A stretch of DNA of 64,000 bases from a virus. Every line of letters starts with the position of its first letter. Within the stretch, counting starts at the first letter, position 1. Location: positions 1 to 64,000 of the IMG/VR virus record IMGVR_UViG_3300047409_000574; one strand, given 5' to 3'. This document shows positions 1 through 64,000 of the stretch, piece by piece. A program made the translations under genes and the position numbers. The notes under the pieces are model-generated. The model did no database searches. It had not been told where the DNA came from and saw only the letters and a list, made by a program, of their open reading frames with translations.

Positions 1-189
1 TCTGAGGAGGCCCGCCAGGAGGCGGAGGCCGAAGCGAACGCGAAGATCGAGGCGCTCAAGGAGGAGCATGCGGCAGCGATGGCCGACCTCCATGAGAAGC
101 TGGCGAAGGCGGAGGCGGACGCGAAGAAGCCCGCCGCGAAGAAGCCCGCTTCTCGCTCGACGCCGAAGAAGGAGGAGGGCGGGGACTAG
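1..189 (+). CDS. C-terminal end of a head-region protein (partial)
   Basis: The frame is open from the first base of the window and stops at TAG 187-189, so only the last 62 residues are visible. They are rich in Ala, Lys and Glu with heptad-like spacing, so a coiled coil is likely, and end in a Lys/Pro/Ala-rich tail. It sits just upstream of an intrinsic terminator and the neck genes, where myoviruses usually keep scaffold or capsid-associated proteins. A scaffold-like or capsid-accessory role is inference from position and composition; the fold cannot be identified from this fragment. Confidence 0.7.
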   Translation, partial: SEEARQEAEAEANAKIEALKEEHAAAMADLHEKLAKAEADAKKPAAKKPASRSTPKKEEGGD

Positions 190-218
190 TCCCCGGCCGT
201 CCCTTTCCTTGCTGGGCC

Positions 219-261
219 GGGCCGAGTACCCGATGGGTCTCTGGCTCGGCCCAGTTTTGTT
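219..261 (+). terminator. Rho-independent terminator after the head gene
   Basis: An 8-bp perfect GC-rich stem (219-226 with 245-252) closes an 18-nt loop and is followed at once by AGTTTTGTT. It lies between the head gene stop at 189 and the start at 278, so it would end or attenuate head-gene transcription before the connector genes. Confidence 0.75.
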
Positions 262-277
262 AGGGGGCTGAACAGCG

Positions 278-829
278 ATGGAGCCGGTGACGGCAACCCA
301 GGTTCGTGCGTGGAGTCAGGTGCGCTTCGAGCGGTTCGGGCTGGTCGAGGACACCGATCTCCAGGAGTTCGTGAACCGGGCGACCGGCTACGTGTTCATC
401 GTGACCGGCCAGACGTACGAGTCGATGACCGACGACGTGTTCGGGATGCTGGTGCAGTCGCAGTTGCGTCAGGCGATCCAGATGCGCACCGAGCAGGTCG
501 TGTTGCAGGGCAAGCGCGGCTATGTCGGCTCGGCGGCGGAGAAGGATGTGATCCAGTCGTTCTCGGCTGGCGGCTACTCGGAGACACGCACGACGGGTGG
601 CTTCTCACGGGCGGGCGCGGCGGAGAAGTCGATCAACTCGTGGCCTGCCCTGTCGGAGCTTCTCTGGCTGCTGATGACCGACGAGCGGTTCGCATGGTGG
701 GTCGCGTTCACGTCGGGGCAGTCCGCGCCGGACTTCACGATCGAGGAGTACGACTGGCGGGGTCTCTCGACCGTGCTGGCGTTCTTCGAGCCGTGGGATG
801 GCATCTCTCCGAACCTGGTCGGCTACTGA
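278..829 (+). CDS. Head-tail connector (gp6-like) protein
   Basis: 183 residues, mostly predicted helical. It is the first gene after the head-region terminator and is followed by three genes of neck-protein size, the usual order connector - stopper - completion - terminator. The N-terminal part (ATQVRAWSQVRFERFGL, then a long helical run) resembles gp6-type head-tail adaptor proteins that ring the portal. The ATG is preceded by AGGGGG about ten bases upstream. The TGA overlaps the next ATG by one base, implying translational coupling. The exact family cannot be confirmed by eye; the neck role rests mainly on context. Confidence 0.6.
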   Translation: MEPVTATQVRAWSQVRFERFGLVEDTDLQEFVNRATGYVFIVTGQTYESMTDDVFGMLVQSQLRQAIQMRTEQVVLQGKRGYVGSAAEKDVIQSFSAGGYSETRTTGGFSRAGAAEKSINSWPALSELLWLLMTDERFAWWVAFTSGQSAPDFTIEEYDWRGLSTVLAFFEPWDGISPNLVGY

Positions 830-1257
830 TGGGGCTGGAGTCTGCGTTCGTTGACCGTGCTCGGCCGGTGCGCAAGCAGCAGGTGACCGAGGACGTGCTG
901 GGGGTGCCGACACCGGTGGCGCGGGTGGCGGGCATGACGCAGATGGCCGACGTGCCGGGCGCATGGTTCGACGCGTTCCTCCAGCTTCCGACCGGCGGGG
1001 AGGACTCGCAGGATTCCTCGCATGGCCGTCGCCGGGTGGTCAAGTCGCCGACGTTGATGTTCGACACGGTGGACGACGAGTTGGTGACGGTGAACTTGAC
1101 GCCGGAGGACAAGGTGGAGGTGGTCTCGGAGCGGTTCGGCACGGCCACCTGGGAGGTGGTCGCCGATCCGACGCCGTTGGCGACGCTCGACGAGATCATC
1201 GGGTGGAGCGTGACCGTGAAGCGGATCGCCGACCATCAAGTTTCGGACGCGGCCTGA
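829..1257 (+). CDS. Probable head closure / neck protein
   Basis: 142 residues beginning at ATG 829, which overlaps the upstream stop (TGATG). A longer in-frame extension upstream only reads through the preceding gene in another frame and is rejected. The C-terminal half has alternating hydrophobic strands (TLMFDTVDDELVTVNL, KVEVVSERFG), suggesting a small beta-rich protein such as a head-closure stopper. It sits between connector and HK97 gp10-like genes. Function is inferred from position and size. Confidence 0.55.
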   Translation: MGLESAFVDRARPVRKQQVTEDVLGVPTPVARVAGMTQMADVPGAWFDAFLQLPTGGEDSQDSSHGRRRVVKSPTLMFDTVDDELVTVNLTPEDKVEVVSERFGTATWEVVADPTPLATLDEIIGWSVTVKRIADHQVSDAA

Positions 1258-1809
1258 ATGTATTACGGCGGCCGTCTTGCACCCTTCTTCGAGCGCACCG
1301 GCGTGCACGAGCTTTGCTTGGAGATGGTCAACCACGGGGGCGAGAGGATGACGCATCTCGTGAAAATCAACACCCCTGTGGGCCACCAGCCGTTCACGGA
1401 GGACTACATCCCCGGCGCGTTGCGCGCGTCGATCACGAAGAAGCTGACGACGTTCTCGACACGCGGCGGCCGGATGGTGTACGAGTCCGGCGCGTTTACG
1501 GACGTTAGTTACGCCCCGTATGTTGAGAACGGGACTGGTCTCTACGGCGAGTACCGGCGGAAGTACCTGATCGTGCCGAAGAAGCCGGGCGGCTGGCTGT
1601 CGTGGATCGACCAGCAAACCGGGCAGCGAATCTTCGCGCGCAAGGTGATGCACCCCGGCTCGCCGGGCAGCCACATGTTCGAGTTCGGCGCGGCGATCAC
1701 CGAGCAAGAGTTCGGTATCTGGTCGCAGCGGATGGTGCAGACCTGGGCGCGCCGTCAGGAGCGCCGGGCGGCGACGCAGGTGCCGATCATGGTGACGGCC
1801 CGGCTGTGA
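1258..1809 (+). CDS. Tail completion / neck protein, HK97 gp10-like
   Basis: 183 residues. The pattern of a helical N-terminus, a strand-rich centre with YAPYVENGTGLYG, and a hydrophobic C-terminal strand is characteristic of the HK97 gp10 / neck-protein family, which joins the tail to the head-closure ring. The VENGTG segment is the typical family signature. ATG follows the previous TGA directly, and the stop overlaps a GTG start by three bases. Confidence 0.7.
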   Translation: MYYGGRLAPFFERTGVHELCLEMVNHGGERMTHLVKINTPVGHQPFTEDYIPGALRASITKKLTTFSTRGGRMVYESGAFTDVSYAPYVENGTGLYGEYRRKYLIVPKKPGGWLSWIDQQTGQRIFARKVMHPGSPGSHMFEFGAAITEQEFGIWSQRMVQTWARRQERRAATQVPIMVTARL

Positions 1810-2453
1810 CGGACACGACCTGGACGGTCTCCGGCGACGTGCCGTTCGTCAATCCGTTTGGCGAGGATGTACGGCTGCCGGAGCGCACGATCGAGGATGC
1901 GCTGCGTTCGGTGCGCAAACATCTCGCGGAGGTGCTGGTCGAGGTCGGCGGGCGCTGGCTCCAGACCGGCGACGCGGGCTGGGAGGTGCGCTACTGGGAC
2001 GACCGGGGAACGTTCGAGTTGCCGTTCGCGAGGGTGTCGGCGATCGGGCCGGACACGGTGACCGGCCCGCCGATGTACGCGGAGGTGAGTCAGCCGATGA
2101 CGATTCATCTCTACCCGCACCCGGCGGAGGACACCGAGCATGCGATCCTCCAGGCCGACCGGCTGCGCGGGGTGATCCAGACGGCGCTCCACTTCGGTGC
2201 CGCCCGCGGCCGGGCGTTGCGCATTCCGCTCTGGGATTTCGGTGAGGCCACCGGCCTGTACGACGACAGCGAGGCGCGCCGGTCGAGCGACTACCTCAAG
2301 GTTGTGGGGCTTGGAACCGAGCGGCTGATCGACCCGGAGGACGACCGGTACGCCTGGGTGGTTGTCAACTTTCGTGCCCAATGGCGGCGTGTGCCCAGCG
2401 GAGTTCCTGGGCTTCTCGTAGAATCCGTGCGCATGTCCGCGCACCCTAGGTAG
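1806..2453 (+). CDS. Putative tail terminator protein
   Basis: 215 residues from GTG 1806, which overlaps the previous TGA (GTGA). Longer in-frame versions read through the previous gene. It lies just before the tail sheath cluster, where the tail terminator that caps the tube and binds the neck is usually encoded. Sequence features are a mixed alpha/beta protein with a Pro-rich central segment (PMTIHLYPHP). No family motif is clear, so the assignment is positional. Confidence 0.45.
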   Translation: MTDTTWTVSGDVPFVNPFGEDVRLPERTIEDALRSVRKHLAEVLVEVGGRWLQTGDAGWEVRYWDDRGTFELPFARVSAIGPDTVTGPPMYAEVSQPMTIHLYPHPAEDTEHAILQADRLRGVIQTALHFGAARGRALRIPLWDFGEATGLYDDSEARRSSDYLKVVGLGTERLIDPEDDRYAWVVVNFRAQWRRVPSGVPGLLVESVRMSAHPR

Positions 2454-2468
2454 GAGGAGAGCAAAGTC

Positions 2469-2774
2469 GTGGCGAAGCCAAGCGACAGCACCGTCTCCGA
2501 CGCGGCCGACGAGGGCGCGGACGAGCAGACGGTTGTGAAGCAGGATGTTCCGCAGGCGACCCAGGATGAGGTCGCGGCGGACGAGCAGGACAAGGGCGGC
2601 ACGACGGCGTTCTCGCGCGATCGGCTGTTGCGCGACGCGCAGCCGCTACTCGGTCTCGACACGCATGTCGTGGCCGGGGCGCTGCACGCGAGCACGGAGG
2701 AGTACCTGACCATCGACGAGGCACGGGCGCTCGTTGAAACCTGGCTCACGGCTCCTGTCGGGGCCGAGAGCTAA
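2469..2774 (+). CDS. Small acidic protein upstream of tail sheath
   Basis: 101 residues from GTG 2469, chosen because AGGAGGAG lies 6-13 bases upstream. The N-terminal half is low-complexity and acidic (Asp, Glu, Gln, Ala); the C-terminal half looks folded (DTHVVAGALHAST, LTIDEARALVETWL). I do not recognise the family. Its own strong ribosome site and place between the tail terminator candidate and the sheath suggest a virion or tail-assembly protein. Confidence 0.65.
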   Translation: MAKPSDSTVSDAADEGADEQTVVKQDVPQATQDEVAADEQDKGGTTAFSRDRLLRDAQPLLGLDTHVVAGALHASTEEYLTIDEARALVETWLTAPVGAES

Positions 2775-2787
2775 GGGAGGAGAGCAG

Positions 2788-4275
2788 ATGCCTGGCTCAT
2801 TCAATCTCGCGAACCTGCCGAAGCGCGCAGGGGCGTACTTCAATTTCCTGGCGGCGTCGATCCCGTCGATCCTGCCGAGTGTCGGCGATGTGCTCGCGGT
2901 TCCGTTCGTGCACGACTGGGGGCCGACCGGCGAGGTGTCGTTCCTGGGGTCGTTCTCGGACTTCGTCGCGATCTACGGCGTGCACGATCCGAACCAGCCG
3001 GGCTACCGGGCGGTCAAGCAGGCGTTCCAGGGGCAGGGCATTCCCGGCATTCGCGGTGCTGGCGCGGTGCTCGGCTACCGCATGTCCGGGTCGGCGGGCG
3101 CGCAGGCAACTCTGTCTCTCAACAACACGACACCGGCGGCGGCGTTGCGGGTCGATGCGCTCTACAAGGGCACGCGCGGGAACAGCTTGCGGGTGTCGCT
3201 TCGCACGAACAGCAACGACGTGACCAAGAAGGACTTGGTCGTGCTCGACGGGTCGAGCGAGATCGAGTCGTGGACGTACGACCCGGCGCTTTCGACTCCG
3301 CTCGCGCGGCTTGCGGCGGACGTGAACGGCAACTCGAACTGGGTTGCGCTGACTGTCGTGATCGACACGGTCGCGCTCGCGACGGTCACGTCGGTGCCGC
3401 TCGCGGGTGGCAACGATGGTGCGACGCTGGTGGCGGGCGACTGGACGGCGATGATGGCGGGGTTCGAGCAGCAGCGGTTCGGCTACTTCGCCCCGTTCGA
3501 CCTGACCGATTCGTCGATCCTGACGGCGCTCAAGGCGTGGGGGCAGAACCTCAACACGAAGGGCAAGCGGTTCTTCGTGGTGACCGGCGGCGCGCTCGGG
3601 GAGACGGTCACGACCGCGATCACGCGTGCCCTGTCGTTCAACGATCCCGATTTCGTCACGGTCGGGGTCGGCTCGATTCGCGACAACTCGCTGCTTGACG
3701 CGAACGGCAACGCGGTGATCTTGAGCACCGCGCAGTTCGTGCCCCGGCTCGCCGGGATCATGGCGCAGCTTGGTGAGACCAGTTCGCTCTCGGGCGCGCG
3801 GGTCGCGGGGGCCGAGCTTCTCGCCGATGCGGCGACCGAGTCGGCGATCGACCTGGCGTTCGATGGCGGGGTGATCGTGCTCGGCCGGGACTCCGACCTG
3901 GATGCGCCGGTGCGGATCGAGAAGGGTCTGACGACCTGGACGAACGCCGCGGACGCCGACCGGCCGTACAAGATTTTCCGCACGCCGAAGTACGTGCGCA
4001 CGCTGCACGACCTCCAGATGGAGTTCACCGACTACATCACCTCGTTCGTGATCGGCAAGGTGCAGGTCAACTCGGCGACCCGCTCGGGCGTGGTCGGCGA
4101 GCTTTCGGCGCGGATGGCGATTCGCGAGTCGCTGGGGGCGGTGCAGAAGGCTTGGTCGGTGGGGGTCTCGACTGTCCCGCCGCCGTCCGACGATGACGAG
4201 TTCATCGCGCTCGATATCGGTCTCGGGTTCGGCCGGTCGGCCGAGCAGGTGCTCCTGTCGATCACGAGCCACTGA
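2788..4275 (+). CDS. Tail sheath protein (XkdK-like)
   Basis: 495 residues from ATG 2788, with GGGAGGAGAG upstream deciding against the longer in-frame extension. The N-terminal PKRAGAYFNF segment, the FVHDWGPTGEV region and the C-terminal insertion domain ending in IDIGLGFGRSAEQVLLSI are typical of contractile-tail sheath subunits. The sheath surrounds the tube and contracts to drive it through the envelope. The next gene is the tube, as in PBSX. This gene establishes the contractile-tail morphology. Confidence 0.92.
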   Translation: MPGSFNLANLPKRAGAYFNFLAASIPSILPSVGDVLAVPFVHDWGPTGEVSFLGSFSDFVAIYGVHDPNQPGYRAVKQAFQGQGIPGIRGAGAVLGYRMSGSAGAQATLSLNNTTPAAALRVDALYKGTRGNSLRVSLRTNSNDVTKKDLVVLDGSSEIESWTYDPALSTPLARLAADVNGNSNWVALTVVIDTVALATVTSVPLAGGNDGATLVAGDWTAMMAGFEQQRFGYFAPFDLTDSSILTALKAWGQNLNTKGKRFFVVTGGALGETVTTAITRALSFNDPDFVTVGVGSIRDNSLLDANGNAVILSTAQFVPRLAGIMAQLGETSSLSGARVAGAELLADAATESAIDLAFDGGVIVLGRDSDLDAPVRIEKGLTTWTNAADADRPYKIFRTPKYVRTLHDLQMEFTDYITSFVIGKVQVNSATRSGVVGELSARMAIRESLGAVQKAWSVGVSTVPPPSDDDEFIALDIGLGFGRSAEQVLLSITSH

Positions 4276-4296
4276 CGGTAAGGAGAGGAGGAACGT

Positions 4297-4842
4297 ATGC
4301 CATCCACTGTGAGTTCTGTGGCGCAGGACGCGCTCAACGTGTTCAGCGGCATGTACGGGTCGGTCTGGCGGGACAACATCCGGCTGGGCGAGGTGATCGA
4401 GTTCTCCGGCACCGTCGGGATCGGTCGGATCGACGTGCCGCTGGTCGGGCAGACACGGGTCGGCCACAAGCCGGGCCGGGAGACACGCGAGGGCACGATG
4501 CGCGTGCAGAAGCGGGACGCGAAGTGGGAGATGGAGATTTACAACTTCTTCTCCCAGTCGCTCGACGACCGCCGGGCGAGCCGCGACGCGGGCGCTCCGA
4601 GCTTGCGACCGTTCTCGCTGATCTGCGAGTACGACGACCCGGATGCGCTCGGCCGGGAGCGCTGGCAGTTCGACGGCTGCCTGATCTGGAACCTGCCGTT
4701 GGGCATGTCGATCGCGGACGACCAGGTCGAGCGGGACTACACGATCACCTGGGAGAGCGAGCGCCCGCTGGAGGTGTTCGAGAAGGTCGTCGGGCCGGGC
4801 GGGGTGGCCGCGCCACGCTGGATCGTGGGGCCGACGCCGTAG
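4297..4842 (+). CDS. Tail tube protein (XkdM-like)
   Basis: 181 residues directly after the sheath with AGGAGAGGAGG upstream. The sequence WRDNIRLGEVIEFSGTVGIGR followed by GQTRVGHKPG, EGTMRVQKRD and DYTITWES matches the XkdM/DUF2001 family of inner-tube proteins of PBSX-like tails. It would stack as hexameric rings inside the sheath along the tape measure. The TAG overlaps the next GTG by one base. Confidence 0.9.
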   Translation: MPSTVSSVAQDALNVFSGMYGSVWRDNIRLGEVIEFSGTVGIGRIDVPLVGQTRVGHKPGRETREGTMRVQKRDAKWEMEIYNFFSQSLDDRRASRDAGAPSLRPFSLICEYDDPDALGRERWQFDGCLIWNLPLGMSIADDQVERDYTITWESERPLEVFEKVVGPGGVAAPRWIVGPTP

Positions 4843-5156
4843 TGCCAGCGACGGATCATGAAAGAGTCCTTGTCAAATTCCGTGCGTACATCGCGGCGAA
4901 GTCGTCGCACGGTCGCGACAAGCTCCTTCAACGTCTTGCGGAGATCGAGGAGGAGTGCATGATCCCGGAGGATCAGTCCGGGTTCGATGAGACACCGTTG
5001 TGGCCGCGTGGCCGAGGGCTGCACGTGACGCCCCACGAGGTCACACCGGAGTCCGCACGGCCTGTCGGTGGCGGGGACATTCCGCCGCCTGCACCACCGC
5101 ACCACCCATTCACGGAGCACGACACGGCCTCTCACGCTACGCGCGCGACTGCTTGA
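4842..5156 (+). CDS. Small protein between tail tube and assembly chaperone
   Basis: 104 residues from GTG 4842 (TAGTG overlap with the tube gene). The N-terminal half is predicted helical and charged (VKFRAYIAAKSSHGRDKLLQRLAEIEEEC); the C-terminal half is rich in Pro and His and likely disordered. Not recognised. Conservation of its slot between tube and chaperone genes suggests a tail-related role, but nothing in the sequence proves it. Confidence 0.5.
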   Translation: MPATDHERVLVKFRAYIAAKSSHGRDKLLQRLAEIEEECMIPEDQSGFDETPLWPRGRGLHVTPHEVTPESARPVGGGDIPPPAPPHHPFTEHDTASHATRATA

Positions 5157-5193
5157 TCGCTCTCCACCCACTCACTCTCGGAAGGAGAGAGCG

Positions 5194-5877
5194 ATGGCAA
5201 GTACCGAAGAAACCCGGCCGCCTGACCCGGAGGTCAACCCGGCGGCTCGTGAGCAGCTAGACGCTGCGCAGGAGGGGCGGCTTGCCCAGCCCCCGTCGAT
5301 CGAGTCGCTGCACAAGCCGGGGCCGGAGTTCGATGCACGAGGGCCGGAGAAGGCGGTCGAGCGGGCTTCGCTGAGTGTTCAGTCGGCCCGCACGATGAAG
5401 GACGACCAGAAGCTCGACGCGATGGAGTTCCTGCTCGGCGACGGGGAGGACTTCGACTACGAGGACTTCTTCGAGGTGTTGGAGATCAACGTGGGTTCCG
5501 ACACGTCACCGAAGCTGATCGAGTGGACGATCAAGCCGCTCGACGGGGAGACGTTCCAGACGTTGCGCAACCGGGCGATGGGCAACCGGGATGCGCGCCG
5601 TTCCGGCTCGGGTGAACTCGACGTGACTTCGTTCAACCTGATGATGGTGGCGGCGGCGACGGTGAACCCCGACCTGGCGGCGGTCGTTCAGGCGAAGGGT
5701 CTCCAGTCGGCTGACCCGTTGCACGGCCCGATGCAGGTGATCGCCAACCGGTTCGCGCATAAGCCGGGCCTGGTCGATCAGATCGGCGGCCGGGTGATGT
5801 TGCTGTCGGGTTACGACGAGGGTGACGTGAAGCGGTCGGTGCCGACCATGACCCAGATGAGGGCAGCGGGAAACTAG
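5194..5877 (+). CDS. Tail assembly chaperone, zero-frame product (XkdN/gpG-like)
   Basis: 227 residues from ATG 5194, with GGAAGGAGAGAG upstream. The N-terminal 60 residues are acidic and Pro-rich; the rest is helical (FLLGDGEDFDYEDFFEVLEIN). It lies between tail tube and tape measure, the position of lambda gpG/gpGT and XkdN, chaperones that coat the tape measure before tube polymerisation and are absent from the virion. The last codons before the TAG are GCG GGA AAC, forming the slippery heptamer G GGA AAC at 5868-5874. Confidence 0.75.
   Translation: MASTEETRPPDPEVNPAAREQLDAAQEGRLAQPPSIESLHKPGPEFDARGPEKAVERASLSVQSARTMKDDQKLDAMEFLLGDGEDFDYEDFFEVLEINVGSDTSPKLIEWTIKPLDGETFQTLRNRAMGNRDARRSGSGELDVTSFNLMMVAAATVNPDLAAVVQAKGLQSADPLHGPMQVIANRFAHKPGLVDQIGGRVMLLSGYDEGDVKRSVPTMTQMRAAGN
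5868..5874 (+). promoter_or_regulatory. Programmed -1 ribosomal frameshift site GGGAAAC
   Basis: The heptamer reads G GGA AAC in the zero frame of the chaperone gene, immediately before its TAG. It fits X XXY YYZ and is one base different from the GGGAAAG used by lambda G/T. The -1 frame is open from 5826 to the stop at 6083. Confidence 0.75.
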
Positions 5878-6083
5878 CTCGATCAGGCGGGGAGATGCGG
5901 CTTCTCTACCTCGCCTGGCGACATGGGGGACACGATCCGTACCGACTCTACAACGCGCTCGACGAGAACTACGTGCCGATGGATGGCGGGGAGCCTCGCC
6001 CCCCTCGCCATCCCGATCGGTTGCGCGCTGTGATCTACGGCTTCGCCGAGACGGCGTCGATCGAGGAGGCCAAGCGAGGATGA
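5874..6083 (+). CDS. Tail assembly chaperone, -1 frameshift extension (gpT-like)
   Basis: A 69-residue extension read after slippage at 5868-5874, giving a fusion of about 296 residues with the upstream gene. It contains LLYLAWRHGGHDPYRLYNAL and ends in EEAKRG. An internal ATG at 5895 has GGCGGGGAG close by but with poor spacing, so frameshifting rather than independent initiation is favoured. The ratio of short to long chaperone normally matters for tail assembly. The tape measure would be the binding partner. Confidence 0.7.
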   Translation, partial: LARSGGEMRLLYLAWRHGGHDPYRLYNALDENYVPMDGGEPRPPRHPDRLRAVIYGFAETASIEEAKRG

Positions 6084-6556
6084 GCGCGGTGTATGCCACG
6101 CACGAGGCGAGAGGCGTGAGACTCGCTGATCTGGAACTCGCGCGCAAGCTCGACGTAGGTGATGCCACCAGTGGCGTGTCGCGTACGGATCGCCGCCACC
6201 GTAGCGTCGCTCAGTCGAGCAAAGGGGTGCTGCTCGCCGCTCGCGTGGTGCAGCAGCCCCCTGTCGATTGCGTCGCGGACGTTCTTCGAGTGGGTGCCGA
6301 GTTCCAGATGGTCGTAGCGCGCACACGGTTTGTTGTCGCACTTGTGGAGCACGTACAACCTGCCGGGCACGGGGCCGAACTCGATTACCCAGGCGAGCCG
6401 GTGGGCGAGGTACACGACGCCCTTGTGGCAGAAGCGCCCGTAGCCGTTCGGCTGGAGTGGCCCGAGCCACGGCCAGCATGCGTCGCCCGGCGCGGAGCGA
6501 TCTACCGAGGCGTCGAAGCGGTCGAGCACGTAGGAGTCCAGCACGTAGTCGGCCAT
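6035..6556 (-). CDS. HNH homing endonuclease, inverted relative to tail genes
   Basis: 173 residues on the minus strand, start ATG at 6556. Residues 27-100 carry the HNH core: CWPWLG, GYGRFC, YLAHRLAW, LHKCDNKPCARYDHLELGT, NVRDA. The C-terminus has a homeodomain-like HTH (LSDATVAAIRTRHA, VELAREFQISESHASRLVRG). This architecture is shared with the genes at 23906 and 44748. It overlaps the end of the chaperone frameshift product by 49 bases on the opposite strand and sits in the gap before the tape measure. It would cut an endonuclease-free allele and copy itself. It is the only free-standing minus-strand gene seen. Confidence 0.85.
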   Translation of the reverse strand: MADYVLDSYVLDRFDASVDRSAPGDACWPWLGPLQPNGYGRFCHKGVVYLAHRLAWVIEFGPVPGRLYVLHKCDNKPCARYDHLELGTHSKNVRDAIDRGLLHHASGEQHPFARLSDATVAAIRTRHATGGITYVELAREFQISESHASRLVRGIHRAHPRLASSIDAVSAKP

Positions 6557-6584
6557 CGGTGCGAGCCTAACCCAAACAGAGGAA

Positions 6585-6603
6585 GGTAGCAAACTCCGTT
6601 GGC
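6585..6603 (-). promoter_or_regulatory. GTTTGCTAC element overlapping the tape-measure start
   Basis: On the minus strand this reads GCCAACGGAGTTTGCTACC, 18 of 19 identical to the copies at 36688 and 40507. It lies upstream of the minus-strand HNH gene in the same relative orientation as the plus-strand copies to their genes. It also overlaps the TTG start codon of the tape measure. Possible operator or stoperator; function inferred only. Confidence 0.5.
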
Positions 6604-9600
6604 GACTGTGGACGGAACGTTCCGCATAATAGATCGAGCGAGCATTCCGATGGAGCGGATGAAGCGTAACGCGGAGCAGCTTGACCGTGCGGTCGCGCGT
6701 GCGGGCTTGTCGATGGACACGCTCGGCAACCGTTCCCAGCAGAAGCAGATCGGTGACACGGATCGGGTGGTGCGCAACTTCGGGTCGGGCGCGCAGGACA
6801 CGGAGCGGAAGGTGCGCAACTTGCACAACGAGATGGATCGCGGCCAGTCGCGCTGGGCGCGGTTCCGGGGTGCGATCAAGGAGACCGGCATCCTGCTGTT
6901 CTCGCTCGGGAAGATCATTCAGGTGCTCAAGTTCCCGGCGATGGGGGCGGCGGTCGGGATCGCGGCGCAGGCGATCGGCGCGCTCGCCGGTGGTGTGATT
7001 GCGCTGCTGCCGCAACTGTTCAGCCTGTCGGGTGTGGTGGCGGCGCTCGGGCCGACGCTGGTCGGGATGGGCCTCGCGATGGTGACGGTGAAGCTCGCGA
7101 CGAAGGACTTGTCGGCGGCGCTGGGCGGGAACGCGCAGGCGCTCAAGCGGCTGACGCCCGAGGCCAAGGCGTTCGTGCAGACCTTGCGGAGCTACCACAT
7201 CGAGATGCAGAAGATTCGCGAGTCGGCGCAGAAGGGTTTGTTCCCCGGCCTGGAGGTGGCGATCACTCGGTTCGCGCGGGCGATCCCGATGATAAAGACG
7301 CTGGTGAACGAGATGGGCAAGGCGCTGGGCGGGGTGGCGGCGCAGGCGGGCACCCGGTTCACTTCGCAGGGCTTCCTGGCGGACTTCGCGAAGATGGGCG
7401 AGACCGGGACGAAGGTGGTGAGCGGGCTGGGGCGGGCGCTCATCACGTTGGTTTCGGCGTTCCGGCATATCGCGATTGCGGCTGCGCCGTTCACGCTCTG
7501 GCTGGTGAAGGGCGTGGAGCACATGGCGAAGCTGATCGAGAAGTGGGCGATCTTCGGACGCGACTCGGGCAAGTTCGGGGCGTGGCTCGACAAGACGCGC
7601 TCGAACATGCAGATGTTCGGTCGCATCCTGCACAACATCTGGACGTGGTTCCAGAATCTCGGTCGGGCCGCCGGGCCGCTCGGCCGGATGTTGTGGCATG
7701 ACGTGGAGAAGGCGACGGGTGCGTGGGCGAAGATGACGGGGAGCATCACGGGGCAGATTCGTCTGACGCGTGAGTTCACGGCGATGCGTCCGGCGATCCG
7801 CGAGATCGTGACGCTGTTCGACGACCTGGTGCGTGCGCTGTTTGACATGGGCAGCCAGGCGGGTCTCGCCGGAACGGTGCATCAGCTTGATCTGATGATC
7901 CCGAAGCTCAAGGAGATTCTGAACGCGCTCGCGAACGCGTTCGGCCCGCCGATCGTCGCGCTGCTCGACCAGTTGGCTAAGACGTTGGAGACGCTGCTGG
8001 TGGCGACGGGGCCGTTCGCTGTGCTGCTGACGTTCCTGACCGGCATCTTTAAGGTCATCAACAGCTTGACGCGGCTGATCCCGCACTTCGGGCAGGTGAT
8101 GGCGAGCGCGTTCGCGGTGGTCGGGGTGGGGCTGATGCTGTCGAGGGTGCAGTCGTTGGCGACGAAGTGGTGGGCGGTTGCGACGGGCGCGCGGGCGGCT
8201 GCTGCTGCGGAGGGGGCGGCTATCGCGCTGGCCCCGGCGGCGCTGGGTGCGACCGGGCTGGCGGCGGGGGCGGCGGGCGCGATCCCCGGTGCGGCGGCTG
8301 CTGCGACTCTGGCGGGCGGGGAGGCGGTCACGGCTGGCGGTCTCATCATTCCGGCGTCTGCGGCGGGGGCGGTGCTCACGGCGGAGAAGGTTGGTCTCGG
8401 GGCTGGGGCGAAGGCGATCGGCGGGCGGGTGGCGCAGTTCGCGGGGAAGTTCGCGCTGCCGGTGATGGCGGCGATGGGCGCGTACGGGGCGGTGACGACG
8501 CCGGGCAGTTTCCGGGAGCGGGTCGGGACGGGTTTGAGCAAGGCGACGTTTGGGGTGTCGGATGTGCTCGGTGGTCTCGGCAGCATGTACGCCGGTCGGC
8601 GCTACGGCGAATACAAGGAGAGCATCACCCCGAGGCGCACGCTGGAGTCGAAGTACGTGGCCGGGCAGATGGGGAGCTTCCAGGACAGGATCGGGGGGCT
8701 GGGCGGCGAGTCGCCGAACTTCAAGCAGTTGAAGTTGCAGATCGACCAGTACCGGACGGCGATCAAGGGCTGGCAGGGTGTCGCGCGTCCGGCGTATCAG
8801 GACGCGACGAACCAGCTTCGCACCCAGCTTGGTGTGCTGCTCGCCGTGAACAAGGCGATCCAGGATCGGAAGAACCAGGAGTCGCGCGCGCTGGGCTACA
8901 AGACGTTGCGACAGGAGGGCCAGGCGTTCGACATTTACGCCAAGCAGTTCGGCGCGGGACAGGCGGGGCTGCGTACGAACGCGGACGTGCTCGGGCGGCT
9001 CCAGTCGATGCAGGGGCCGGGTCGGCGCATCCTGGCCGCGAACTATCTGGCGTGGCTTGACGAGGAGCAGAAGGGCAACAAGAAGCTGCTACCGGCGTAT
9101 GCCCAGTATTCGGATGCGGTGGTCGCGATGTACCGCGACCTGGGCATCAAGGTGAAGGTCATCAATGGCGAGTTGAGGTTCGGGACGGCGGGCGCTTGGA
9201 AGGACATAAAGAACGCGATGGTCGGCAACGCGGCGGAGGCTGCGCGTGAGGTGGCCGCGTCGTTCACCGCGATCCAGAACAAGGCGGTCGGGGTGCTGCT
9301 GGCGATGGGCTTCGCGCCGGGCAAGGCGCACGCGATCGTGCAGGCGGTCGAGACCGGCGGGGCGGCGGGCAAGGCTGCGAACCAGGCGGTCGGGATGGCG
9401 GCGGCCGGTCTCGCTGGGCCGGTGAAGAACGAGGGGCTGATCCCCACTCCGAGAGGCAAGGCGTTGGGCGGGCGGATCGCCGGGACTTCCCGGTTCGACA
9501 ACTACGCGTACGGAGGGAGCCGGGTTGGCGGCGGCGAGTTGGTCGTGAACCGGCACACCGAGCGCAAGGCCAACTTCCTACTCGCGGGTCGGGCGACGTT

Positions 9601-10405
9601 GGGCGGCTTGGTGGCGGCGGAGCACACCCCGCACTCGTTCGCGACGGGCGGCCGGATGCACGGCGGGATTGTGTCGGCGGGCAACGCGCTCATGTCGAAC
9701 GTGCCTGGCCTGTCGGTTACCTCGACGACGGGCGGCCAGCATGCGGCGAACTCCTACCACTACCGGGGTGAGGCCGAAGATATCGGCGGGTCGCCGGGGG
9801 CGATGGCGGCGGGCGTGAACTACATCATGCGCTCGGGTCTCTACCGCAAGCTGGTGGAGGGCATCCACAATCCCGGCCTGTCGGTGAGTGGCGGCACGGT
9901 GGTGCCGTCGGGCTTCTGGGGGGCCAAGACCTGGGCGGGGCATCGCGACCACATCCATCTGGCGGTGACCGGTGGCAAGCTCGGCACGTTTACCGGCGGT
10001 GGCGCGTACGGCGGGACGATCCGGGCCGGTCAGCTTCTTCCGCCGTCGAGCACGGTGCCGGGCCTGGGCGGGATCATGTCGAACCGGGCGTCGGCGTTGA
10101 TGGCTGGCGGGATGGCGGCCGGGCTGAACAAGGTGCCGTGGTTCGGGGAGGGCGGCACGTTCCGGGCGACCCGGCCGCAGGTGATCGGTGTCGGTGACCG
10201 GGACGAGGTTGTGAGCATCACGCCGACTGCGAAGGCGGGCAGGCGGGGCGGCTCCAACATGCATGTGGCGGTGACGATCCAGAACGTGAACTACAACGGG
10301 CCGGGCGATCTGCGCAACGTGGTGCGCTCCGAGGTTGGGGCGGCGCTGCTCGATCTCGCCGACGAGTTCGACAGTGTTTCCTTCGAGTCTGATCCGTTGA
10401 ACTGA
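6599..10405 (+). CDS. Tape measure protein with embedded M15 peptidase domain
   Basis: 1268 residues from TTG 6599, with AGAGGAAGG upstream. The N-terminal 90 residues are helical; residues about 110-200 and 500-640 contain long Ala/Gly/Leu-rich hydrophobic stretches typical of tape measures. The length of such proteins sets tail length. Residues about 1020-1130 carry SYHYRGEAED (H1054, D1061), matching the SxHxxGxAxD signature of M15 D-Ala-D-Ala peptidases, followed by HRDHIHLAV (H1118, H1120) supplying the remaining zinc ligand. The domain would cut peptidoglycan cross-links during DNA entry. The C-terminal 60 residues are less conserved. Confidence 0.92.
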   Translation: MATVDGTFRIIDRASIPMERMKRNAEQLDRAVARAGLSMDTLGNRSQQKQIGDTDRVVRNFGSGAQDTERKVRNLHNEMDRGQSRWARFRGAIKETGILLFSLGKIIQVLKFPAMGAAVGIAAQAIGALAGGVIALLPQLFSLSGVVAALGPTLVGMGLAMVTVKLATKDLSAALGGNAQALKRLTPEAKAFVQTLRSYHIEMQKIRESAQKGLFPGLEVAITRFARAIPMIKTLVNEMGKALGGVAAQAGTRFTSQGFLADFAKMGETGTKVVSGLGRALITLVSAFRHIAIAAAPFTLWLVKGVEHMAKLIEKWAIFGRDSGKFGAWLDKTRSNMQMFGRILHNIWTWFQNLGRAAGPLGRMLWHDVEKATGAWAKMTGSITGQIRLTREFTAMRPAIREIVTLFDDLVRALFDMGSQAGLAGTVHQLDLMIPKLKEILNALANAFGPPIVALLDQLAKTLETLLVATGPFAVLLTFLTGIFKVINSLTRLIPHFGQVMASAFAVVGVGLMLSRVQSLATKWWAVATGARAAAAAEGAAIALAPAALGATGLAAGAAGAIPGAAAAATLAGGEAVTAGGLIIPASAAGAVLTAEKVGLGAGAKAIGGRVAQFAGKFALPVMAAMGAYGAVTTPGSFRERVGTGLSKATFGVSDVLGGLGSMYAGRRYGEYKESITPRRTLESKYVAGQMGSFQDRIGGLGGESPNFKQLKLQIDQYRTAIKGWQGVARPAYQDATNQLRTQLGVLLAVNKAIQDRKNQESRALGYKTLRQEGQAFDIYAKQFGAGQAGLRTNADVLGRLQSMQGPGRRILAANYLAWLDEEQKGNKKLLPAYAQYSDAVVAMYRDLGIKVKVINGELRFGTAGAWKDIKNAMVGNAAEAAREVAASFTAIQNKAVGVLLAMGFAPGKAHAIVQAVETGGAAGKAANQAVGMAAAGLAGPVKNEGLIPTPRGKALGGRIAGTSRFDNYAYGGSRVGGGELVVNRHTERKANFLLAGRATLGGLVAAEHTPHSFATGGRMHGGIVSAGNALMSNVPGLSVTSTTGGQHAANSYHYRGEAEDIGGSPGAMAAGVNYIMRSGLYRKLVEGIHNPGLSVSGGTVVPSGFWGAKTWAGHRDHIHLAVTGGKLGTFTGGGAYGGTIRAGQLLPPSSTVPGLGGIMSNRASALMAGGMAAGLNKVPWFGEGGTFRATRPQVIGVGDRDEVVSITPTAKAGRRGGSNMHVAVTIQNVNYNGPGDLRNVVRSEVGAALLDLADEFDSVSFESDPLN

Positions 10406-11283
10406 TGGCCGAGCCGGTCGCCCCGAAGATTCTCCCGTCGCCTGTGCTGCATCTCGGGGCGGGCACGCTGGTGAAGCTGGAGCCGATCAGTGGGGTCACC
10501 TCGCGCAAGCACATGCCTGGCCCGTTCACGTTCCAGGTCTCGCCGACCGACACGTTGCCGATTCCGCGCTCCTGGCCGTGGCAGGACTACGACACGATCG
10601 GTGCGGGCCAGCGCTCCCGGCCCGGCTCGCGGCAGCTACGCACGGTCGCGTTCGACTCGCTGTTCATCGCCGACACGCCGTGGTGGTCGTTCCTCACACC
10701 CGACCTGGTCGGCGGCGCGCCTACTCCTGGTGTGCGGGGCGCGGAGACCGACGCGGAGTTCGCGTTGCGGGTGCGCTCGGAGGCGCTGAACGCAAAGTAC
10801 GGGCTGGGCAACAGGAAGGTGCCTGATCCGCTCAAGATGATCGCGGCGCTGGAGAAGCTCGGCAACAACTATCAGGTGTTCACGTTGACGATCCGCCAAC
10901 CGAATGAGCTTGCCGGGTACGACGTGAATATGTGGGCGACGCTGCGCAACTTCGACACGCGCAAGGTGGCGGGCGAGCCGTTCACCCGTTACTTCTCGAT
11001 CACGTTTGTGGAGTACCGGCCGACGAAGATCGAGCGGGAGCAGATCGGGCATCCGCATCTGCCGCTGACGGTGGTGGCGGGCAAGTTGCCGCCGGGCCGG
11101 GACACGCTGCACGAGCTTGCGAAGTTCTACTACGGCTCGCCGTCTCAGTGGCGCAGGATCGCGGCGGCGAGCCATCTCAAGGTCGGCCCGTCCTACGACC
11201 TGAACAAGCTCGGGACGAAGCGGATCGTGGTGCCGAAGCCCGCGTCGAAGCCGAAGCCGAAGTCGCCAGGTGGGCCGCACTAG
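10405..11283 (+). CDS. Baseplate/tail protein with C-terminal LysM domain (XkdP-like)
   Basis: 292 residues. ATG overlaps the tape-measure stop (TGATG). The C-terminal segment (DTLHELAKFYYGSPSQWRRIAAAS, then NKLGTKRIVVPKP) is a LysM fold of the kind found in XkdP and T4 gp53-like proteins, which bind sugar or connect the baseplate hub to the tape measure. The N-terminal 200 residues form a strand-rich domain with a phage-specific FTFQVSPTD segment. The position immediately after the tape measure agrees with PBSX order. Confidence 0.85.
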   Translation: MAEPVAPKILPSPVLHLGAGTLVKLEPISGVTSRKHMPGPFTFQVSPTDTLPIPRSWPWQDYDTIGAGQRSRPGSRQLRTVAFDSLFIADTPWWSFLTPDLVGGAPTPGVRGAETDAEFALRVRSEALNAKYGLGNRKVPDPLKMIAALEKLGNNYQVFTLTIRQPNELAGYDVNMWATLRNFDTRKVAGEPFTRYFSITFVEYRPTKIEREQIGHPHLPLTVVAGKLPPGRDTLHELAKFYYGSPSQWRRIAAASHLKVGPSYDLNKLGTKRIVVPKPASKPKPKSPGGPH

Positions 11284-12663
11284 ATGGCCCAGACCGCGGC
11301 CGACAAGAAGCGGACGGCTGACGCTGCTCGACGCGCGAACGCGAAGATCGGGCGCGGGTTCCAGCGCAGGCCGATCCCTCGTGACTACTGGCGCTCACCT
11401 GGGGAGCCGTTGCGGCTGGGCCGGGAGAACTTCCAGGTGTGGTGGGTGCCTCGTGTCGGCGAGATGGTGAACGTGGATGCGAACGTCGAGCAGGTGACTT
11501 GGGAGGATGCGTCGCCGGTGCTGTCGGGCACGGTCACGTTTCGTGATCCGTTCATCGGCAAGTTGTCGAACATCGGGTTGGGCGACCAGTTCGTGCTCAA
11601 GTGGTCGGCGCAGGGCGGCCCGCCGTTTGTGGAGCTTTGGAGGATGCGGGTCAACCAGCCGTTCCGTTCGTTCCTGGGCGGCAACCGCACTCTCCAGGTC
11701 ACCTCAGACCTGTGGTTCCTGCAAGCCTCGACCGACGACTTCCACTTTCGCAAGACAGGAGCCACAGGCCCGCATCCGCACGGGTGGCTGGCGTCGGAGA
11801 TCGCGCAGTCGATCCTGGAGCGTTACGGGATGCCGGTCGGCGTGTTGACCGCGACTCGCCATCGCATCCTGAACTTGACACGGGTGAACACGGGGTCGAG
11901 CACGAAGATCACGCCGCTCGACACGCTCACTGCGGCCTACGCGCGCGAGCGGAACTACACGAACAAGCGCTACGTGATCTCGTGCTTCAACGGCAAGGTG
12001 AACATCACGCCGCTGCGTCACTCGAAGGAGTTGCTGCTGTTCGGCGAGGAGTTGGTCGAGGCGACGATCCAGCAGACTTTGCGCGACGACTTCGCGACTT
12101 CGCTGACGGTGCGCGCGCAGGGCAAGACGATCAAGGTGAAGGACAAGAAGGGCCACTCGAAGCAGACGGTCGGCAAGATCAGTGTGCTGGTTCAGTCGGA
12201 GGCGGCGATCCGAAGGTACGGGTTCGTGCACCGGGTGGTCTGGGCGCACGACGCGCGTACGGTCGCGGAGGCACGGTCGCGAGGCCAGTACCACTTGTCG
12301 GTGATCGGCCAGCCGACGACCGAGGTGAACGTGACGAGTCCCGGCGTGGCGATGATCCGGCGCGGGGATGCGTGCCGGATCAGGCTCGACGACCCGGTGC
12401 TGCACCAGGTCGTGTTCGTGACGGACGCGTCGCACTCGCTGACGGCGGGGAGCTACCAGGTGGCGTTGCAGTTCATGTTCTCCGACCCGTTCGTGGACGC
12501 GAAGCTCGACACGGTGGATGAGGATTTGGCGGAGAAGCAGAAGGCGCGCACCGGCAAGACGACGAAGAAGTCCAAGACGCCGCCGTTGCCGAAGCAGAAC
12601 GTGGCGCGCGCCCCGGCCAAGACGCCGGGCCAGCGGCTCGCCGGGCGGGGGCATCCGTCGTGA
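11284..12663 (+). CDS. Baseplate hub protein (XkdQ / gpD / gp27-like)
   Basis: 459 residues with a Lys/Arg/Ala-rich first 30 residues, then a beta-rich body (VEQVTWEDASPVLSGTVTFRDP, GDQFVLKW) characteristic of late-control D/gp27-like hub proteins that form the trimeric hub at the end of the tube. The C-terminus is a basic linker (KTTKKSKTPPLPK). Start and stop abut or overlap the neighbours, indicating one baseplate operon. Confidence 0.8.
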   Translation: MAQTAADKKRTADAARRANAKIGRGFQRRPIPRDYWRSPGEPLRLGRENFQVWWVPRVGEMVNVDANVEQVTWEDASPVLSGTVTFRDPFIGKLSNIGLGDQFVLKWSAQGGPPFVELWRMRVNQPFRSFLGGNRTLQVTSDLWFLQASTDDFHFRKTGATGPHPHGWLASEIAQSILERYGMPVGVLTATRHRILNLTRVNTGSSTKITPLDTLTAAYARERNYTNKRYVISCFNGKVNITPLRHSKELLLFGEELVEATIQQTLRDDFATSLTVRAQGKTIKVKDKKGHSKQTVGKISVLVQSEAAIRRYGFVHRVVWAHDARTVAEARSRGQYHLSVIGQPTTEVNVTSPGVAMIRRGDACRIRLDDPVLHQVVFVTDASHSLTAGSYQVALQFMFSDPFVDAKLDTVDEDLAEKQKARTGKTTKKSKTPPLPKQNVARAPAKTPGQRLAGRGHPS

Positions 12664-13030
12664 CCTGGACGCCGCCTTTGGAGACAGACTTGTACTACGC
12701 TCGGCTGCCGTTTGGGGAGGCGCAGGCGGTGCTCGGCTCGACCGGCCCGATCAAGGGGAGCGCGCAGTCGGCGTTGTGCGGCTGGCACGGCCAGAGCTTG
12801 CACCCGGAGACAGGCAGCTTCGTGCTCGTGAATGAGAACGGGCCGCTGGCGGGCCTGGTCGGCGACCGGCTCAAGATCACGTTGCGGGATCGGCCGTCCC
12901 CGGCTGCGGTGGTCGCCTACTGTATCGGTCGGGACGCGCTCGACGATGATCTCAGTCTGACCCGGCGGCTGTTTCTGCAACTCGCGCTGCTGTCGAGCAC
13001 GAACATTCCGGTCACTGTCGAGGTGCTCGG

Positions 13031-13034
<4 letters not shown>
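12660..13034 (+). CDS. Small baseplate-region protein
   Basis: 124 residues from GTG 12660, overlapping the hub stop (GTGA). The sequence ends in [25 protein letters not shown], and the middle has [14 protein letters not shown]. The pattern faintly recalls double-psi beta-barrel (RlpA-like) proteins but lacks their clear catalytic residues. In PBSX the corresponding slot is XkdR. I do not assign a function. Confidence 0.55.
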
Positions 13035-14281
<1,247 letters not shown>

Positions 14282-14293
14282 ACGGAGGGTGAG

Positions 14294-14626
14294 ATGGCGC
14301 TGAGTACGACGGACATGTTGAAGCGGCTGGCCGGGCCTGCGGCGGCGGCGTCGGGAACCTCGACGCTCATCACGGTGCCGACCGGCCATCTCTACACGGT
14401 CAAGAAGATCAAGGTCGTGAACACGGACACGGTGAACACTAAGACGTTCCAGTTGTTCATCAACGGGTCGGCGGCGGCGAATGCGATCACTCCGGTTTAC
14501 ACGGTGGATGCGGGCGGGTCGGGGGTGTCGGACGAGTTCGAGGTGCTGGCGGCGGGGGACACGTTGCAGATCACCACGTCGGCTACCGGGCTGACGGTGA
14601 CCGTTGCCGGTCTCGATCAAGCGTAG
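14294..14626 (+). CDS. Small beta-sandwich virion protein
   Basis: 110 residues, ATG with GGAGGGTGAG upstream. An N-terminal helix is followed by strands (STLITVPTGHLYTVKKIKVVN, TFQLFINGS, DTLQITTSATGLTVTVAG) in the order expected of a jelly-roll or Ig-like domain. It lies between two fibre-type genes, suggesting a fibre decoration or adaptor protein. No family recognised. Confidence 0.65.
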   Translation: MALSTTDMLKRLAGPAAAASGTSTLITVPTGHLYTVKKIKVVNTDTVNTKTFQLFINGSAAANAITPVYTVDAGGSGVSDEFEVLAAGDTLQITTSATGLTVTVAGLDQA

Positions 14627-14628
14627 AT

Positions 14629-15678
14629 ATGGGCTGGCAGTTCTACGACAGGAACGGCGCGCTCAAGCAGGCTGCTGCCGGGGCTGTGAACCCTATGGCG
14701 CGTGTGATGGCTGGGGCTGCGCAGTCGATTCCCAACAACACTTTCACGCCGCTTACATTTGTCACTCCCGCCGCCTATGACACCGACGCGATGTGGGCTG
14801 TCGGTACTCCCACGAGACTCACAATCAAGACGGCGGGGAAGTATCTGCTTGAGGGAACCGTGATGCTTGGCGGTTCGGCGGGCGGCGTGCTTCGACAGTT
14901 TCAGTTCTTGTTGAACGGTGTGGTTCTTCCGAATGGAAAACAGAACGCCTTTCCGAATGGAACCAACTCTCATCGCATTACGACTTCGACCGTCATGTCT
15001 CTCTCGGTGGGGGACTACATCGAGGCGGCGATCTACCAAGACTCGGGTGGCGCTCTCAACACCCTCTACAGCGCAGGCGTGGACGCGTGTGAGTTGTCGG
15101 TCACGAAGATCGACGGCGTTGTCTATGTCCCCTCGAAGCCGCCGCGTATCACAACCTCGCCGCTCTCGGGTGGCCCTCCTGCTTCCCCCGACGACGGTGA
15201 CATTTGGATCGCGACCGGAGTGGATGCGACCGGTTCACGCTGGCAGTTTCAGTACGACGCAGCCGAGTCCACCGCGTACAAGTGGAAGTTCATCGGTGGG
15301 CCACCGGCATTTATTCTCAATGGTGGCGGGATTGCGAATACGGTTGCGAACGTTTTTCAAGAGCGTGTGACGGCAACGAGAATTGTTGTAGCAAGAGCCG
15401 GAACGTATATAGCCGAAGCAGGGGGAATGGTGAGTCAAGGGGTCGCAAATACTCGCGCCGATTTAGGGCCGGGCACAGTTTCGTCTGGTGCCGCGATGGT
15501 CGCTAATGCGGCGGCAGGGATGAACGCGGGTTCTTTGGCCGTTTTGACCGGGAGCGCTATCACCACTGTTGCAGCAGGTGAAACGTTCAATGTGATGATG
15601 CGAACAGGTGATGCTACGCCAGGTAACTGCGTTTGGTACGACATTCAGTTGAGGGTGACACCTGTGAAGGTCGCCTGA
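14629..15678 (+). CDS. Tail fibre / C1q-like adhesin, copy 1
   Basis: 349 residues. Two jelly-roll-like domains (residues about 20-165 and 225-349, the latter ending QLRVTPVKVA) flank a conserved linker at about 170-225 containing ITTSPLSGGPPASPDDGDIW and YKWKFIGGP. The same linker occurs in the next gene, so the two are tandem paralogues. It is probably a host-recognition fibre. Codon use in the second half is noticeably less GC-rich than the surrounding baseplate genes, as often seen in exchanged receptor-binding modules. Confidence 0.7.
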   Translation: MGWQFYDRNGALKQAAAGAVNPMARVMAGAAQSIPNNTFTPLTFVTPAAYDTDAMWAVGTPTRLTIKTAGKYLLEGTVMLGGSAGGVLRQFQFLLNGVVLPNGKQNAFPNGTNSHRITTSTVMSLSVGDYIEAAIYQDSGGALNTLYSAGVDACELSVTKIDGVVYVPSKPPRITTSPLSGGPPASPDDGDIWIATGVDATGSRWQFQYDAAESTAYKWKFIGGPPAFILNGGGIANTVANVFQERVTATRIVVARAGTYIAEAGGMVSQGVANTRADLGPGTVSSGAAMVANAAAGMNAGSLAVLTGSAITTVAAGETFNVMMRTGDATPGNCVWYDIQLRVTPVKVA

Positions 15679-16622
15679 TGCCCTGGAACTTCTTCGACAG
15701 GTACGGGCAGAAGCGGGTCAACAGCGGCATGGCGATGACTTCGCAGGAAGTTGCGATTGTCGCTGGCACAGGAGCGGTCAATGTTGCGGCCACCGCCGCC
15801 CCCGGCACACTGGTGGTGACGTTCCCATCTTTTACTGCCGATGGAATCTCGGCATATGAAATACAACTCAATCCCACAATCATCAAGCGCGGCACTTCGT
15901 GGATATGGGTATCGCTGTATGACAACGGGACTCTTATCGCACGAATTGCCTACCTAGACGCCACTTACTCTCCTGGCCCGATGAAATATCGTGTCGTGCC
16001 CACCAGCGGGGCGCACGTTTTTACTGTCCGGGCCTGGGTGGATGCAGGCGCAGGAACATGGGTAGATGGTGGGGGTCTAGACCTAACGACTACCCATCGG
16101 ATCATTCGGGCCGACTGGGCGGTCTACAACCCCGGCGCGGTTCCGAAGATAACCACCTCGCCGTTGTCGGGTGGGCCACCGGCTAATCCGCAGGACAACG
16201 ACATTTGGATTGCAACGGGTGTCGATACCTTGGGTAGCCGCTGGCAGTTTCAGTACGACTTGGCCGAGGCTACCGCGTACAAGTGGAAGTTCATCGGCGG
16301 CCCCGTCGTCACGGTCTACCCCACAACCTTCACGTCGCCGTCAGGAGGTGCCTGGAACCCGCAGAACATCGTTGCGGTCGCACGCGCCGGAACCTACTCC
16401 GTGACCGCGAGTGCTCGTATGTCCGGTGCCGCGACTGGTCTCTACATCAGCTTCACCGGCAGCACTCTCGCCGGTGTGGGAGCCACACCAGACTTTGGCG
16501 GAATGATCGCGGATCAACTGACATACGCCGCAGGCGCACAGGTCATCCTGAGCCACTGGGGAGCGGTGGGTGCAACGTTCCAGTTCCAGGTCGTGACGGT
16601 GCAGCCGGTGAGGATCGCCTGA
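15678..16622 (+). CDS. Tail fibre / C1q-like adhesin, copy 2
   Basis: 314 residues from ATG 15678, overlapping the previous TGA. It begins MPWNFFDRYGQKRVNSG, close to copy 1's MGWQFYDRNGALKQA, and repeats the linker ITTSPLSGGPPANPQDNDIW ... YKWKFIGGP before a divergent C-terminal jelly-roll ending VTVQPVRIA. The conserved N-terminus and linker with divergent heads suggest duplication and receptor-binding diversification. Probable fibre protein. Confidence 0.7.
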   Translation: MPWNFFDRYGQKRVNSGMAMTSQEVAIVAGTGAVNVAATAAPGTLVVTFPSFTADGISAYEIQLNPTIIKRGTSWIWVSLYDNGTLIARIAYLDATYSPGPMKYRVVPTSGAHVFTVRAWVDAGAGTWVDGGGLDLTTTHRIIRADWAVYNPGAVPKITTSPLSGGPPANPQDNDIWIATGVDTLGSRWQFQYDLAEATAYKWKFIGGPVVTVYPTTFTSPSGGAWNPQNIVAVARAGTYSVTASARMSGAATGLYISFTGSTLAGVGATPDFGGMIADQLTYAAGAQVILSHWGAVGATFQFQVVTVQPVRIA

Positions 16623-17278
16623 TGAGTTCCTTCGCACAGGGCGGCGGCTACGCAGGCCCGGCCGGGCCTACCGGTGTGGCGGGGCCACCGGCGAGTTTCG
16701 GGTTGCGGTCTGCTCGTCCGGCGGCGAGCGCGGCGACCGGCCAGATGTTCTACGCGACCGACCAGGACGCCGTGTTCCTTTCGGACGGCACGACGTGGTT
16801 CCGTGTGGGTGTGCAGCCGGGGGACATTCTCTGGACGGCGGAGGCGTCGGCGCGCACCGGCTATCTGATCTGCACGGGGCAGGCGTGGCCGAGCACGACG
16901 GGCATCTACGCTGATCTGTTCGCGAAGTGGGGTGGTCTCTATCCGACGGTGCTGCCTGACTTGCAGGGCCGGTCGTTCGCCGCGAAGGGGACGCACGCCG
17001 ACATGGCGACGATCGGCAACAGTGACGGCCTGGCGGCGGCCAACCGGAGAACGAAGCACAAGCACACAGTGAACGAGGTGGCGCACGCGCACGCGACGCT
17101 GTACGGGAACGCGGGCGGCACCAGCACGCTTGGGAAGCCTGGCTCGACCGACCACGGCGAGTCGAACAGCTATAGCTCGCAGTCCGCTTCGACGGGGCTG
17201 ACGGTCGGCCCGCAGACTGGCGCGGAGCCGACTGATACGTCCGCGTACATCGTTCTTCAACCGCAGGTGAAACTTTGA
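16622..17278 (+). CDS. Tail collar fibre protein, copy 1
   Basis: 218 residues from ATG 16622 (TGATG). A short collagen-like start (AGPAGPTGVAGPP) is followed by a tail-collar domain: GDILWTAEASARTGYLICTGQ, TTGIYADLFAKWG, LPDLQGRSFAAKGTHAD, RRTKHKHTVNE and ending AYIVLQPQVKL. The H-x-H motif and the buried Gly-rich turn are typical of collar domains that bind metal and form trimers. It is a paralogue of the C-terminal half of the gene at 20292. Confidence 0.85.
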   Translation: MSSFAQGGGYAGPAGPTGVAGPPASFGLRSARPAASAATGQMFYATDQDAVFLSDGTTWFRVGVQPGDILWTAEASARTGYLICTGQAWPSTTGIYADLFAKWGGLYPTVLPDLQGRSFAAKGTHADMATIGNSDGLAAANRRTKHKHTVNEVAHAHATLYGNAGGTSTLGKPGSTDHGESNSYSSQSASTGLTVGPQTGAEPTDTSAYIVLQPQVKL

Positions 17279-17289
17279 AAGGGAGCCGC

Positions 17290-18042
17290 ATGTCCGAGCT
17301 AATAAGCCTCGAAACAGCCGCAGGGAGCAGCATGTCCGAGCTAGGTCTCGAAACAGCCGTGCCGATCCAGATTCCGGCCGAGCCGTTCTGGCAGTTCACT
17401 CTGAGCGACGGCAGGGTCGGCAGCGTCTACAAGGTTCAGGCACCCACCGCCGAGGAGGCGCGGGCCATCCTCGCCGACCGGTTGAAGAAGGTTGTCCCGG
17501 AGACCTCGATTCGGGCGCAGGTGTTCGCGGACGCGCAGGGTCTTATCTCGCAGACGTTTTCTCGGCACACACTGTCCTTCGGAAACGCAGCGCTGGTCTC
17601 TGGCAACATCTACTGCACGGCGCTCGCGCTGCTTGCTGGGGACGTGGTCACGTCGATAGTGATGCTGAACGACCGGAGCATCGCGGGCCTAACACGGGTC
17701 GAGCTTGCCCTGCTGGCGGCGGACGGCACGGTGCTCGCCACGACCGGCGATGTAAAAGATGACTTCGGCGATCCCGGAGTCAAGGTCGAGCCGCTGCTCG
17801 TGCCGTACAACGTCGCGGTGAGCGACTTGTTCTACTGCGCGTTCCATGCGCACGGCGAGGAAGTGCCTGTCGTGGCGCAGAGCAACTGGATCGGCAACAC
17901 ACCGGCCTACTCGTCGTTCGCGATCGGTGCTGGCCGGTGTCTGTGGGCGGAGATGGAAGCGCAGACCGACATGCCCTCCGTTGTCGTTCTCGGCCCGCCG
18001 GTTTCGATCGCGCCCGCCGCGGTCTGGTTCGGGATCGCATGA
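17290..18042 (+). CDS. Virion-associated beta-rich protein with duplicated start region
   Basis: 250 residues if translated from ATG 17290, which has AAAGGGAG upstream. A second in-frame ATG at 17332 sits in an almost identical context (GGGAGCaGCATGTCCGAGCTA), because the first 42 bases are tandemly duplicated, so a 236-residue form is possible. The C-terminal 170 residues are strand-rich (NAALVSGNIYCTALALLAGDV, WFGIA). Not recognised. Its place between collar and gp25-like genes suggests a fibre or baseplate-peripheral protein. Confidence 0.65.
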   Translation: MSELISLETAAGSSMSELGLETAVPIQIPAEPFWQFTLSDGRVGSVYKVQAPTAEEARAILADRLKKVVPETSIRAQVFADAQGLISQTFSRHTLSFGNAALVSGNIYCTALALLAGDVVTSIVMLNDRSIAGLTRVELALLAADGTVLATTGDVKDDFGDPGVKVEPLLVPYNVAVSDLFYCAFHAHGEEVPVVAQSNWIGNTPAYSSFAIGAGRCLWAEMEAQTDMPSVVVLGPPVSIAPAAVWFGIA

Positions 18043-18599
18043 GCGGTGCTCTCCCCGAACCGGACGTGTCTGCGCCGACGCTGCTTCCGGCGTCGGACGA
18101 TCAGCTTTCGGCTGACGACGCGTTCCAGCGGTACGAGGACTCGCTGGTCGAGGGCGGGATCACCGCCGACGATCTGGTCGTCACAACGGAGGAGCCTGTC
18201 CCGTTCGGGAAGGGGATCGCGCTCGACGTGCAGCGCCGCAGGCTGATTGGCACACCGGCCGGGCATGGGGTGCTGGTCACCTACGACGAGGCGACTTTCC
18301 GCACCTGGATCGCGAAGGCGCTGGTAACCGCGCGCGGTGCGCACCCCATCTATTCGAGTTCGTTCGGCGTCGAGCGTCCGCATGAGTTGTTCGGCGGGCC
18401 GATCGAGCAGTTCCCGGAGGGTGAGGCAATCGCCCGGTGGACGGAGGCTCTGCTCCGGCATCCGCGCATCACCGATGTGACCGACTGGGAGATCGACACG
18501 GCCACGCTGGGCGACGAGGAGGTAGTGCTCGTAGACTTCACTGTCGAGATCGACAGCGCCGACACACTCAACCTGACCAGCCTGGCGGTGAGCATCTAG
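18039..18599 (+). CDS. Baseplate wedge protein, gp25 / XkdS (DUF2634)-like
   Basis: 186 residues from ATG 18039 (ATGA overlap). The C-terminal two thirds (IALDVQRRRLIGTPAGHGVL, FRTWIAKALVTARGAHPIY, EAIARWTEALLRHPRITDV, VLVDFTVEIDSADTLNL) matches the gp25/XkdS wedge fold, the core of the baseplate that starts sheath assembly. Its partner baseplate J gene follows directly, as in all PBSX-like and Mu-like tails. Confidence 0.85.
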   Translation: MSGALPEPDVSAPTLLPASDDQLSADDAFQRYEDSLVEGGITADDLVVTTEEPVPFGKGIALDVQRRRLIGTPAGHGVLVTYDEATFRTWIAKALVTARGAHPIYSSSFGVERPHELFGGPIEQFPEGEAIARWTEALLRHPRITDVTDWEIDTATLGDEEVVLVDFTVEIDSADTLNLTSLAVSI

Positions 18600-19754
18600 T
18601 TGCCTGAGTTCAGCGAGTTTCTACCGCTTCTGGTCGAGACGACCGACTCGATCCGTGAGCGGGTGTACGCGGACGCGACGGCTGGCCTGGCCGTCACCGA
18701 TCCTGCCTACCCCGACCTGGTGGAAGGCTCGGTTGCAGCCGATCTGTTCTCGACGATGATCCTGGAGGCGGAGCGGCTGTGGGACTTCGTCTCCTCTGAG
18801 CTTCCCGCGTCGATGTTCCCGGCGTTCACGTTCGCTGACTACCTCGACGAGTGGGGGGTGACGTTGAGCTTGCCGCGCAAGGACGCGGTGCTCGCGTCCG
18901 GCGTGGTGCGCTTCACCGGCACGTCAGGCGCGCTGATCGGCTCGAACGTGAAGGTCTCCACCCAGCAGACCGACCCGGACGTTGACCCGGTGGAGTTCCA
19001 GACGACCGAGTCGGGAACGATCCCCGTCGGCGGCTTCATCGACCTGGCGGTCGAGGCGCTCGTCGCCGGTGTGGCGGGCAACGCCGGGGCGGGGACGATC
19101 GTGCTGCTCAACTCGCCGGTTGCGAACATCGCGTCGGTGACCAACGCGGCGGCGATGACCGGCGGGACGGAGGTCGAGAACGACGACGCCTACCGGGAGC
19201 GCATCCTGCTGGAGTTCTCCTCGCCGCAGGGCGCGGGGAACCAGGCCGACTACGCACGCTGGGCGCTCGCTTATCCGGGGGTCGGCCATGTCACCGTCGA
19301 GGCGATCTGGGCGGGGCCGGGGACGGTGCGGGTGATCGTGACCGACCAGTTCAACGCGCCGGTTGCCGGGGCGGTCGTGACCGGTCTCCAGGCCGAGCTT
19401 GATCCGAGCGCTGGGCTAGGCGCAGGGCTGGCACCTGTCGGTGCGACCGTCACGGTGGTGACTCCGGCGCAGACGACCGTGAACGTGTCGGCGACGGTGA
19501 GCTTCAAGACAGGGTTCACGCTTGACGGGACGGCGGGCACGATCGCGCTTCGGACGGCGATCGTCGCTGCGATCCAGGATTACCTTGCGAGCCTCAGTCC
19601 AGGCGACGATGTGATCCTCAACCATGTGCTCGCCCGCTTCTTCGTGGTGGACGGGGTGCTGAACGTGGCGACCGTGCTGCTCAACGGAGCGGCCGTCGAT
19701 GTGGTGCTCGACAGCCTGCATGTCGGCAAGCTCGGGACTGTGACGTTGACCTAG
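18600..19754 (+). CDS. Baseplate J-like protein (XkdT / Mu gp47)
   Basis: 384 residues from TTG 18600, directly following the previous TAG. The family signature is clear: DYLDEWGVTLSLPRKDAVLASGVVRFTG, GSNVKVSTQQTD, ALVAGVAGNAGAGTIV, GGTEVENDDAYRERILLEFS and AGNQADYARWALAYPGVG. Baseplate J forms the wedge arms with gp25-like and Mu gp48-like partners, which flank it here. Length is normal for the family. Confidence 0.93.
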   Translation: MPEFSEFLPLLVETTDSIRERVYADATAGLAVTDPAYPDLVEGSVAADLFSTMILEAERLWDFVSSELPASMFPAFTFADYLDEWGVTLSLPRKDAVLASGVVRFTGTSGALIGSNVKVSTQQTDPDVDPVEFQTTESGTIPVGGFIDLAVEALVAGVAGNAGAGTIVLLNSPVANIASVTNAAAMTGGTEVENDDAYRERILLEFSSPQGAGNQADYARWALAYPGVGHVTVEAIWAGPGTVRVIVTDQFNAPVAGAVVTGLQAELDPSAGLGAGLAPVGATVTVVTPAQTTVNVSATVSFKTGFTLDGTAGTIALRTAIVAAIQDYLASLSPGDDVILNHVLARFFVVDGVLNVATVLLNGAAVDVVLDSLHVGKLGTVTLT

Positions 19755-20291
19755 ATGACGGTCGCGCATCCTCTGACCGGTCGCGGCAAGGTGATGTTCG
19801 ATGACCTGCCGCCGCTGTACGACAACGACGAGACGGTCGCGGCGATCCTCCAGGCGATGGGCAACGAGTTCCAGCGGATCGAGGATGCGGCGAACGTGAT
19901 CCGGCGCGGCATGTTCCCGCAGTCGGCCGACGACACCTACGGGTTGCTCTCGCTCTGGGAGACGCTGCTCGGGTTGCCGGTTGCAGCGGCGGGGGTGGGC
20001 GTGGCGGCCCGCCAGGCGAACGTGCTGGCTCGGCTGCGCGGGCGCGGCTCGGGCGCGGGAGCGGATTGGGTGGCGACCTTGACGAGCCTGATCGGCACCG
20101 GCTGGAACTACCAGGAGGGGCCGGGCGACTACGTGGTGACGATCTACCTGCCGTTCGCGGCGGGCGGGGACGCGAGTATCCGCGCGCAGAACCTTGCGCG
20201 GGCGATCACACCGGCGCATCTCGACATAGCCGTTGTGTTCGACGAGGGGTTTCTTGTCGGCGAAGGGCGAATTGGGGAGGATCGTTTCTAG
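19755..20291 (+). CDS. Baseplate protein, Mu gp48 / XkdU (DUF2313)-like
   Basis: 178 residues, ATG directly after the baseplate J stop. The N-terminal LPPLYDNDETVAAILQAMGNEFQRIEDAA and the later TYGLLSLWETLLGLP are hallmarks of the DUF2313 tail protein I group that completes the wedge and anchors tail fibres. A fibre gene follows immediately, as expected. Confidence 0.85.
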   Translation: MTVAHPLTGRGKVMFDDLPPLYDNDETVAAILQAMGNEFQRIEDAANVIRRGMFPQSADDTYGLLSLWETLLGLPVAAAGVGVAARQANVLARLRGRGSGAGADWVATLTSLIGTGWNYQEGPGDYVVTIYLPFAAGGDASIRAQNLARAITPAHLDIAVVFDEGFLVGEGRIGEDRF

Positions 20292-21515
20292 ATGGAGAAC
20301 CGCACCTTTGCTTACAACGACAGATTTCCGGTCAGTTGGCCGGACACGTTGCAGGAGTTCATCTCGACGTTCGCCAGCAGCAACTTTCAGATCACGCTGG
20401 CGAGTCCGACGACGATCCAGGTTGTCGCGAGCGCGGGGAACGGGCTGGTCGGGATCGGGGTGGAGGGGAAGTGGCGGTACAACATCGCGACCGCTAACGC
20501 TGCGCATCCCGGCGGCGGAGCGGGCACCTACGACGTGTACGCGGTCGCGTCGGCGAACTCGTTCGCTGCGTCAGGGTTGCCGCCCGGCTCGAACCCGGAG
20601 GTGGACAACACCGACTACACGTTCGGCCTGGTGATTGTTGCCGGTGGGGCGGCGGCCCCGACCGGCACGTTCAACGGGCATGCGATTGCGCACACGCGCA
20701 AGGTGGCGACGCTCGCGTGGAGCGGGTCGGCGATCACGACGATCACCCACCTGGTCGGCCCTTACGCCGCGTCGGACAGCACCGTGATTCTGGACGGCTC
20801 GCTGACCCCGGCCAAGATCGCGGGGGTGGCGGTGGTGACCGGCGACTCGCGGCTGTCGGATGCGCGGGTGCCGGTGGCGCATGCTGCGTCGCATGCGCCG
20901 GGAGGCAGCGATCCTGTTGCCCAGAACAGTTACGGCACCTATGCGCTTCGTCCGGCGGCGGTGACAGCGTTGAATGGCTCGACCTACTACGCGATCGACC
21001 AGGACGCGATGTATCTCTGCGTGGCGGCTGCGTGGATCAGGCTTGGCGACAAGGCGGGCGACATTATCTGGACGGCGGAGGTGGCCGCACGGACGGGCTA
21101 CATCATTTGCGCAGGGCAAGCGTGGCCGGGCACGACGGGAATCTACGCTGACCTTTGGGCGAAGTGGGGGGCGCAGTATCCATCGGTGTTGCCTGACATG
21201 CCGGGCCGCACATTCGCGGCCAAGGGTACGCATGCTGATGTGGACACGATCGGCAAGACCGATGGCCTGGTGACCGGCAGCCGGAGGACGAAGCACAAGC
21301 ACACCGTTGTTCAGCCGACGATCGCGATGGGGCCGAACTCCGGCCGTGCGTTCGACCGCACCGGCCCTGGTACGGAAGATTCCGGCGGCGCGGCGATCGG
21401 CCAGCAAATCTTCCTGACCGCTACCGCTTCCGGTGGCACCGTCGGCCCGCAGACGGGTGCGGAGCCGATTGACACGGCTGCTTACATTGTTCTCCAGCCG
21501 CAGGTGAAGCTCTAG
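20292..21515 (+). CDS. Tail fibre with C-terminal collar domain, copy 2
   Basis: 407 residues. The N-terminal 200 residues form a beta-rich attachment region (FAYNDRFPVSWPDTLQEF). The C-terminal 170 residues repeat the collar domain of the gene at 16622: GDIIWTAEVAARTGYIICAGQ, TTGIYADLWAKWG, LPDMPGRTFAAKGTHAD, RRTKHKHTVVQP and AYIVLQPQVKL. Following the gp48-like gene, this is the best candidate for the main receptor-binding fibre, with the shorter copy as a second fibre or tip. Confidence 0.85.
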   Translation: MENRTFAYNDRFPVSWPDTLQEFISTFASSNFQITLASPTTIQVVASAGNGLVGIGVEGKWRYNIATANAAHPGGGAGTYDVYAVASANSFAASGLPPGSNPEVDNTDYTFGLVIVAGGAAAPTGTFNGHAIAHTRKVATLAWSGSAITTITHLVGPYAASDSTVILDGSLTPAKIAGVAVVTGDSRLSDARVPVAHAASHAPGGSDPVAQNSYGTYALRPAAVTALNGSTYYAIDQDAMYLCVAAAWIRLGDKAGDIIWTAEVAARTGYIICAGQAWPGTTGIYADLWAKWGAQYPSVLPDMPGRTFAAKGTHADVDTIGKTDGLVTGSRRTKHKHTVVQPTIAMGPNSGRAFDRTGPGTEDSGGAAIGQQIFLTATASGGTVGPQTGAEPIDTAAYIVLQPQVKL

Positions 21516-21542
21516 CGCCATCGTTGTTGTATGGTTCGGGCG

Positions 21543-22262
21543 ATGCGGACTCTCCATCTTGCTTCGCCGTTGATGGCTGGTGCCGACGTGCTCGCGGTGC
21601 AGAAGCGGTTGAAGGCGAAGGGCTACGACCCTGGTGTGCAGGACGGTCGTTACGGCCCGGCGACCGCGCATGCCGTGCAGGCGTTCCAGCGTGCGCACAA
21701 GCTGGTCGTGGACGGGGTGTACGGTGCGGCGACCGCGAAGGCGTTGACGGCCGCCAAGCCGAAGCCACCTTCGTTCCCGCCTGCGACGGAGAAGGGCGTC
21801 AAGGCTCTGGCGGAGGCGGTGAAGCATGTCGGGGTGAAGGAGTCGCCGAAGGGGTCGAACCGGCAGAAGTTCGGTGCCTGGTTCGGTGTGAACGGCGTCC
21901 CCTGGTGTGCGGAGTTCGTGTCGTTTTGCTTCAACGTCGGCGCAGGCGTGGTGCTCGGCAAGGGGGCGAGGGGGCCGGGGGTGTATCCGAAGGGCGTCAC
22001 CTACGTGCCGACGCTAGAGGCGTGGTTGCGCTCGTCTGGCCGGTGGGTCGGCCGGGTCGCGCCGCAGCCGGGCGACCTGGCGATCTTCAACTGGGACGGC
22101 GGCGTCGCCGACCATGTCGGGATCGTGAAGCGCTACCTGGGCGGCGGCAAGTTCGAGAGCGTAGAGGGCAATACTGGGATCGGGAATGACTCGGACGGCG
22201 GCGAGGTGATGCTTCGCACGCGCACGCTCGGGAACGTCAACGGGTTCGGGAGGATTCGATGA
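21543..22262 (+). CDS. Endolysin: peptidoglycan-binding domain plus CHAP amidase/endopeptidase
   Basis: 239 residues from ATG 21543; an in-frame ATG at 21531 would add four residues and neither has a strong ribosome site. Residues 1-70 form a PF01471-type binding domain (VLAVQKRLKAKGYDPGVQDGRYG, AVQAFQRAH). Residues about 90-235 are a CHAP domain: the catalytic Cys in GVPWCAEFVSF and the His in VADHVGIVKRY, then EGNTG. It degrades host peptidoglycan at lysis, or is delivered through the pore of the holin encoded next. The stop overlaps the holin ATG. Confidence 0.92.
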   Translation: MRTLHLASPLMAGADVLAVQKRLKAKGYDPGVQDGRYGPATAHAVQAFQRAHKLVVDGVYGAATAKALTAAKPKPPSFPPATEKGVKALAEAVKHVGVKESPKGSNRQKFGAWFGVNGVPWCAEFVSFCFNVGAGVVLGKGARGPGVYPKGVTYVPTLEAWLRSSGRWVGRVAPQPGDLAIFNWDGGVADHVGIVKRYLGGGKFESVEGNTGIGNDSDGGEVMLRTRTLGNVNGFGRIR

Positions 22263-22459
22263 CTGTCGTGAAAGACACGCACGTCAAGCCGGGCTGGCGG
22301 ACGACTGAGTTCTGGGTGAACGCCCTGCTGATCGTCGGTCTCGTTGTCGCGGCGTCCGCGTCGTCGCTGGCTCCGAGGTATGCCGCGATTGGCGCGGCGA
22401 TCTCTGGGTCGGCTTACGCGATCTCGCGTGGTCTCGCGAAGCTGTATCCGCCGAAGTGA
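22259..22459 (+). CDS. Holin
   Basis: 66 residues, ATG overlapping the endolysin stop (ATGA). A charged N-terminus (VVKDTHVKPGWRTTEF) precedes a hydrophobic segment WVNALLIVGLVVAASAS and a second weaker one YAAIGAAISGSAYAIS, ending in the basic RGLAKLYPPK. Small size, two membrane segments and the position after an endolysin are the standard holin signature. It would permeabilise the cytoplasmic membrane at lysis. Confidence 0.8.
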   Translation: MTVVKDTHVKPGWRTTEFWVNALLIVGLVVAASASSLAPRYAAIGAAISGSAYAISRGLAKLYPPK

Positions 22460-22743
22460 CCTGTTCGCCGAAACGCTGATAGCCTGTAGTTCTCTACACA
22501 CGCATAGATCGCGCCCGTAGCGTCTCTCTTGGTCGGGATTCGCTCCCTCGCTTCGGCGGGAAGCGGGCGGGATCGCCAGGCTTGGACTGCTCGCCACGTT
22601 GCTCTACCTCCGTGGCAGGCAGTCCTTGCCGTCTGTAGGGTTGTCCGGCGAGCTTCGGGCCGGACGTGACGGGTTACCTTTTGGGAAGCGTGATCCCGCC
22701 GCGAAGCCCATGACCGAGGCTCGTGTCTGTCTGCTCGACGCGG
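22460..22743 (+). other. Non-coding gap with strong predicted RNA structure
   Basis: The largest gap between genes in the window. No convincing gene on either strand. It holds TGTAGTTCTC-type promoter-like sequence near 22485, then the inverted repeats described in the ncRNA candidate at 22550-22708, and ends at the promoter of the recT-like gene. Confidence 0.6.
22550..22708 (+). ncRNA. Candidate structured RNA with three-way junction
   Basis: Base pairs readable in the sequence: outer helix GCTTCG 22550-22555 with CGAAGC 22703-22708; perfect 9-bp helix GGCGGGATC 22566-22574 with GATCCCGCC 22692-22700; inside it a 15-bp hairpin 22584-22598/22611-22625 with two adjacent imperfect pairs and a 12-nt loop; and a 7-bp hairpin GTCCGGC 22643-22649/22659-22665. 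The nested arrangement in a long gap between lysis and recombination genes suggests a functional RNA, a leader or a packaging/regulatory structure. No known family is recognised. Confidence 0.4.
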
Positions 22744-22779
22744 TAGCCTCTAGGTCGATTCCCGACCAAGGAGGTTCAC
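22744..22779 (+). promoter_or_regulatory. Promoter -10 and CCGACC leader of the recT-like gene
   Basis: TAGCCT at 22744-22749 as -10, then 12 bases on TTCCCGACCAAGGAGG (CCGACC at 22762-22767), a leader shared with units at 23889, 30678, 35522, 37374 and 41704. The ribosome site is within the element and the GTG start is at 22780. Confidence 0.5.
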
Positions 22780-23793
22780 GTGGGCGCTACTGAGCAGGAC
22801 GAGGCCGGACAGGGCAGCCAGGAGGTCGCGGTTCGCGCGCCTGCGGCGACCCCGGCGAGGCCGCCGCTGCCGCTCTACAACGGCGTCATGTCGCCCGACC
22901 GGTGGACGATGCTGGGCCGGATCGCGACGACGACGGCCGACACGGATTTCGTGCCGAAGGGGTTGCGCGGCAAGCCGGGCGCGGTGATGGCGTGCCTGCT
23001 GTATGGCGACTCGCTGGGGCTGCACCCGTCGGTCTCGTTGACCGATGTGTATGTCGCGGACGGCAAGGTCGGCATCTCGGGTGCGTTGATGCTCGCGAAG
23101 ATCAGGGAGGCCGGGCACAAGGTCAAGTTCGAGACGTTGCGCGGCGAGGACGGCTCCTATGTCGGCTCGACGGCGAAGGGCTGGCGGCTGGTCGAGGGCG
23201 AGATCGTGGACGAGGACGAGTGGACGTACACGATGGAGGACGCCCGGCGGGCCGGTCTCTATCCGAACTCGTCGCCGAAGGCGGCGTGGATGAAGTCGCC
23301 GGAGGTGATGTGCCGTTGGCGGGCTGTCGCGCAGCTTTCGCGGTTCCTGTTCCCGGACGTGTTCCGGGGCGGCTCGATCTACACGCCGGATGAGGCGGAG
23401 GAGGTCGCCTACTCGGAGCGGATCAGCCGGAACGGGTCAGCGCCGGGCGCGGACGCGCCGCCTGCTGCCGAGTCGCAGGAGGGCGAGCCGGAGTGGGGCG
23501 ATGACCCGCTGCTGGCGGCGTGGCTGCTGGCGCTGTTCGCGCAGGCGAATGAGATCGAGGACGGGGTGTGGCTGCCGAAGAAGGTGAAGCTGGCGCTCAA
23601 GGGCCGGACGCAGCCGGAGCGGGAGGAGTTCGCGGTCGGTCTGGCGGCCTGGATCACCGAGCACGGCCAGGTGCCTGCGGAGCGGCCGGTGGAGACCGAG
23701 CAGGTCGCCGACGAGGATGTGGTGGTGCTCGACTTGCAGGGGGAGGCGGCGACGGAGGAAACGCTGATGGACGGGGCGACCGAACTCGACTAA
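22780..23793 (+). CDS. recT: RecT-like single-strand annealing protein
   Basis: 337 residues from GTG 22780, with AAGGAGG 9-15 bases upstream. Residues about 30-200 resemble RecT-family proteins of actinophages: PDRWTMLGRIATTTADTDFVP, VMACLLYGDSLGLHPSVSLTDVYVADGKVGISGALMLAKIREAGHKV (read in pieces) and CRWRAVAQLSRFLFPDVFRG. RecT anneals single strands during phage recombination. Its usual partner, a RecB-like 5'-3' exonuclease, is at 24478. The C-terminal third is acidic and low-complexity. An HNH gene sits between the pair. Confidence 0.8.
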   Translation: MGATEQDEAGQGSQEVAVRAPAATPARPPLPLYNGVMSPDRWTMLGRIATTTADTDFVPKGLRGKPGAVMACLLYGDSLGLHPSVSLTDVYVADGKVGISGALMLAKIREAGHKVKFETLRGEDGSYVGSTAKGWRLVEGEIVDEDEWTYTMEDARRAGLYPNSSPKAAWMKSPEVMCRWRAVAQLSRFLFPDVFRGGSIYTPDEAEEVAYSERISRNGSAPGADAPPAAESQEGEPEWGDDPLLAAWLLALFAQANEIEDGVWLPKKVKLALKGRTQPEREEFAVGLAAWITEHGQVPAERPVETEQVADEDVVVLDLQGEAATEETLMDGATELD

Positions 23794-23814
23794 CGTGGGG
23801 GTTGCGTCGCCCTT

Positions 23815-23846
23815 GGGCCGCCGGAGAGTTGCCACTCTGGCGGCCC
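23815..23846 (+). terminator. GC-rich hairpin after recT-like gene
   Basis: GGGCCGCC 23815-23822 pairs with GGCGGCCC 23839-23846, with AGAG/CTCT extending the stem inward. There is no U-run. It separates the recT-like gene from the following promoter, so it probably acts as a terminator or transcript-end stabiliser. Confidence 0.55.
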
Positions 23847-23872
23847 GATCTATGCTGTCCGACGCGGGGGTG

Positions 23873-23905
23873 TAGGCTCGTCTGGTTCCCGACCAGGAGA
23901 TGACA
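23873..23905 (+). promoter_or_regulatory. Promoter -10 and CCGACC leader of HNH gene
   Basis: TAGGCT at 23873-23878 in the context TGTAGGCT, then ten bases on TTCCCGACCAGGAGATGACA. CCGACC is at 23889-23894. The AGGAGA puts GTG 23906 at better spacing than the ATG at 23900. Confidence 0.5.
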
Positions 23906-24481
23906 GTGAGCGCAACGCCCGCTCCGCCGAAGGCAGAGTTTGACGACGCAGAGCTTGCTCGACGCTACCTTGCGGGAGAGCCTGCGGAAGCAATCGCTCG
24001 CAGTCTTGGCCGTAGCGGGAACGCTGTTCGTGCCCGGCTCAAAAAGCAAGGCGTGAGGGTGACTCCAGCGCGGCCAATGAAGCGGGAGCGTTACCGAGTC
24101 GAGGATCGCGGCTATGCCACGCCGTGCTGGACGTGGCTGCTCTCCAAGAACAACAAGGGCTACGGCCGCGTTGTTGTGCGTGGGCGCTTGCAACTCGCGC
24201 ACCGGCACTATCACGAGGAGAAGCACGGGCCGATCCCGGAGGGGTTGACGCTCGATCATCTCTGTCGCAACACTGATTGCGTGAACCCGGATCACACCGA
24301 AGCGGTAACGCATGCGGTCAACTGTCGGCGGGGCGCGGGGGTCAGGCTCTCGATGGAGACTGCGAATCAGATCAGGACGGCGAGGGCTGCCACGGGTGCG
24401 TCGTATCGTGCGTTGGCGGCGCAGTTCGACACTGACTACGGAACCGTGGGCCGCATCATCCGGGGGACGTTGTGGGCATGA
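23906..24481 (+). CDS. HNH homing endonuclease with N- and C-terminal HTH
   Basis: 191 residues from GTG 23906; ATG 23900 directly abuts AGGAG and is less likely. The N-terminus has a resolvase-like HTH (RRYLAGEPAEAIARSLGRSGNAV). Residues about 70-140 are the HNH core: PCWTWLLS, GYGRVVV, LAHRHYHEEKHG, LDHLCRNTDCVNPDHTEAVT. The C-terminus is another HTH (YRALAAQFDTDYGTVGRIIRG). It resembles the genes at 6035 and 44748. It splits the recT / exonuclease pair and carries its own promoter, as expected for a free-standing mobile endonuclease. Confidence 0.85.
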   Translation: MSATPAPPKAEFDDAELARRYLAGEPAEAIARSLGRSGNAVRARLKKQGVRVTPARPMKRERYRVEDRGYATPCWTWLLSKNNKGYGRVVVRGRLQLAHRHYHEEKHGPIPEGLTLDHLCRNTDCVNPDHTEAVTHAVNCRRGAGVRLSMETANQIRTARAATGASYRALAAQFDTDYGTVGRIIRGTLWA

Positions 24482-25794
24482 CGACGCCAGTCCCGTATCC
24501 CCGAGCGATGAAGAAGTACCCGGCGATCAGGCAAAGTTTGTTGTCTACCTTTGACGACTGCTCGCTACAGACCAAGTTCGAGATGGACATGCGACGTGGT
24601 TGGTCGTACTCGTACCAGGCGAGGGGAACTTTATTCCACCGCTTTGCAGCCGAAGCTCTCCGCACGATGGTCAAGCAGCAGGAGCCGCAGATTCCCGTGG
24701 AGGAGGCGCTGGAGATTCTACGTGAGGTGCTGGCCCAGCACAACGTGGATCGCGAGTGCCCGCATTGTGGCGGGACGCGGATCAGGCGGGGGATCACCAA
24801 GCGCGGGCTGCGGCTTTGTTTGACGTGTCGCAAGAGCTTCGAGACCGGCTGGATCACGGTGCCGTCCAACCACATCGCTGACCTCTACTGGGTGGTGGTG
24901 AAGTGGGCGCACGGGACGAGCTACGACGTGGCGAACGTGGTCGATGTGGAGCGTCGCCTGGAGGCTCGCATCTCCTACCCGAACCGTGTGCAGGGCGGCT
25001 GGGTGGAGCGCAAGCTGACCGGCAAGCTGGACGCGCTGCTGGTCGAGGGTCGCGATGACGAGCACGCGATCGTGCTCGACTGGAAGGACATGTGGAAGCT
25101 GCCGCCGGAGAAGGAGATCGACGACAAGGGCTACTTCCAGCAGCGCTTCTACGCCTACCTGATCTTCGAGAACTACCCGTCGGTCGAGCGGGTGACGTTG
25201 CGCGAGTTCTATGTGCGTTACGGCAAGCCGCGCGAGGCGACGATCACACGTGCGGTGATCGAGGAGGAGGTGCGGGCGGAGTTGTCGGCGCTGGTGGAGA
25301 AGTTCGACCGGGCGGTCGAGGAGCATCTCTGGAACGCGTCGCCGGGCGCGCATTGTAGTTATTGTCCGGCTCCGCATCGCTGCCCGATTCACCCGGAGGC
25401 GCGCGGGCATGGCCGGGCGACGACGCAGGCGGAGGCGGAGCAGGTGGCGGCCGAGTTCGTGGTAGCGTCGGCGATCGTGAAGCAAACACGGGAGGCTGCG
25501 GGGGCGTGGGCGCGTCAGCATGGGCCTATCCCGATCAAGGATGCGAAGGGCAAGCGGGTGCTCGGGTTCAAGGAGAGCACGCGGACGGAGCGGCCGACGG
25601 TGGAGGAGATAGATCAGCTTGGCCGGGAGCTTGGTCGTGCACCGACGCCGAAGGAGATCAAGGAGTTGTTCCACACCCGTACGTCAACGCTGTTGACGCA
25701 GTATGTTCCTTCTCGTGAGGAGCGCACGGAGCAGGATGATGCGTTGATCGAGTCGTTGCAGCGGAGCATCGACGAGGCGCGGTCGGTGGCGTGA
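24478..25794 (+). CDS. RecB-like PD-(D/E)XK exonuclease with zinc-ribbon insert
   Basis: 438 residues from ATG 24478 (ATGA overlap with the HNH stop). An N-terminal SLLSTFDDCSLQTKFE, then GTLFHRFAAEALR, LTGKLDALLVEG, AIVLDWKDM (the D-x-K core) and QQRFYAYLIFENYP are the ordered motifs of the RecB/Cas4/AddB nuclease family. A CPHCG ... CLTC zinc ribbon is inserted at about residues 98-120, and CSYCPAPHRCP near 300 resembles the iron-sulphur or zinc Cys cluster of this family. It probably resects double-stranded ends for RecT. Confidence 0.85.
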   Translation: MTTPVPYPRAMKKYPAIRQSLLSTFDDCSLQTKFEMDMRRGWSYSYQARGTLFHRFAAEALRTMVKQQEPQIPVEEALEILREVLAQHNVDRECPHCGGTRIRRGITKRGLRLCLTCRKSFETGWITVPSNHIADLYWVVVKWAHGTSYDVANVVDVERRLEARISYPNRVQGGWVERKLTGKLDALLVEGRDDEHAIVLDWKDMWKLPPEKEIDDKGYFQQRFYAYLIFENYPSVERVTLREFYVRYGKPREATITRAVIEEEVRAELSALVEKFDRAVEEHLWNASPGAHCSYCPAPHRCPIHPEARGHGRATTQAEAEQVAAEFVVASAIVKQTREAAGAWARQHGPIPIKDAKGKRVLGFKESTRTERPTVEEIDQLGRELGRAPTPKEIKELFHTRTSTLLTQYVPSREERTEQDDALIESLQRSIDEARSVA

Positions 25795-25967
25795 GCCAGC
25801 GTGGACACATGCGCTTCATCGGCGGCGCGATCTACTGCCCGCGTGTGCAACACCGTGTCCAACTTGGACTTGAGCACCGCTATGGCTCGGAGTTTGTGTG
25901 TCCGGGTTGCAACGTGCGCATCGACGCGACGGCGTACTTCGTGAAGCACCACGGGGCGGCGGCATGA
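25791..25967 (+). CDS. Small zinc-binding protein
   Basis: 58 residues, GTG 25791 overlapping the nuclease stop and TGA overlapping the next ATG. It has CPRVQH near residue 16 and CPGCNVRIDATAYFVKHH near 37, so a Cys4 or Cys2His2-type ribbon is likely. It is too short for the supplied long-ORF cut-off but fits its slot exactly on both sides. Unknown role; translational coupling suggests a DNA-metabolism accessory. Confidence 0.65.
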   Translation: MSQRGHMRFIGGAIYCPRVQHRVQLGLEHRYGSEFVCPGCNVRIDATAYFVKHHGAAA

Positions 25968-26329
25968 GCGAGCGCACACGTGGCTGGGTCGGCGTCGATC
26001 TGGACGCCACGCTTGCGATCTACGACGGCTGGAAGGGGCCGGAGCACATCGGCCCGCCGGTGCCCACGATGCTTGCGCGAGTGAAGCTTTGGTTGAGGCA
26101 CGGCCATCCCGAGCACGGCGACGTAGACGTGAAGATCGTGACTGCTCGGGTGTCGGTGCCGGATCAGAGGCCGATTGTGATGGCTGCGCTGGAGCCGTGG
26201 ATGCTGGAGCACATCGGGGTGATCCTGCCGGTCACGCACGAGAAGGATTACGGAATGATCGAGTTGTGGGACGATCGGGTGGTGCAGGTCGAGCCGAACA
26301 CGGGCCGCCGGATGGACGGTCATCTCTGA
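25964..26329 (+). CDS. HAD-like phosphatase
   Basis: 121 residues from ATG 25964. HAD motif I is VDLDATLA near residue 10 (D-x-D-x-T), motif II is VKIVTARVS, and the acidic ELWDDRVVQVEPN forms motifs III/IV. This small HAD type is common in actinophages, often near nucleotide or DNA repair genes, and may dephosphorylate nucleotides or DNA ends. Substrate not deducible. The next ATG overlaps its stop. Confidence 0.75.
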   Translation: MSERTRGWVGVDLDATLAIYDGWKGPEHIGPPVPTMLARVKLWLRHGHPEHGDVDVKIVTARVSVPDQRPIVMAALEPWMLEHIGVILPVTHEKDYGMIELWDDRVVQVEPNTGRRMDGHL

Positions 26330-26403
26330 TGGGCTGGTTCATCGGGTTTGTCGTCGTGACGTTCGTGCTGGAGTGCGTCATCTTCTCCCGTGAGGACGAC
26401 TGA
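26329..26403 (+). CDS. 24-residue single-span membrane peptide
   Basis: ATG 26329 overlaps the HAD stop (TGATG) and its own TGA overlaps the next ATG in the same way. The product is nearly all membrane span (GWFIGFVVVTFVLECVIF) with a charged SREDD tail. The exact fit between two overlapping neighbours makes translation likely despite the tiny size. Function unknown. Confidence 0.6.
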   Translation: MGWFIGFVVVTFVLECVIFSREDD

Positions 26404-26627
26404 TGGGCGCGTCGCCGGGGAAGCTCGCGGGTATCACCCGTGCGCAGTTGAAGAAGGCGAAGGAGCAGCTTGCGCGGATCGACACGGCGCTCGACGCCAT
26501 CGAGGCGACGACGGAGCATTCACTCCACGGTGCGGAACCGGCGGATCGGGTCGAGGCGCTGGCCGCGATGCTCGCGCAGGCGAAGGTGAATCTGGAGGAG
26601 CGCGAGTGGGAGGCCGCCGCGCCGTGA
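26403..26627 (+). CDS. Small coiled-coil protein
   Basis: 74 residues, ATG 26403. Mostly helical and charged (LKKAKEQLARIDTALDAIEAT, RVEALAAMLAQAKVNLEEREWE) with heptad spacing, so a dimeric coiled coil is likely. Its stop overlaps the next GTG. Not recognised. Confidence 0.6.
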   Translation: MGASPGKLAGITRAQLKKAKEQLARIDTALDAIEATTEHSLHGAEPADRVEALAAMLAQAKVNLEEREWEAAAP

Positions 26628-26935
26628 AGTCGCCGCTGCCCGAGGAGCAGGGGCCGACGTTCGAGCCGACCATTCACTGGTGCGCGCGTCATCTGGAGCC
26701 GTTCCGGGCGGAGTGGCCGGTCGGCTGGCCGCTCGCGATGATGGGGCTGTTCCAGGAGTCGGTTCGCAACCTGGAGATCATCGACGCGGCGGGCGGGCAG
26801 ACGGAGATGCTCGACAGGGTGCTGCGTGAGTTCTCGCCGTTGTGCTGTTTCCTGGGCGATGAGATCACGGCGAAGTGGACACGGCTGAGCCAGGGTTCGC
26901 TCGACGAGTTCCGGGCGGCGCTGGCGGCGCTTTGA
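26624..26935 (+). CDS. Conserved-looking hypothetical protein
   Basis: 103 residues from GTG 26624 (GTGA overlap), with GGGAGG about ten bases upstream. Contains HWCARHLEPFRAEWPVGWPLAMMGLFQE and PLCCFLGDE, with three Cys residues but no paired metal motif. Unknown; part of the coupled 24478-28440 operon. Confidence 0.6.
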   Translation: MKSPLPEEQGPTFEPTIHWCARHLEPFRAEWPVGWPLAMMGLFQESVRNLEIIDAAGGQTEMLDRVLREFSPLCCFLGDEITAKWTRLSQGSLDEFRAALAAL

Positions 26936-27735
26936 TGCCGACTCTGCGGCTTTCGACCCGGCCTGGGGAGGTGCTGGAGGCGACCTATGCGGAGCACGAG
27001 TGGCCGCTGGTGGTCTCCTTGCGCGAGCGGATGGACGGCGGCGGGGAGGACGCGCTGGCGGCGGCGGGGGAGCTTCGCGTGATCCACGAGTTGAAGGCGC
27101 TGGTCGGTGGCGGGATGCTGTCACCGGTTGAGCAGGAGAGGTTCGAGCAGACCCACAAGCCGATGCCGACTCCGCGCCGTCGGCGGGAGGTGCGTGACCG
27201 GCGGGATGATCCGCCGCCGCCGCAGGTGGCGTTGTTCGCGGGGGACGAGAACGTGGAGTCGTTCTTCCGTATCCCGGAGAAGGCACGCCGGAAGCTGCTG
27301 GAGGCTGACAACGCCGCTGCTGCTTTGGCTGCGTCGAAGAAGATGGCGGCGGCCGGTGAGCGCGACGAGGAGCCGCTCCCCGATCCGGCGGAGAACCGCA
27401 TTGGCAAGTTCAGCGATCCCGATGCAAGCGGTGCGCCCGTGACTCAACGCAAGGCTGCGATCGGCGTCTATCCGAGCACGGGCACGAAGCGTAACGGCGT
27501 GCTGACGGCAATCGTGCGCGCCGGTGATCGCGGGATGACCGACGAGGACTTGTACGAGGCGACAGGCTGGGATGAGAACACGGTGCGCCCGCGGCGGAAC
27601 GAACTGATGAACGATGGCTGGATCGAGGACTCCAATCGCACCCGCAGGACACCGAGTGGTCGTGATGCGGTCGTGTGGGTGCTCACCGAGGAAGGTCAGC
27701 GGCAGATCGCCGTGCTGGAAAGAGCAAGCGCATGA
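26935..27735 (+). CDS. Winged-helix DNA-binding protein
   Basis: 266 residues from ATG 26935. The N-terminal 70 residues are helical (HEWPLVVSLRERMDGGG, ELRVIHELKALVGGGML), the middle is a charged linker, and residues about 185-266 are a winged helix (NGVLTAIVRAGDRGMTDEDLYEATGWDENTVRPRRNELMNDGWI in order). Similar to MarR-like or restriction-linked wHTH domains. Could regulate the operon or load a DNA enzyme. The start overlaps the upstream stop by one base. Confidence 0.65.
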   Translation: MPTLRLSTRPGEVLEATYAEHEWPLVVSLRERMDGGGEDALAAAGELRVIHELKALVGGGMLSPVEQERFEQTHKPMPTPRRRREVRDRRDDPPPPQVALFAGDENVESFFRIPEKARRKLLEADNAAAALAASKKMAAAGERDEEPLPDPAENRIGKFSDPDASGAPVTQRKAAIGVYPSTGTKRNGVLTAIVRAGDRGMTDEDLYEATGWDENTVRPRRNELMNDGWIEDSNRTRRTPSGRDAVVWVLTEEGQRQIAVLERASA

Positions 27736-28097
27736 TCGTGGTCTCGTTGAAGGACGGCACGAAGCGGGCGCTCGACAAGGCGGAGGTGGTGCTGGGCTGG
27801 GAGGTTCCTCACGCTCACTTTCCTGACGTGAAGGTGATCGACCAGTTCACGCTGGCGGACGTGATCGCGCTGCTGCTGATCGAGCCGGAGATGGGGGCGA
27901 TGCCCGGCAAGATGGGCGGCATGCCGATCGTGGGGCTGGCGTTCACGGACGCGTCTGATCTGCGGGTGGAGGTGCCGTTGCCGCTCGACTTCGCGGAGGC
28001 GGTCGGCAGGCAGTTGATCGAGATGGTGGAGGCGGTACGGGCGGGGACGGCGCAGGTGTACCGGACGATGCCGGGCGGACTGGAGGGCGGTGGCTGA
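27732..28097 (+). CDS. Hypothetical protein in recombination operon
   Basis: 121 residues from ATG 27732 (ATGA). Mixed alpha/beta with a Met/Gly-rich centre (EMGAMPGKMGGMPIVGLAFTD). No motif recognised. Overlaps the MazG-like start by eight bases. Confidence 0.55.
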   Translation: MIVVSLKDGTKRALDKAEVVLGWEVPHAHFPDVKVIDQFTLADVIALLLIEPEMGAMPGKMGGMPIVGLAFTDASDLRVEVPLPLDFAEAVGRQLIEMVEAVRAGTAQVYRTMPGGLEGGG

Positions 28098-28440
28098 GTT
28101 GACTCCGGCACCGGGCGGCTACCCGATCAAGCTTGTGCGCGACAAGACGGCCAAGATCGTCAACCCATCCGGCGTGCCGGGGCAGCTTTGGTATGGGAAG
28201 GCACCGCTGGCCGACCGTGAGCGATTCTTGAAGTTGAAGCTGGCGGAGGAGGTCGGCGAGTACCTCGTGGACGGCGGCGCAGAAGAACTCGCAGACGTGT
28301 ACGCGGTCGTGCGGGCGCTCTTTGCGCTCCAGCACATCTACGAACTCGACGCGCTCGTGTCGGCTGACCCGCGTGGTGGGTTCCTGGACGGCGTGATGAT
28401 GTACGGGCGGCATGACGAGTTCGACGGCCAGGGTGCGTAG
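28090..28440 (+). CDS. MazG-like / phosphoribosyl-ATP pyrophosphohydrolase-type protein
   Basis: 116 residues from GTG 28090. KLVRDKTAKIV at residues 14-24 and FLKLKLAEEVGEYLVDGGAEELADVYAVVRAL near 46-77 (in pieces) give the all-alpha NTP-pyrophosphatase pattern, with the metal-binding E-E-x-x-E ... E-x-x-D set. Such enzymes hydrolyse (p)ppGpp or unusual NTPs; phage copies may remove alarmones or modified nucleotides. The 29-base overlap with the next gene is larger than elsewhere. Confidence 0.75.
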   Translation: MAELTPAPGGYPIKLVRDKTAKIVNPSGVPGQLWYGKAPLADRERFLKLKLAEEVGEYLVDGGAEELADVYAVVRALFALQHIYELDALVSADPRGGFLDGVMMYGRHDEFDGQGA

Positions 28441-29299
28441 GACACCGTTCAAGCGGGGCGGGAAGGGGTTGAAGCGCTCGGCGCTGGCACGGGGCGGGAA
28501 CCAAACGTCGATTCGCTCCTTACGCCCAGGAGAGGCCGACCCCGCTGGTGAGCCTCGTCGCTACGCCGATCCTCGCGGGTACGTGCGGCTGCGGTGGAAG
28601 GTCGCGCCGCACGAGTACGTGGAGCGGTATGAGCGCGACGCTGATGGCAGCCTGACGTGTACGAAGGAGCGAGAGCCGCCCCGGCGGATTGACAGAGCAG
28701 AGGTGGCCCAGCTTTATCTGGAGCAAGGACTGTCAACTCCGCAGATCAGCGCAATCACGGGATTCGACGCGGCGGCGATCTTTCGCGCCCTTCGCGCTTC
28801 CGGTGTGCCCATGCGCACTTCGGCTGATCGCTTCCCGGTCGATGTAGAGGCCATCCTGCATCTCTATGTGGACGAGAGACTCGGTTACGTTGAGGTGTCG
28901 CGACGTTTGGGTTATGCCTCGTCGGTGGTTCGGCGCGTCCTCCGAGATGAGGGCGTCACGCGTCGAGTGGGGAGGCCCGCCGGTCGTGTCAGACAGAGTT
29001 ACGAGGCTGGGGCTAGAAGGCTGCGTCCGGCCCTGCTAGAGCGCGCCGGTGGCGCGTGTGAAGTACGGGCGTCAGAGAAGTGTCGGGGGAGGGGGACTCA
29101 TTCGCACCATCGCAAGCTGCGTTCGCAGGGTGGCGCGAACGAACTCGTGAATCTGCTCGCTGTCTGCATCGTGTGCCACATGGTTATTCATCAGCACCCT
29201 ACGGCTGCTTACGCGAACGGCTGGCTGGTTCACTCTTACGACGACCCGGCGGCCACTCCGGTGCTGTACCGAGGCGAGTTGCGACTCCTCGCGGCGTGA
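28412..29299 (+). CDS. HNH endonuclease with tandem HTH
   Basis: 295 residues from ATG 28412. Residues about 90-190 hold two helix-turn-helix units (VAQLYLEQGLSTPQISAITG, ILHLYVDERLGYVEVSRRLGY). The C-terminal HNH has GGACEVR, CRGRGTHSHHRKLRSQGG, NLLAVCIVCHMVIHQHP: two Cys pairs and the HH core. A basic N-terminus overlaps the MazG-like gene. The HTH pairs probably set target specificity. Likely a homing endonuclease, although a host-type restriction role cannot be excluded. Confidence 0.8.
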   Translation: MTSSTARVRRTPFKRGGKGLKRSALARGGNQTSIRSLRPGEADPAGEPRRYADPRGYVRLRWKVAPHEYVERYERDADGSLTCTKEREPPRRIDRAEVAQLYLEQGLSTPQISAITGFDAAAIFRALRASGVPMRTSADRFPVDVEAILHLYVDERLGYVEVSRRLGYASSVVRRVLRDEGVTRRVGRPAGRVRQSYEAGARRLRPALLERAGGACEVRASEKCRGRGTHSHHRKLRSQGGANELVNLLAVCIVCHMVIHQHPTAAYANGWLVHSYDDPAATPVLYRGELRLLAA

Positions 29300-29817
29300 C
29301 GACGGCGGAGGTGATCGACCGGCTGCGCGGGCTGCACCCGTCGCCGGAGTGGGTCGCCTACCGGGAGTGCTGGCGGATTGACTTCTTCGCGATGCGTTGC
29401 TGGCCGTCGGGCGTTGGGCATCGCCGGGTGGCGTGCGAGGTGAAAGTCAGTAGAAGTGATTTTCAGAACGATGAGCGTCGTCCGTGGAAGCACGACAACG
29501 CGCGTGCGCTCGCCCACCAGTTCTTCTACGTGTGCCCGGCGGAGATGCTGGCGGCGGACGAGGTGCCGGAGTGGGCGGGTCTCATGTGGGTGCTGCCGCG
29601 CAGGCGGCCGACGGTGGTGAAGGAAGCGCCGTTGGCCGATGAGGTACGGGCGTTCACCGACCGGGAGGTGGTTTATCTGGCGCGCTTCGCGTTGTACCGG
29701 GAGGGGATCGAGGCCGATCGGCTGGAGTTGCGGCTACTCCGCAGACAGGTTGCACGTCTGCGTGAGGCACGTTACGGTTCGGGGTCAACAGAACAACCAG
29801 GGCGTGTAGTCGCATGA
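29296..29817 (+). CDS. MmcB-like DNA repair nuclease
   Basis: 173 residues from GTG 29296 (GTGA). WRIDFFAMRCWPS, RRVACEVKVSRSDFQNDERRPW and LAHQFFYVCPAEML follow the MmcB/PD-(D/E)XK order, where D, E-x-K and the later aromatic segment form the active site. MmcB acts with the mutasome or with DNA recombination proteins. Operon position with RecT and the RecB-like nuclease agrees. Confidence 0.7.
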   Translation: MTTAEVIDRLRGLHPSPEWVAYRECWRIDFFAMRCWPSGVGHRRVACEVKVSRSDFQNDERRPWKHDNARALAHQFFYVCPAEMLAADEVPEWAGLMWVLPRRRPTVVKEAPLADEVRAFTDREVVYLARFALYREGIEADRLELRLLRRQVARLREARYGSGSTEQPGRVVA

Positions 29818-29884
29818 GGTGATGGCCCCACTTTCCACCTCGACCTAGCGCGCCCGGCCCTGTAAGCGAACCGGAGGTTGAGGC

Positions 29885-30502
29885 GTGAAACGCCTGTTGA
29901 CCGCATGGGCGCTCTCTCTCTGTTTCGCCGTGAGCGCGGCACCGACGGCTTCGGCCGTGAGCTTCTCCACTCGTTCTCTGTCCGACGCTCGTGTCGGCCA
30001 GTCCAAGCCCGAGCTTCTCGCCCAGATGGCGCACTCGGGCAAGGTCGTTTCCTTCTTCACGCGTGGCCCGCACCGCTGGATGGTGTTGCCTCGACACGCG
30101 TCGTGCTGGTCGCATGTGCCGGGCGTGAAGCTGCGCCACGTGTGCAACCGGGCGCGGCTGGCGCTGATCGCGCACCGCTGGTTGCTGGCGGTCGCGCACG
30201 CGCGTTACGTGAAACTGTACGAGCCGAAGCCGGACGACTGGGCGGAGTTCGCGTGCATCCATTCTCACGAGGGTGCGGCAACCTCGAACACCGGCAACGG
30301 CTACTACGGCGGGCTGCAAGAGGACATGGGGTTCCAACGCACCTACGGGCCGGACTTCATGGCACGCTGGGGCACCGCGGACAGGTGGCCGGTGTGGGCG
30401 CAGGTGGAGTCGGCGCGTCGTGCGCGTGATGGCTTCGCTGGGCATGGCGCGCGCGGGTACGGCCCGTGGCCGCAGACGGCGCGTGCGTGCGGGATGTTCT
30501 GA
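29885..30502 (+). CDS. Secreted Rpf-like transglycosylase
   Basis: 205 residues from GTG 29885, with CCGGAGG upstream. A signal peptide (MKRLLTAWALSLCFAVSAAP, cut near residue 24) precedes a linker, then WAEFACIHSHEGAATSNTGNGYYGGLQ, the Rpf/lysozyme-like domain with Glu129 as the probable catalytic acid and the Gly-Tyr-Gly substrate loop. Ends GPWPQTARACGMF, as in many Rpf domains. Rpf proteins are largely actinobacterial and cleave peptidoglycan glycan strands. Its location in a DNA-metabolism region, not the lysis cassette, is unusual. Confidence 0.78.
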   Translation: MKRLLTAWALSLCFAVSAAPTASAVSFSTRSLSDARVGQSKPELLAQMAHSGKVVSFFTRGPHRWMVLPRHASCWSHVPGVKLRHVCNRARLALIAHRWLLAVAHARYVKLYEPKPDDWAEFACIHSHEGAATSNTGNGYYGGLQEDMGFQRTYGPDFMARWGTADRWPVWAQVESARRARDGFAGHGARGYGPWPQTARACGMF

Positions 30503-30663
30503 TGGCTTAGGATGCGGTTCGAGCGGCCGGGCATGGTGGCCGGGGAGACCCCGGCACGGTCGGTGTCGTTCTGGCCCGTGAAACACTCGGCTGTCTCGGG
30601 CCGCCCTGTAACGCCAATCACGGGGCGGCCCACCTTCGTTGTGCAGCGGCGTGGCCGGAGTGG
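30503..30663 (+). other. Short non-coding gap with hairpin
   Basis: Between the Rpf-like stop and the next promoter I see no gene. It contains a GGTTCGAGC segment that superficially resembles a tRNA T-loop but no matching acceptor or D arm, several short GC palindromes, and the hairpin at 30598-30631. Confidence 0.5.
30598..30631 (+). terminator. GC-rich hairpin after Rpf-like gene
   Basis: GGGCCGCCC 30598-30606 pairs perfectly with GGGCGGCCC 30623-30631 around a 16-nt loop. No U-tract. It precedes the 30664 promoter, so it probably ends the upstream unit. Confidence 0.55.
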
Positions 30664-30697
30664 TAGAACCTCGTGACCCGACCGAGAGGAGATTCTG
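30664..30697 (+). promoter_or_regulatory. Promoter -10 and CCGACC leader
   Basis: TAGAAC at 30664-30669 as a possible -10, then GTGACCCGACCGAGAGGAG (CCGACC 30678-30683), and the TTG start at 30698. The leader matches those at 22762, 23889, 35522, 37374 and 41704. Confidence 0.45.
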
Positions 30698-31075
30698 TTG
30701 ACCACTACGGATACCGAGCGCCCGCTCAAGTCCGTTGCGGACATGGCCGCCGACGGCGGTATCGAGGAGGATGAGGACGGGCAGCTTGCGATTGCGGGCA
30801 CGCACGCGAAGCTGTCGCTGGAGGTGGGCGGCTCGAAGCCGACGGTGTCGGTTGCGAAGATCAAGGCGCTCAAGCTGCCGGTGCGCGGAACGGACGCGGA
30901 GAACCCCGGCCAGTTCAAAAAGGGAGACACGATCCGGGCGATGGTCGATCTGGTGTGTGTCGATCTCCAGTTCCCGGATGAGCGGCGGAAGGGGAAGGTG
31001 GAGCGCACGCAGCGTGTGCATATCTTCGAGCCGTTGGCTATCGAGATCATCGAGCCGGTGCCCGACGCGCCGTAA
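30698..31075 (+). CDS. Hypothetical DNA-metabolism-region protein
   Basis: 125 residues from TTG 30698, preceded by GAGAGGAG. Acidic N-terminus, then KLSLEVGGSKPTVSVAKIKALKLPV and DTIRAMVDLVCVDLQFPDERR, a strand-rich body ending in IEIIEPVPDAP. Strand order would suit a small OB-like or beta-barrel protein. Not recognised. A monocistronic unit between hairpins. Confidence 0.6.
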   Translation: MTTTDTERPLKSVADMAADGGIEEDEDGQLAIAGTHAKLSLEVGGSKPTVSVAKIKALKLPVRGTDAENPGQFKKGDTIRAMVDLVCVDLQFPDERRKGKVERTQRVHIFEPLAIEIIEPVPDAP

Positions 31076-31079
31076 CAAG

Positions 31080-31140
31080 GTGGGCGGGGTCGTCTCTCAG
31101 AGGTCGCAAGCGAGGTTGAAGCCCTCGCGGCCCCGCCCAC
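31080..31140 (+). terminator. Long hairpin between transcription units
   Basis: GTGGGCGGGG 31080-31089 pairs with CCCCGCCCAC 31131-31140 (10 bp), with an inner helix GCGAGG/CCTCGC at 31110-31115/31123-31128. No U-run follows. Likely a transcript boundary or stabilising structure. Confidence 0.55.
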
Positions 31141-31198
31141 TCAACTAACACGGATGCGCCGTAGGCTGGGCACAACTCAACGATAGGGAGGTGCGGGG

Positions 31199-31555
31199 AT
31201 GGCGTTGAACTCTCTCGCGAATGTCTCGGGCGCGGGGCTGCCTGGTGGCGCGGGCGGTGCGTCGGAGGACTTCGATGTGCTGGCGGGGGCGGTCGCGGAA
31301 CTCCAGCGGATGAGGGTCACCGTGGTGGCCGGTGCTGGCGCGAACACGAACATCGCGGTGGCGGGCATCGTGATGGCGGACACGTTGCTGTCGGTGCTGC
31401 GTCATATCGACTCGGGGGCGGCGACGACGGCGTCGGTGGTCGATCACACGGCGCAGGCTGCGATCACGTCGGACGGGAACATTCAGGTGACGGTCGCGAC
31501 GAACATCAACGCCGGTGACCGGCTGGTCGTGACCTGGTTCGACAAGGCGGCCTAG
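31199..31555 (+). CDS. Small Ala/Gly/Val-rich protein, possible virion component
   Basis: 118 residues from ATG 31199, with AGGGAGG upstream. Ala/Gly/Val-rich (AGLPGGAGGASEDF, VVAGAGANTNIAVAGIVM, NIQVTVATNINAGDRLVVTWF), strand-rich in its second half. It has its own promoter-like TAGGCT at 31161 and a hairpin upstream. The composition resembles small capsid-decoration or fibre proteins, but it sits far from structural genes. Function unknown. Confidence 0.6.
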   Translation: MALNSLANVSGAGLPGGAGGASEDFDVLAGAVAELQRMRVTVVAGAGANTNIAVAGIVMADTLLSVLRHIDSGAATTASVVDHTAQAAITSDGNIQVTVATNINAGDRLVVTWFDKAA

Positions 31556-31576
31556 CAAGCAAAGTCCTCAACAGTG

Positions 31577-32008
31577 ATGCAACCACCAGTCGCCCCTCTT
31601 TCATCGTTTTCCCTGGGGTGGCTGGTGGGCATCCTGGAGGGCGAGGGATGCTTCTACGCCAAGCCACGAAGGACTCGCTCTCCTTATCCCATGATTGATG
31701 TGACGATGACCGATCGCGACACGATCGAGCATGTGTACGCGCTTACAGGCGTCGGCGTGCTCGGCAGCGTGATTCCACAGCAGTCGCACCACAAGGCAGC
31801 TTGGAAGTGGAGGGTGAGTGGTGAGCGCGCTTTGACGCTGATGCTGCTCGTGCGACCTTTCCTAAGCGAACGGCGCATGATGAAGGTGAACGAGATTCTT
31901 CAACAGTGTGGGGAAAAGCCTGTGGAGGGTTTCTGTTCAGCGCTGTCTGCGGCGGAGTCGCTCTATGGCGGCCCGTTGCAAGCTGTGGAAAGGCGGCCCG
32001 GCGGTTGA
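31577..32008 (+). CDS. LAGLIDADG homing endonuclease carrying a terminase-derived tail
   Basis: 143 residues from ATG 31577 (GTG at 31574 also possible). Residues 13-25 LGWLVGILEGEGCF are the LAGLIDADG helix; only one such motif is present, so it would act as a homodimer. Conserved downstream segments are TMTDRDTIEHV and KWRVSGERALTLMLLVRPFLSERRM. The last 20 residues contain ALSAAESLYGGPL, almost identical to ALSAAESFYGGPL in the large terminase at 43990-44040. The DNA matches 37 of 41 bases without gaps (31940-31980 versus 44000-44040). This suggests it moved from, or captured, a terminase insertion site. Confidence 0.8.
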   Translation: MQPPVAPLSSFSLGWLVGILEGEGCFYAKPRRTRSPYPMIDVTMTDRDTIEHVYALTGVGVLGSVIPQQSHHKAAWKWRVSGERALTLMLLVRPFLSERRMMKVNEILQQCGEKPVEGFCSALSAAESLYGGPLQAVERRPGG

Positions 32009-32022
32009 CCCCGTCGGGCCGC
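31993..32022 (+). terminator. Hairpin at the end of the LAGLIDADG gene
   Basis: GCGGCCCG 31993-32000 pairs with CGGGCCGC 32015-32022. It overlaps both the end of the reading frame and the -35 / spacer of the next promoter, so formation in RNA would not block that promoter. Confidence 0.5.
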
Positions 32023-32033
32023 GGTCTTAGGAT
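32005..32033 (+). promoter_or_regulatory. Sigma70-type promoter for HNH gene at 32105
   Basis: TTGACC 32005-32010 and TAGGAT 32028-32033 with a 17-base spacer. Start of transcription near 32040 would place the palindrome at 32051-32078 at the very 5' end of the mRNA. Confidence 0.6.
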
Positions 32034-32044
32034 GCTTGCCCCAT

Positions 32045-32078
32045 AAAAAAGACGCCGCTCCCGGTCAGGAACGGCGTC
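32045..32078 (-). terminator. Intrinsic terminator facing left
   Basis: Read on the minus strand, GACGCCG ... CGGCGTC (32072-32078 with 32051-32057) is followed by TTTTTT (32050-32045), a canonical Rho-independent terminator. No minus-strand gene lies immediately to its right, so it would stop antisense transcription, while on the plus strand the same palindrome forms a 5' leader hairpin. Confidence 0.6.
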
Positions 32079-32104
32079 GAGTTCTAGCATTCGAGGAGGT
32101 CAGT

Positions 32105-32737
32105 ATGACCGATCTAGCGGACGTTGCGCAAGTCGTTCTCGACGATTTGCAAGGCGAGCGCTTCTACGTTGCGCTCGTCGAGCTTCGGTTCTTCTACTGG
32201 GAGACCGACTGCTCCGTCGCTTCGATCGCGGCGGGATACACGTTGCCCGCGCATGAGGTTCCCGGTGCTGCCGGGCCGCTCGTGCTCGCGTCTACATGTG
32301 GGTGGTGTGGGGACAACGAGGTCGTTCATTCGCGGACAGAGCGGGCGGAGCGTGAGCGATGGTGGCGGCGACGCCATGAGGTTCGCGGCCGTCGAGAAGT
32401 TGAGGTCGGATGGCTTCCCGGAGATCGCTGCTCTAACTGCAACGATGGGTTCGCTGCATGGGCGGAGATCGACCGGGCGAGAGGAGCACGACTCGACACG
32501 AGCGAGCGGCAACTGCTGCGTTCGATGCCGTACTCCGACTATCTGCTCACCGAGCATTGGAAGAAGGTCAGGGCGCGGGCACTCAAGTATGCGGGCTACC
32601 GCTGCCAGTTGTGTAACGCGCGAGCACGGCTCGATGTTCACCATCGGACGTATGAGCATCGAGGCTGCGAGCGTGACCAGGATGTGATCGCACTCTGCCG
32701 CCCATGTCACGCTCTCCATCACGGAAAGCTCGCATGA
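32105..32737 (+). CDS. HNH endonuclease
   Basis: 210 residues from ATG 32105, with GAGGAGGT upstream. The N-terminal 150 residues include two Cys pairs (CGWCG, CSNCN). The C-terminal domain is the HNH: YAGYRCQLCNARARLDVHHRTYEHRG (in pieces) and DVIALCRPCHALHH. Phage HNH proteins of this kind may be homing endonucleases or serve packaging. It is followed by the replication genes through an overlapping ATG and has its own promoter. Confidence 0.8.
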   Translation: MTDLADVAQVVLDDLQGERFYVALVELRFFYWETDCSVASIAAGYTLPAHEVPGAAGPLVLASTCGWCGDNEVVHSRTERAERERWWRRRHEVRGRREVEVGWLPGDRCSNCNDGFAAWAEIDRARGARLDTSERQLLRSMPYSDYLLTEHWKKVRARALKYAGYRCQLCNARARLDVHHRTYEHRGCERDQDVIALCRPCHALHHGKLA

Positions 32738-33501
32738 GCGCGGTCGAGAAGAAGCCGTGGGTCAGCCACCGCTTCCCGCCGTCGTGGCACTTCACGCGCC
32801 TGCCGAACGTCATGCTTCTCGACGCGTCGCTCTCGCCGGACGCGAAGGTTCTCTGGATGCTGCTCTGTCATCTCGCCGTCGAGCAGCGAACGGATCAGCC
32901 TGTTGTCGGCGTCGAGGAGGCCAGGTCGGCTATCGGCCTGGGTGAACGAACGTGGGCAAAGGCGCGAGACGAGTTGGTCGAGCGCGGCTTGCTGGAGGTG
33001 AAAGGCAGGCGCGGATTCGGCCTGCCGAACGAGTATGTCGTGCTGCCGCCGCATGACCCTCAAAACGCAGTCATGGGTGCCGACAAAACGCAGGAACTAG
33101 GTGCCGACGAATCGCAGCACCCTTCCTTATTCGAGATAGAACCCTCCTCCACCTCCACCCTGCGCGCGGGGCGCGCGCCCACCCAGGTGAACGGGAAGAA
33201 GGTGACCGTCAAGGAGGAGTTCTTCGCTATCGCGGTGCTCGACGTGTTCAACGAGATCACCGGCAAGAAGTTCGCGGCGAAGGAGACGCTCGGGAAGATC
33301 ATCCTGCGTCATCGCGAGCATCCAGAACTCGACGTGGCCGACCACCGCCGGATCATCGAGGAGCAGGTCGCCCATCCGTGGTGGAAGGGGGACGTGTCTC
33401 CGGCGGTAATCTACGGGAACGGGCCGTTGTTCGACCGGGCGCTGAACGGTGTCCGGGCTGCACCGGCCGATCCGCTCAAGGTGAACTACACCCGTGTCTG
33501 A
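32734..33501 (+). CDS. Replication initiator / DnaD-like protein with N-terminal winged helix
   Basis: 255 residues from ATG 32734 (ATGA). Residues 15-110 form an HTH (LDASLSPDAKVLWMLLCHLAV, EEARSAIGLGERTWAKARDELVERGLLEV). Residues about 165-245 (VLDVFNEITGKKF, HPELDVADHRRIIEEQVAHPWW, SPAVIYGNGPLFDRAL) match the DnaD/phage replisome-organiser C-terminal type. It would bind the origin and recruit the helicase loader encoded next, a common initiator - loader order. Middle linker is Ser/Thr/Ala-rich. Confidence 0.75.
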   Translation: MSAVEKKPWVSHRFPPSWHFTRLPNVMLLDASLSPDAKVLWMLLCHLAVEQRTDQPVVGVEEARSAIGLGERTWAKARDELVERGLLEVKGRRGFGLPNEYVVLPPHDPQNAVMGADKTQELGADESQHPSLFEIEPSSTSTLRAGRAPTQVNGKKVTVKEEFFAIAVLDVFNEITGKKFAAKETLGKIILRHREHPELDVADHRRIIEEQVAHPWWKGDVSPAVIYGNGPLFDRALNGVRAAPADPLKVNYTRV

Positions 33502-34276
33502 CAACTCGCTGGCTCTACTCGATACGAGCTTCATGCGCACCGGCGCGCAGGTGGCCTGCCCCGGCTGCGGGAAGGCGAACGGCGGGTTGGAGGTCACGAT
33601 CTCCGGGCTGGCGTTGACGCTCTCGTGCGCGATGTGTGTGGCGCGGGCGGAGGCGGAGGCGGAGGAGCAGGAGCGCCAGGAGCGGGTGCGTGACCTGCTC
33701 GCGCGCGCGGGCGGCACCGCCAGGCTGGAGCAGTTCACGCTGGAGGGCTACCCGACCACGCAGGTGCACCAGCAGGCGCTCGCCAAGGCGCTCGGCTGGC
33801 GTGACCGGGTGCTCTCGATCCCTCCCGGCAGGCCGGGCGCACCGAACCTGGTGCTGTTCGGCGGGATCGGCTCGGGGAAGTCCGGGCTGATGTGGCCGGT
33901 CGTCCGCTCGCTCTGCGAGCACCTGCGCCGCACCCGCTACGTGGACTTCCCGGCGCTGCTGGAGCAGATGAAGGACGCCTACGCCAAGCGGGTGCCGTTC
34001 GACCAGTTCTCCGAACTGGGCCGGGTGCCGGTGCTGGTGCTCGACGATGTGGGGGCGGAGCGGCCGACGGAGTGGGCGCTCGGGGAGCTTCTCCAACTCG
34101 TGAACGCACGCTATGAGCGGCTGCTGCCGACGGCGTACATCTCGAACTTCGAGCCGCAGGAGCTTGTCGCCCGGCTCGGGCGCGGCGACGAGCATGTCGG
34201 GGAGCGCATCGTTTCGCGGATGAACGAAGGAGCTATTCAGTGTCGGCTCAAGTCGCGCGACCTGCGAGCGGCGTGA
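33494..34276 (+). CDS. dnaC: DnaC-like helicase loader (AAA+)
   Basis: 260 residues from GTG 33494. N-terminal zinc ribbon (VACPGCGKANG, SCAMC), then a coiled coil rich in Glu/Ala. The AAA+ core follows: Walker A GGIGSGKSG from residue 123, Walker B VLVLDDVGAERP near 180, sensor-1 TAYISNFEP and an Arg-finger-type ERIVSRMNEGA. This is the DnaC/DnaI arrangement that loads the host replicative helicase. The phage probably uses host DnaB and polymerase, since neither is seen here. Confidence 0.9.
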   Translation: MSDNSLALLDTSFMRTGAQVACPGCGKANGGLEVTISGLALTLSCAMCVARAEAEAEEQERQERVRDLLARAGGTARLEQFTLEGYPTTQVHQQALAKALGWRDRVLSIPPGRPGAPNLVLFGGIGSGKSGLMWPVVRSLCEHLRRTRYVDFPALLEQMKDAYAKRVPFDQFSELGRVPVLVLDDVGAERPTEWALGELLQLVNARYERLLPTAYISNFEPQELVARLGRGDEHVGERIVSRMNEGAIQCRLKSRDLRAA

Positions 34277-34395
34277 GGCAGGCTCTCGACATGCTGCTCG
34301 TCCTCGCTGCTCTCGGCGCGATCTTCACGGCGACCATCGCAGCCGTCCAGGTCGTGGTCATGGTCGCGCGGAAGCTCGCTGGCCGTTTGCGATGA
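34273..34395 (+). CDS. 40-residue single-span membrane protein
   Basis: GTG 34273 overlaps the loader stop (GTGA) and the TGA overlaps the next ATG. The body is one membrane span (MLLVLAALGAIFTATIAAVQ then VVVMV) flanked by basic residues (ARKLAGRLR). The fit in a coupled operon supports translation. Function unknown. Confidence 0.6.
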   Translation: MRQALDMLLVLAALGAIFTATIAAVQVVVMVARKLAGRLR

Positions 34396-34580
34396 GCACC
34401 TTTGAGCCGTGCGCCCGACCGGCTGGTTGCGCGACACCGTTCGCGTGTAGCGGTGACACGGGTGACTACGGCACGTGTATCTACCGGGCGCTCCAGGAGC
34501 ATGAGGAGCGGGTGAAGGCTGGCACGGTGCGGCCTATCCGGGTGATCCATCCGTACAAGGCGAAAGATGCAGCAGGCTAA
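34392..34580 (+). CDS. Small Cys-rich protein
   Basis: 62 residues, ATG overlapping the previous stop. Four Cys (CARPAGC, FACSGDTGDYGTC) suggest zinc binding. Charged C-terminus. Unknown function. Confidence 0.55.
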   Translation: MSTFEPCARPAGCATPFACSGDTGDYGTCIYRALQEHEERVKAGTVRPIRVIHPYKAKDAAG

Positions 34581-34662
34581 GTTGGGCGAATCTGCGGAAC
34601 TCGGAAGTCTGCTGTCCGGTTGGGGGCGTAGTGTTAGTCAAGCAACCGGAGAGGTGAGGCTC

Positions 34663-35304
34663 GTGGAGGTCGTGCAGTTCGAGGTCGCGGGGAAGGCGAT
34701 CACGCAAGGCTCGAAGATGCCGTTTGTGCCGAGCTACGGCGACGGTACCCCGGTGCGACGCCACACGAAGTCGTGTCCCGGCTCCAAGTCGAAGAACCAG
34801 GCGCACCACTACGCGTCGATCCCGTGTCGCTGCCCGGTGATGGCGAACGTCGTGGACGACAATGATGGGCCGCTGGGGAACTGGCGGGACACGATCGGCT
34901 TCCACGCGCGCGTGGCGATGGGCGACCGGGAGGTGTTCGACGGGCTGTGCCGGGCGACGTTCGTGTTCGTCAAGCCGCGCCCGGCGGCCCACTACGGCTC
35001 AGGCCGGAACGAGCGCATCTTGAAGGACTCGGCTCCGGCCGCGCCGGGCAAGCGGCCGGACGCGTTGAAGCTCGCGCGCGCGGTCGAGGATGCGATGACC
35101 GGGATCGTGTATGTGGACGATTCGCTGATCGTGACGGAGGTGATCGCGAAGCGGTACTGCTCGCGCTGGGAGACCGAGCGGGTGGAGGTGCGGGTCGAGT
35201 TGCTGGCGGAGCAGACGGTGCATGATCTGGTGGCGGCGGGGCTGCTTGATCTGCCTGCGGCGTCGGGCGAGCACGGGCACGAACAGTTGAGTTTGGTCGC
35301 GTAG
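34663..35304 (+). CDS. RusA-like Holliday junction resolvase
   Basis: 213 residues from GTG 34663, preceded by GGAGAGGTGAGG; the frame is open from ATG 34567, which overlaps the upstream gene, so a 245-residue form is possible. QFEVAGKAITQGSKMPF at the N-terminus and KRPDALKLARAVEDAMTGIVYVDDSLIV near residue 140-167 give the RusA pattern with catalytic Asp residues. A CPGSK ... CRCPV insertion may bind metal. Resolves Holliday junctions before packaging, consistent with RecT-type recombination. Confidence 0.8.
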   Translation: MEVVQFEVAGKAITQGSKMPFVPSYGDGTPVRRHTKSCPGSKSKNQAHHYASIPCRCPVMANVVDDNDGPLGNWRDTIGFHARVAMGDREVFDGLCRATFVFVKPRPAAHYGSGRNERILKDSAPAAPGKRPDALKLARAVEDAMTGIVYVDDSLIVTEVIAKRYCSRWETERVEVRVELLAEQTVHDLVAAGLLDLPAASGEHGHEQLSLVA

Positions 35305-35486
35305 CGCGACCTGCGTAGCTCGCCAAGAGAGAGGACGGGGATTGTGATGCGCGCGTGTGCGTGTCCCCCGTCCTGCCGTTCGCCACGCTGAAAACGCAAA
35401 ACGGTGTCAAGTCGTCTTAACAATCGAGATGGCTATGCGGTTTGCTCGTCTCAAAAGGTGCCCGTTTGCGGGGCTGGCGACAAGAG
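35305..35486 (+). other. Intergenic regulatory region
   Basis: No gene seen. It holds the hairpin at 35333-35373, then an unusually AT-rich stretch for this genome (about 35385-35430, with runs such as GAAAACGCAAAACGG), and an inverted repeat CGTTTGC 35463-35469 / GCAAACG 35490-35496 that includes a GTTTGCTAC element. An origin or control region is possible. Confidence 0.5.
35333..35373 (+). terminator. Hairpin after RusA-like gene
   Basis: GGACGGGG 35333-35340 pairs with CCCCGTCC 35366-35373. No U-tract. Probably marks the end of the replication operon. Confidence 0.5.
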
Positions 35487-35499
35487 GTAGCAAACGATG
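35487..35499 (-). promoter_or_regulatory. GTTTGCTAC element (CATCGTTTGCTAC)
   Basis: The minus strand reads CATCGTTTGCTAC, identical over 13 bases to the plus-strand copy at 45373-45385. It lies just before the -10 TAAAAT at 35503, so a bound protein would cover the promoter. Confidence 0.5.
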
Positions 35500-35502
35500 T
35501 TG

Positions 35503-35538
35503 TAAAATGTAGTCATGCATCCCGACCAAGGAGAGAGC
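35503..35538 (+). promoter_or_regulatory. Promoter -10 and CCGACC leader
   Basis: TGTAAAATG gives -10 TAAAAT at 35503-35508, then ATCCCGACCAAGGAGAGAGC (CCGACC 35522-35527) and ATG 35539. Confidence 0.5.
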
Positions 35539-35748
35539 ATGACTGCACCGACAGCGATGGAGAAGTCGGTCACGAATCTGTGGCGGTCGCTCCCCTACCA
35601 GGCGTTCGGCATCTGCGCGAACCCGGCGTGCGGAGAGCGCGGCGTCCAGTTCCTTTGCGGCAAGAACCCGCATAGCCGGGTCTGCCTTGTCTGCTTCGAG
35701 TTCGAGTTCAACTGCACCGCACCCAACATGAGAAGGAGGTCGGCATGA
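35539..35748 (+). CDS. Small zinc-ribbon protein
   Basis: 69 residues from ATG 35539, with AAGGAGAGAG upstream; an earlier in-frame ATG at 35515 lies in the leader element and is rejected. CANPACGERG and CLVCFEFEFNC provide a probable Cys4 zinc site. Basic C-terminus. First gene of a unit ending at 37287. Unknown function, possibly DNA- or RNA-binding. Confidence 0.65.
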   Translation: MTAPTAMEKSVTNLWRSLPYQAFGICANPACGERGVQFLCGKNPHSRVCLVCFEFEFNCTAPNMRRRSA

Positions 35749-36194
35749 TCGCGTTCAGTCTCACCGGCAAGGTCGTGGCGATCCCGCGCAGCGGGCAGTT
35801 CACGACGGAGTTCATGCGTGCGTCGATCGAGCGGACGATCGCCGAGGGCAAGAAGGTCTACACGCGCTCGGGCGGATGGGAGGAGCCGAAGCGGTACGGC
35901 ATCGGCCGCCGGTACGAGGACGGCCAGCCGGTGGACGTGCGGTGCACGACGCTGCGTGTCGAGACGGACGGCGGGCCGGAGCAGACCGCCGACCTCTGGA
36001 TCACGGAGGAGCGGGTCGGCAAGGCGACGTTCGAGCGGGTGCTGGCGTTGGAGGTCGGCGCGCGGGTGAAGATCACCGGCACGGTCAAGAGCACGCTCGC
36101 GTACAACACCTTCTCACCGCAGGCCGACAAGGTGAAGGTTCTCTCGCATGCGACGAGGTGCGGGTGCGAGTTCTGTAACGAGGTGCTCTCGTGA
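35745..36194 (+). CDS. Hypothetical protein with C-terminal Cys pair
   Basis: 149 residues from ATG 35745 (ATGA). A beta-rich body (FSLTGKVVAIPRSGQFTTE, LEVGARVKITGTVKSTL) suggests an OB-like fold; the C-terminus has RCGCEFCNEV. Could be a single-strand-binding or small accessory protein. Unrecognised. Confidence 0.6.
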   Translation: MIAFSLTGKVVAIPRSGQFTTEFMRASIERTIAEGKKVYTRSGGWEEPKRYGIGRRYEDGQPVDVRCTTLRVETDGGPEQTADLWITEERVGKATFERVLALEVGARVKITGTVKSTLAYNTFSPQADKVKVLSHATRCGCEFCNEVLS

Positions 36195-36745
36195 AGGGCG
36201 GGCGGCTCAAGATCGTGAACGAGTCCCGCTACGCCGACGGGGAGGTCGAGGCGCTCGTGCGCTTCGGCCTCCAGGACATTGACTTGAAGGGCGAGAAGCT
36301 GCTGGCGGTGGTGAGCAACACGCGGACGCGGGAGTACCGGGGCTGGGCGGGCACGCGCGTGATGTTCTGGCGCTCGGACAGTACGGCCGGTCGGGTTGCT
36401 GCGCTCGTCCGGCGGCACAAGCCGGGGTTCATCATCCACATGATGGTTGGGCCGCCGACCAAGTTCCCGATCCGGCCGTACCGGCGCAATGGTTTCGTGC
36501 ATGACTACCGCACCTGGCAGGAGGCGCTGGTGGGGATCACCGCACATGAGGGCATGCACGTCCAGCACTTCTACGATTCGGCCTATGGGCACAACGGGAG
36601 GCGGCGGACTGGCTCGCGCCGGATCGAGCCGAAGTGCGAGGCGTTCGAGCAGTTCATGCTCCGGCGCTACCGGGAGAGCTTGCTCACGCCACCGGAGTTT
36701 GCTACCGTCTCCTGTCAAGGTCTCCGTTTGGAGACGGTCGGCTGA
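36191..36745 (+). CDS. Metallopeptidase-like protein (HEGMH)
   Basis: 184 residues from GTG 36191 (GTGA). ITAHEGMHVQHFYDSAYG near residue 116 is an HExxH zinc site; EPKCEAFEQFMLRRYRE about 25 residues later offers a third Glu ligand. The arrangement resembles SprT/ImmA-type minimal peptidases. Substrate unknown. The last 20 codons contain a copy of the GTTTGCTAC element (36688-36706), so regulatory sequence overlaps coding sequence. Confidence 0.7.
   Translation: MKGGRLKIVNESRYADGEVEALVRFGLQDIDLKGEKLLAVVSNTRTREYRGWAGTRVMFWRSDSTAGRVAALVRRHKPGFIIHMMVGPPTKFPIRPYRRNGFVHDYRTWQEALVGITAHEGMHVQHFYDSAYGHNGRRRTGSRRIEPKCEAFEQFMLRRYRESLLTPPEFATVSCQGLRLETVG
36688..36706 (+). promoter_or_regulatory. GTTTGCTAC element, long form
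   Basis: GCCACCGGAGTTTGCTACC, identical over all 19 bases to 40507-40525 and 18 of 19 to the minus-strand copy at 6585-6603. Located inside the 3' end of the peptidase-like gene, about 55 bases before the HTH gene. Confidence 0.55.
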
Positions 36746-36761
36746 TGGGACGGAGGCACGA

Positions 36762-37124
36762 GTGACCAAGCAACTGCGGGACTGGATCGACGAGATGGTG
36801 GCGGCGGGCAAGAAGTCGGTGCCGCTTGCGAAGCTGCGAGAGAAGCTCGACGAGGTCGAGCGCAAGCCGTCCCGTGGTCGGCGCAACGGGAAGATCAACC
36901 CGGCCGATCTGGTCGGCAACGCGGAGGCTGCGCGCATCCTGGGGGTGGATCGCACGCGCATCTCGAAGTGGCGGAACAAGGATGTGCTGACGACGTTCGG
37001 CCCGAAGAAGCTGCCGTTCCCGGAGCCGGTCGCGACGCTCGACGCGGGGCCGGTGTGGGACAGGAACGACGTGCTGACGATCCTCCCGTTCGTGGAGGAG
37101 CGTCGCCGGGCACGCGCGAAGTAG
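36762..37124 (+). CDS. HTH DNA-binding protein
   Basis: 120 residues from GTG 36762, with GGAGG upstream. Residues 1-45 are helical and basic; residues about 50-110 (NPADLVGNAEAARILGVDRTRISKWRNKD, then PVWDRNDVLTILPFVEERR) resemble phage excisionase or MerR-type HTH proteins. No recombinase is seen, so a transcriptional or packaging role is as likely as excision. A GTTTGCTAC element lies just upstream, making this a candidate ligand, though that is speculation. Confidence 0.7.
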   Translation: MTKQLRDWIDEMVAAGKKSVPLAKLREKLDEVERKPSRGRRNGKINPADLVGNAEAARILGVDRTRISKWRNKDVLTTFGPKKLPFPEPVATLDAGPVWDRNDVLTILPFVEERRRARAK

Positions 37125-37152
37125 AGTCTTGACCCCCAACGAAAGGACGGGC

Positions 37153-37287
37153 ATGAGCGAGAGCGAGCAGGAGCCGGGCGGCGCGCCCGAGACCCCGCCT
37201 GACGGCGGTGACGGCGGTGACGGCGGAGCGCCGGAGGTTCCGGCTGGCGGTGGTGGCGAGCAGGCGGCCCCGGCGACTGAGGACTAG
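37153..37287 (+). CDS. 44-residue all-acidic protein
   Basis: ATG 37153 with GAAAGGACGGG upstream. Contains only acidic and small residues: Glu, Asp, Gly, Pro, Ala, with GGDGGDGG in the centre, no Lys, Arg, His or aromatic. Too short for the usual ORF cut-off. It could be a disordered tail, a DNA mimic or a non-coding artefact of GC-rich sequence; the start signal favours translation. Ends before an intrinsic terminator. Confidence 0.45.
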   Translation: MSESEQEPGGAPETPPDGGDGGDGGAPEVPAGGGGEQAAPATED

Positions 37288-37312
37288 CGTCCTCGCTATC
37301 GGTGGTGTGAGG

Positions 37313-37340
37313 GGGGCGGCCTGCGGGTCGCCCCTTCTTG
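37313..37340 (+). terminator. Rho-independent terminator before ssb
   Basis: GGGGCG 37313-37318 pairs with CGCCCC 37329-37334 and is followed by TTCTTGT. The T-rich tail overlaps the next promoter's -35 hexamer. Confidence 0.6.
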
Positions 37341-37365
37341 TCCGTCCGATGGGATGGGATACGAT
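37338..37365 (+). promoter_or_regulatory. Promoter of ssb
   Basis: TTGTCC 37338-37343 and TACGAT 37360-37365 with a 16-base spacer; then TTCCGACCAAGAGAGGTAGAG (leader CCGACC 37374-37379) to ATG 37394. The same -35 hexamer occurs at 41658. Confidence 0.65.
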
Positions 37366-37393
37366 GATGGCTTCCGACCAAGAGAGGTAGAGC

Positions 37394-37963
37394 ATGGCGA
37401 ACCTAATCAATTCGGTCATTATTCAGGGGAATCTGACTCGCGACCCGGAATTGCGCTACACCCCGTCGGGTACGGCGGTCGCGAACGCGAGGATCGCGCA
37501 CAACGACCGGGTGAAGAAGGACGGCGTGTGGACTGACACGCCGTACTACTTCGATGTGACGATCTGGGGGAATCGGGGCGAGGCGTTCTGCCGGTTCTTC
37601 ACGAAGGGCAGCGCGGTGCTGATCCGCGGCCGGTTGACCTGGCGGGAGTGGGATTCGGAGAACGGCAAGCGCCAGCAGGTCGAGATCGTGGCGGACGACT
37701 GGTACTTCGTCGGCAAGAAGGGTGAGGGCGGCGGGACGACTGACCGGTACGACGGGGCGGACTACTCGCGCGGCGGGGATGGTGGCGGCCAGTACGACGT
37801 GGATGATCCGGCTGGCCCTCCTGCGACCGTTCCGGCGGGCGGGGACTTCGATGCTGACGGCGATGACATACCCTTCGCCCTTTTTGACATGTGCCCTCTT
37901 GACGGCGTAGTGTGGGCGCATGTCCGCCGGACGTGGCCGCCCACCAAGTTGCACCTGTGGTGA
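37394..37963 (+). CDS. ssb: Single-stranded DNA-binding protein with extended C-terminus
   Basis: 189 residues. The OB fold is clear: NSVIIQGNLTRDPELRYTPSG, AVANARIAHNDR, TPYYFDVTIWGNRGEAFCRF, KGSAVLIRGRLTWREW, VEIVADDWYFVG. A Gly/Asp-rich linker leads to DFDADGDDIPF at residues about 151-161, which is where bacterial and phage SSBs normally stop, with the acidic tip binding partner proteins. Here 28 further residues follow (ALFDMCPLDGVVWAHVRRT and so on), overlapping the start of an HNH gene. The insertion of that gene probably removed the original stop. Confidence 0.93.
   Translation: MANLINSVIIQGNLTRDPELRYTPSGTAVANARIAHNDRVKKDGVWTDTPYYFDVTIWGNRGEAFCRFFTKGSAVLIRGRLTWREWDSENGKRQQVEIVADDWYFVGKKGEGGGTTDRYDGADYSRGGDGGGQYDVDDPAGPPATVPAGGDFDADGDDIPFALFDMCPLDGVVWAHVRRTWPPTKLHLW
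37884..37913 (+). promoter_or_regulatory. Promoter of HNH gene, inside ssb
   Basis: TTGACA 37884-37889 and TAGTGT 37908-37913 with an 18-base spacer. Only six bases separate the -10 from ATG 37920, so the transcript would be leaderless. It lies in the sequence that extends SSB. Confidence 0.6.
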
Positions 37964-38387
37964 GTGCGCCAAGTGCAAAAGGCGGGTAGCTGCGCGTGAA
38001 GCGTATCGCGCTATGTCGCCGCAAGAGCGGAAGGACTGGGTTGCTCGGCGCGATCCCGAGAAGGTGCGTGCGGCTGATCGCGTTCGGTACAAGAAGGACA
38101 AGCCGAATCGTCGCAAGGCGATGGACGAGTACGCGGCGAGCAACCGCGAGCGCGTCAACGGCCACAAGAAGGCGTGGGTCGAGCGCAACCCGGAGAAGCA
38201 TGCCGCGCACGTCGCGGTCAGCAACGCGCTGCGCGATGGCAGGCTGGTCAAGGGGCCGTGCGAGCGCGCGTCCGAGGGCGGGTGTGGGCGGCGTATCGAG
38301 GCTCATCACGATGACTACGAGAAGCCGCTAGAGGTGCGCTGGCTGTGCTCGAAGCATCACGCTGAGACGCGCAAGAAGGTGGACTGA
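37920..38387 (+). CDS. HNH endonuclease
   Basis: 155 residues from ATG 37920. An N-terminal CTCGECAKCKRR zinc knuckle precedes a long charged helix (tandem AADRVRYKKDKPNRRKAMDE-type segments) and the C-terminal HNH: CERASEGGCGRRIEAHHDDYEKPLEVRWLCSKHHAE in pieces. HHxDY-type HNH proteins of this shape are frequent free-standing phage endonucleases. It overlaps ssb by 44 bases and has its own promoter there; its stop overlaps the next ATG. Confidence 0.8.
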   Translation: MSAGRGRPPSCTCGECAKCKRRVAAREAYRAMSPQERKDWVARRDPEKVRAADRVRYKKDKPNRRKAMDEYAASNRERVNGHKKAWVERNPEKHAAHVAVSNALRDGRLVKGPCERASEGGCGRRIEAHHDDYEKPLEVRWLCSKHHAETRKKVD

Positions 38388-40339
38388 TGGCTCGGGGCGT
38401 GCTGCATCTCGCGCCCGGCCTGAGCCTGCCGCTCGACGCGGTCACGCGCACGTTCGGCATCTTCGGGCAGCGCGGAACCGGCAAGTCCTCGACCGGCGCG
38501 GTGTTGATCGAGCAGAGCGTTCGGCTGGGCGGTCGGGCGGTGCTTCTCGACCCGACGGGAGTGCACTTCGGGCTGACGCGCGAGGGCACCGAGCCGGGCC
38601 TGCCGGGCGTCGTGCTCGGCGGTGAGCATGCAGATGCGCCGTTGGAGCCGCACGCCGGTGGGCTGGTCGCCGAGTTCGTGGTCGGCTCGGACTACCCGCT
38701 GGTCGTGCTCGACATGAAGCTGCTGCGCAAGCATCAGCGCCAGCACTTCGCGATGGAGTTGCTGGAGGCGCTCTACCACGACAACCGCGATCCGCTGCTG
38801 GTGGTGTTCGACGAGGCGGCGCAGTTCGCCCCGCAGCAGATGCGGGAGGGCGGCGAGGTGCCGCGTCTGCTCGGCGCGGTCGAGGACTTGGTCAAGCTCG
38901 GCCGGTCGCGCGGGCTGGGCGCGGTGATGATCGAGCAGCGCATCGCGACGTTGAACGCGAACGTGCGCGAGCAGATCGAAACGATGATCGCGCACCGGCT
39001 GGTCGGCCCGTTGGATCGCAAGGCGCTCAAGGAGTGGATCGCGGCGAACGGGGAGCCGGAGCGGGAGGCGGAGGCGATGGCGCTGGTGCCGAAGCTCGAC
39101 GCGGGCGAGGCGCTGGTGTGGTCGCCGTCGTTCCTCAAGTTCTTCGGGCGGGTGGCGATGAACCGGGCGACGACGTTCGACTCGCGGGCGACGCCGGAGG
39201 TTGGCAAGGCGCGCAAGAAGCTGACGGCGCGTGCGCCGGTTGATCTCGACGGGCTGCGTGTGCGGATGGCGGCGACGATTGAGGAGGCGGAGCGCAACGA
39301 TCCGAAGGTGCTGCGCTCGAAGCTTGCGGTGGCGGAGCGCAAGCTGGCCGACGTGTCGGCGCAACTCTCCGAGCTTCAAGCCTGGGCGGATGAACTCGGG
39401 AGGTCGGGTGGGGAGAGCGCGGCCGAGGAGGTCGTGAACGTCTACATGCTCGCGAAGCGCTACGTCGGGTTCTCCTGCGATCTCGTGGACGAGGTGCGTG
39501 CGCTCGGCGCGCAGAACGGCAAGCCGGTGCTCGACGAGGAGATGCTCAGGCTGCTGTTCGATCACGTGCGCGCCGTGGAGAACGCCGCCGACCGCACGAC
39601 CGAGGTGTACGAGAAGCTGCGCGAGGTGATGTACCCGCTCGCGTCGAACGTGAAGGATGCGCTGGATCGACATACACTCACCCAGTCTCGCCCCGCCGTT
39701 CCTTCGCGACTAAACGCCACGACACGGCGACAGCCGGAGCGTGAGGTCATTAGCCCAACGGCCCCTCGCGTAGCCCGGCCCGTGCCGGAGGCCGCCCATG
39801 ACAGGGGCGCGTCTGGCGGGGCGAGTACCTCTCTGACCGGCCCGGAGCAGCGGGTGCTCGACGCGGTCTACTGGTACGAGGCGCTCGGGATCATGCAGCC
39901 GACCCGGATCATGGTCGGCTTCATCGCGGGCTACCGGGTCTCGAAGAAGGGTGGCGGCACATTCTCGAACGTGCTGTCGGCGCTCAAGAACACCGAGGTG
40001 CCGCTGATCGACTATCCGGGCACCGGAGTGGTGGCGTTGACCGAGGCCGGGCGTGCGCTCGCGAACGATCCAGGGATCGAGGCGACGAACCGGGGCGTGC
40101 AGGAGGCGGTGCTGGCGCGCCTGGACGGGCCGGAGCAGCGGACGCTGCGCATCCTGATTGATCGCTGGCCGAATCCGTTGAGCCGGATCGACCTGGGCAC
40201 GGAGGCGGGCTACACGGTGACGGCGAAGGGCGGCGGGACGTTCTCGAACGTGCTCAGTCGGCTGCGCACGCTCGGTGTGATCGACTATCCCGGCACGGGG
40301 CTGGCGGTTGCAACCGAGGTGCTGTTCCCGTTAGGCTGA
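38387..40339 (+). CDS. HerA/FtsK-like ATPase with tandem C-terminal winged helices
   Basis: 650 residues from ATG 38387. Walker A GQRGTGKSS from residue 27, Walker B LLVVFDEAAQF (D142, E143), and the sensor region IEQRIATLNANVREQIETM, all as in HerA/TraG-type translocases. Residues about 285-330 form a coiled coil. The C-terminus has two related winged helices sharing GYxVxxKGGGTFSNVL and IDYPGTG. Bacterial homologues pump DNA in repair or conflict systems. In this phage it follows SSB, so a DNA-repair or end-processing role is plausible, not proven. Confidence 0.75.
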   Translation: MARGVLHLAPGLSLPLDAVTRTFGIFGQRGTGKSSTGAVLIEQSVRLGGRAVLLDPTGVHFGLTREGTEPGLPGVVLGGEHADAPLEPHAGGLVAEFVVGSDYPLVVLDMKLLRKHQRQHFAMELLEALYHDNRDPLLVVFDEAAQFAPQQMREGGEVPRLLGAVEDLVKLGRSRGLGAVMIEQRIATLNANVREQIETMIAHRLVGPLDRKALKEWIAANGEPEREAEAMALVPKLDAGEALVWSPSFLKFFGRVAMNRATTFDSRATPEVGKARKKLTARAPVDLDGLRVRMAATIEEAERNDPKVLRSKLAVAERKLADVSAQLSELQAWADELGRSGGESAAEEVVNVYMLAKRYVGFSCDLVDEVRALGAQNGKPVLDEEMLRLLFDHVRAVENAADRTTEVYEKLREVMYPLASNVKDALDRHTLTQSRPAVPSRLNATTRRQPEREVISPTAPRVARPVPEAAHDRGASGGASTSLTGPEQRVLDAVYWYEALGIMQPTRIMVGFIAGYRVSKKGGGTFSNVLSALKNTEVPLIDYPGTGVVALTEAGRALANDPGIEATNRGVQEAVLARLDGPEQRTLRILIDRWPNPLSRIDLGTEAGYTVTAKGGGTFSNVLSRLRTLGVIDYPGTGLAVATEVLFPLG

Positions 40340-40590
40340 CAAGGGTCGGGTGTTAGCTGGGGCGAGGCAGCACGGGCCGATCCCAGTTCTCCCCTAGTGA
40401 ACGGGGGAGGTAGGCCATGCGAGCCGCCCGAGGGTGTGAGGGTAGCTCCCTCTCGTGGCCGTCCCGGCGTGTCCGTGTCCTCGTCGCCGGGGCGGCGGCC
40501 TGTAAAGCCACCGGAGTTTGCTACCCCGTGCTACACTGAGCGCATGCGGCGGGCGTCTGTGCTCACCGCTTCCGACCTGGAGGTAGAGGA
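40340..40590 (+). other. Structured non-coding leader upstream of ku
   Basis: No credible gene. Contains hairpins CTCCCC/GGGGAG (around 40389-40408) and GAGGG/CCCTC (around 40432-40454), then the 19-base GTTTGCTAC element at 40507 and TACACT at 40532. The ku ribosome site GGAGGTAGAG is at its end. A GTG-started frame through it is rejected as a shadow of ku. Confidence 0.5.
40507..40537 (+). promoter_or_regulatory. GTTTGCTAC element plus extended -10 upstream of ku
   Basis: GCCACCGGAGTTTGCTACC 40507-40525, then TGCTACACT (TACACT 40532-40537), an extended -10. The element ends six bases before the -10, so a bound protein could block or activate polymerase. The 14 bases TGCTACACTGAGCG recur at 45381-45394. 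Confidence 0.6.
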
Positions 40591-41577
40591 ATGGCGAGCA
40601 CGATCAGGACGATCAAGCTGGTCTGCGGCGGACTCGCGTTCGATGTGGCGCTGCGTGGGGCGAGCGAGAAGCGGGATGTGACGCTCGACCGGGCGGCGGC
40701 GTCGTTCGTCGGTGGCTCGGAGGACGATCCCGCTGCGCTGGTCGAGGTTGCCAAGCGCATCTGCCGGATCGACGTGGTCGATCCCGGCCCGGACGCGGAG
40801 GGTCTGACGATCGAGCGGCTCTCTCGGAAGAAGGGCAAGATCGAGCAGCAGCAGTTCTACGGTGAGCCGCTGCGCGGGGTCTGGGACGGCGACGAGTTCC
40901 ACAAGATCGAGCCGGAGGAGATCGAACTGATCGACGACATGACCCGGCTCGACACACTCACCTTTCAGGAGTTCGTGCTGGCCGCCGACGTGCCGTGGGA
41001 GCGCGCGGTCGCGAGCTACTTCCTGCTCCCGGCGAACGGCACCGTGTCGGAGCAGACCAAGATGGTCACGCTGCGCGAGGCGATGGAGCGCCGGGGGGTG
41101 GTGGCGGTCGCGAAGCTGATGCCGAAGTCGCGGCAGAAGCTCGCGGTGATCTACCCGAAGCACGGCGGGCTGATGGTCACCTGTCTCGCCTACGCCGACA
41201 CGTACGCGCAGGTGCTCGACGGTGCCGCGTCGCTCGACGGGGTGGTCGTGCCCGACAAGGCGGTTGCGCTGGCCGAGCAGTTGATCGGCCTGATGCTCAA
41301 GCCCGCGTCGGTGCTGGACGAGTACCGCGACGATCTGATCGACCTCAAGGCTGACCTGGTGGAGCGCGCGAAGCTCGGCGAGCCGCTGGTCGATCCCGAG
41401 GTGGACGTGGACGTGGACGGCGACGAGGTTGCGACGGTTCCGGCTCCGACAGCGCTGGAGGACTTGCTCCAGGCGACGCTCGATGCGCTCAAGCCGAAGG
41501 TGGCACCGAAGAAGAAATCGACGGCGAAGAAGCCGTCTGTCAAGTCTCCCTCCAGGAGAACGGCCGCCACGAAGTAA
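40591..41577 (+). CDS. ku: Phage Ku protein (DNA end-binding)
   Basis: 328 residues from ATG 40591, preceded by GGAGGTAGAGG. The Ku core order is visible: GGLAFDVALRGASEKRDV at the N-terminus, IERLSRKKGKIEQQQFYGEPLRGV, FHKIEPEEIELIDDMTR, LTFQEFVLAADVPWERAVAS, SYFLLPANGTVSEQTKM, LREAMERRGVVAVAKLM, KLAVIYPKHGGLMVTCLAY. The C-terminus is a Lys/Ala/Pro tail of the sort that contacts DNA or LigD. Actinophages Omega and Corndog encode Ku used with host LigD to circularise short cohesive ends. No LigD is seen here. Confidence 0.88.
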   Translation: MASTIRTIKLVCGGLAFDVALRGASEKRDVTLDRAAASFVGGSEDDPAALVEVAKRICRIDVVDPGPDAEGLTIERLSRKKGKIEQQQFYGEPLRGVWDGDEFHKIEPEEIELIDDMTRLDTLTFQEFVLAADVPWERAVASYFLLPANGTVSEQTKMVTLREAMERRGVVAVAKLMPKSRQKLAVIYPKHGGLMVTCLAYADTYAQVLDGAASLDGVVVPDKAVALAEQLIGLMLKPASVLDEYRDDLIDLKADLVERAKLGEPLVDPEVDVDVDGDEVATVPAPTALEDLLQATLDALKPKVAPKKKSTAKKPSVKSPSRRTAATK

Positions 41578-41594
41578 ACGGTCAGGCGGCCGTA

Positions 41595-41619
41595 GGGCGC
41601 GTTGCGGAATTGCGCGCCC
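41595..41619 (+). terminator. Hairpin after ku
   Basis: GGGCGCG 41595-41601 pairs with CGCGCCC 41613-41619, loop of 11. No U-run. Separates ku from the next promoter. Confidence 0.5.
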
Positions 41620-41657
41620 ACTACACACAGGTCAGGGGTCGTCCTAACGGGCGGCCC

Positions 41658-41686
41658 TTGTCCGTTCCGGCGCGCTTCTATACACT
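41658..41686 (+). promoter_or_regulatory. Promoter upstream of the anti-CBASS unit
   Basis: TTGTCC 41658-41663 and TACACT 41681-41686 with a 17-base spacer; the leader then has GTTTGCTTAC (a one-base-longer relative of the GTTTGCTAC element) and TTCCCGACC before GGAGGTAGAG and ATG 41727. Confidence 0.65.
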
Positions 41687-41726
41687 CGCGTTTGCTTACG
41701 TTCCCGACCGCGAAGCGGAGGTAGAG

Positions 41727-42029
41727 ATGGCAGAGGATGAAGCCCCGGCGGAGGTGCCTGTCGCGCCGACCGGCCCGCCACCCAAGACGTTCGAGGTGGT
41801 GACGACCGCGCAGACCGAGCGCCGGTTCATCGTGCAGGCGAAGGACGAGGAGCAGGCGAAGGCGCGCTGGAAGGTGCACAACAAGGACTCGGAGACGTTG
41901 CGGGAGGGGATCGTTGTCGAGGCGGATGAGCAGATCGACACGACGCCCAGGCAGATCAGAGAGGTGCACCCTTATCCGAGGCCGCAGCAGCCGAGCGCGC
42001 CGACGACTCCGCGATCCAGGAAGAAGTAG
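41727..42029 (+). CDS. Small charged protein preceding Acb2
   Basis: 100 residues from ATG 41727. Pro/Ala-rich ends surround a central segment FEVVTTAQTERRFIVQAKDEEQAKARWKV that looks like a small folded helix-strand unit. C-terminus basic (TTPRSRKK). Not recognised. Its TAG overlaps the GTG of the Acb2-like gene, so the two are translationally coupled. Confidence 0.6.
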   Translation: MAEDEAPAEVPVAPTGPPPKTFEVVTTAQTERRFIVQAKDEEQAKARWKVHNKDSETLREGIVVEADEQIDTTPRQIREVHPYPRPQQPSAPTTPRSRKK

Positions 42030-42259
42030 TGGTGGAGAACCAGCACGAGAAAATCACCGGCTACCGTGATTTGTCCCAGGAGGAGATCGACTTGATGAAC
42101 GAGATCAAGGCGCTCGGCATTCAGGTCGGCGAGTTGGTTGAGAAGCTGCGCGAGTTCGCCGGTCTCGATCAGCGCTGGGTGAGCATCGGGCAGACCAACG
42201 TGCAGTTGGGGTTTATGGGCCTGGTCAGAAGCGTGGCGCAGCCGACCACGTTCGTCTGA
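42029..42259 (+). CDS. acb2: Acb2-type anti-CBASS cyclic-nucleotide sponge
   Basis: 76 residues from GTG 42029. HEKITGYRDLSQEEIDLMNE, IKALGIQVGELVEKL, DQRWVSIGQTNVQLGFMGL and VRSVAQPTTF reproduce the conserved order of the Acb2/Tad1 helical hairpin family, including the W-x-x-I-G-x-T and G-F-M-x-L-x-R-x-V-A-Q-P motifs. Acb2 hexamers bind the cyclic di- and trinucleotides made by CBASS, so the host effector is not activated. It is probably expressed early from the 41658 promoter. Cytoplasmic. Confidence 0.88.
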   Translation: MVENQHEKITGYRDLSQEEIDLMNEIKALGIQVGELVEKLREFAGLDQRWVSIGQTNVQLGFMGLVRSVAQPTTFV

Positions 42260-42268
42260 AAGGATGCG

Positions 42269-42295
42269 CGGCGGGTGAACGCGACCTACCCGCCG
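42269..42295 (+). terminator. Hairpin between acb2 and terS
   Basis: CGGCGGGT 42269-42276 pairs with ACCCGCCG 42288-42295, loop of 11. No U-tract. Confidence 0.5.
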
Positions 42296-42318
42296 TGCAT
42301 ACAACTTTGCTTGCCGGG

Positions 42319-42332
42319 TACACTCAGGGGCC
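42319..42332 (+). promoter_or_regulatory. -10 element of terminase unit, probably leaderless
   Basis: TACACT 42319-42324 lies eight bases before GTG 42333, leaving no room for a normal leader. The same -10 hexamer occurs at 40532, 41681 and 45383. The -35 is weak. Confidence 0.5.
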
Positions 42333-42950
42333 GTGACGACGAAGGGTGAGCCGAAGCCGCCGAAGAAGCCGACCGGCGCGCGCGGTGCGGGCAAGAGCAC
42401 GCGTCCTGCGCTGCCGTCCCGGAAGAAGCCCAAGTCCACCCTGCGTCGTCCCACGCTGGCCGAGGCCATCGCGCGCAACAGGAAGGTGGTCGAGTTACGG
42501 CTGATGGAGCACAAGACCTGGCGGCAGATCGCCGAGGAAGTCGGCGTGAACGAGATGACAGCCCGGACGGGCTACCGCACCTATGTGGAGGAGATCGCCC
42601 CGCTGATCGACTCGGAGGACGCGTTCGAGAAGGCCCGCGAGTTCCTGCTCAAGCTGGAGGGCATCCAGTCGAAGTTCGCGGCGGTGGCGGCCGGGTCGAA
42701 CCACGAGATGGTGAAGATCGCGGCGCTCCGCTCTCTGGTCGATGCGATGTGGAAAGAGGTGGAGCTTCGCCAGCATCTCGGGCTGCTGCCGTCTGACCTG
42801 GCCGGGCTGGCGGACGAGACCGAGGCGCGCTGGGTGGCCCAGCAGGTAGTCGCCCTGCTCAGGAAGTACGGCGCACCGCAGAAGGCAATCACCGAGCTTC
42901 ACGAGATCATGCGGGTGCCCGAGCCGCCGCGCGCCCTGTCGGCGGTCTAG
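42333..42950 (+). CDS. terS: Terminase small subunit
   Basis: 205 residues from GTG 42333. A basic, Pro/Lys-rich first 45 residues (KKPTGARGAGKST, SRKKPKSTLRR) lead into an HTH (VELRLMEHKTWRQIAEEVGVNEMTARTGYRTYV) and a helical oligomerisation region. This organisation and the position directly before the large subunit define TerS, which binds the packaging site and feeds DNA to TerL. The stop overlaps the next GTG. Confidence 0.85.
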   Translation: MTTKGEPKPPKKPTGARGAGKSTRPALPSRKKPKSTLRRPTLAEAIARNRKVVELRLMEHKTWRQIAEEVGVNEMTARTGYRTYVEEIAPLIDSEDAFEKAREFLLKLEGIQSKFAAVAAGSNHEMVKIAALRSLVDAMWKEVELRQHLGLLPSDLAGLADETEARWVAQQVVALLRKYGAPQKAITELHEIMRVPEPPRALSAV

Positions 42951-44764
42951 TGCCGGTCAAGCGGGTGGCGGTGCTCGACCGGCCGCTCGCGTTCCAGACG
43001 CGGCGCACCGGCCCGCGTGCGGCGTTGCGGAGCGAGACCGCGCCGGTGGAAGCACCGCAGGAGGAGAAGCCGCTCTCGTTCCTGGAGTGGTCGCGGCGTA
43101 TCCCGACGGCGAAGGGCAACCTACTCGACTTCGACCGGTTCCCGTTCCAGCCGGAGATGTATCAGGTGTTCGGCGACCAGGAGGTAAAGGACGCTGATCT
43201 GATGAAAAGCGTGCAGGTCGGCGCGTCGGAGATGCTCGCACGTCTGACGCTTTACTTCCCCGACACGCTTGGTTTGACGGCGTTGTACGTGTTCCCAGCG
43301 CTCAAACAGATGTACGACTGGAGCGACACTCGGATCAACCCGCTGCGCGAGCAGAGCAGCTATCTCCAGTCGCGCACGAAGCAGTTACCTGATTGGGCGT
43401 GGAACAAAGGCTTGAAACGCGTGGGCCAAGGATTTTGTGTGTATCGAGGCTCGGAGTCGAAGAATGATCTGATCTCGGTGGACGCCGACCTGGTCGCGAT
43501 GGACGAGTACGACTCGTTGCATCCGCCGAACATCCCGGAGGCGGAGCGCCGGATCAGCGGGTCGGCGTGGGGGCTGATCCGCCGGGTCGGCATCCCATCC
43601 GATCCCGAATATGGAATCGCGAAGCGCTACGCCGCATCGGATCGTCGCTCGTGGATGGTGAAGTGCGGATGCAAGGAGGGCTGGCAGCCGCTCGTGTTCT
43701 CCCTGAACGTGGAGTGGGAGGAGGACGGTGAGGCGATCGAGAACCCGCGGGTGGTCTGCAAGCGCTGCCGCAAGCCGCTCGACGTGCTCAAGGGGAAGTG
43801 GGTGAAGGAGCACCCGGATCGCTCCCGGCCGGGCTTCCATGTGCACCGGCTGATGGTGCCGGGCGAGCGCGGGTTGCGCGCGGTGATCGAGGCTTCCAAG
43901 CTGCGCGAGCCGCACTTGGTCAAGAGCTTCTACAACAATGATCTAGGGATGCCGCACGCCGACAAGACCGGCGGGCTGGATCGTGCGGCCATCGCGGCGG
44001 CGCTGTCGGCGGCGGAGTCGTTCTACGGCGGCCCGTTGGAGCAGGTCGGCGGCTACCGGGGGCCGAACTATGTGACGGCCGGTGTGGATGTGGCGAGCGC
44101 GCGCGCGTTGAGCGTGCGGATCAGCGAGCACCTCGACCCGTTCGAGGTGGTCGGGCATCGCAAGCGCGCGCTCTTTATCGGCGAGGTGGACAGCTTCAAC
44201 GATCTGCCGATGCTGATGGATCACTACGGCGTGCACATCATGGTGATCGACCATCTGCCGGAGATGCGGCTGGCGCTCGGGATGGCGGAGCGCTATCCCG
44301 GCCGCGTGTATGTGTGTCACTACTCGTCCAATCAGTTCGAGCCGCTCGTGCTTGACACTGAGCAGCGCAAGGTGAGTGTGCAGCGCACGCCGGTGATGGA
44401 TGCGGTGATCTCGGTGATGCGGGGGCTGCGTAACTTCCTCCCGGCGGACTTGCCGGTGAAGTACGTGGAGCATATGATCGCGCCGCGCCGGGTGATCGAA
44501 CGCGACGAGTACGACCGCACGACGGTGCGCTACGAGTCGAAGGGGCCGGATGATGCGTTCCACGCAGAGGTCTACGATCTGGTCGCCACCGAAGTTCTCA
44601 AGATCAGGATGGAAGTAGAAGCTGCGACTGCTGGCCCCGAGATCACGTCGTTGGACGACCAACTCGAATGGGAGCGGAGCAACGTAAACAGTCTGGACGA
44701 GATGGGGTATCGCGCTGGCCCCGACATGTCGTATCGTCCAGGCCCGGATGGCGACGGTTACTGA
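42950..44764 (+). CDS. terL: Terminase large subunit (GpA-like)
   Basis: 604 residues from GTG 42950. The N-terminal ATPase has the lambda GpA-type deviant Walker A LMKSVQVGASE near residue 83 and Walker B DLVAMDEYD (D185, E186). A zinc ribbon follows (KCGCKEG, VCKRCRK). The nuclease starts with Asp380 in AGVDVASARA and continues to VIDHLPEMRLALG and GPDDAFHAEVYDL. The segment ALSAAESFYGGPL just before the nuclease domain is copied in the LAGLIDADG gene at 31577. The protein cuts and pumps DNA into the head through the portal. Confidence 0.92.
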   Translation: MPVKRVAVLDRPLAFQTRRTGPRAALRSETAPVEAPQEEKPLSFLEWSRRIPTAKGNLLDFDRFPFQPEMYQVFGDQEVKDADLMKSVQVGASEMLARLTLYFPDTLGLTALYVFPALKQMYDWSDTRINPLREQSSYLQSRTKQLPDWAWNKGLKRVGQGFCVYRGSESKNDLISVDADLVAMDEYDSLHPPNIPEAERRISGSAWGLIRRVGIPSDPEYGIAKRYAASDRRSWMVKCGCKEGWQPLVFSLNVEWEEDGEAIENPRVVCKRCRKPLDVLKGKWVKEHPDRSRPGFHVHRLMVPGERGLRAVIEASKLREPHLVKSFYNNDLGMPHADKTGGLDRAAIAAALSAAESFYGGPLEQVGGYRGPNYVTAGVDVASARALSVRISEHLDPFEVVGHRKRALFIGEVDSFNDLPMLMDHYGVHIMVIDHLPEMRLALGMAERYPGRVYVCHYSSNQFEPLVLDTEQRKVSVQRTPVMDAVISVMRGLRNFLPADLPVKYVEHMIAPRRVIERDEYDRTTVRYESKGPDDAFHAEVYDLVATEVLKIRMEVEAATAGPEITSLDDQLEWERSNVNSLDEMGYRAGPDMSYRPGPDGDGY

Positions 44765-45368
44765 GCGGCTCTGGTCGAAGATCGACGTGCGCGGGCCGGA
44801 TGAGTGCTGGCCGTGGACGAGGGGCAAGACGAGCGCGGGTTACGGCCAACTGCGCGTGGCGGGGAAGTTGTTGTATGCGCACCGCCTGGTGAGCGAGGAT
44901 CGAGGGGGGCCGTTGCCGTCGAACGTGGTCGTGCGCCATTCGTGCGACAACCCTCCGTGCTGCAATCCGAAGCATCTTCTGCGTGGGACGCAACGCGACA
45001 ACGTGATGGACATGTTCGAGCGCGGACGCGCGAACCACACGACGCTACGCGGGGAGAAGAGCGGGACGGCGAAGCTCACCGCCGACCAGGTCATGGCCGC
45101 TCGACACGCGTATGCGTCCGGGGCGGCGACGTTTGAGGGACTGGCGGCGGAGTACGGCGTGGTTATGGCGGCGATGTGGAACGCAGTCAACGGCATGACC
45201 TGGTCGCACCTGCCGCTGGTGAAGCGGGCGACGAAGAAGCGAGGTCGGGGGCTGTGCGAGTGCGGGTGTGGCGCTCGTGCTCCGATCGCGAAGATGACGA
45301 ACACGAAGAAGGGTCACGTGCGCGGGAGGCCAGTCAGGTTCATACGCGGCCACCATGCTCGACACTAG
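44748..45368 (+). CDS. HNH endonuclease next to terminase
   Basis: 206 residues from ATG 44748, overlapping terL by 17 bases. HNH core: CWPWTRG, GYGQLRV, LLYAHRLVSEDRGG, VVRHSCDNPPCCNPKHLLRGT, NVMDM; then an HTH (LTADQVMAARHAYASG, FEGLAAEYGV) and a C-terminal CECGCGAR knuckle. It belongs to the same group as 6035 and 23906. HNH proteins beside terminases can be needed for cos cleavage (HK97 gp74 type), so either packaging or homing is possible; the family resemblance to the scattered copies favours homing. Confidence 0.82.
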   Translation: MATVTERLWSKIDVRGPDECWPWTRGKTSAGYGQLRVAGKLLYAHRLVSEDRGGPLPSNVVVRHSCDNPPCCNPKHLLRGTQRDNVMDMFERGRANHTTLRGEKSGTAKLTADQVMAARHAYASGAATFEGLAAEYGVVMAAMWNAVNGMTWSHLPLVKRATKKRGRGLCECGCGARAPIAKMTNTKKGHVRGRPVRFIRGHHARH

Positions 45369-45388
45369 CCATCATCGTTTGCTACACT
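45359..45388 (+). promoter_or_regulatory. Promoter with GTTTGCTAC element
   Basis: TCGACA 45359-45364 and extended -10 TGCTACACT (TACACT 45383-45388), spacer 18. The -10 is built into CATCGTTTGCTAC (45373-45385), so a protein binding that element would cover the promoter. Drives the unit starting at 45432. Confidence 0.6.
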
Positions 45389-45431
45389 GAGCGGGCACGT
45401 GTGTGTAGTCGAGCGACTGGAGGTAGAGACC

Positions 45432-45860
45432 ATGTCGGAGTTGCAGGAGTGGCTGGAGGGATGCGGCTGCGTGTGTGTGCCGGTCGAGGTGACCATCGGC
45501 CGGACGACCTACGAGGGCGTGCGGTACAAGCAGACGCGCAAGGTGCTGGAGGGCTGCCGGGCCTACACCGAGGGGGAGCGCGAGTACGTGCAGGAGGCGC
45601 TCTACCTGCTGGGTGATCTGCCCGCGACGTACAGGCGCTCGCGCCGGATCGCGTTTCTGATCGACGGGGAGGAGCACGAGTGGTATCTGGCGTCGTGGGT
45701 GACGGACGCGACGGCCAAGTCGGAGCGGTACGGGATGTTCCACTTCGAGGGTCACGCGGCGTTCCAGATCATGCCGTGGAGCGTCGGCGGGAAGATCGAC
45801 GAGCACGAGGAGCGGCCCTACCGCCGGGTGGCGATCCGGGTTGCCGAGCCGGTGGCGTAG
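45432..45860 (+). CDS. Hypothetical protein
   Basis: 142 residues from ATG 45432, with GGAGGTAGAG upstream. Cys-rich N-terminus (LEGCGCVCVPVEV), then ALYLLGDLPATYRRSRRIAFLIDGEEHEWYLASWV in pieces and FHFEGHAAFQIMPW, suggesting a compact alpha/beta protein. Not recognised. First of three coupled unknown genes. Confidence 0.6.
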   Translation: MSELQEWLEGCGCVCVPVEVTIGRTTYEGVRYKQTRKVLEGCRAYTEGEREYVQEALYLLGDLPATYRRSRRIAFLIDGEEHEWYLASWVTDATAKSERYGMFHFEGHAAFQIMPWSVGGKIDEHEERPYRRVAIRVAEPVA

Positions 45861-46469
45861 ATGGTGAAGCTGCGGAAGATCAACGCGGGCAGGTACGTGA
45901 CGCTCGACGGCCGCTACGAGATCGACCAGCAGCCCTACGAGCGGGAGTGCGACTGTGTCGCCTGCCAGGTTGGGGGTATCTGCGCGCACGGTGGGACTGC
46001 AACTGACTGGTTCTGGATCATTTGGGACACTGAGACGGATGACTACGCCGACGGGACGCACCTATCGTCGTTTGACACGTTGCGCGAAGCCAAGGAGTGG
46101 CTCGCGCCGATGGTCGCGACGCTGAACGAGGGCGTCACGCCGGAGTACGAGAAGCCGCTGGTTCGCGCGGAGCGCGAGCCGGTCAAGGCGAGCGAGCATG
46201 TCGGCACCGAGGGCGGCACGCTCGCCGCGTCACTCACGGTCGAGCAGGCGATCCCGCTGGTCACGAAGTACGGCGAGGCGACGCTCTACCGCTTGACCGA
46301 TGCGGACGGCAACACGTTCAAGTGGATCACGAAGTCTGACGAGTACGGCGAGGGCGACCGGCTGACGGCGACCTGGACGATCAAGGAGCACGGCGAGTGG
46401 AAGGGCGTCAAGGAGACGGCGGTGAAGCTCCCGTCCGGCCTGGTGGTCGAGGCGGGGGTGGCGGCATGA
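45861..46469 (+). CDS. Hypothetical protein with N-terminal Cys cluster
   Basis: 202 residues, ATG directly after the previous TAG. GRYVTLDGRYEIDQQPYERE, CDCVACQVGGICAHGG and WFWIIWDTETDDYADGTHLS suggest a small sensor or binding domain with a possible zinc site; the second half (LTVEQAIPLVTKYGEATLYRL, FKWITKSDEYGEGDRLTATW) has an SSB/OB-like strand pattern. Unrecognised. Confidence 0.6.
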   Translation: MVKLRKINAGRYVTLDGRYEIDQQPYERECDCVACQVGGICAHGGTATDWFWIIWDTETDDYADGTHLSSFDTLREAKEWLAPMVATLNEGVTPEYEKPLVRAEREPVKASEHVGTEGGTLAASLTVEQAIPLVTKYGEATLYRLTDADGNTFKWITKSDEYGEGDRLTATWTIKEHGEWKGVKETAVKLPSGLVVEAGVAA

Positions 46470-46852
46470 AGATGCTGGTCTACAACGAGAAGGAGCGTGT
46501 CTGGGATGTGCCGAGCCTCCACGGCTACGCGCATCCCGTTGACAACGGCTACCACTTCCAGACTTATCTGGGCGACGGGTCGATCACCGTCGAGGGTGGT
46601 AGAGCCGACGACCTCGACCATGTGCTGGCGAAGATGGTCGAGCGCGGCATCCCCCACTCTCGCCTTGTGAAGCTCCCGAACTACGAGGGCTACCAGTACG
46701 AGCCGCTGGGCATGCGGATCGTGGACGACTATCGCGGGCCGGGTGGCGCGACGTTCAAGACGGAGTTCGAGGGGCACACGCTCAAGCTCGGGCTGCTCAA
46801 GAACTTCCGCGCCCTGCTCTATGGGTTGCACCTTGCGGGCGGATCGAAATGA
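46466..46852 (+). CDS. Hypothetical protein
   Basis: 128 residues, ATGA overlap. Strand-helix-strand composition (LVYNEKERVWDVPSLHGYAHP, TYLGDGSITVEGG, LDHVLAKMVERGIPHSRLVKL) without a known motif. Ends the unit before a hairpin. Confidence 0.6.
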   Translation: MKMLVYNEKERVWDVPSLHGYAHPVDNGYHFQTYLGDGSITVEGGRADDLDHVLAKMVERGIPHSRLVKLPNYEGYQYEPLGMRIVDDYRGPGGATFKTEFEGHTLKLGLLKNFRALLYGLHLAGGSK

Positions 46853-46854
46853 GA

Positions 46855-46887
46855 GCGGCGGCCCCGGCCCCACCCGGAAGCCGCCGC
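46855..46887 (+). terminator. Hairpin between units
   Basis: GCGGCGG 46855-46861 pairs with CCGCCGC 46881-46887. No U-run. Confidence 0.45.
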
Positions 46888-46922
46888 CTGACCACTACCA
46901 ACCAGAGAGAGAGGATCGCACA

Positions 46923-47417
46923 ATGACCGGACAGACGATAGGGCTGGCGCTCCCCACGCTTGCCGACGAGGGCGAGGTGCTCGACGCGCTGAACGCAAAG
47001 ATCGCGGAGGAGCGCGACGCGCTGGCGGCGATCGGCCGGGTGCGGCGCGAGCACGAGCGGGCGCTGGCGCGTCTGGAGGCGTCCAGGCGGGCGCTGACCG
47101 GCAAGCAGGTCAGCCGTCGCCCGGCGGTCAAGGCGGAGCGTACGGCGCTCCAGCGCGCCGGGAAGGGCAACGTGGAGAAGGTGCTGGCGTTGCTGCGCCG
47201 GGAGGGCGCGCACACGCGCGGGGAGATCACCCAGAAGCTCGGGATGAACAACGGCACGGTGACTTGGGCGATCCGGCATCTGGAGGAGCAGGGGAAGATC
47301 AAGCGGACGGGTGAGCAGCGGCGCGGCTCGGACGAGTTCCAGATGGCGCTCGTGCGCAGAGCTAAGAAGCGCGAACGTACGGCCGACGGGCTGGTGCGTG
47401 ACCTGACGCCGTCCTGA
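46923..47417 (+). CDS. Coiled-coil winged-helix DNA-binding protein
   Basis: 164 residues from ATG 46923, with GAGAGAGAGG upstream. Residues 15-65 form a coiled coil (LDALNAKIAEERDALAAIGRV); residues about 80-140 are a winged helix (KVLALLRREGAHTRGEITQKLG, MNNGTVTWAIRHLEEQGKIKR). Likely a dimeric transcription regulator, a good candidate for timing of late genes. Exact family not recognised. Confidence 0.7.
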   Translation: MTGQTIGLALPTLADEGEVLDALNAKIAEERDALAAIGRVRREHERALARLEASRRALTGKQVSRRPAVKAERTALQRAGKGNVEKVLALLRREGAHTRGEITQKLGMNNGTVTWAIRHLEEQGKIKRTGEQRRGSDEFQMALVRRAKKRERTADGLVRDLTPS

Positions 47418-47443
47418 GCGGTTCAGGCTGGAAGGATCGGGGG

Positions 47444-47455
47444 TAGGATCACCCG
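47444..47455 (+). promoter_or_regulatory. -10 element, probably leaderless start
   Basis: TAGGAT 47444-47449 followed after six bases by GTG 47456. No ribosome site lies between them. Confidence 0.45.
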
Positions 47456-47815
47456 GTGGCTATCGGTCAGATGCGTGAGGCAGGTCGCCCGACGCGGGCG
47501 ATTCGTCTCACCTTCAACCCGAAGGTGACCTGCCCCGCCGGTGACCCGGTGTACGAGAGTCCCGAGGGGTCGGGGGTGCGCTGCGCGATCGAGCGGAACA
47601 CGCTTTCGGCGTTGCGTGATCCGTCCTCGCTTCTGACGTTCTGCCTGTCGCGGTACGACTCGTGTCCGACCTGGGAGTTGGAGAAGCGGCGGGTGGCGGA
47701 TCGGATCGCTCGGGAGCTTGCCGATGATCGCTCGGATCAGATCGAGCGTCCCCCGCTTCCGGCGGCGGTCTCGCTTGGTGGCGAGACCGAGGTCACCTAC
47801 TTCGAGGGTGACTGA
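47456..47815 (+). CDS. Hypothetical protein
   Basis: 119 residues from GTG 47456, apparently leaderless. Contains TFNPKVTCPAGDPVYESPEG and SSLLTFCLSRYDSCPTWELEK with three Cys spaced C-x(n)-C-x5-C, then a helical RVADRIARELADD. Unknown, but it begins the unit that contains the portal. Confidence 0.6.
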   Translation: MAIGQMREAGRPTRAIRLTFNPKVTCPAGDPVYESPEGSGVRCAIERNTLSALRDPSSLLTFCLSRYDSCPTWELEKRRVADRIARELADDRSDQIERPPLPAAVSLGGETEVTYFEGD

Positions 47816-48022
47816 GTGGGCGGCTCGATGACGACCGTGCCGAAGAAGCGGGTGATGGTGCCCGTGCCCGGCATGTACCTGACCGACGGAGTTGTGCTGG
47901 TCGAGTGCGTGTTGAAGCAGCGCAACGGCTGGCAGGTCGCAAACGTTGTGACTGATGCGCGTGAAGTGATCTCGCTTGCTCATCTCGCGAACTGGCGGGA
48001 GGTGACTCCGAGTGCCGCGTGA
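47816..48022 (+). CDS. Small hypothetical protein before portal
   Basis: 68 residues from GTG 47816 (an in-frame ATG is at 47828). KRVMVPVPGMYLTDGVVLVEC, then NGWQVANVVTDAREVISLAHLAN, suggests a small SH3-like barrel. Overlaps the portal start by eleven bases. Confidence 0.55.
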   Translation: MGGSMTTVPKKRVMVPVPGMYLTDGVVLVECVLKQRNGWQVANVVTDAREVISLAHLANWREVTPSAA

Positions 48023-50267
48023 TGGCCTGCTCGGCAAGACGCTTGACAGGCTCGAAGAACTAACTGGGCTGACTGTCGTAGATGGTGACTACCTGCGCGT
48101 GCAGGAGGCCGTCGCGAGCGAGGCGATGGTGCTCGCGCAGGAACTCGACGAGGTCGGCTACACCTGGATGGGGTTCAACCAGGGCAGGCAGAACGAGGTA
48201 TCGGCTGTCACCCGTCGCCGGTGGGCGCAGCAGGCCCGGATTGTCTGGCAGGCCGACCCGCAGGCCGGGGCCGCGGTCGAACTACTCAACGAGTTCTCGC
48301 TCGGGCGCGGGGTGCCGAAGCCGCGCGCGAAGGACGACGAGGTGCAGGAGGTGATCGACGAGTATTGGGACGACCCACAGAACCAGCGGGTGCTGACCGG
48401 TTACGCGTCGCTCGTCAAGCTCGGCACCTCGCTCTCGATTCAGAGCAACGTGTTCCCGCTCGTGTTCGACGACGGCGACGACGGCAAGGTCAAGTTCTCG
48501 TTCCTGAACCACGACACGGTCGAGTCGGCCTACACCGATCCGCTGAACCGGCAACGGGTGCTGTTCTATCTCGCGCGCAAGCATGAGGGCGAGTGGGACT
48601 TCCTGACCAACACGTGGAAGCCGGTGAGCCGACCGGACAAGCTCCTCTACTACGAGAACTGGGGGGCGCTGCACGAGGCGCTGGTCGAGCGCGGCGAGGA
48701 CACCGACGAGGCGAAGGACTGGCTCGACAAGCTGCGTAAGAAGGTTGCCGGAACGGAGGAGGTGGACAGCGAGTACGCCTACGGGCAGCCGGGCGAGGAG
48801 ATCGACGCGATGGGCACCGGGCTGATGCTGCCGCCCTACAACCGCTGGGGCGAAGGCAAGGTCTACCACCTCGCCGAGAACCAGGACATGGAGATGATCT
48901 TCGGCGTGCCGCGCATGCGCCGCACGATCCGCTGGTACACCGCCTACAACGACTTTATGAAGGCGCGGGTGGACATGGCGATGGGTGCCGCTGCGTTCCT
49001 CGCGCAGAAGAAGATTAAGGGCAGCCCCCAGGCGATGGAGAAGATCGCGCAGCGCGCGACCCGTGCGGTGTCTGATCTGCGCGCGACGATCGACTCGACA
49101 CTGATCGGCGGCGAGGAGGTGAAGCAGGGGCCGCGCCCGGCGTCGTTCGCGACGATGACCGATTCGGTCACGTTCGAGCCGCTCAACCTGAACTCGGGCG
49201 CGGGCAACGCGCTGACCGACGGGCAGATGCTTCGCGCGCAGGTGTCGGCCGGTGACCGCTGGCCGCAGCATTACCTGGGCGATGTGGGGAGCGCGAACCT
49301 GGCGACCGCGACCTCGATGGAGCTTCCCGCGCTCAAGCATGTCGAGGCGCGCATGGAGGTGCTGGAGAATCTGTTGCGCTTCGGGATCGACCGGTCGATC
49401 GAGCGGGCGGTCGAGGTCGGTCGGCTCGACCCGAACGTGGACACGACGACCGACGAGAACCCGAAGCCGGAGGAGCTTGTCGATCAGACCGGCCCGTACG
49501 TGAACGAGTCGCTGTACGAGGTGCTGGTCGAGTCGGCGCAGATGATGTGGCGCTCGCGCGGCAAGGACGTGATCCGGCCGACGATGGTGCTGCGTCACCT
49601 GGAGACCGGGCTGCCGGAGTTCGTGCTGCTACGGGAGGCGCACGAGGATCGGCAGGACGACGAGCAGGACACCGGCCGTGATCTCTCCTACGAGTTCGGG
49701 ATGCCGTCACCGTTGCGCCGGACGATGGGCGACGTGGTGACGGCGGTCTCCCAGCTTGCGACGATGGCCGACCCGAACGGGCTGAACGTCGAGTTGACGC
49801 GCACGCTGTTGACCTACGCGTTCGCGCAAGGGCTGGAGATGCAGGACGCATCCGATGTGGTCGATGCGATCTTCCCGGCCGACTACAACCCGATGGCGGC
49901 GATGCAGGCGATGCAGGGCGGCGCGCCGCCGGGTGCCGCGCCTGATCCGTTCGCGCCGGACGCGACGAGTCAACCGGCCGATCCGAACAATCCGTACAGC
50001 GCGCCCGCGCAGGCGACTCCGCCGGAACAGGTGCCGCTGAACGAGGCGGGGGTGGTTGGTTACGACCGGCTGGGGGAGCCGATGATCCTGTTGCCGGGCC
50101 GGGCGCGGGTCGGCCAGACTCCGCTCGGGATTGATGCGGCCAAGCGTGCCCGGCAGGCTGGGCTGGACGCGTTGTTCACGGCCGAGACACGGGGGGCGAC
50201 GATGGAGGCGCTTGCGGGTCTGACGATGAACCGGCTGGTGGACGAACCCACAAACGGCGACCACTAG
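48012..50267 (+). CDS. Portal protein
   Basis: 751 residues from GTG 48012. Characteristic segments: RRWAQQARIVWQADPQAGAAVELL, FKFS/SFLNHDTVESAYTDPLN, NRWGEGKVYHLAENQDMEMIFGVPRM, DFMKARVDMAMGAAAFLAQKK, then TFEPLNLNSGAG and GDRWPQHYLGDVGSAN. The C-terminal 120 residues are Pro/Ala/Gln-rich and acidic. It forms the dodecameric vertex through which terminase pumps DNA. The order TerL - (HNH, unknowns) - portal - MuF protein is usual. Confidence 0.88.
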   Translation: MPRDGLLGKTLDRLEELTGLTVVDGDYLRVQEAVASEAMVLAQELDEVGYTWMGFNQGRQNEVSAVTRRRWAQQARIVWQADPQAGAAVELLNEFSLGRGVPKPRAKDDEVQEVIDEYWDDPQNQRVLTGYASLVKLGTSLSIQSNVFPLVFDDGDDGKVKFSFLNHDTVESAYTDPLNRQRVLFYLARKHEGEWDFLTNTWKPVSRPDKLLYYENWGALHEALVERGEDTDEAKDWLDKLRKKVAGTEEVDSEYAYGQPGEEIDAMGTGLMLPPYNRWGEGKVYHLAENQDMEMIFGVPRMRRTIRWYTAYNDFMKARVDMAMGAAAFLAQKKIKGSPQAMEKIAQRATRAVSDLRATIDSTLIGGEEVKQGPRPASFATMTDSVTFEPLNLNSGAGNALTDGQMLRAQVSAGDRWPQHYLGDVGSANLATATSMELPALKHVEARMEVLENLLRFGIDRSIERAVEVGRLDPNVDTTTDENPKPEELVDQTGPYVNESLYEVLVESAQMMWRSRGKDVIRPTMVLRHLETGLPEFVLLREAHEDRQDDEQDTGRDLSYEFGMPSPLRRTMGDVVTAVSQLATMADPNGLNVELTRTLLTYAFAQGLEMQDASDVVDAIFPADYNPMAAMQAMQGGAPPGAAPDPFAPDATSQPADPNNPYSAPAQATPPEQVPLNEAGVVGYDRLGEPMILLPGRARVGQTPLGIDAAKRARQAGLDALFTAETRGATMEALAGLTMNRLVDEPTNGDH

Positions 50268-50275
50268 GAGGACGC

Positions 50276-50404
50276 ATGCTTTGGCTGCTCGTGATCCTGC
50301 TGCTGCTGTTTCTGTTCGGCGGCTTCTACGTGTCGCACCTGCTGTTCCTCGTGATCGTGGTGATCGTGCTGGTGGCGCTCCTGGGCCGGGGACGACTGTT
50401 CTAA
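50276..50404 (+). CDS. Two-span hydrophobic membrane protein (DUF5670-like)
   Basis: 42 residues from ATG 50276, with AGGAGG upstream. Two hydrophobic spans (LWLLVILLLLFLFGG, LLFLVIVVIVLVALL) separated by FYVSH, ending RGRLF. The layout resembles lmo0937/DUF5670 membrane proteins. Too short for the ORF cut-off. May be a superinfection or membrane-remodelling peptide; unproven. Confidence 0.6.
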   Translation: MLWLLVILLLLFLFGGFYVSHLLFLVIVVIVLVALLGRGRLF

Positions 50405-50421
50405 AACGAAGGAGGTAGAGG

Positions 50422-50598
50422 ATGTTCGGCAAGTTCGGTGTGCGAGCGTGGATCACGCTCGCGGCGGTTGTGGTGTTCGTGCTCGCGTTCATCGTCTCGA
50501 TGGGCTGGGCTTTCCACAACTGGCAGGCGTGGGTCTCGGCTGGGTTCGCGGTGCTCGCGGCAGCGTGGTTGCCGTGGCGGGACGAGCCGCGTCTATGA
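50422..50598 (+). CDS. Two-span membrane protein
   Basis: 58 residues from ATG 50422, strong GGAGGTAGAG upstream. Spans ITLAAVVVFVLAFIVSMGW and WVSAGFAVLAAAWLPW. TGA overlaps the next ATG. Function unknown; holin-like or superinfection roles are both possible. Confidence 0.6.
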   Translation: MFGKFGVRAWITLAAVVVFVLAFIVSMGWAFHNWQAWVSAGFAVLAAAWLPWRDEPRL

Positions 50599-50846
50599 AC
50601 GGCGTCGATACACGAGACAACCGCGACCCGGAGTTGATCGGGGTGGAGCTTCACCGTGCACGGGAGCAGCATCCCGACGGCGGGCTGGCGGCGCTGGCCG
50701 ACAAGGCGAACCTGAACGTGCCGGACTTCGGCACACCGGAGGCGCATGAGTACCGGGTGCGCGGCAACGGCCAGGTGGCCGCTGTCGGCGAGTTCTTTGT
50801 GCGCGGCCTAGACTCCGGGCGTGACGCAGCCGCGCCCGAGCACTAG
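50595..50846 (+). CDS. Small hypothetical protein upstream of the MuF polyprotein
   Basis: 83 residues, ATGA overlap. Helical and hydrophilic (LIGVELHRAREQHPDGGLAALADKA). Overlaps the start of the giant gene by 26 bases. A TAGACT -10-like box lies inside it, six bases before GTG 50821. Unrecognised. Confidence 0.55.
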   Translation: MNGVDTRDNRDPELIGVELHRAREQHPDGGLAALADKANLNVPDFGTPEAHEYRVRGNGQVAAVGEFFVRGLDSGRDAAAPEH

Positions 50847-53800
50847 CTCGCAGCCGCCGGAGCGGCAGCCGCCACCCGGAACCCTTCCCCCCGGTGAGGT
50901 GGCTGCCGCTCTTGGTGTGACCGCCGGTGCGGGCGCTGCGGTGGTGGCCCCGGCCGCGCCGGGCGTGGTGGTGGGGGCGGTCAGTGAGGCTGGGCTGCTG
51001 GCGGCGATGGCGGCGATCGTCAAGGCGTTCAGTGTGTTCCAGCGCAAGCGCCGGAAGGATGAGGCGATCTGGTTGACGGTGGCGTTGCGCCGCCAGTTTC
51101 CGCATCGCACGGAGAAGCAGATCACGACGCTGGTCGATGATGAGCTTCGCCGGGAGGCGGAGTTCCAGCGGAAGGCGCGCGACCGGATGGAGCGTGATCT
51201 GCCGAAGGCGTTGCGCATCTCTGATCCGGTGGAGCGGCAGGCGGCGGTGCAGGCGTTGCTCGACCGGGAGAAGCGCTACGTGGACATGCGTGAGGAGGCG
51301 ATGGCGAAGCGCGCGTCGGCGAAGGCGGAGTTGCACGACGTGAAGGAGGTCTCGCCGGACGGCGCGTACTGGAAGCTCGGCGACGCGGTCACCCACACTC
51401 TGGACTGTCACCCCCCAGGGGTTCTAGTCGAGGGGCCGGAGGCGCTGGCGTCCTTTGCCCGGCCATATACGGGAAAGCTCCTCCGCATCATGCTCGCCGG
51501 TGGACAGGAGCTTGCCGTCACCCCAAACCACCCGGTACTGACCGACGCCGGGTGGAAGGCCGCGAACACGATCCATGAAGGCGACTGCCTGTTCTGCGGC
51601 GGCAGGGGCGAGGGGGACGGCCTCACAGTGGACGACCATCAGGATGCGCCATCCAGCATCGCGGAGGTGTATCAGGCGCTTCAAGACGCGCCGACGAGCT
51701 TTAGGGCCACACGCAGTATCGGTGCGCTCGATTTCCACGGCGACGGCATGCCCGAGTCCGAAGTCAACGTTGTAGCGCTCGGCCGCGACTTGTTGAGGGA
51801 CTGGGTCGAAGCCCAGGTCGATGAGCCAGTCCCCGAAGATGTGTTCCTCGTTCGTGATCCAATGTGCGCTGGCCTGGCGACCGTTGGCGCGCGCGAGCAG
51901 CGCCGCGTCGGAAGGCTTGATTCCCTTGCGGGCGTGTTGGCCGACGGCGACGGCGACACGCCAGGTAGCTCTCTCGTCCGGGGTCATTCGGCCGACTGCC
52001 AGAGTCGTCGCTTCTCTGACGCCGCGTATCGTGACTCCCGCCTTGAGCAGCTTGCCCTTGAGCGCCTTGCGCGAGATGGAAAGCTCGTCGGCCAGACGCT
52101 TGACGGACTCGCCGGTCTCATAACGACGGACTATGTCGTCGAGGTTGTCGAGGACGATTTCTCTGGTCACGTCTACAGCCTTTCAACTCGTGGCGGGTGG
52201 TATGCGGCCAACGGAGTGATCGTCGCCAACTGCATGTTGATGGCCGAGCGCTTCTGGCCTTGGGTCGTATTAGACCAAGTTCACCCTCTCATGCATACCG
52301 GTTGCAAATGCTATTTGGTTTCCAAGCGAGAAGCCGTCGAGCGGGGCTACATGGAAGCGGACTTCGTGCCAGACGAGAAGGACGCCGTCGCAACCGCTGT
52401 TGCGAACATGCGCCGCGCCGGTCACATCCAGGAGGTGGCTTGGCCGGAGGAGATCGAGCAGTTCATCGAGGACACGCTGACCGAGGCTGACGAGGGCGCG
52501 TCGCTCGACGGGGCGATGATCGCGTTCTATGTGGAGCCGACCACGGCGAAGAAGCTCGCGCTCGGAGGCAAGGACACCGAGCCGCCGGAGCAGTTGCATG
52601 TCACGCTCAAGTTTCTGGGGGACGATGCGAGCAAGATCAAGAACCGCGCGAAGATCGAGCGGGTGCTGGCGGAGTTCGCGGCGGGCGAGAAGCCACTCGT
52701 GGGGAAGGTCGCGGGTCTCGGTGAGTTCAAGGCACCGTCGGGCGGCAAGGAGGGCACGGTGAAGCCGGTGTTCGCTAAGCCGGACGTGTCCGGCCTGTCG
52801 GCGTTCCACGATCGGCTGATCGACGCGCTGGGCAAGCTCGTGCGCGAGGACGACTACGACAGCTATGTGCCGCACATCACGCTGGCCTATGTGCCGAAGT
52901 CGAAGCCGCTCGGCGAGGTGGAGAAGCCACCGGCGTTGCCGTTGCGCTTCGAGGAGATCACGCTGGCGTGGGGCGGGGAGAAGAAGTCGTGGAAGCTTGG
53001 GGCGAAGCTCCAGGAGGCCCGGTGGGAGCGGCGCTTCCCGAAGGGGAGCGAGCACGCGGGTGAGTTTATGCCGAAGGCGGCGACGGCGATCCGGCGGACG
53101 GTGCGGGCGGCGCTCAAGGACTTGGTGCCTGCGAAGCCGGTGCCGTTGTTGCAGGAGCGCGGGAAGCCGCAGGGCCGCCATGTCTGGTTGCGTGGCCGGT
53201 TCGTGTTTGTGCCGCGTCGGAAGGCGTGGAACCGGAAGCTCGACCATGTGCACTTCCACTCTCCGGCGCAGTCCACGAACATCTACCGGAACGGGAATCT
53301 GGTGCAGATCGAGGGGCAGCCTGCGCCGCCGCACCATCACGATCTGAACCCGCCGACGGGCGCGGACATTCGCAACATTCCCGGCACGGCGGAGTACGAC
53401 CCCGGCCACCCGGACAAGGGCGATCCCGGCAAGCGTTCGGCGCGTTCGCAGGGGCGCACACGTGAGCAGGAGATCGGTTCGCTGGAGTCGCTGCTGCGCG
53501 ACCCGGAGCTTCCGCGTGACGATCGGATTCGCTATTCGGCGAAGTTGGCGGAGCTTCGCGGCGACCACAAGTTGGCGGCGAGCTTGCGCGCTCGACTGGG
53601 CGACAAGGGGGGCGTGCACGACGCACCGGACTTGAGCGACGAGGCTGTCGTGGCGTTGCGCGAGAAGATCGTTCAGGCGCGCGCGCCGGAGATGGATGAG
53701 GTGAACGCGCGGGTCGAGCGGGCGCTGGCCGAGCAGGACTTCAACGTGAAGCCGATCCTCGACGGTGACTCGATGCCGATTGTGTCGGAGGTGCTCGAAG

Positions 53801-56800
53801 CGCACGGCTTCGCGGCTGGCGGGGTGTGGCAAGACCACGCCAAGAAGCCGCTGTCGGAGTGGGGCACGGACACGTCGGTGTCGTTCTTCCATCCGGCGTC
53901 GGGCGCGCGGGTGACGGTGTGGTGGCGGATGGGCGAGTTCCGGGTCAGGCACGAGGTGTGGGGGCAGGGTCGGAAGAACTGGGATCACCCGCCCGAGCCG
54001 GACGATCATTCGCCGCGCGACTGGGAGGAGTTCGCCGACGAGGTGCGCGGGGTGGCGTTCCGGCTGGCGCACGAGAACGGTGCGTCGCCGAACGTCGGCG
54101 AGGTGGAGCACGACCCGACGGTGAGCGATCACGGCGGCTTCCACAACAGCTACACCGGCCTGATCCGTCTGGGCGAGGACTCCACTGACGTGCTCGATCT
54201 CGCCGCGCTACGCACGGGGACGACCTACGACAGACGGCCGTCGCCGGAGGTGTTGCAGGGCGTGTGGGCGTCGTACAAGGTCGGCGTGCACGAGGCGATC
54301 CACGGGGCCGGGAACGGGATCGGGAACGAATACCAGGTGGCGAGCCACAAGTCGGTCGAGGAGGCGCTGACTGAGGAGCTTGCGCATATCGAGACGGTGA
54401 AGCTGCTGCGCGCGCACGGCGCGACCGACGTGCTGGAGTGGTATCGCGCGCACCCGTTCGACTACCGCTCGCTCGGCACCTACTGGCCGCACCGGCGGGC
54501 GATCGACACGATCTTGAATCAGGCGGGGATCGCACCGGAGTTGCGGGAGGACTACCTGCGCAACCTGCGCTGGAACGTGAAGCCGTTTCTTCGGATCGAG
54601 ACGCTGGTGGACGCGGTGGTCGCCGGGCCGAATCCGCACAACAAGGATCGCGACAAGACCCATCACTGGGTGACCGATCTGCTCACGCGTGCGGAGGAGA
54701 CTGGCTACGGCGGCGACAAGTTCGTGCCGATCCTGCGCCCTGATCTGCGTGACATGGCGGGGCCGGACGGGGTGATGTGGAACGGCCGCCGGATCAGGGT
54801 CGGCTCGATCGTGCAGATCGAGACGGGCCGCCGGGAGAAGGGTCGCTGGAAGAAGGTGCTGGTCGATGCGGAGGTGCTCAAGGTCGGGCAGGCAGCCCAG
54901 CCGCCGTTCCTGTTCAAGCTCGATGTGCGCACGTCTGATGGCAAGCATCAGCACAACGTGATGAACACGCAGGTGAAGGGTGTGCATGCGACGCCGGAGT
55001 CAGTCGAGCCGCCGAGCATCGTGTTGGGCGACGCGCAGCAGGACAGCGCCGGGAAGTGGGCAGGCGAGGGCGCGCGAGTGCGGGTGCTCACCGGCCCACG
55101 TATGGGCGTCGAGGCGAACGTAGTGAGCGCGCGTTACGGCAGCCCCGGCATCCTCTTGCTCGACCACGGTGGCGAGGTTGGGACGCTGGAGACGACCACG
55201 CAGTTCACCGCCCCGCTGGAGAACCTGGAGGTTGTCCAGGAGTCGGAGCCGCCGCAGAAGATCACGGTCGGCGATCTGATCCGCTACGACGGCCGCGCGG
55301 ACGGCGGACTGTCGGAGGCGCGGGTGACCGGGATCGAGAAGTGGGGCAGCGGCGACCGGGCCGGGTTCTCGATCGAGGCGATCACGACGGAGAACAGTCT
55401 CAAGCCGGACACGCAGGTGACGTTGACGCAGGAGCGGATGACGACCGTGCAGGCGGTGCCGGAGGAGCCGCCGGTTGCGATGCCGGAGAACTGGCCGAGC
55501 TTGGCGGCGGTGGCGGTCGCGGCTGATCCCGGCGCGGTGCCGCCCGAGGCGCGCACGGCGGAGGAACGGCAGGCTCACGGCGAGCGGCTTGCGCGGGTGC
55601 GGGAGGAGTTCGCGAACGGCGTGCACGCGAAGTGGGGCGAGCGCGGGATGGGCACCCGGAGGACGAACACGGTGACGCCGATGGGGACGTGGAGGCGGCT
55701 CGCGCCGGACAAGATCGCGGCAGGCGACCATGTCCGGTTCACGTCTACCGGGCCGGTCGCGCCCGCGTTCGACTCGGAGGGCACGAAGCGGTCGTTCTTC
55801 GTCAAGACGGTGGTCTCCAGCGCGAAGGGCCGGGCGGTCGTCACTGACATAACCGGCGTGGAGTACACGATCACTTCGGCGCAGCGGCCGACTAAGGAGC
55901 ATCTCAAGACTGGCTACCACGATCTGTTGCTTCGGCTGGCGAAGGCCAAGGGCTACTTGGCGAGCCACACCGATCCGATGTATGCGATCTACGACCACCA
56001 GGACGACGTGCACAAGGTGCTGACGGGGCTGGTGACCAACCAGGAGGGGTCGCTCCAGTCGAGGCGTGAGGTGGCGGTACGGGTGCAGGGAGACTCGTTT
56101 GCGGCGGTGCTGGCGGCCGGGCGGATACAGAACGGTCACGAGGACGGCAGTCTGCTGCCCGTCCGGTGGAAGGACAGGCCCGGCGAGGGCGGCTACGGCG
56201 CGCGCCGGTGGGAGTGGGAGCAGCGGGCGTTCTCGATCCCGGAGGGCGCGCCCGCGGCCGACCATCCGATCTACGGCTACGTCGCGACGCCGAACGAGTC
56301 GCTCGACCGGTCGATCGCCAAGGCGTTCGGCGAGGTGAAGGTGACGCTCAAGGACACGGTGCGTCCGCGTACGACGGTCACCTACTCCGACTCGAACTAC
56401 ATCGGGGTGCCGACGGGGGATGCGATGCCGTCGCCGATCAACCGGCCGCAGGAGCACTCGGTGGTGCCGTGGCAGCACGAGGGGTTCGGCTGGGTGCGCA
56501 AGCCGGTGGTCGAGATGGGCGACCGGCCGCGCCCGTATCCGCCGTTCACCCCGAGGGAGGAGGCGCTGATCCGGCAGGCCGGGCACACGTGGGGCGCGAG
56601 CGACCCGAAGGAGATGGAGGCCAACCGGGAGGCGAAGCGTCGGGAGGTCGCGCGCGCGAAGGGCTGGGAGCCGTGGGCGCACGGCGACTTCATCGAGGCG
56701 CAGATTCACGGCGGGATCGGACTCGACGATGTGGCTCGGGTGGACTTCCCGGCGAGCTTGGAGTCGGTGCCGCCGGAGTGGACGGCGGAGCTTGACCGGC

Positions 56801-59800
56801 TGGGGATTCCGTGGGCGCACCAGCCGGTCGATGACGCGGGCGCAGGAGAGAAGGGTGACGCGCCGGGCGGGTATCCGAAGTCGTCGCCGGAGTCGTTGGA
56901 GATGCCTGCTGGGACAACGCTCTGGCATACGACTCCGGCCTACTCTGAGGATGCGGTTCGCGCCGAAGGGTTCCGGGCGAGTCCGCACGGCGAGAGCGGC
57001 CCAGGCATCTACATGACCGATGATCCGACGTTCCGCGACAGGATGACGCGGTACGAGGAACTGTCTGGGCGTGGCGGCGCGGAGCGGGTTGCGATCACCG
57101 CGATCACGACGAGGCCGCTGCGGCTGCTTGACCGGCAGACACCGGAGGGCGAGGCGCTGCTGCGCAAGATTCAGCAGGACGCGTCGGCGAGCGGGGAGGG
57201 TGCGCAGCCGGGGACGTTGACGGGGTTGCGGGCGGCTGGCTTCGACGGTGTCCGGTACGACTCGTTCGGCGACATGGAGGTCGTGATCCACGACCCGACG
57301 GCGCTGGCGATCGTCGGCGGCGAGAAGGGTGACGTGCAGGAGCCGTGGCAGGTGCCGAAGCTGGAGTTCGCACCGAAGCCGGACTATCCGAAGGAGGTGT
57401 TCGACGCGTACATCGCGCGCACGCTTCCGCAGGCGAAGAACGACGAGGTCGCGGACGCGTGGAACACGCTGCGCGAGCGCGAGCAGGAGTGGGACGCGAG
57501 CATGCGCCGGGCGCTCTCGCTCGGACAGATCACGCTCCCGGATGCGAAGGCGCTCGGCTACTACCCGATGGGCCACGAGCAGGAAAGCGAGTATGTAAAG
57601 GGGACGGGCTGGCAGCCGCTTCCGCCGGTGCTTTACCACGTGACGACGGCGGCGTCGGCGGTGCGCGCGATGGGTCTCAAGACTCGCGCCGAACTGGAGA
57701 TGGACAACGGAGTTGGTCTAGGCGCGGGCGACGACGCGACGATCAGCTTCACGGCTGATCTGCCGACGGCGGTGGGGATCGAGCGGGCGATCCGGGAGGC
57801 GGTCGAGGTGCTGGCCGGGCGGGTCACGCTCGACGAGATCATCGAGCGGGCCAAGACCGGTTCGGATGCGCAGCGGCCGTACTACAACGAGTGGGCGGAG
57901 AGCAGGAGTGGGCCGAACGGGGAGGAGCCGAAGTTCCTGGAGTGGATGCGCCGGGGCCGCAAGATCGACACGAGCTTCCAGGGCGCTTTGCTACCGACGC
58001 TGGCCGGGTGGCGGGAGGCGCTCGGTGTCGAGGATGTGGAGGGTGTCGGCGAGCCGTACATGGGCGCGAAGGACGGGGTGCCGCGCTTCGCGTCGGTGAC
58101 TCGTCCGATGACGGAGGAGGAGCGCCAGCACGCGGTCTGGGATGTGTGGCGGGAGCTTGCGATGTCCCGGGAGAACATCGGCGGCGGCCCGATCGACCCG
58201 ATGTTCATGTCCACGGACACGGCGGCGCTGGCGCGGGTTGATCCGAACGAGATCGCGACGCTGACGGTGCATCCGAAGCCGGGCGCGCAGGGCTACCCGA
58301 TGAGCGGGCTGGGGGAGTGGCGGACGGCGACCGGCGACGCGGTGCAGGTCGTGGGCCTGGGCGAGAAGGGCGACCCGCCAGTGGGGCCGCCTGGCCCGCG
58401 CGCGGAGGCGGTGCAGTTGACGCCGGAGGAGTTCGCGGCGCATCCGCGCACGTGGTGGCACGGCACGAAGTTCGGCAAGCTCGCGGACTCGGTCGAGACG
58501 AGCGGGCAGGGCTTCCACATCGGCACTTACGAGGCGGCGCGGGAGGCGGTTGCCGCGCAGACCGGAGACGATCCTGGCCCGCGAGGCGATCCGCAGGCGT
58601 TGGCGCTCGGTGTGTTCAGCAGGTACATGGTCGAGCCGCAGGCGCAGGCTGACGGTAGCTACACGTTCGACTACCAGACCGCGCCCGGCAAGGCATGGAA
58701 CCGCGACTACGGCACGATGCGGGTGCGGTTCGAGGGCGACTGGATCGTCGCTGATTCGACGCCAGGCCCGGCCGTGGAGACAGGAACGCGTACCGTCCAG
58801 TCCGCCACCGGGCCGATGGAGCTTCCGGCCTACGAGCCGTTTGAGCCGTGGTTGCGCACCGCGAGCAGGAGGTCGTGGTTGGGGGCGCGGTACAACGGCG
58901 TGGAGCTTCTGCCGCCGGGCAAGCGGCCGTACACAGACGCGGGCGTACTTGCTGGCCCGAACGCGCCATCGGAGCCGTTGGAGGGGATGAAGATGGTGCC
59001 GGTTTGGATTGTCGGGGAGATGACGAACACGCCCCGAGACCCGCGCAAGGATGGTGCGGCGAACGCCAGGATGACTTCGTTGCTCAAGCGCGGCCAGGCC
59101 CGGCGCGGCTGGTTCTACGAGAATGACTCTGAGGATGCCGGGTCGGTTTCGGCGGCGCTTCCCTCGCGCGCGCATGTGCGGACGCATGAGGACTTCGTGC
59201 GGGAGGCGGTGCAGAGCGGTGAGCCGGTGCCCGCGCATGTGCTTGCGAGCTACCCGGCGCTTGGTGAGAAGGGCGACGTGCCGCTCGACAGCTTGAACCC
59301 GACGGATGGAGTATTCGCGGACTACACCCCGGCAGAGCGCGCGAGCGCTCCGCTCGGTGGTGCTCTCACGACGCTCGACAAGACGATGGCGGTCGATCCC
59401 GAGACGCCGGTGACGATCTACCGTGGTGCTCCGGCGCATCAGCGGGAGATCGCGCCGGGCGACTTCGTCACCACGAACTTGCAACTCGCCAGGGACTACG
59501 GCGGCGGCCACGTGATCGAGAAGCAGGTGCCCGCATCGCATGTGCTCGATGACTCGTCGGAGCCGCTCGGCGAGGAATACATCTACCGTCCACCCCCGAT
59601 CACCGGTCGTCCGTTCGAGGCGACGATGTATCACGGCACGTTGCTGCGCAACCGGCCGTCGATTCTCCGGCACGGCCTGCGGCCCGACCCGGACACAAAC
59701 GACGTGTGGTTGACCGACAACGAGAAGAACGCTCGGAGCTACACCGACCGGACGATGATGGGCGCTCGCGGCGCGGTCGTGACGGCGAGGGTGCGGCTGG

Positions 59801-62800
59801 AGAATCCGTTTGTGATCGACCGGACAGGAGCGAACGCTGACCGTGATCTCTGGAAGCTGTTGGAGCCGGAAGGAATCAAGGACGGCGACGCGTTCTGGGG
59901 CGACGCGTTGAGGGCGCGTGGCTACGACGGGATCATTCATCGTGGCGATGAGGGAACCGATGTAGAGGTGTTCGGTGACCATGCGGGCCAGGTGTCGGTG
60001 CTCGGTGCGGAGAAGTCGAGCGGCGAGAAGGGCGGCGGCAGTCTCGGCGAGCACGACCATGTGAATCAGGGCTACTGGTCGGAGGACAACCCACTGTTCT
60101 TCCCAGAGCATCCCGCCGTTCAGTTGCAGGACGGACGAGAGCAGGCGTTCTGGAAGGCGACCTACTACCCGCGCATGGACGACTTCGACTTCTGGCTGGC
60201 GAACGAGAAGGGCATGCCGCACCACGACGAGGTGCGTAGCAACCGCGACCCGTTCGAGTCGCGTGGTGCGAGCATCGACGTAGCCGGGTACGGGCCGGAC
60301 TGGACGCCGGACAAGCACTACGCGGAGTGGATTCGCGAGGTGGCTGACAACATCGCGTCGGGTTCGACACCGGAGGAGCTTGGCTACCTGTACGCCGACG
60401 AGGTGCCGCCGCACGACGAACTGGTGCAGGAGGTCTACGACGACTTGGTGGGCCGGATTCGTCAGCGGGTGCGGGGCTACCGGCGTGACATGAATGACGC
60501 GGTCGCGATGGCGTCGGGCGAGAAGGGCGACCGGCCGTACAGTGTCGTGCCGGACGTGCCGCCGGGCGACAAGGGCGATGTTGGCCCGCCGCGGGTGTAC
60601 GCGCCGTTCGACCCGGCGGCGATCGGTCTGAACGAGAAGGACAGCGCGGGCAAGCTCTACACCTGGCACGGCGAGATGCAGAGGGCGACCGGCCAGCATG
60701 TGCGCGGCAACCCGATCGCGCCGAACGACCCGCGTATCCCGCCGGTGCTTTACCACGCGACGACGAACCTTCCGGCGGTGCTCGACGACGGCTACTTGCG
60801 CGGGCGCGGGGAGGGCGGGCTGGGCGGCGACGACACCGACCGGATCGTGAGCCTGACGACTGACGCGCAGACGGCCGTGCAGATCGCGGCCGACCTGCAC
60901 TTCCTGGGCAGGCTCGGCCGTGAGTTCCCGGTGATGCCTGCCTATTCGGAGACGAAGGTGCCGATCGAGGCGAGCGACCCGGAGTGGATGCAGAGCCTCG
61001 ATTCCAAGACGCTGATCGGGGACGAGCGTGTCGAGACGAACCAGCGGATAGTCGAGATGCTGGTTGCGCAGGCCAAGAGCGAGGGGTGGGAGTTCGGTTC
61101 CGCTGCGACGAAGGGCGACGGCGGCCCGTCGTGGAAAACCTACGACCTGGGTGACTGGTTGAACCAGTATTTCCATGAGCGCCGCTCGCAGATCGGAGTC
61201 CAGAACCCGATCGTGTTCAACACGACCGAGACGGCGCGCAGCATCGACCCGGACAAGGTCGGCGTGGTCGTGGTGGACAAGGCGGCGCTTGACAACGGGG
61301 CGGTGCTGACGGACTTCGATCTGTCGCGTGACTTCGGCTTGAGCGAGATCAGGAGCTACGGCGACGTGCGGGTGACGGGGCCGATCCGCGACTCGCTGCT
61401 CGTCGGTTACGGCGCGCCCGGCCTGGCGACGGGGGAGAAGGGCGGCACGCCGGACACGGTCGAGCCGCACATCGTGGCGGCCTACGAGGCGCGCAAGGCG
61501 CTGCACGAACTGCTCTACCGGCGCAACGGGATCGAGCACCAGGACACGCCGGAGTGGCGGGCGGCCGACGAGGCGGTGCAGGCGGGCGAACGGGTGACGG
61601 CGGAGGCCGAACGTGTCGCGGGCGGCCGGGTGTTCCGGCTGCGCGAGGATCAGTTGCACCAGGCGAACAAGAAGATCAACGACCTCGCGCGCCGGGCAGC
61701 CAAGCTCGGGCTGGCCGAGCCGCGCATTGTGCCGATGGGCGACGAGTTCCACCCGGTGATGAAGGACGGCCAGCCGACCGGCGACCTGGCGAAGCTTTCC
61801 TACATCCGCGTGGAGGGTGAGGAGCCGAAGATCGCAGGCTGGGAGTTCCTGGCGACGTTGCAGCATCTCGGCGGCGTGAATGTGGTGCGCCGGGTGCCGG
61901 GCAACGATGAGGGCATCTCGTTGGAGCAGTACCACCACGGCGACGCGGTCTGCGACTACTGCAAGACCAAGCGCGACCGGAAGGACACGTTCATCGTGCG
62001 CAACGTCGAGTCCGGGCTGACCCAGCAGATCGGCCGGTCGTGCCTCAAGGACTTCCTGGGGCACGGCGATCCGACGGCTATCGCGGCGTACTTGGAGCGC
62101 TGGCGGGCGATGGACGATCTCGGCAGCCTGGGGGATGACGACGGGGAGGGTGGCGGGCGCGTCAAGACGTATCTGCCGCTCGACGACTACTTGACGCATG
62201 TGGCGACGATGCTGCGCACGCAGGGCTGGTCGCCGCGCTCGGGCACCGGGTTCGCGACGGCGGATGCTGCGCGGGAGAACCACTACAACTTTGTGCGCAA
62301 GAACAACGACCAGCGCGGCAGGCCGATGTACGAGGTGCCGACGGCGGAGGATGAGCAGCGGGCGAAGGACGCGCTCGACTGGGTGCGCACCACGCTCGCG
62401 CCGAAGCAGAACAAGTCGGAGTTCGAGCACAACATGGCGGCGATGACGAGCGGGTCGCATGTGCCGGAGCGCGGGGAGGGGATCGTCGCCTACGTGCCGG
62501 TCGCGCACGCGAAGGCGCTGGAGAAGGAGATCGTGCTCCAGCGCGAGCAGACAGCACGCGGCACGTCGGAGCATCTCGGCACGGTGAAGGAGCGCTTGAA
62601 GCTGCGGCTGACGGTGGAGGCGGTGTTCGAGCGCGAGGGTGACTACGGGGTGACGTACATCACCCGGATGGCCGACCCGGACGGGAACATCGTCAAGTGG
62701 TTCGGCTCCTACCCGTTGGAGCAGGGCAAGACCTACGAGGGCATGTGGGGGGTGAAGAAGCACGACGAGTACAAGGGCGGCAAGGAGACGGTCGTGACCC

Positions 62801-64000
62801 GGCCGACCAAGCTGGAGATGGTTGTCGAGGACACCGGCGAGAAGGGTGACGCGCCGGTGCGCTACGAGGGCGACTTCCTGGAGCGCCGGGCGCAGCGGGA
62901 TGCGGCTGCTGCCGCCCTGGCGACCGGGGGGCCGGTGCATGCGCCGTCGGAGTTCATCACGTTGCCGAAGTCGGGCAAGCTTCGCGCGCCCGCGATGGAG
63001 GCGCTCGCGGCGCTCGATTCGTTGCTGGTGATTCCGCCGATGCATGGGCCGATTCCGGTGAAGGCGACGGCGGGCAAGAACACGCGGGGTGGCTATGCGC
63101 GCAGGCCGGATGCGGATGCTCCGCGCGCGCCGGTTTGGGAGGGGCCGACGGTGCGTATGACGGGCTTCGGCAAGGGCCGCTCGAACCGTCCGGCGAAGCT
63201 CGCGTCGGAGATCGCGGTTGGTGACGTGATCGTGTTGGCGGCGGGCTACTACGCGCCGGTGACGGCGACGAGCCAGGAGGAGCACGAGATCGGGTTCGGG
63301 CGTGAGCCGGTGATGAAGGCGCATATCACGATCGACCGGGGCGAGGGGGGCAAGCCGAACCTCCAGGAACTCACGTACAAGCCGGACGAGTTGATCCCGT
63401 TCCAGTGGGCACCGGCCGCGGCGGATGTGCCGGAGCATCCGACGTTGTATCCGAAGGAGATCAGGGTGTCGGTCTCGGATGACAGGGACACCGACTCGGC
63501 GCTGGCAACGCTGATTCACGAGATGGGCCACTACATCGACAACCAGGCGTTCCGTAACTACCCGCGGATGGCGGGGTTCGCGACCGACCATGCGGGCTTC
63601 CGTGTGAGGGGGGATGAGAAGGAACGCCGTGAGGCGGTCGAGCGGATGCGCGCTGCGGGCCAGAAGGGCGTCGATCTGTTGGAGCTTTACGATGCGGAGG
63701 AGACACCGTTGTCGGCGTGGTTGGAGGCGGTGCGGGACAGCCCCGAGGCCGAAGGGTTGCGCACCGGCGTGTCGTACGCGGAGGCGGCCACGCACAAGTA
63801 TTTGCTTTCGCCGAAGGAGTTGTGGGCGCGCTCGTTCGCCCAGTGGGTGGCGACCCGTTCCGACAACCCGGCGCTCAAGGCGTGGCTGGTCTCGTTGCAG
63901 AACCAGCCGGACACGCACATCGTGCAGCACAAGCGTTACGACCGGGTGGCGCACGCGAACGTGCTGGTGCCGGTCGAGGAGAAGCGGCCGAACTATCTGC
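50821..64000 (+). CDS. Giant MuF-polyvalent protein with intein (3' end outside window)
   Basis: Open from GTG 50821 to the window edge, over 4,390 codons with no stop in this frame. Order of visible modules by precursor residue: Pro-rich leader 1-45; MuF/Mu gpF-like minor head domain about 60-195 and 471-510 (VHPLMHTGCKCYLV), split by the intein 196-470; 2H phosphoesterase (H593, H685); HEAIH peptidase (H1157); SH3-like segments about 1320-1460; six ADP-ribosyltransferase-like modules between 2028 and 3450; Cys-zinc domain near 3710; HEMGH peptidase (H4233). Linkers repeat G-E/D-K-G-D/G. MuF proteins ride in the head, so the polyprotein is probably injected to act on host defences and metabolism. 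Start uncertain (no strong ribosome site). Frame continuity was checked by hand throughout the intein and at many points elsewhere. Confidence 0.85.
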   Translation, partial: MTQPRPSTSSQPPERQPPPGTLPPGEVAAALGVTAGAGAAVVAPAAPGVVVGAVSEAGLLAAMAAIVKAFSVFQRKRRKDEAIWLTVALRRQFPHRTEKQITTLVDDELRREAEFQRKARDRMERDLPKALRISDPVERQAAVQALLDREKRYVDMREEAMAKRASAKAELHDVKEVSPDGAYWKLGDAVTHTLDCHPPGVLVEGPEALASFARPYTGKLLRIMLAGGQELAVTPNHPVLTDAGWKAANTIHEGDCLFCGGRGEGDGLTVDDHQDAPSSIAEVYQALQDAPTSFRATRSIGALDFHGDGMPESEVNVVALGRDLLRDWVEAQVDEPVPEDVFLVRDPMCAGLATVGAREQRRVGRLDSLAGVLADGDGDTPGSSLVRGHSADCQSRRFSDAAYRDSRLEQLALERLARDGKLVGQTLDGLAGLITTDYVVEVVEDDFSGHVYSLSTRGGWYAANGVIVANCMLMAERFWPWVVLDQVHPLMHTGCKCYLVSKREAVERGYMEADFVPDEKDAVATAVANMRRAGHIQEVAWPEEIEQFIEDTLTEADEGASLDGAMIAFYVEPTTAKKLALGGKDTEPPEQLHVTLKFLGDDASKIKNRAKIERVLAEFAAGEKPLVGKVAGLGEFKAPSGGKEGTVKPVFAKPDVSGLSAFHDRLIDALGKLVREDDYDSYVPHITLAYVPKSKPLGEVEKPPALPLRFEEITLAWGGEKKSWKLGAKLQEARWERRFPKGSEHAGEFMPKAATAIRRTVRAALKDLVPAKPVPLLQERGKPQGRHVWLRGRFVFVPRRKAWNRKLDHVHFHSPAQSTNIYRNGNLVQIEGQPAPPHHHDLNPPTGADIRNIPGTAEYDPGHPDKGDPGKRSARSQGRTREQEIGSLESLLRDPELPRDDRIRYSAKLAELRGDHKLAASLRARLGDKGGVHDAPDLSDEAVVALREKIVQARAPEMDEVNARVERALAEQDFNVKPILDGDSMPIVSEVLEAHGFAAGGVWQDHAKKPLSEWGTDTSVSFFHPASGARVTVWWRMGEFRVRHEVWGQGRKNWDHPPEPDDHSPRDWEEFADEVRGVAFRLAHENGASPNVGEVEHDPTVSDHGGFHNSYTGLIRLGEDSTDVLDLAALRTGTTYDRRPSPEVLQGVWASYKVGVHEAIHGAGNGIGNEYQVASHKSVEEALTEELAHIETVKLLRAHGATDVLEWYRAHPFDYRSLGTYWPHRRAIDTILNQAGIAPELREDYLRNLRWNVKPFLRIETLVDAVVAGPNPHNKDRDKTHHWVTDLLTRAEETGYGGDKFVPILRPDLRDMAGPDGVMWNGRRIRVGSIVQIETGRREKGRWKKVLVDAEVLKVGQAAQPPFLFKLDVRTSDGKHQHNVMNTQVKGVHATPESVEPPSIVLGDAQQDSAGKWAGEGARVRVLTGPRMGVEANVVSARYGSPGILLLDHGGEVGTLETTTQFTAPLENLEVVQESEPPQKITVGDLIRYDGRADGGLSEARVTGIEKWGSGDRAGFSIEAITTENSLKPDTQVTLTQERMTTVQAVPEEPPVAMPENWPSLAAVAVAADPGAVPPEARTAEERQAHGERLARVREEFANGVHAKWGERGMGTRRTNTVTPMGTWRRLAPDKIAAGDHVRFTSTGPVAPAFDSEGTKRSFFVKTVVSSAKGRAVVTDITGVEYTITSAQRPTKEHLKTGYHDLLLRLAKAKGYLASHTDPMYAIYDHQDDVHKVLTGLVTNQEGSLQSRREVAVRVQGDSFAAVLAAGRIQNGHEDGSLLPVRWKDRPGEGGYGARRWEWEQRAFSIPEGAPAADHPIYGYVATPNESLDRSIAKAFGEVKVTLKDTVRPRTTVTYSDSNYIGVPTGDAMPSPINRPQEHSVVPWQHEGFGWVRKPVVEMGDRPRPYPPFTPREEALIRQAGHTWGASDPKEMEANREAKRREVARAKGWEPWAHGDFIEAQIHGGIGLDDVARVDFPASLESVPPEWTAELDRLGIPWAHQPVDDAGAGEKGDAPGGYPKSSPESLEMPAGTTLWHTTPAYSEDAVRAEGFRASPHGESGPGIYMTDDPTFRDRMTRYEELSGRGGAERVAITAITTRPLRLLDRQTPEGEALLRKIQQDASASGEGAQPGTLTGLRAAGFDGVRYDSFGDMEVVIHDPTALAIVGGEKGDVQEPWQVPKLEFAPKPDYPKEVFDAYIARTLPQAKNDEVADAWNTLREREQEWDASMRRALSLGQITLPDAKALGYYPMGHEQESEYVKGTGWQPLPPVLYHVTTAASAVRAMGLKTRAELEMDNGVGLGAGDDATISFTADLPTAVGIERAIREAVEVLAGRVTLDEIIERAKTGSDAQRPYYNEWAESRSGPNGEEPKFLEWMRRGRKIDTSFQGALLPTLAGWREALGVEDVEGVGEPYMGAKDGVPRFASVTRPMTEEERQHAVWDVWRELAMSRENIGGGPIDPMFMSTDTAALARVDPNEIATLTVHPKPGAQGYPMSGLGEWRTATGDAVQVVGLGEKGDPPVGPPGPRAEAVQLTPEEFAAHPRTWWHGTKFGKLADSVETSGQGFHIGTYEAAREAVAAQTGDDPGPRGDPQALALGVFSRYMVEPQAQADGSYTFDYQTAPGKAWNRDYGTMRVRFEGDWIVADSTPGPAVETGTRTVQSATGPMELPAYEPFEPWLRTASRRSWLGARYNGVELLPPGKRPYTDAGVLAGPNAPSEPLEGMKMVPVWIVGEMTNTPRDPRKDGAANARMTSLLKRGQARRGWFYENDSEDAGSVSAALPSRAHVRTHEDFVREAVQSGEPVPAHVLASYPALGEKGDVPLDSLNPTDGVFADYTPAERASAPLGGALTTLDKTMAVDPETPVTIYRGAPAHQREIAPGDFVTTNLQLARDYGGGHVIEKQVPASHVLDDSSEPLGEEYIYRPPPITGRPFEATMYHGTLLRNRPSILRHGLRPDPDTNDVWLTDNEKNARSYTDRTMMGARGAVVTARVRLENPFVIDRTGANADRDLWKLLEPEGIKDGDAFWGDALRARGYDGIIHRGDEGTDVEVFGDHAGQVSVLGAEKSSGEKGGGSLGEHDHVNQGYWSEDNPLFFPEHPAVQLQDGREQAFWKATYYPRMDDFDFWLANEKGMPHHDEVRSNRDPFESRGASIDVAGYGPDWTPDKHYAEWIREVADNIASGSTPEELGYLYADEVPPHDELVQEVYDDLVGRIRQRVRGYRRDMNDAVAMASGEKGDRPYSVVPDVPPGDKGDVGPPRVYAPFDPAAIGLNEKDSAGKLYTWHGEMQRATGQHVRGNPIAPNDPRIPPVLYHATTNLPAVLDDGYLRGRGEGGLGGDDTDRIVSLTTDAQTAVQIAADLHFLGRLGREFPVMPAYSETKVPIEASDPEWMQSLDSKTLIGDERVETNQRIVEMLVAQAKSEGWEFGSAATKGDGGPSWKTYDLGDWLNQYFHERRSQIGVQNPIVFNTTETARSIDPDKVGVVVVDKAALDNGAVLTDFDLSRDFGLSEIRSYGDVRVTGPIRDSLLVGYGAPGLATGEKGGTPDTVEPHIVAAYEARKALHELLYRRNGIEHQDTPEWRAADEAVQAGERVTAEAERVAGGRVFRLREDQLHQANKKINDLARRAAKLGLAEPRIVPMGDEFHPVMKDGQPTGDLAKLSYIRVEGEEPKIAGWEFLATLQHLGGVNVVRRVPGNDEGISLEQYHHGDAVCDYCKTKRDRKDTFIVRNVESGLTQQIGRSCLKDFLGHGDPTAIAAYLERWRAMDDLGSLGDDDGEGGGRVKTYLPLDDYLTHVATMLRTQGWSPRSGTGFATADAARENHYNFVRKNNDQRGRPMYEVPTAEDEQRAKDALDWVRTTLAPKQNKSEFEHNMAAMTSGSHVPERGEGIVAYVPVAHAKALEKEIVLQREQTARGTSEHLGTVKERLKLRLTVEAVFEREGDYGVTYITRMADPDGNIVKWFGSYPLEQGKTYEGMWGVKKHDEYKGGKETVVTRPTKLEMVVEDTGEKGDAPVRYEGDFLERRAQRDAAAAALATGGPVHAPSEFITLPKSGKLRAPAMEALAALDSLLVIPPMHGPIPVKATAGKNTRGGYARRPDADAPRAPVWEGPTVRMTGFGKGRSNRPAKLASEIAVGDVIVLAAGYYAPVTATSQEEHEIGFGREPVMKAHITIDRGEGGKPNLQELTYKPDELIPFQWAPAAADVPEHPTLYPKEIRVSVSDDRDTDSALATLIHEMGHYIDNQAFRNYPRMAGFATDHAGFRVRGDEKERREAVERMRAAGQKGVDLLELYDAEETPLSAWLEAVRDSPEAEGLRTGVSYAEAATHKYLLSPKELWARSFAQWVATRSDNPALKAWLVSLQNQPDTHIVQHKRYDRVAHANVLVPVEEKRPNYL
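51406..52230 (+). other. Intein inserted in the MuF domain
   Basis: 275 codons in frame with the host protein. N-terminal residue Cys (51406) in CHPPGVLVEG; block B LAVTPNHPVLTDAGW with the Thr-x-x-His pair; C-terminal blocks GHVYSLSTRGGWYAANGVIVAN with terminal Asn 52228-52230, and Cys +1 at 52231. The penultimate residue is Ala, not the common His. Exteins rejoin as HTLD/CMLMAERFWPW, continuing into the MuF signature HTGCKC. The middle 130 or so codons match no sense-strand endonuclease. Confidence 0.85.
51424..52170 (-). CDS. Antisense homing endonuclease encoded within the intein
   Basis: 248 residues on the minus strand, start GTG 52170 with AAAGG upstream; the frame lies wholly inside the intein. 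Residues about 10-50 are an HTH (IVRRYETGESVKRLADELSISRKALKGKLL). Residues about 108-190 look like a Vsr/EDxHD PD-(D/E)XK nuclease: EEHIFGDWLIDLGFDPVP, ERYNVDFGLGHAVAVEIER (D, E-x-E), RRVLKRLIHLRDAGWRILMVV. The tail YRVVWGDGKLLSTG is typical of phage homing endonucleases. Codons align in register with the sense strand, so sense splicing residues and antisense enzyme share the same triplets. Confidence 0.75.
   Translation of the reverse strand: MTREIVLDNLDDIVRRYETGESVKRLADELSISRKALKGKLLKAGVTIRGVREATTLAVGRMTPDERATWRVAVAVGQHARKGIKPSDAALLARANGRQASAHWITNEEHIFGDWLIDLGFDPVPQQVAAERYNVDFGLGHAVAVEIERTDTACGPKARRRVLKRLIHLRDAGWRILMVVHCEAVPLAPAAAEQAVAFMDRVRGLPPGVGQYRVVWGDGKLLSTGEHDAEELSRIWPGKGRQRLRPLD
52525..52985 (+). 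other. 2H phosphoesterase (LigT/CPDase-like) module of the polyprotein
   Basis: Residues about 569-722. MIAFYVEP, then H593 in LHVTLKFLG and H685 in PHITLAYVP give two H-x-T motifs, and FEEITLAWGG closes the domain. 2H enzymes cleave 2',3'-cyclic or cyclic-oligonucleotide bonds; phage Acb1 destroys CBASS messengers this way. Acting after injection would complement the Acb2 sponge. Confidence 0.75.
54229..54450 (+). other. HExxH metallopeptidase-like module 1
   Basis: Residues about 1137-1210: VGVHEAIHGAGNG (H1157, E1158, H1161), followed by SVEEALTEELAHIETVKLL with a candidate third Glu ligand. It may process the polyprotein or host proteins. Confidence 0.6.
56902..57330 (+). other. ADP-ribosyltransferase-like module 1
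   Basis: Residues about 2028-2170, bounded by GEKGD at 2009 and 2167. TTLWHTTPAYSEDAVRAEGF, GPGIYMTDDP, and LTGLRAAGFDGVRYDSFGDMEVVIHDP follow the ART-PolyVal order (H-x-T, ...Y-x-T-D, ...GYDG...E-x-V). Probable NAD-dependent modification of host targets. Confidence 0.65.
57619..57860 (+). other. ADP-ribosyltransferase-like module 2
   Basis: Residues about 2267-2347: PPVLYHVTTAASAVRAMGL, GLGAGDDATISFTADLPTAVGI. Close parallel in the module at 60730, suggesting internal duplication. Confidence 0.5.
58441..58670 (+). other. ADP-ribosyltransferase-like module 3
   Basis: Residues about 2541-2617, after GEKGD at 2514: TWWHGTKFGKLADSVETSGQ and FHIGTYEAAREAV, the N-terminal H-x-T and Y-rich segments of an ART fold. 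The final Glu is not certain. Confidence 0.45.
59400..59590 (+). other. ADP-ribosyltransferase-like module 4
   Basis: Residues about 2861-2923: VTIYRGAPAHQREIAPGDFV, LARDYGGGHVIEKQVPASHV, EPLGEEYIYRP. The R-G and E-E-x-I-Y pattern matches exotoxin-type ARTs. Confidence 0.6.
59611..60008 (+). other. ADP-ribosyltransferase-like module 5
   Basis: Residues about 2931-3060: ATMYHGTLLRNRPSILRHGL, NDVWLTDNEKNARSY, LRARGYDGIIHRG, VEVFGDHAGQVSVLG. A clear ART-PolyVal-like sequence ending before SGEKGG at 3068. Confidence 0.65.
60721..61330 (+). other. ADP-ribosyltransferase-like module 6
   Basis: Residues about 3301-3500: PPVLYHATTNLPAVLDDGYL, GLGGDDTDRIVSLTTDAQTAVQI, later NPIVFNTTETARSIDPDKVGVVVVD. 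Paralogous to module 2 by the PPVLYH-x-TT and GDD-x-x-x-IS-x-T motifs. Lies between GDKGD (3249) and GEKGG (3538). Confidence 0.55.
61900..62110 (+). other. Cys-zinc domain of the polyprotein
   Basis: Residues about 3694-3763: AVCDYCKTKRDRKDTFIVRN and QIGRSCLKDFLGHGDP, a conserved-looking Cys2 plus Cys arrangement preceded by QYHHGD. Likely a zinc-binding substrate or partner-recognition module of polyvalent proteins. Confidence 0.5.
63420..64000 (+). other. HExxH metallopeptidase-like module 2
   Basis: From residue about 4201: LATLIHEMGHYIDNQAF (H4233, E4234, H4237), with a downstream helical segment KYLLSPKELWARSFAQWVA offering a third Glu ligand. The module continues to the window edge. 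Confidence 0.65.

What the first reader, a model, noticed from the sequence alone, without database searches (positions are those of the whole stretch)
31940..31980. LAGLIDADG endonuclease carries a piece of the terminase gene
41 bases at its 3' end match terL 44000-44040 with only four differences, and in the same reading frame (ALSAAES-x-YGGPL). The endonuclease therefore probably came from an insertion, intein or intron in a related terL just before the nuclease domain and carried the exon flank with it. The short duplication could also now serve recombination between the sites.
Basis: partly seen in the sequence, partly recalled or inferred. Interest (0 to 1): 0.8.

Follow-up and report, generated by a model that had tools for sequence, protein, structure and literature searches.

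The report
Phage homing endonuclease with terminase scrap
A small DNA-cutting gene in an uncharacterised phage ends in a 39-letter, in-frame copy of part of the phage's own DNA-packaging gene, most likely a scar of sloppy DNA-break repair rather than the remains of an intron or intein.

Summary
It is far beyond chance: 0 of 600 random 39-mers of this 126-kb phage record reach even 34/39. The ORF is a 143-144-aa single-motif LAGLIDADG endonuclease (phrog_5046). The fold is complete at residues 11-111. The terL-like piece lies in a low-confidence tail outside it and is absent from 80 relatives. In terL the segment is native: the end of a helix plus the linker before the nuclease domain, with homologous linkers in distant terLs. 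The copy therefore went from terL to the endonuclease gene.

The proposed intron/intein origin is not supported. Only 11 codons separate endonuclease fold and terL piece, no upstream terL flank exists, no intron RNA is detected, and no terL with an insertion at this codon was found. Known terL introns of this terL family lie elsewhere. I favour a free-standing homing endonuclease whose 3' end was rewritten by illegitimate, break-induced recombination with terL; the phage encodes RecT and an exonuclease. Nothing similar was seen in 31 other contigs carrying the family. Modest interest: an unusual variant of a known gene kind.

The parts
31574..32008 (+). Free-standing single-motif LAGLIDADG homing endonuclease gene (GTG 31574 or ATG 31577; TGA 32006-32008)
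   Evidence: phrog_5046 E 6e-21; AF2 fold plus Foldseek to I-CreI/I-CvuI/I-MsoI
31604..31906 (+). Complete LAGLIDADG fold, residues 11-111; conserved G19, E22, G23, E24 (90% or more), G25, D49, R100, R101
   Evidence: pLDDT about 95-98; conserved columns
31940..31978 (+). terL-derived segment (codons 123-135, ALSAAESLYGGPL) in the low-confidence C-terminal tail
   Evidence: 36/39 identity to 44000-44038; tail pLDDT 49-69
42950..44764 (+). terL, GpA/SPO1-type terminase large subunit
   Evidence: GpA_ATPase 4.3e-22; phrog_675 1.2e-71
44000..44038 (+). Source segment in terL: end of helix 345-359 and start of the linker (364-370 low confidence) before nuclease strand 374-380
   Evidence: AF2 model; homologous linkers in L180 and L181
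32005..32033 (+). Sigma-70-like promoter TTGACC-N17-TAGGAT overlapping the endonuclease stop codon
   Evidence: 1 found, 0.1 expected
22780..23793 (+). RecT-like single-strand annealing protein, candidate recombination partner
   Evidence: phrog_561 1.3e-28
24472..25794 (+). Exonuclease, candidate recombination partner
   Evidence: phrog_69 1.6e-16

Best explanation
A free-standing LAGLIDADG homing endonuclease gene (probably a homodimer like I-CreI) sits between a small ORF with only a sub-threshold match to a structural cement protein family and a promoter-like site. Its last 22 codons start with a 13-codon segment copied from the terL of this phage or a close kin. Inferred mechanism: a double-strand break at or near the 3' end of the endonuclease gene, or in terL, was repaired by illegitimate short-homology joining or annealing, plausibly aided by the phage RecT and exonuclease. 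This fused a terL scrap in frame to the endonuclease and supplied a new C-terminus; any C-terminal module present before, as many relatives have, was lost. Shown: the copy, its frame, its direction, its position outside the fold, and the absence of intron or intein parts. Inferred: the break-repair step, its trigger, and loss of an older C-terminus. The tail is probably a neutral scar, tolerated because the fold is complete without it.
For: Copy is non-random. The segment is native to terL: relatives have homologous linkers, L180 LSSDLPGGRLPEG-VKW and L181 LWKDLPGGRAPAQ-GPW, before the conserved G-[VI]-D. It is foreign to the endonuclease family: tails of 80 relatives vary widely (very short, HTH-like, Cys-rich) and none resembles it. 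The segment's GC3 (0.85) equals terL's (0.85), not that of the endonuclease body (0.67) (only 13 codons, so weak). Fold ends at residue 111, tail low confidence. RecT and exonuclease present. Precedent: T6 SegB, where microhomology between the 3' end of a free-standing HEG and a tRNA gene is the proposed recombination site and leaves a C-terminally truncated HEG (PMC13096335).
Against: No relative with the pre-capture state was found, so the event is inferred from one genome. No clear junction microhomology is visible. In-frame joining is a 1-in-3 coincidence under this model. No similar captures in 31 other contigs carrying the family, so it is not a habit of the family.
Confidence: 0.55

Rival explanations
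1. The endonuclease gene once lay inside a related terL as a bare insertion (split gene), intron or intein and moved out carrying a piece of the downstream exon.
For: Direction terL to endonuclease; same frame; introns occur in this terL family (PMC11878797); HEGs cluster near terminase genes (PMC10448857).
Against: Only 11 codons between fold and terL piece: no room for an intron core or intein C-terminal block. No 5' exon flank. No intron RNA. The target would be a poorly conserved linker, unlike the terL breaks at residues 217/219 and 380-386. No terL of this type beside any of 80 related endonucleases; of 50 contigs with a related endonuclease only one holds a detectable terL of this type at all.
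Confidence: 0.2
2. The terL-like segment is a kept functional part: either a homology arm or target mimic that links the endonuclease to terL for homing, or a C-terminal helix that took over DNA binding.
For: 39 bp is of the size of a homing site or of a RecT-usable homology (general knowledge). The sequence is still 92% identical. The C-terminal loop of I-CreI is needed for DNA binding (title of PDB 2o7m). Free-standing HEGs can cut hundreds or thousands of bases from their own locus (PMC2988022).
Against: Tail is low confidence and outside the fold. No marked palindrome in the segment for a homodimer site: best 6 of 9 arm pairs, seen at 1.6% of genome positions before correcting for many offsets. 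The phage's own terL is intact.
Confidence: 0.13
3. A larger past terL duplication or phage-phage recombination junction lay here; the endonuclease ORF merely reads into its last remnant.
For: The copy is short and its edges abrupt; it lies just upstream of a promoter-like site.
Against: No other terL remnant in 31401-32150.
Confidence: 0.08
4. Chance or convergent similarity.
For: Segment is GC-rich and rich in alanine and glycine codons.
Against: 0 of 600 random 39-mers reach 34/39 in the same GC-rich record; E 1.75e-5.
Confidence: 0.02

Closest known systems
phrog_5046-type LAGLIDADG endonucleases of actinobacterial phages (Microbacterium, Arthrobacter, Curtobacterium, Mycobacterium)
   Same: Same conserved residues; mostly free-standing; 35-42% identity in the matched part
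   Different: No member seen carries a piece of another phage gene at its end
SegB free-standing homing endonuclease of T6/T4 (PMC13096335)
   Same: Short homology between the HEG 3' end and another phage gene; recombination removes the HEG C-terminus
   Different: GIY-YIG enzyme; the shared homology is with an adjacent tRNA gene; activity shown by experiment
Fungal mitochondrial introns with host-gene duplications (Tremella, PMC7315562)
   Same: Mobile element carries a fragment of a host gene
   Different: Introns with long N-terminal duplications; eukaryotic organelle
ICP1 Gp88 chimeric nuclease (PMC8263062)
   Same: HEG-derived nuclease fused to sequence taken from another gene
   Different: A whole DNA-binding domain giving targeting; here a 13-codon scrap
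Group I introns in terL of Bastillevirinae (PMC11878797)
   Same: Same terL family (phrog_675) hosts mobile elements
   Different: Sites seen here in related phages differ; the terL intron nucleases in the passages read there are HNH/VSR type, not LAGLIDADG

Membership tests
LAGLIDADG homing endonuclease (single motif) | LAGLIDADG-type motif with conserved acidic residue | tested here: met
   WLVGILEGEG; G19, E22, G23, G25 invariant, E24 in 90% or more of 43-49 sequences
LAGLIDADG homing endonuclease (single motif) | alpha-beta-beta-alpha-beta-beta-alpha fold | tested here: met
   AF2 model, Foldseek E 8e-6 to an I-CreI variant
LAGLIDADG homing endonuclease (single motif) | Pfam curated cut-off (a detection threshold rather than a defining feature) | tested here: inconclusive
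   LAGLIDADG_3 14.4 bits versus 22.5 cut-off; membership rests on phrog_5046 and the fold
LAGLIDADG homing endonuclease (single motif) | Site-specific cleavage and homing | not testable with these tools
   needs biochemistry
Group I intron ORF | Intron core around the ORF | tested here: not met
   No Rfam match in the window at gathering threshold; in 30500-33500 at E up to 1 only a weak sRNA match
Intein | Splicing blocks and C-terminal HN-C/S/T junction | tested here: not met
   Only 11 residues (112-122) between fold and terL piece; no HN before the junction (sequence)
HEG inserted in terL | Upstream and downstream terL flanks | tested here: not met
   Only a piece on the downstream side is present

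The most novel reading that the evidence does not exclude
The endonuclease carries at its 3' end a built-in homology arm or mimic of its own target in terL, so that a broken terL of a competing phage is repaired onto the endonuclease gene: a free-standing HEG that homes, or drives 12-kb segmental rearrangement, through a captured copy of its target.
Probability: 0.06. Interest if true: 0.7.

Novelty: new variant of a known kind. Interest (0 to 1): 0.33.

Why it matters
It is a concrete fossil of how a phage homing endonuclease can acquire a new C-terminus: from a short scrap of an essential phage gene. If the scrap were functional it would directly tie a free-standing endonuclease to a target gene 12 kb away, which can be tested in a simple cleavage assay.

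Tried and rejected
Close relatives of the endonuclease or terL in IMG/VR and GTDB by single-protein search: none. Profile searches gave only distant terLs, 21-30% identity. DNA and peptide searches with the shared segment in phage records: no relevant match. Rfam on 39 related endonuclease loci: tRNAs and one group I intron, in L116. Search for the same kind of tail copy in 31 contigs: only weak matches; 159 of 640 random segments also gave a hit at the same threshold. Palindrome test for a homodimer target inside the segment: unremarkable. An apparent lead that the segment replaced a Cys-rich C-terminal module (EGFC, then terL) is only suggestive. Metagenome contigs could not be searched.

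Full report
Observation. The 41 bases at 31940-31980 match 44000-44040 with four differences. The alignable core is 31940-31978 / 44000-44038, 36 of 39 bases, E 1.75e-5 in a self-comparison of the 126,255-base record in which the window lies. Both copies are read in the same frame. The flanks on either side match about as chance would give. Of 600 random 39-mers of this record none finds a second copy at 34/39 or better.

The endonuclease. The ORF 31574-32008 (ATG at 31577 is more likely than GTG at 31574) matches phrog_5046 (E 6e-21) and weakly Pfam LAGLIDADG_3 (below its cut-off). Its best phage matches are annotated LAGLIDADG or HNH endonucleases, mostly of actinobacterial phages. An AlphaFold2 model from 43 sequences gives a confident LAGLIDADG fold at residues 11-111 and a low-confidence tail, 112-144, with a helix at 120-130. 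Foldseek puts it with the homodimeric I-CreI, I-CvuI and I-MsoI. The catalytic-type acidic residue E24 is conserved in 90% or more. So the nuclease is probably intact and its fold does not need the terL piece.

The terL piece. TerL (42950-44764) is of the GpA/SPO1 type. The segment is residues 351-363: the end of helix 345-359 and the start of the linker before the first nuclease strand, 374-380. The distant terLs L180 and L181 have homologous linkers, so the segment belongs to terL. In the endonuclease family it is foreign: 80 relatives have tails of all sorts, none like it. A degenerate pattern for the peptide finds nothing in 2.9 million viral contigs (TCN serine codons only) and only 12 stretches in 85,000 genomes, none with a terL or endonuclease relative. 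The copying therefore ran from terL to the endonuclease gene.

Intron, intein or insertion? Between fold and terL piece lie 11 codons. That leaves no room for an intron core or an intein C-terminal block. There is no upstream terL flank and no intron RNA hit. In the Bacillus phages examined the terL breaks fall at query residues 217/219 and about 380-386, away from 351-363; group I introns of that terL family are described in PMC11878797. Of 39 related endonuclease loci scanned, one lies near an Rfam group I intron, and the LittleE relative lies inside a capsid gene annotated as intron-bearing. Of 50 contigs with a related endonuclease one holds a detectable terL of this type. So an intron or intein relic is not supported; a bare insertion in an unseen terL remains possible.

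Most likely mechanism. A free-standing homing endonuclease gene took a scrap of terL at its 3' end by illegitimate, break-induced recombination. The phage carries a RecT-like protein and an exonuclease, which suit short-homology annealing (general knowledge). The closest documented parallel is T6 SegB, where microhomology between the 3' end of segB and a tRNA gene is the proposed recombination site and leaves a C-terminally truncated SegB (PMC13096335). I rate this 0.55. The break-repair step itself is inferred.

Is it a habit? In 31 contigs with related endonucleases no comparable copy of another gene was found at the ends; the weak hits seen are of the kind that random segments also give. 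The case is so far unique, and no other genome shows the before or after state. The verdict therefore rests on one locus. Records very close to this phage may have been withheld from the searches, as the tools state.

Uncertainty about function. The tail could act in DNA binding, or the copy could be a homology arm or a target mimic. The segment shows no strong palindrome, which speaks mildly against its being a homodimer's site. These readings need biochemistry.

Noticed in passing
L177:7088-8053 (record 87088-88053): One 321-aa ORF joins an HNH_3 domain, a LAGLIDADG domain (A2 profile hit at 87543-87864) and an HTH-like C-terminus: an unusual two-nuclease fusion in the same phage.
   Followed up: partly
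window 28412-29299, 32105-32737, 44748-45368: Further HNH-type endonuclease-like genes; one overlaps the end of terL by 17 bases, one follows the LAGLIDADG gene.
   Followed up: partly
record 1-135 and 126124-126255: Imperfect direct repeat (97.8%) at the two ends of the record, suggesting a nearly complete genome.
   Followed up: no
record 82131-82212, 86300-86398, 106572-106676, 117605-117705, 118442-118519, 121814-121916; window 40502-40600: Family of dispersed repeats of about 80-100 bases, roughly 68-83% alike, mostly in the right half of the record; function not examined.
   Followed up: no
window 32051-32078: 12-pair hairpin followed by a T run on the minus strand, just downstream of the promoter-like site.
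   Followed up: no
L116 (3504-3762, minus) and G014: Three LAGLIDADG hits of this family in one contig, beside a group I intron on the opposite strand.
   Followed up: no
L148 / G037: A related endonuclease ORF holds a second LAGLIDADG motif in its tail, a possible in-family duplication to a two-motif enzyme.
   Followed up: no
window 16714-17274 and 20948-21511; 15111-15302 and 16112-16303: About 565 bases repeated at 70% identity and 192 bases at 72%: gene duplications between neighbouring genes.
   Followed up: no

Follow-up and report, generated by a model that had tools for sequence, protein, structure and literature searches.

A very divergent bacterial-type Ku encoded close to the terminase genes of an uncultured tailed phage

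INTRODUCTION

What use does a phage make of a Ku protein, and does the presence of a ku gene reveal how the ends of the phage genome are formed? Experimental knowledge of phage Ku reportedly comes from two mycobacteriophage groups with 4-base ends, in which the protein is said to be tied to circularisation of the genome. From the ku gene studied here the original prediction was that its phage, too, has short overhang ends, or else needs end protection. Phage Ku being already known, what is new in the present case is the great divergence of the protein, a terminase that falls on the side of the SPO1-like phages, the lack of a ligase and an altered LigD-docking motif. Our analysis suggests that the presence of Ku is not enough to predict cohesive ends for a phage.

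THE PHAGE RECORD

The window, that is, the whole stretch of DNA analysed, comprises the first 64 kb of an IMG/VR record of 126,255 bp; coordinates refer to the window unless the record is named. The record has a GC content of 66.7%, and its called genes lie almost all on the + strand. It belongs to a tailed phage, whose structural genes include those for a contractile-tail sheath, a portal (48012-50267) and a protease/major head protein. Its DNA metabolism genes include RecT, a PD-(D/E)XK exonuclease, RusA, a single-strand DNA-binding protein (SSB) and a DnaC-like loader. Neither a PF01068 ATP-dependent ligase nor a LigD primase-polymerase domain was found in the whole record, which encodes a single Ku across its full length and so shares with the Omega and Corndog type the possession of a phage Ku without a phage LigD. 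No relatives with a matching gene order were found, absence from these searches being no proof of rarity; single-sequence pattern searches with Ku and with the large terminase subunit (TerL), and a Ku-pair pattern search of genome contigs, likewise yielded no relative.

THE KU GENE AND ITS PRODUCT

The gene and the parts of its product are as follows.

40591..41577, + strand: ku gene, ATG start, 328 aa (Pfam, PHROG, leave-one-out profile, AlphaFold2/Foldseek)
40591..41376, + strand: Ku core of beta-barrel, bridge and core helices, residues ~1-262 (HMM for residues ~105-262; AlphaFold2 secondary structure and PDB matches)
41455..41490, + strand: position of the minimal C-terminal (LigD-docking) helix, residues 289-300, LEDLLQATLDAL (alignment column counts; helix predicted at 289-300)
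41491..41574, + strand: extended basic tail, residues 301-328, KPKVAPKKKSTAKKPSVKSPSRRTAATK (sequence)

That the phage encodes a Ku was borne out by sequence profiles and by the predicted fold. The product matches the Pfam Ku family PF02735 over residues 105-204 with 52.7 bits, about twofold above the curated cut-off of 25, and PHROG 4873 ('Ku-like') with an E-value of 3.5e-4. A leave-one-out profile, built from 98 other Kus with the present protein excluded, gave 60.3 bits, with an E-value of 1.8e-17 over the 1782 six-frame ORFs of the record, and matched no other of these ORFs. Chance was ruled out as the source of this match, since 0 of 1000 shuffled copies was reported at E <= 10 with the same profile. 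Only Ku families in Pfam and PHROGs matched the protein; the Gam family of Mu Gam-type end protectors did not.

An AlphaFold2 model made from an alignment of 54 sequences (53 other Kus and the ku product) has a pLDDT of 74.5, with 107 residues at or above 90; folding from the single sequence gave a pLDDT of only 40. The best PDB matches of the model in Foldseek, which include B. subtilis and M. tuberculosis Ku, are the bacterial Ku-DNA structures 9vnq, 8v53 and 9i91 (E 5.6e-13 to 1.8e-10, probability 1.00), with a TM score of about 0.7 by target length and the complete Ku core fold present in the model. Because the alignment consists of other Kus, the model and the sequence match are not independent lines of evidence. 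The near complete Ku core originally proposed thus stands at the level of predicted structure; by sequence, clearly recognisable Ku is confined to residues ~105-262 (HMM), and the model has a low-confidence insertion at residues ~35-90. The N-terminal strand pair is also unusual, reading CGGLAFDVAL in place of the FGLVNVPVKL of other Kus.

Taken together, sequence and model confirm the product as a real, very divergent bacterial-type Ku. Its tblastn search of 50,697 phage records returned no match, its terminal branch in a quick tree measures 7.7 changes per column, and it is extremely divergent from every cellular Ku found; divergence on this scale makes an altered function possible. The long ORF is intact despite this divergence and its codon usage is fully phage-like (rank 46 of 50 long genes), both signs of a gene that is maintained.

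THE C-TERMINUS AND LIGD DOCKING

The Lys-rich tail that had been noticed is there, at residues 301-328, and residues 296-328 have a pI of 11.4, giving the protein the basic extended C-terminus of bacterial Kus of non-homologous end joining (NHEJ). The docking helix before it is altered. In the alignment of 54 Kus, the near-invariant docking columns among the 53 besides the present protein are D (49/53), L (49/53), L (51/53) and S (52/53). The phage protein keeps D291, L292 and L293, with Thr and Ala replacing the Leu conserved in 51 and the Ser conserved in 52 of the 53. Accordingly the regular expression D-L-[LM]-x-x-L-x-x-S, matched by 49 of the 53 others, is not matched by DLLQATLDAL, where a shift of one residue could regain the Leu but would still leave the Ser missing.

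For B. subtilis and P. aeruginosa the minimal C-terminus of Ku is reported to be enough for LigD interaction, and in M. tuberculosis Ku changing either D250 or S258 to alanine lowered LigD affinity modestly (PMC9638933). Since the effect of S258A was modest, the lost Leu and Ser would weaken the use of LigD without excluding it; recruitment of LigD by the phage Ku is plausible, and less strongly indicated for its degenerate docking motif.

THE KU NEIGHBOURHOOD

The genes and elements around ku to which we refer below are these.

22780-23793, + strand: RecT-like annealing recombination gene (within 22780..25794)
24472-25794, + strand: PD-(D/E)XK exonuclease (within 22780..25794)
37394..37963, + strand: SSB (Pfam)
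38387..40339, + strand: HerA-like ATPase (DUF87 + HerA_C, Walker A GQRGTGKS), immediately upstream of ku
40497..40541, + strand: promoter-like element ahead of ku, AGTTTGCTA-N4-GTGCTACACT, with 62 bp between its core and the start codon
41727-42029 and 42029-42259, + strand: two small ORFs between ku and the terminase genes (ORF calls)
42333..42950, + strand: helix-turn-helix protein, probable small terminase subunit (TerS), overlapping the terL start (domain matches; position)
42950..44764, + strand: TerL, gpA type (Pfam, PHROG, tree)
45348..45392, + strand: next copy of the promoter-like element, beyond the terminase genes, bounding the presumed ku-terS-terL unit

The 45-nt element, as AGTTTGCTA-N4-GTGCTACACT or a near variant, occurs in 10 copies in the record, all on the + strand and 36-130 bp ahead of start codons (positions 40529 and 45380 of the window; 66712, 82150, 86328, 103438, 106600, 117632, 118455 and 121843 of the record). 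Of these copies, nine are clear of called genes and the tenth is within a called ORF, in its 3' end; on the minus strand even the top score is far lower. As the element profile was trained on its own copies, cleaner evidence comes from the exact core, which has 7 matches, all on the + strand and each close upstream of a gene start. The exact core was absent from about 480 kb of cellular DNA, and so gave no hint of the host, and scans for Rfam families, sigma-70 promoters and terminators gave nothing useful. We predict the element to be phage-specific and promoter-like. It is often followed by a hairpin and GTGTGTAG ahead of the ribosome-binding site, possibly marking a regulon with a shared leader.

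Because the next copy stands past terL, ku probably heads a transcription unit with terS, which begins 0.76 kb from ku, and terL. Among 80 TerL relatives, neither Ku nor a counterpart of this HerA gene was found in flanks of up to 10 kb, and a search for HerA in 396 actinobacterial genomes gave one partial match.

TERMINASE TYPE AND GENOME ENDS

TerL has a GpA_ATPase domain (Pfam, E 4e-22) and belongs to PHROG 675. Its relatives in known phages are those of SPO1-like phages, Lumi, Lana and Achromobacter phage 2-1, at 20-28% identity. In a quick tree a branch with support 93 parts it, together with the SPO1-like, Lana and Lumi proteins, from lambda and Vibrio phage PS15B.2, placement within its side being loose. 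Two of these relatives have direct terminal repeats in their records, with identical start and end: 2298 bp in Lumi and 1542 bp in Achromobacter phage 2-1. The Troll record has no end repeat within the 12 kb compared, so for the SPO1-like phages long repeats are taken from the literature, in which such a relative, a Bastillevirinae phage, is described with long terminal repeats (PMC10043171).

In the present record, bases 1-126 recur exactly, six bases before the record end. Its position inside one continuous, open reading frame, and its stop at a short coding repeat for Lys-Pro-Ala that shows a difference of 3 bp, led us to reject it as a true terminal redundancy and to regard it as a likely assembly overlap. 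With the overlap inside coding sequence the physical ends are not visible in the record, which is probably a closed assembly. The kinship of TerL, a kinship at low identity, points towards terminal redundancy or long direct repeats.

The expectation of short overhang ends therefore found no support in a gpA-type TerL, two of whose relatives have direct terminal repeats of 1.5-2.3 kb in their records. The precedent behind it holds, in that the ends of Corndog are 4-base 3' extensions and the phage apparently recircularises by NHEJ (PMC4351075, PMC3706429). It is the step from Ku to cohesive ends that lacks support, Ku being present in unrelated phages too, some with a ligase of their own, so that Ku alone is no predictor of end type.

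The closest TerL found (36% identity) is encoded in an actinobacterial genome (G054, contig C57, 57516-59183) that has two Kus of its own, and weakly suggests an actinobacterial host. That TerL, also gpA-type, is isolated among cellular-looking genes and may be a prophage remnant or a domesticated gene.

KU IN OTHER PHAGES

In an annotated phage collection, searches with three query Kus returned, bar one record, only mycobacteriophages, most of which belong to the Omega and Corndog clusters. This exception, MT838252.1 (L008), deposited as 'Bacteriophage sp.', was set aside as an apparent bacterial fragment, its Ku grouping within Intrasporangiaceae. A Ku of Streptomyces phage BillNye is named in the literature (PMC11936186) and was not seen in our searches of that collection. 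In IMG/VR, profile-guided scans turned up Ku in 13 further uncultured viral records, some of which may be prophage or host fragments. Three of the 13 also have an ATP-dependent ligase domain: 20 bp after ku in G001 (L011), about 4.6 kb away in G002 (L012; a 458.7-kb record) and about 3 kb away in G007 (L198). Clear head or tail genes are present in two of the three, G001 having portal, tape-measure, SbcCD and HerA-like ATPase genes, and G007 TerL, portal and head genes. Some phages thus carry Ku alone and others Ku plus a ligase, and the association of Ku with ligase in these three records indicates that a phage Ku is able to act in end joining. Together with the present case it also makes the use of phage Ku a testable question, with circularisation, break repair and end protection as the candidates. 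Phage Kus do not form a single clade in a quick tree, and the ku neighbourhood of the present phage is not repeated in the other Ku phages.

Phages of the Omega cluster (cluster J; Omega gp206, Baka gp210, WXIN) resemble the present phage in having a single phage-borne Ku, in lacking a PF01068 ligase (Omega record) and in genome size (106-115 kb, here 126 kb). They are, however, siphoviruses with a different TerL type, whereas the present phage is contractile-tailed; the TerL of WXIN has no Pfam match at E <= 0.01, as against GpA_ATPase here, so a common packaging-motor family is not indicated. Their Kus are about 17-20% identical to ours in alignments, and the Lsr2-like C-terminus of cluster J Ku (PMC3706429) contrasts with the Lys-rich tail here. 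Close to ku, WXIN and Baka have an FtsK-type translocase, the present phage a HerA-type one.

In the Corndog cluster (cluster O; Corndog gp87, Ryadel gp91) Ku, 18% identical to ours, lies among DNA-metabolism genes with no ligase annotated beside it and with a ParB-like gene upstream, where the present phage has the HerA-like ATPase. Corndog represents a phage group of about 70 kb with 4-base 3' extensions, and appears to recircularise via NHEJ (PMC4351075).

The closest relative found is the Ku of G001 (26-30% identity, E 7e-14). The two share the motif LAEQLIG and both genomes have a HerA-like ATPase; G001 differs in its ligase just after ku, its SbcCD and its canonical docking motif DLMSVLTAS. 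With the cellular Kus of M. tuberculosis and B. subtilis the phage protein shares the core fold, C-terminal helix and basic tail, and it departs from cellular Ku in the missing docking Leu and Ser, the altered N-terminal strand pair and the insertion at residues ~35-90.

A translocase of the HerA/FtsK superfamily stands close to ku here (38387-41577) and in two Omega-cluster phages (L010, 4492-6870; L102, 6001-9188), and ParB is upstream of ku in Ryadel and L011; such proximity of translocase or ParB may be coincidence.

PROPOSED ROLE OF KU

We propose that an end-binding Ku protects and rejoins phage DNA ends together with a host ligase, as a rescue function and not for obligate circularisation, a reading that we put at an even chance. 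A Ku of the bacterial homodimeric type would thread onto, or bridge, double-strand ends of the phage genome. Since neither an ATP-dependent ligase nor a LigD polymerase domain was found in the phage, a host enzyme, be it LigD or a different ligase, would have to seal the ends. Expressed alongside the terminase genes, Ku would most likely shield and rejoin ends that arise in infection, the candidates being incoming genome termini, cut concatemers and breaks introduced by host nucleases. In a phage with long terminal repeats, the genome could circularise by homologous annealing through RecT and the exonuclease, which would leave Ku to rescue and protection instead of the obligate joining of 4-base sticky ends. 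What the analysis shows is the gene, its predicted fold, its neighbours, the element ahead of it and the outcome of the ligase search; that the protein binds DNA and dimerises, when it acts, with which host partner and on which type of end, and what its biological role is, we infer.

This reading draws on the Ku fold, the lack of a ligase, the placement of the promoter-like element, and the C-terminal helix and basic tail with its D-L-L, which sit where bacterial Ku contacts LigD and DNA (PMC9638933); it draws further on the grouping of TerL with long-repeat phages and on the presence of RecT, exonuclease, SSB and RusA. Against it stand the lost docking Leu and Ser, the great divergence of the protein and the want of a relative with the same gene order.

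A possible but doubtful alternative is that Ku acts in protection only, capping ends in the manner of Gam against RecBCD, AddAB, AdnAB or defence nucleases with no ligase as partner. The absence of a ligase from the record, the loss of LigD-docking residues from a protein that keeps the core fold, the HerA-like ATPase adjoining ku and the SSB gene nearby are in keeping with capping, but the protein still has a C-terminal helix and a basic tail that capping would presumably not need. More tentatively still, a Ku that has lost the canonical residues for LigD docking, and is produced together with the terminase, could be a dedicated end-capping or end-handling factor in a packaging cycle with long terminal repeats; if true, this would be Ku acting in a phage without LigD and without the joining of cohesive ends.

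We regard it as unlikely that Ku has the role proposed for Omega and Corndog, in which short (about 4-base) cohesive virion ends are joined on entry by Ku and host LigD. The confinement of Ku records in the annotated collection to mycobacteriophages, mostly of these two clusters, apart from the mislabelled bacterial fragment, would fit it, as would the 4-base 3' ends and NHEJ of Corndog (PMC4351075) and an actinobacterial host, itself in line with the high GC and with a TerL relative from a genome with two Kus. The TerL here is, however, of another type, with known relatives bearing long direct terminal repeats, the contig is assembled through every position, the LigD motif is degenerate and Ku occurs in several other kinds of phage. 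Less likely again is a role linked to packaging, in which Ku, made with the terminase, would manage the cut ends of concatemers by holding or protecting the end that each packaging cut leaves, or by rejoining miscut DNA: ku seems to head the terS-terL unit between the elements at 40529 and 45380, and lies 0.76 kb from terS, but that unit is read from sequence, and the ku neighbourhood differs in other Ku phages. That ku is a recently captured host gene with no phage function is very improbable, for all that Ku occurs widely in Actinomycetota and that the Kus of phages are not one clade, given its extreme divergence from cellular Kus and its intact ORF, and the phage-typical codon usage and promoter-like element of its own on which we rejected both a broken gene and a recent host capture.

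OTHER FEATURES OF THE RECORD

A giant ORF of 5245 aa begins at 50917, fills the window to 64000 and runs to 66654 of the record. It has intein-like, 2'-5' RNA ligase, ART-PolyVal and LPD1 domains and is a 'polyvalent protein', a kind thought to be injected along with phage DNA. A GroES co-chaperonin (Cpn10, E 4e-25) is encoded at 69012-69296 of the record, and a second ORF, at 76280-76651, is GroES-like by eye; a LAGLIDADG-domain ORF at 69907-71886 of the record is possibly an intein or homing endonuclease insertion. Within the window, diverged direct repeats, about 77% identical, pair 16750-17067 with 20987-21304 and 15148-15296 with 16149-16297; they sit in the tail/fibre region and suggest duplicated segments of tail proteins.
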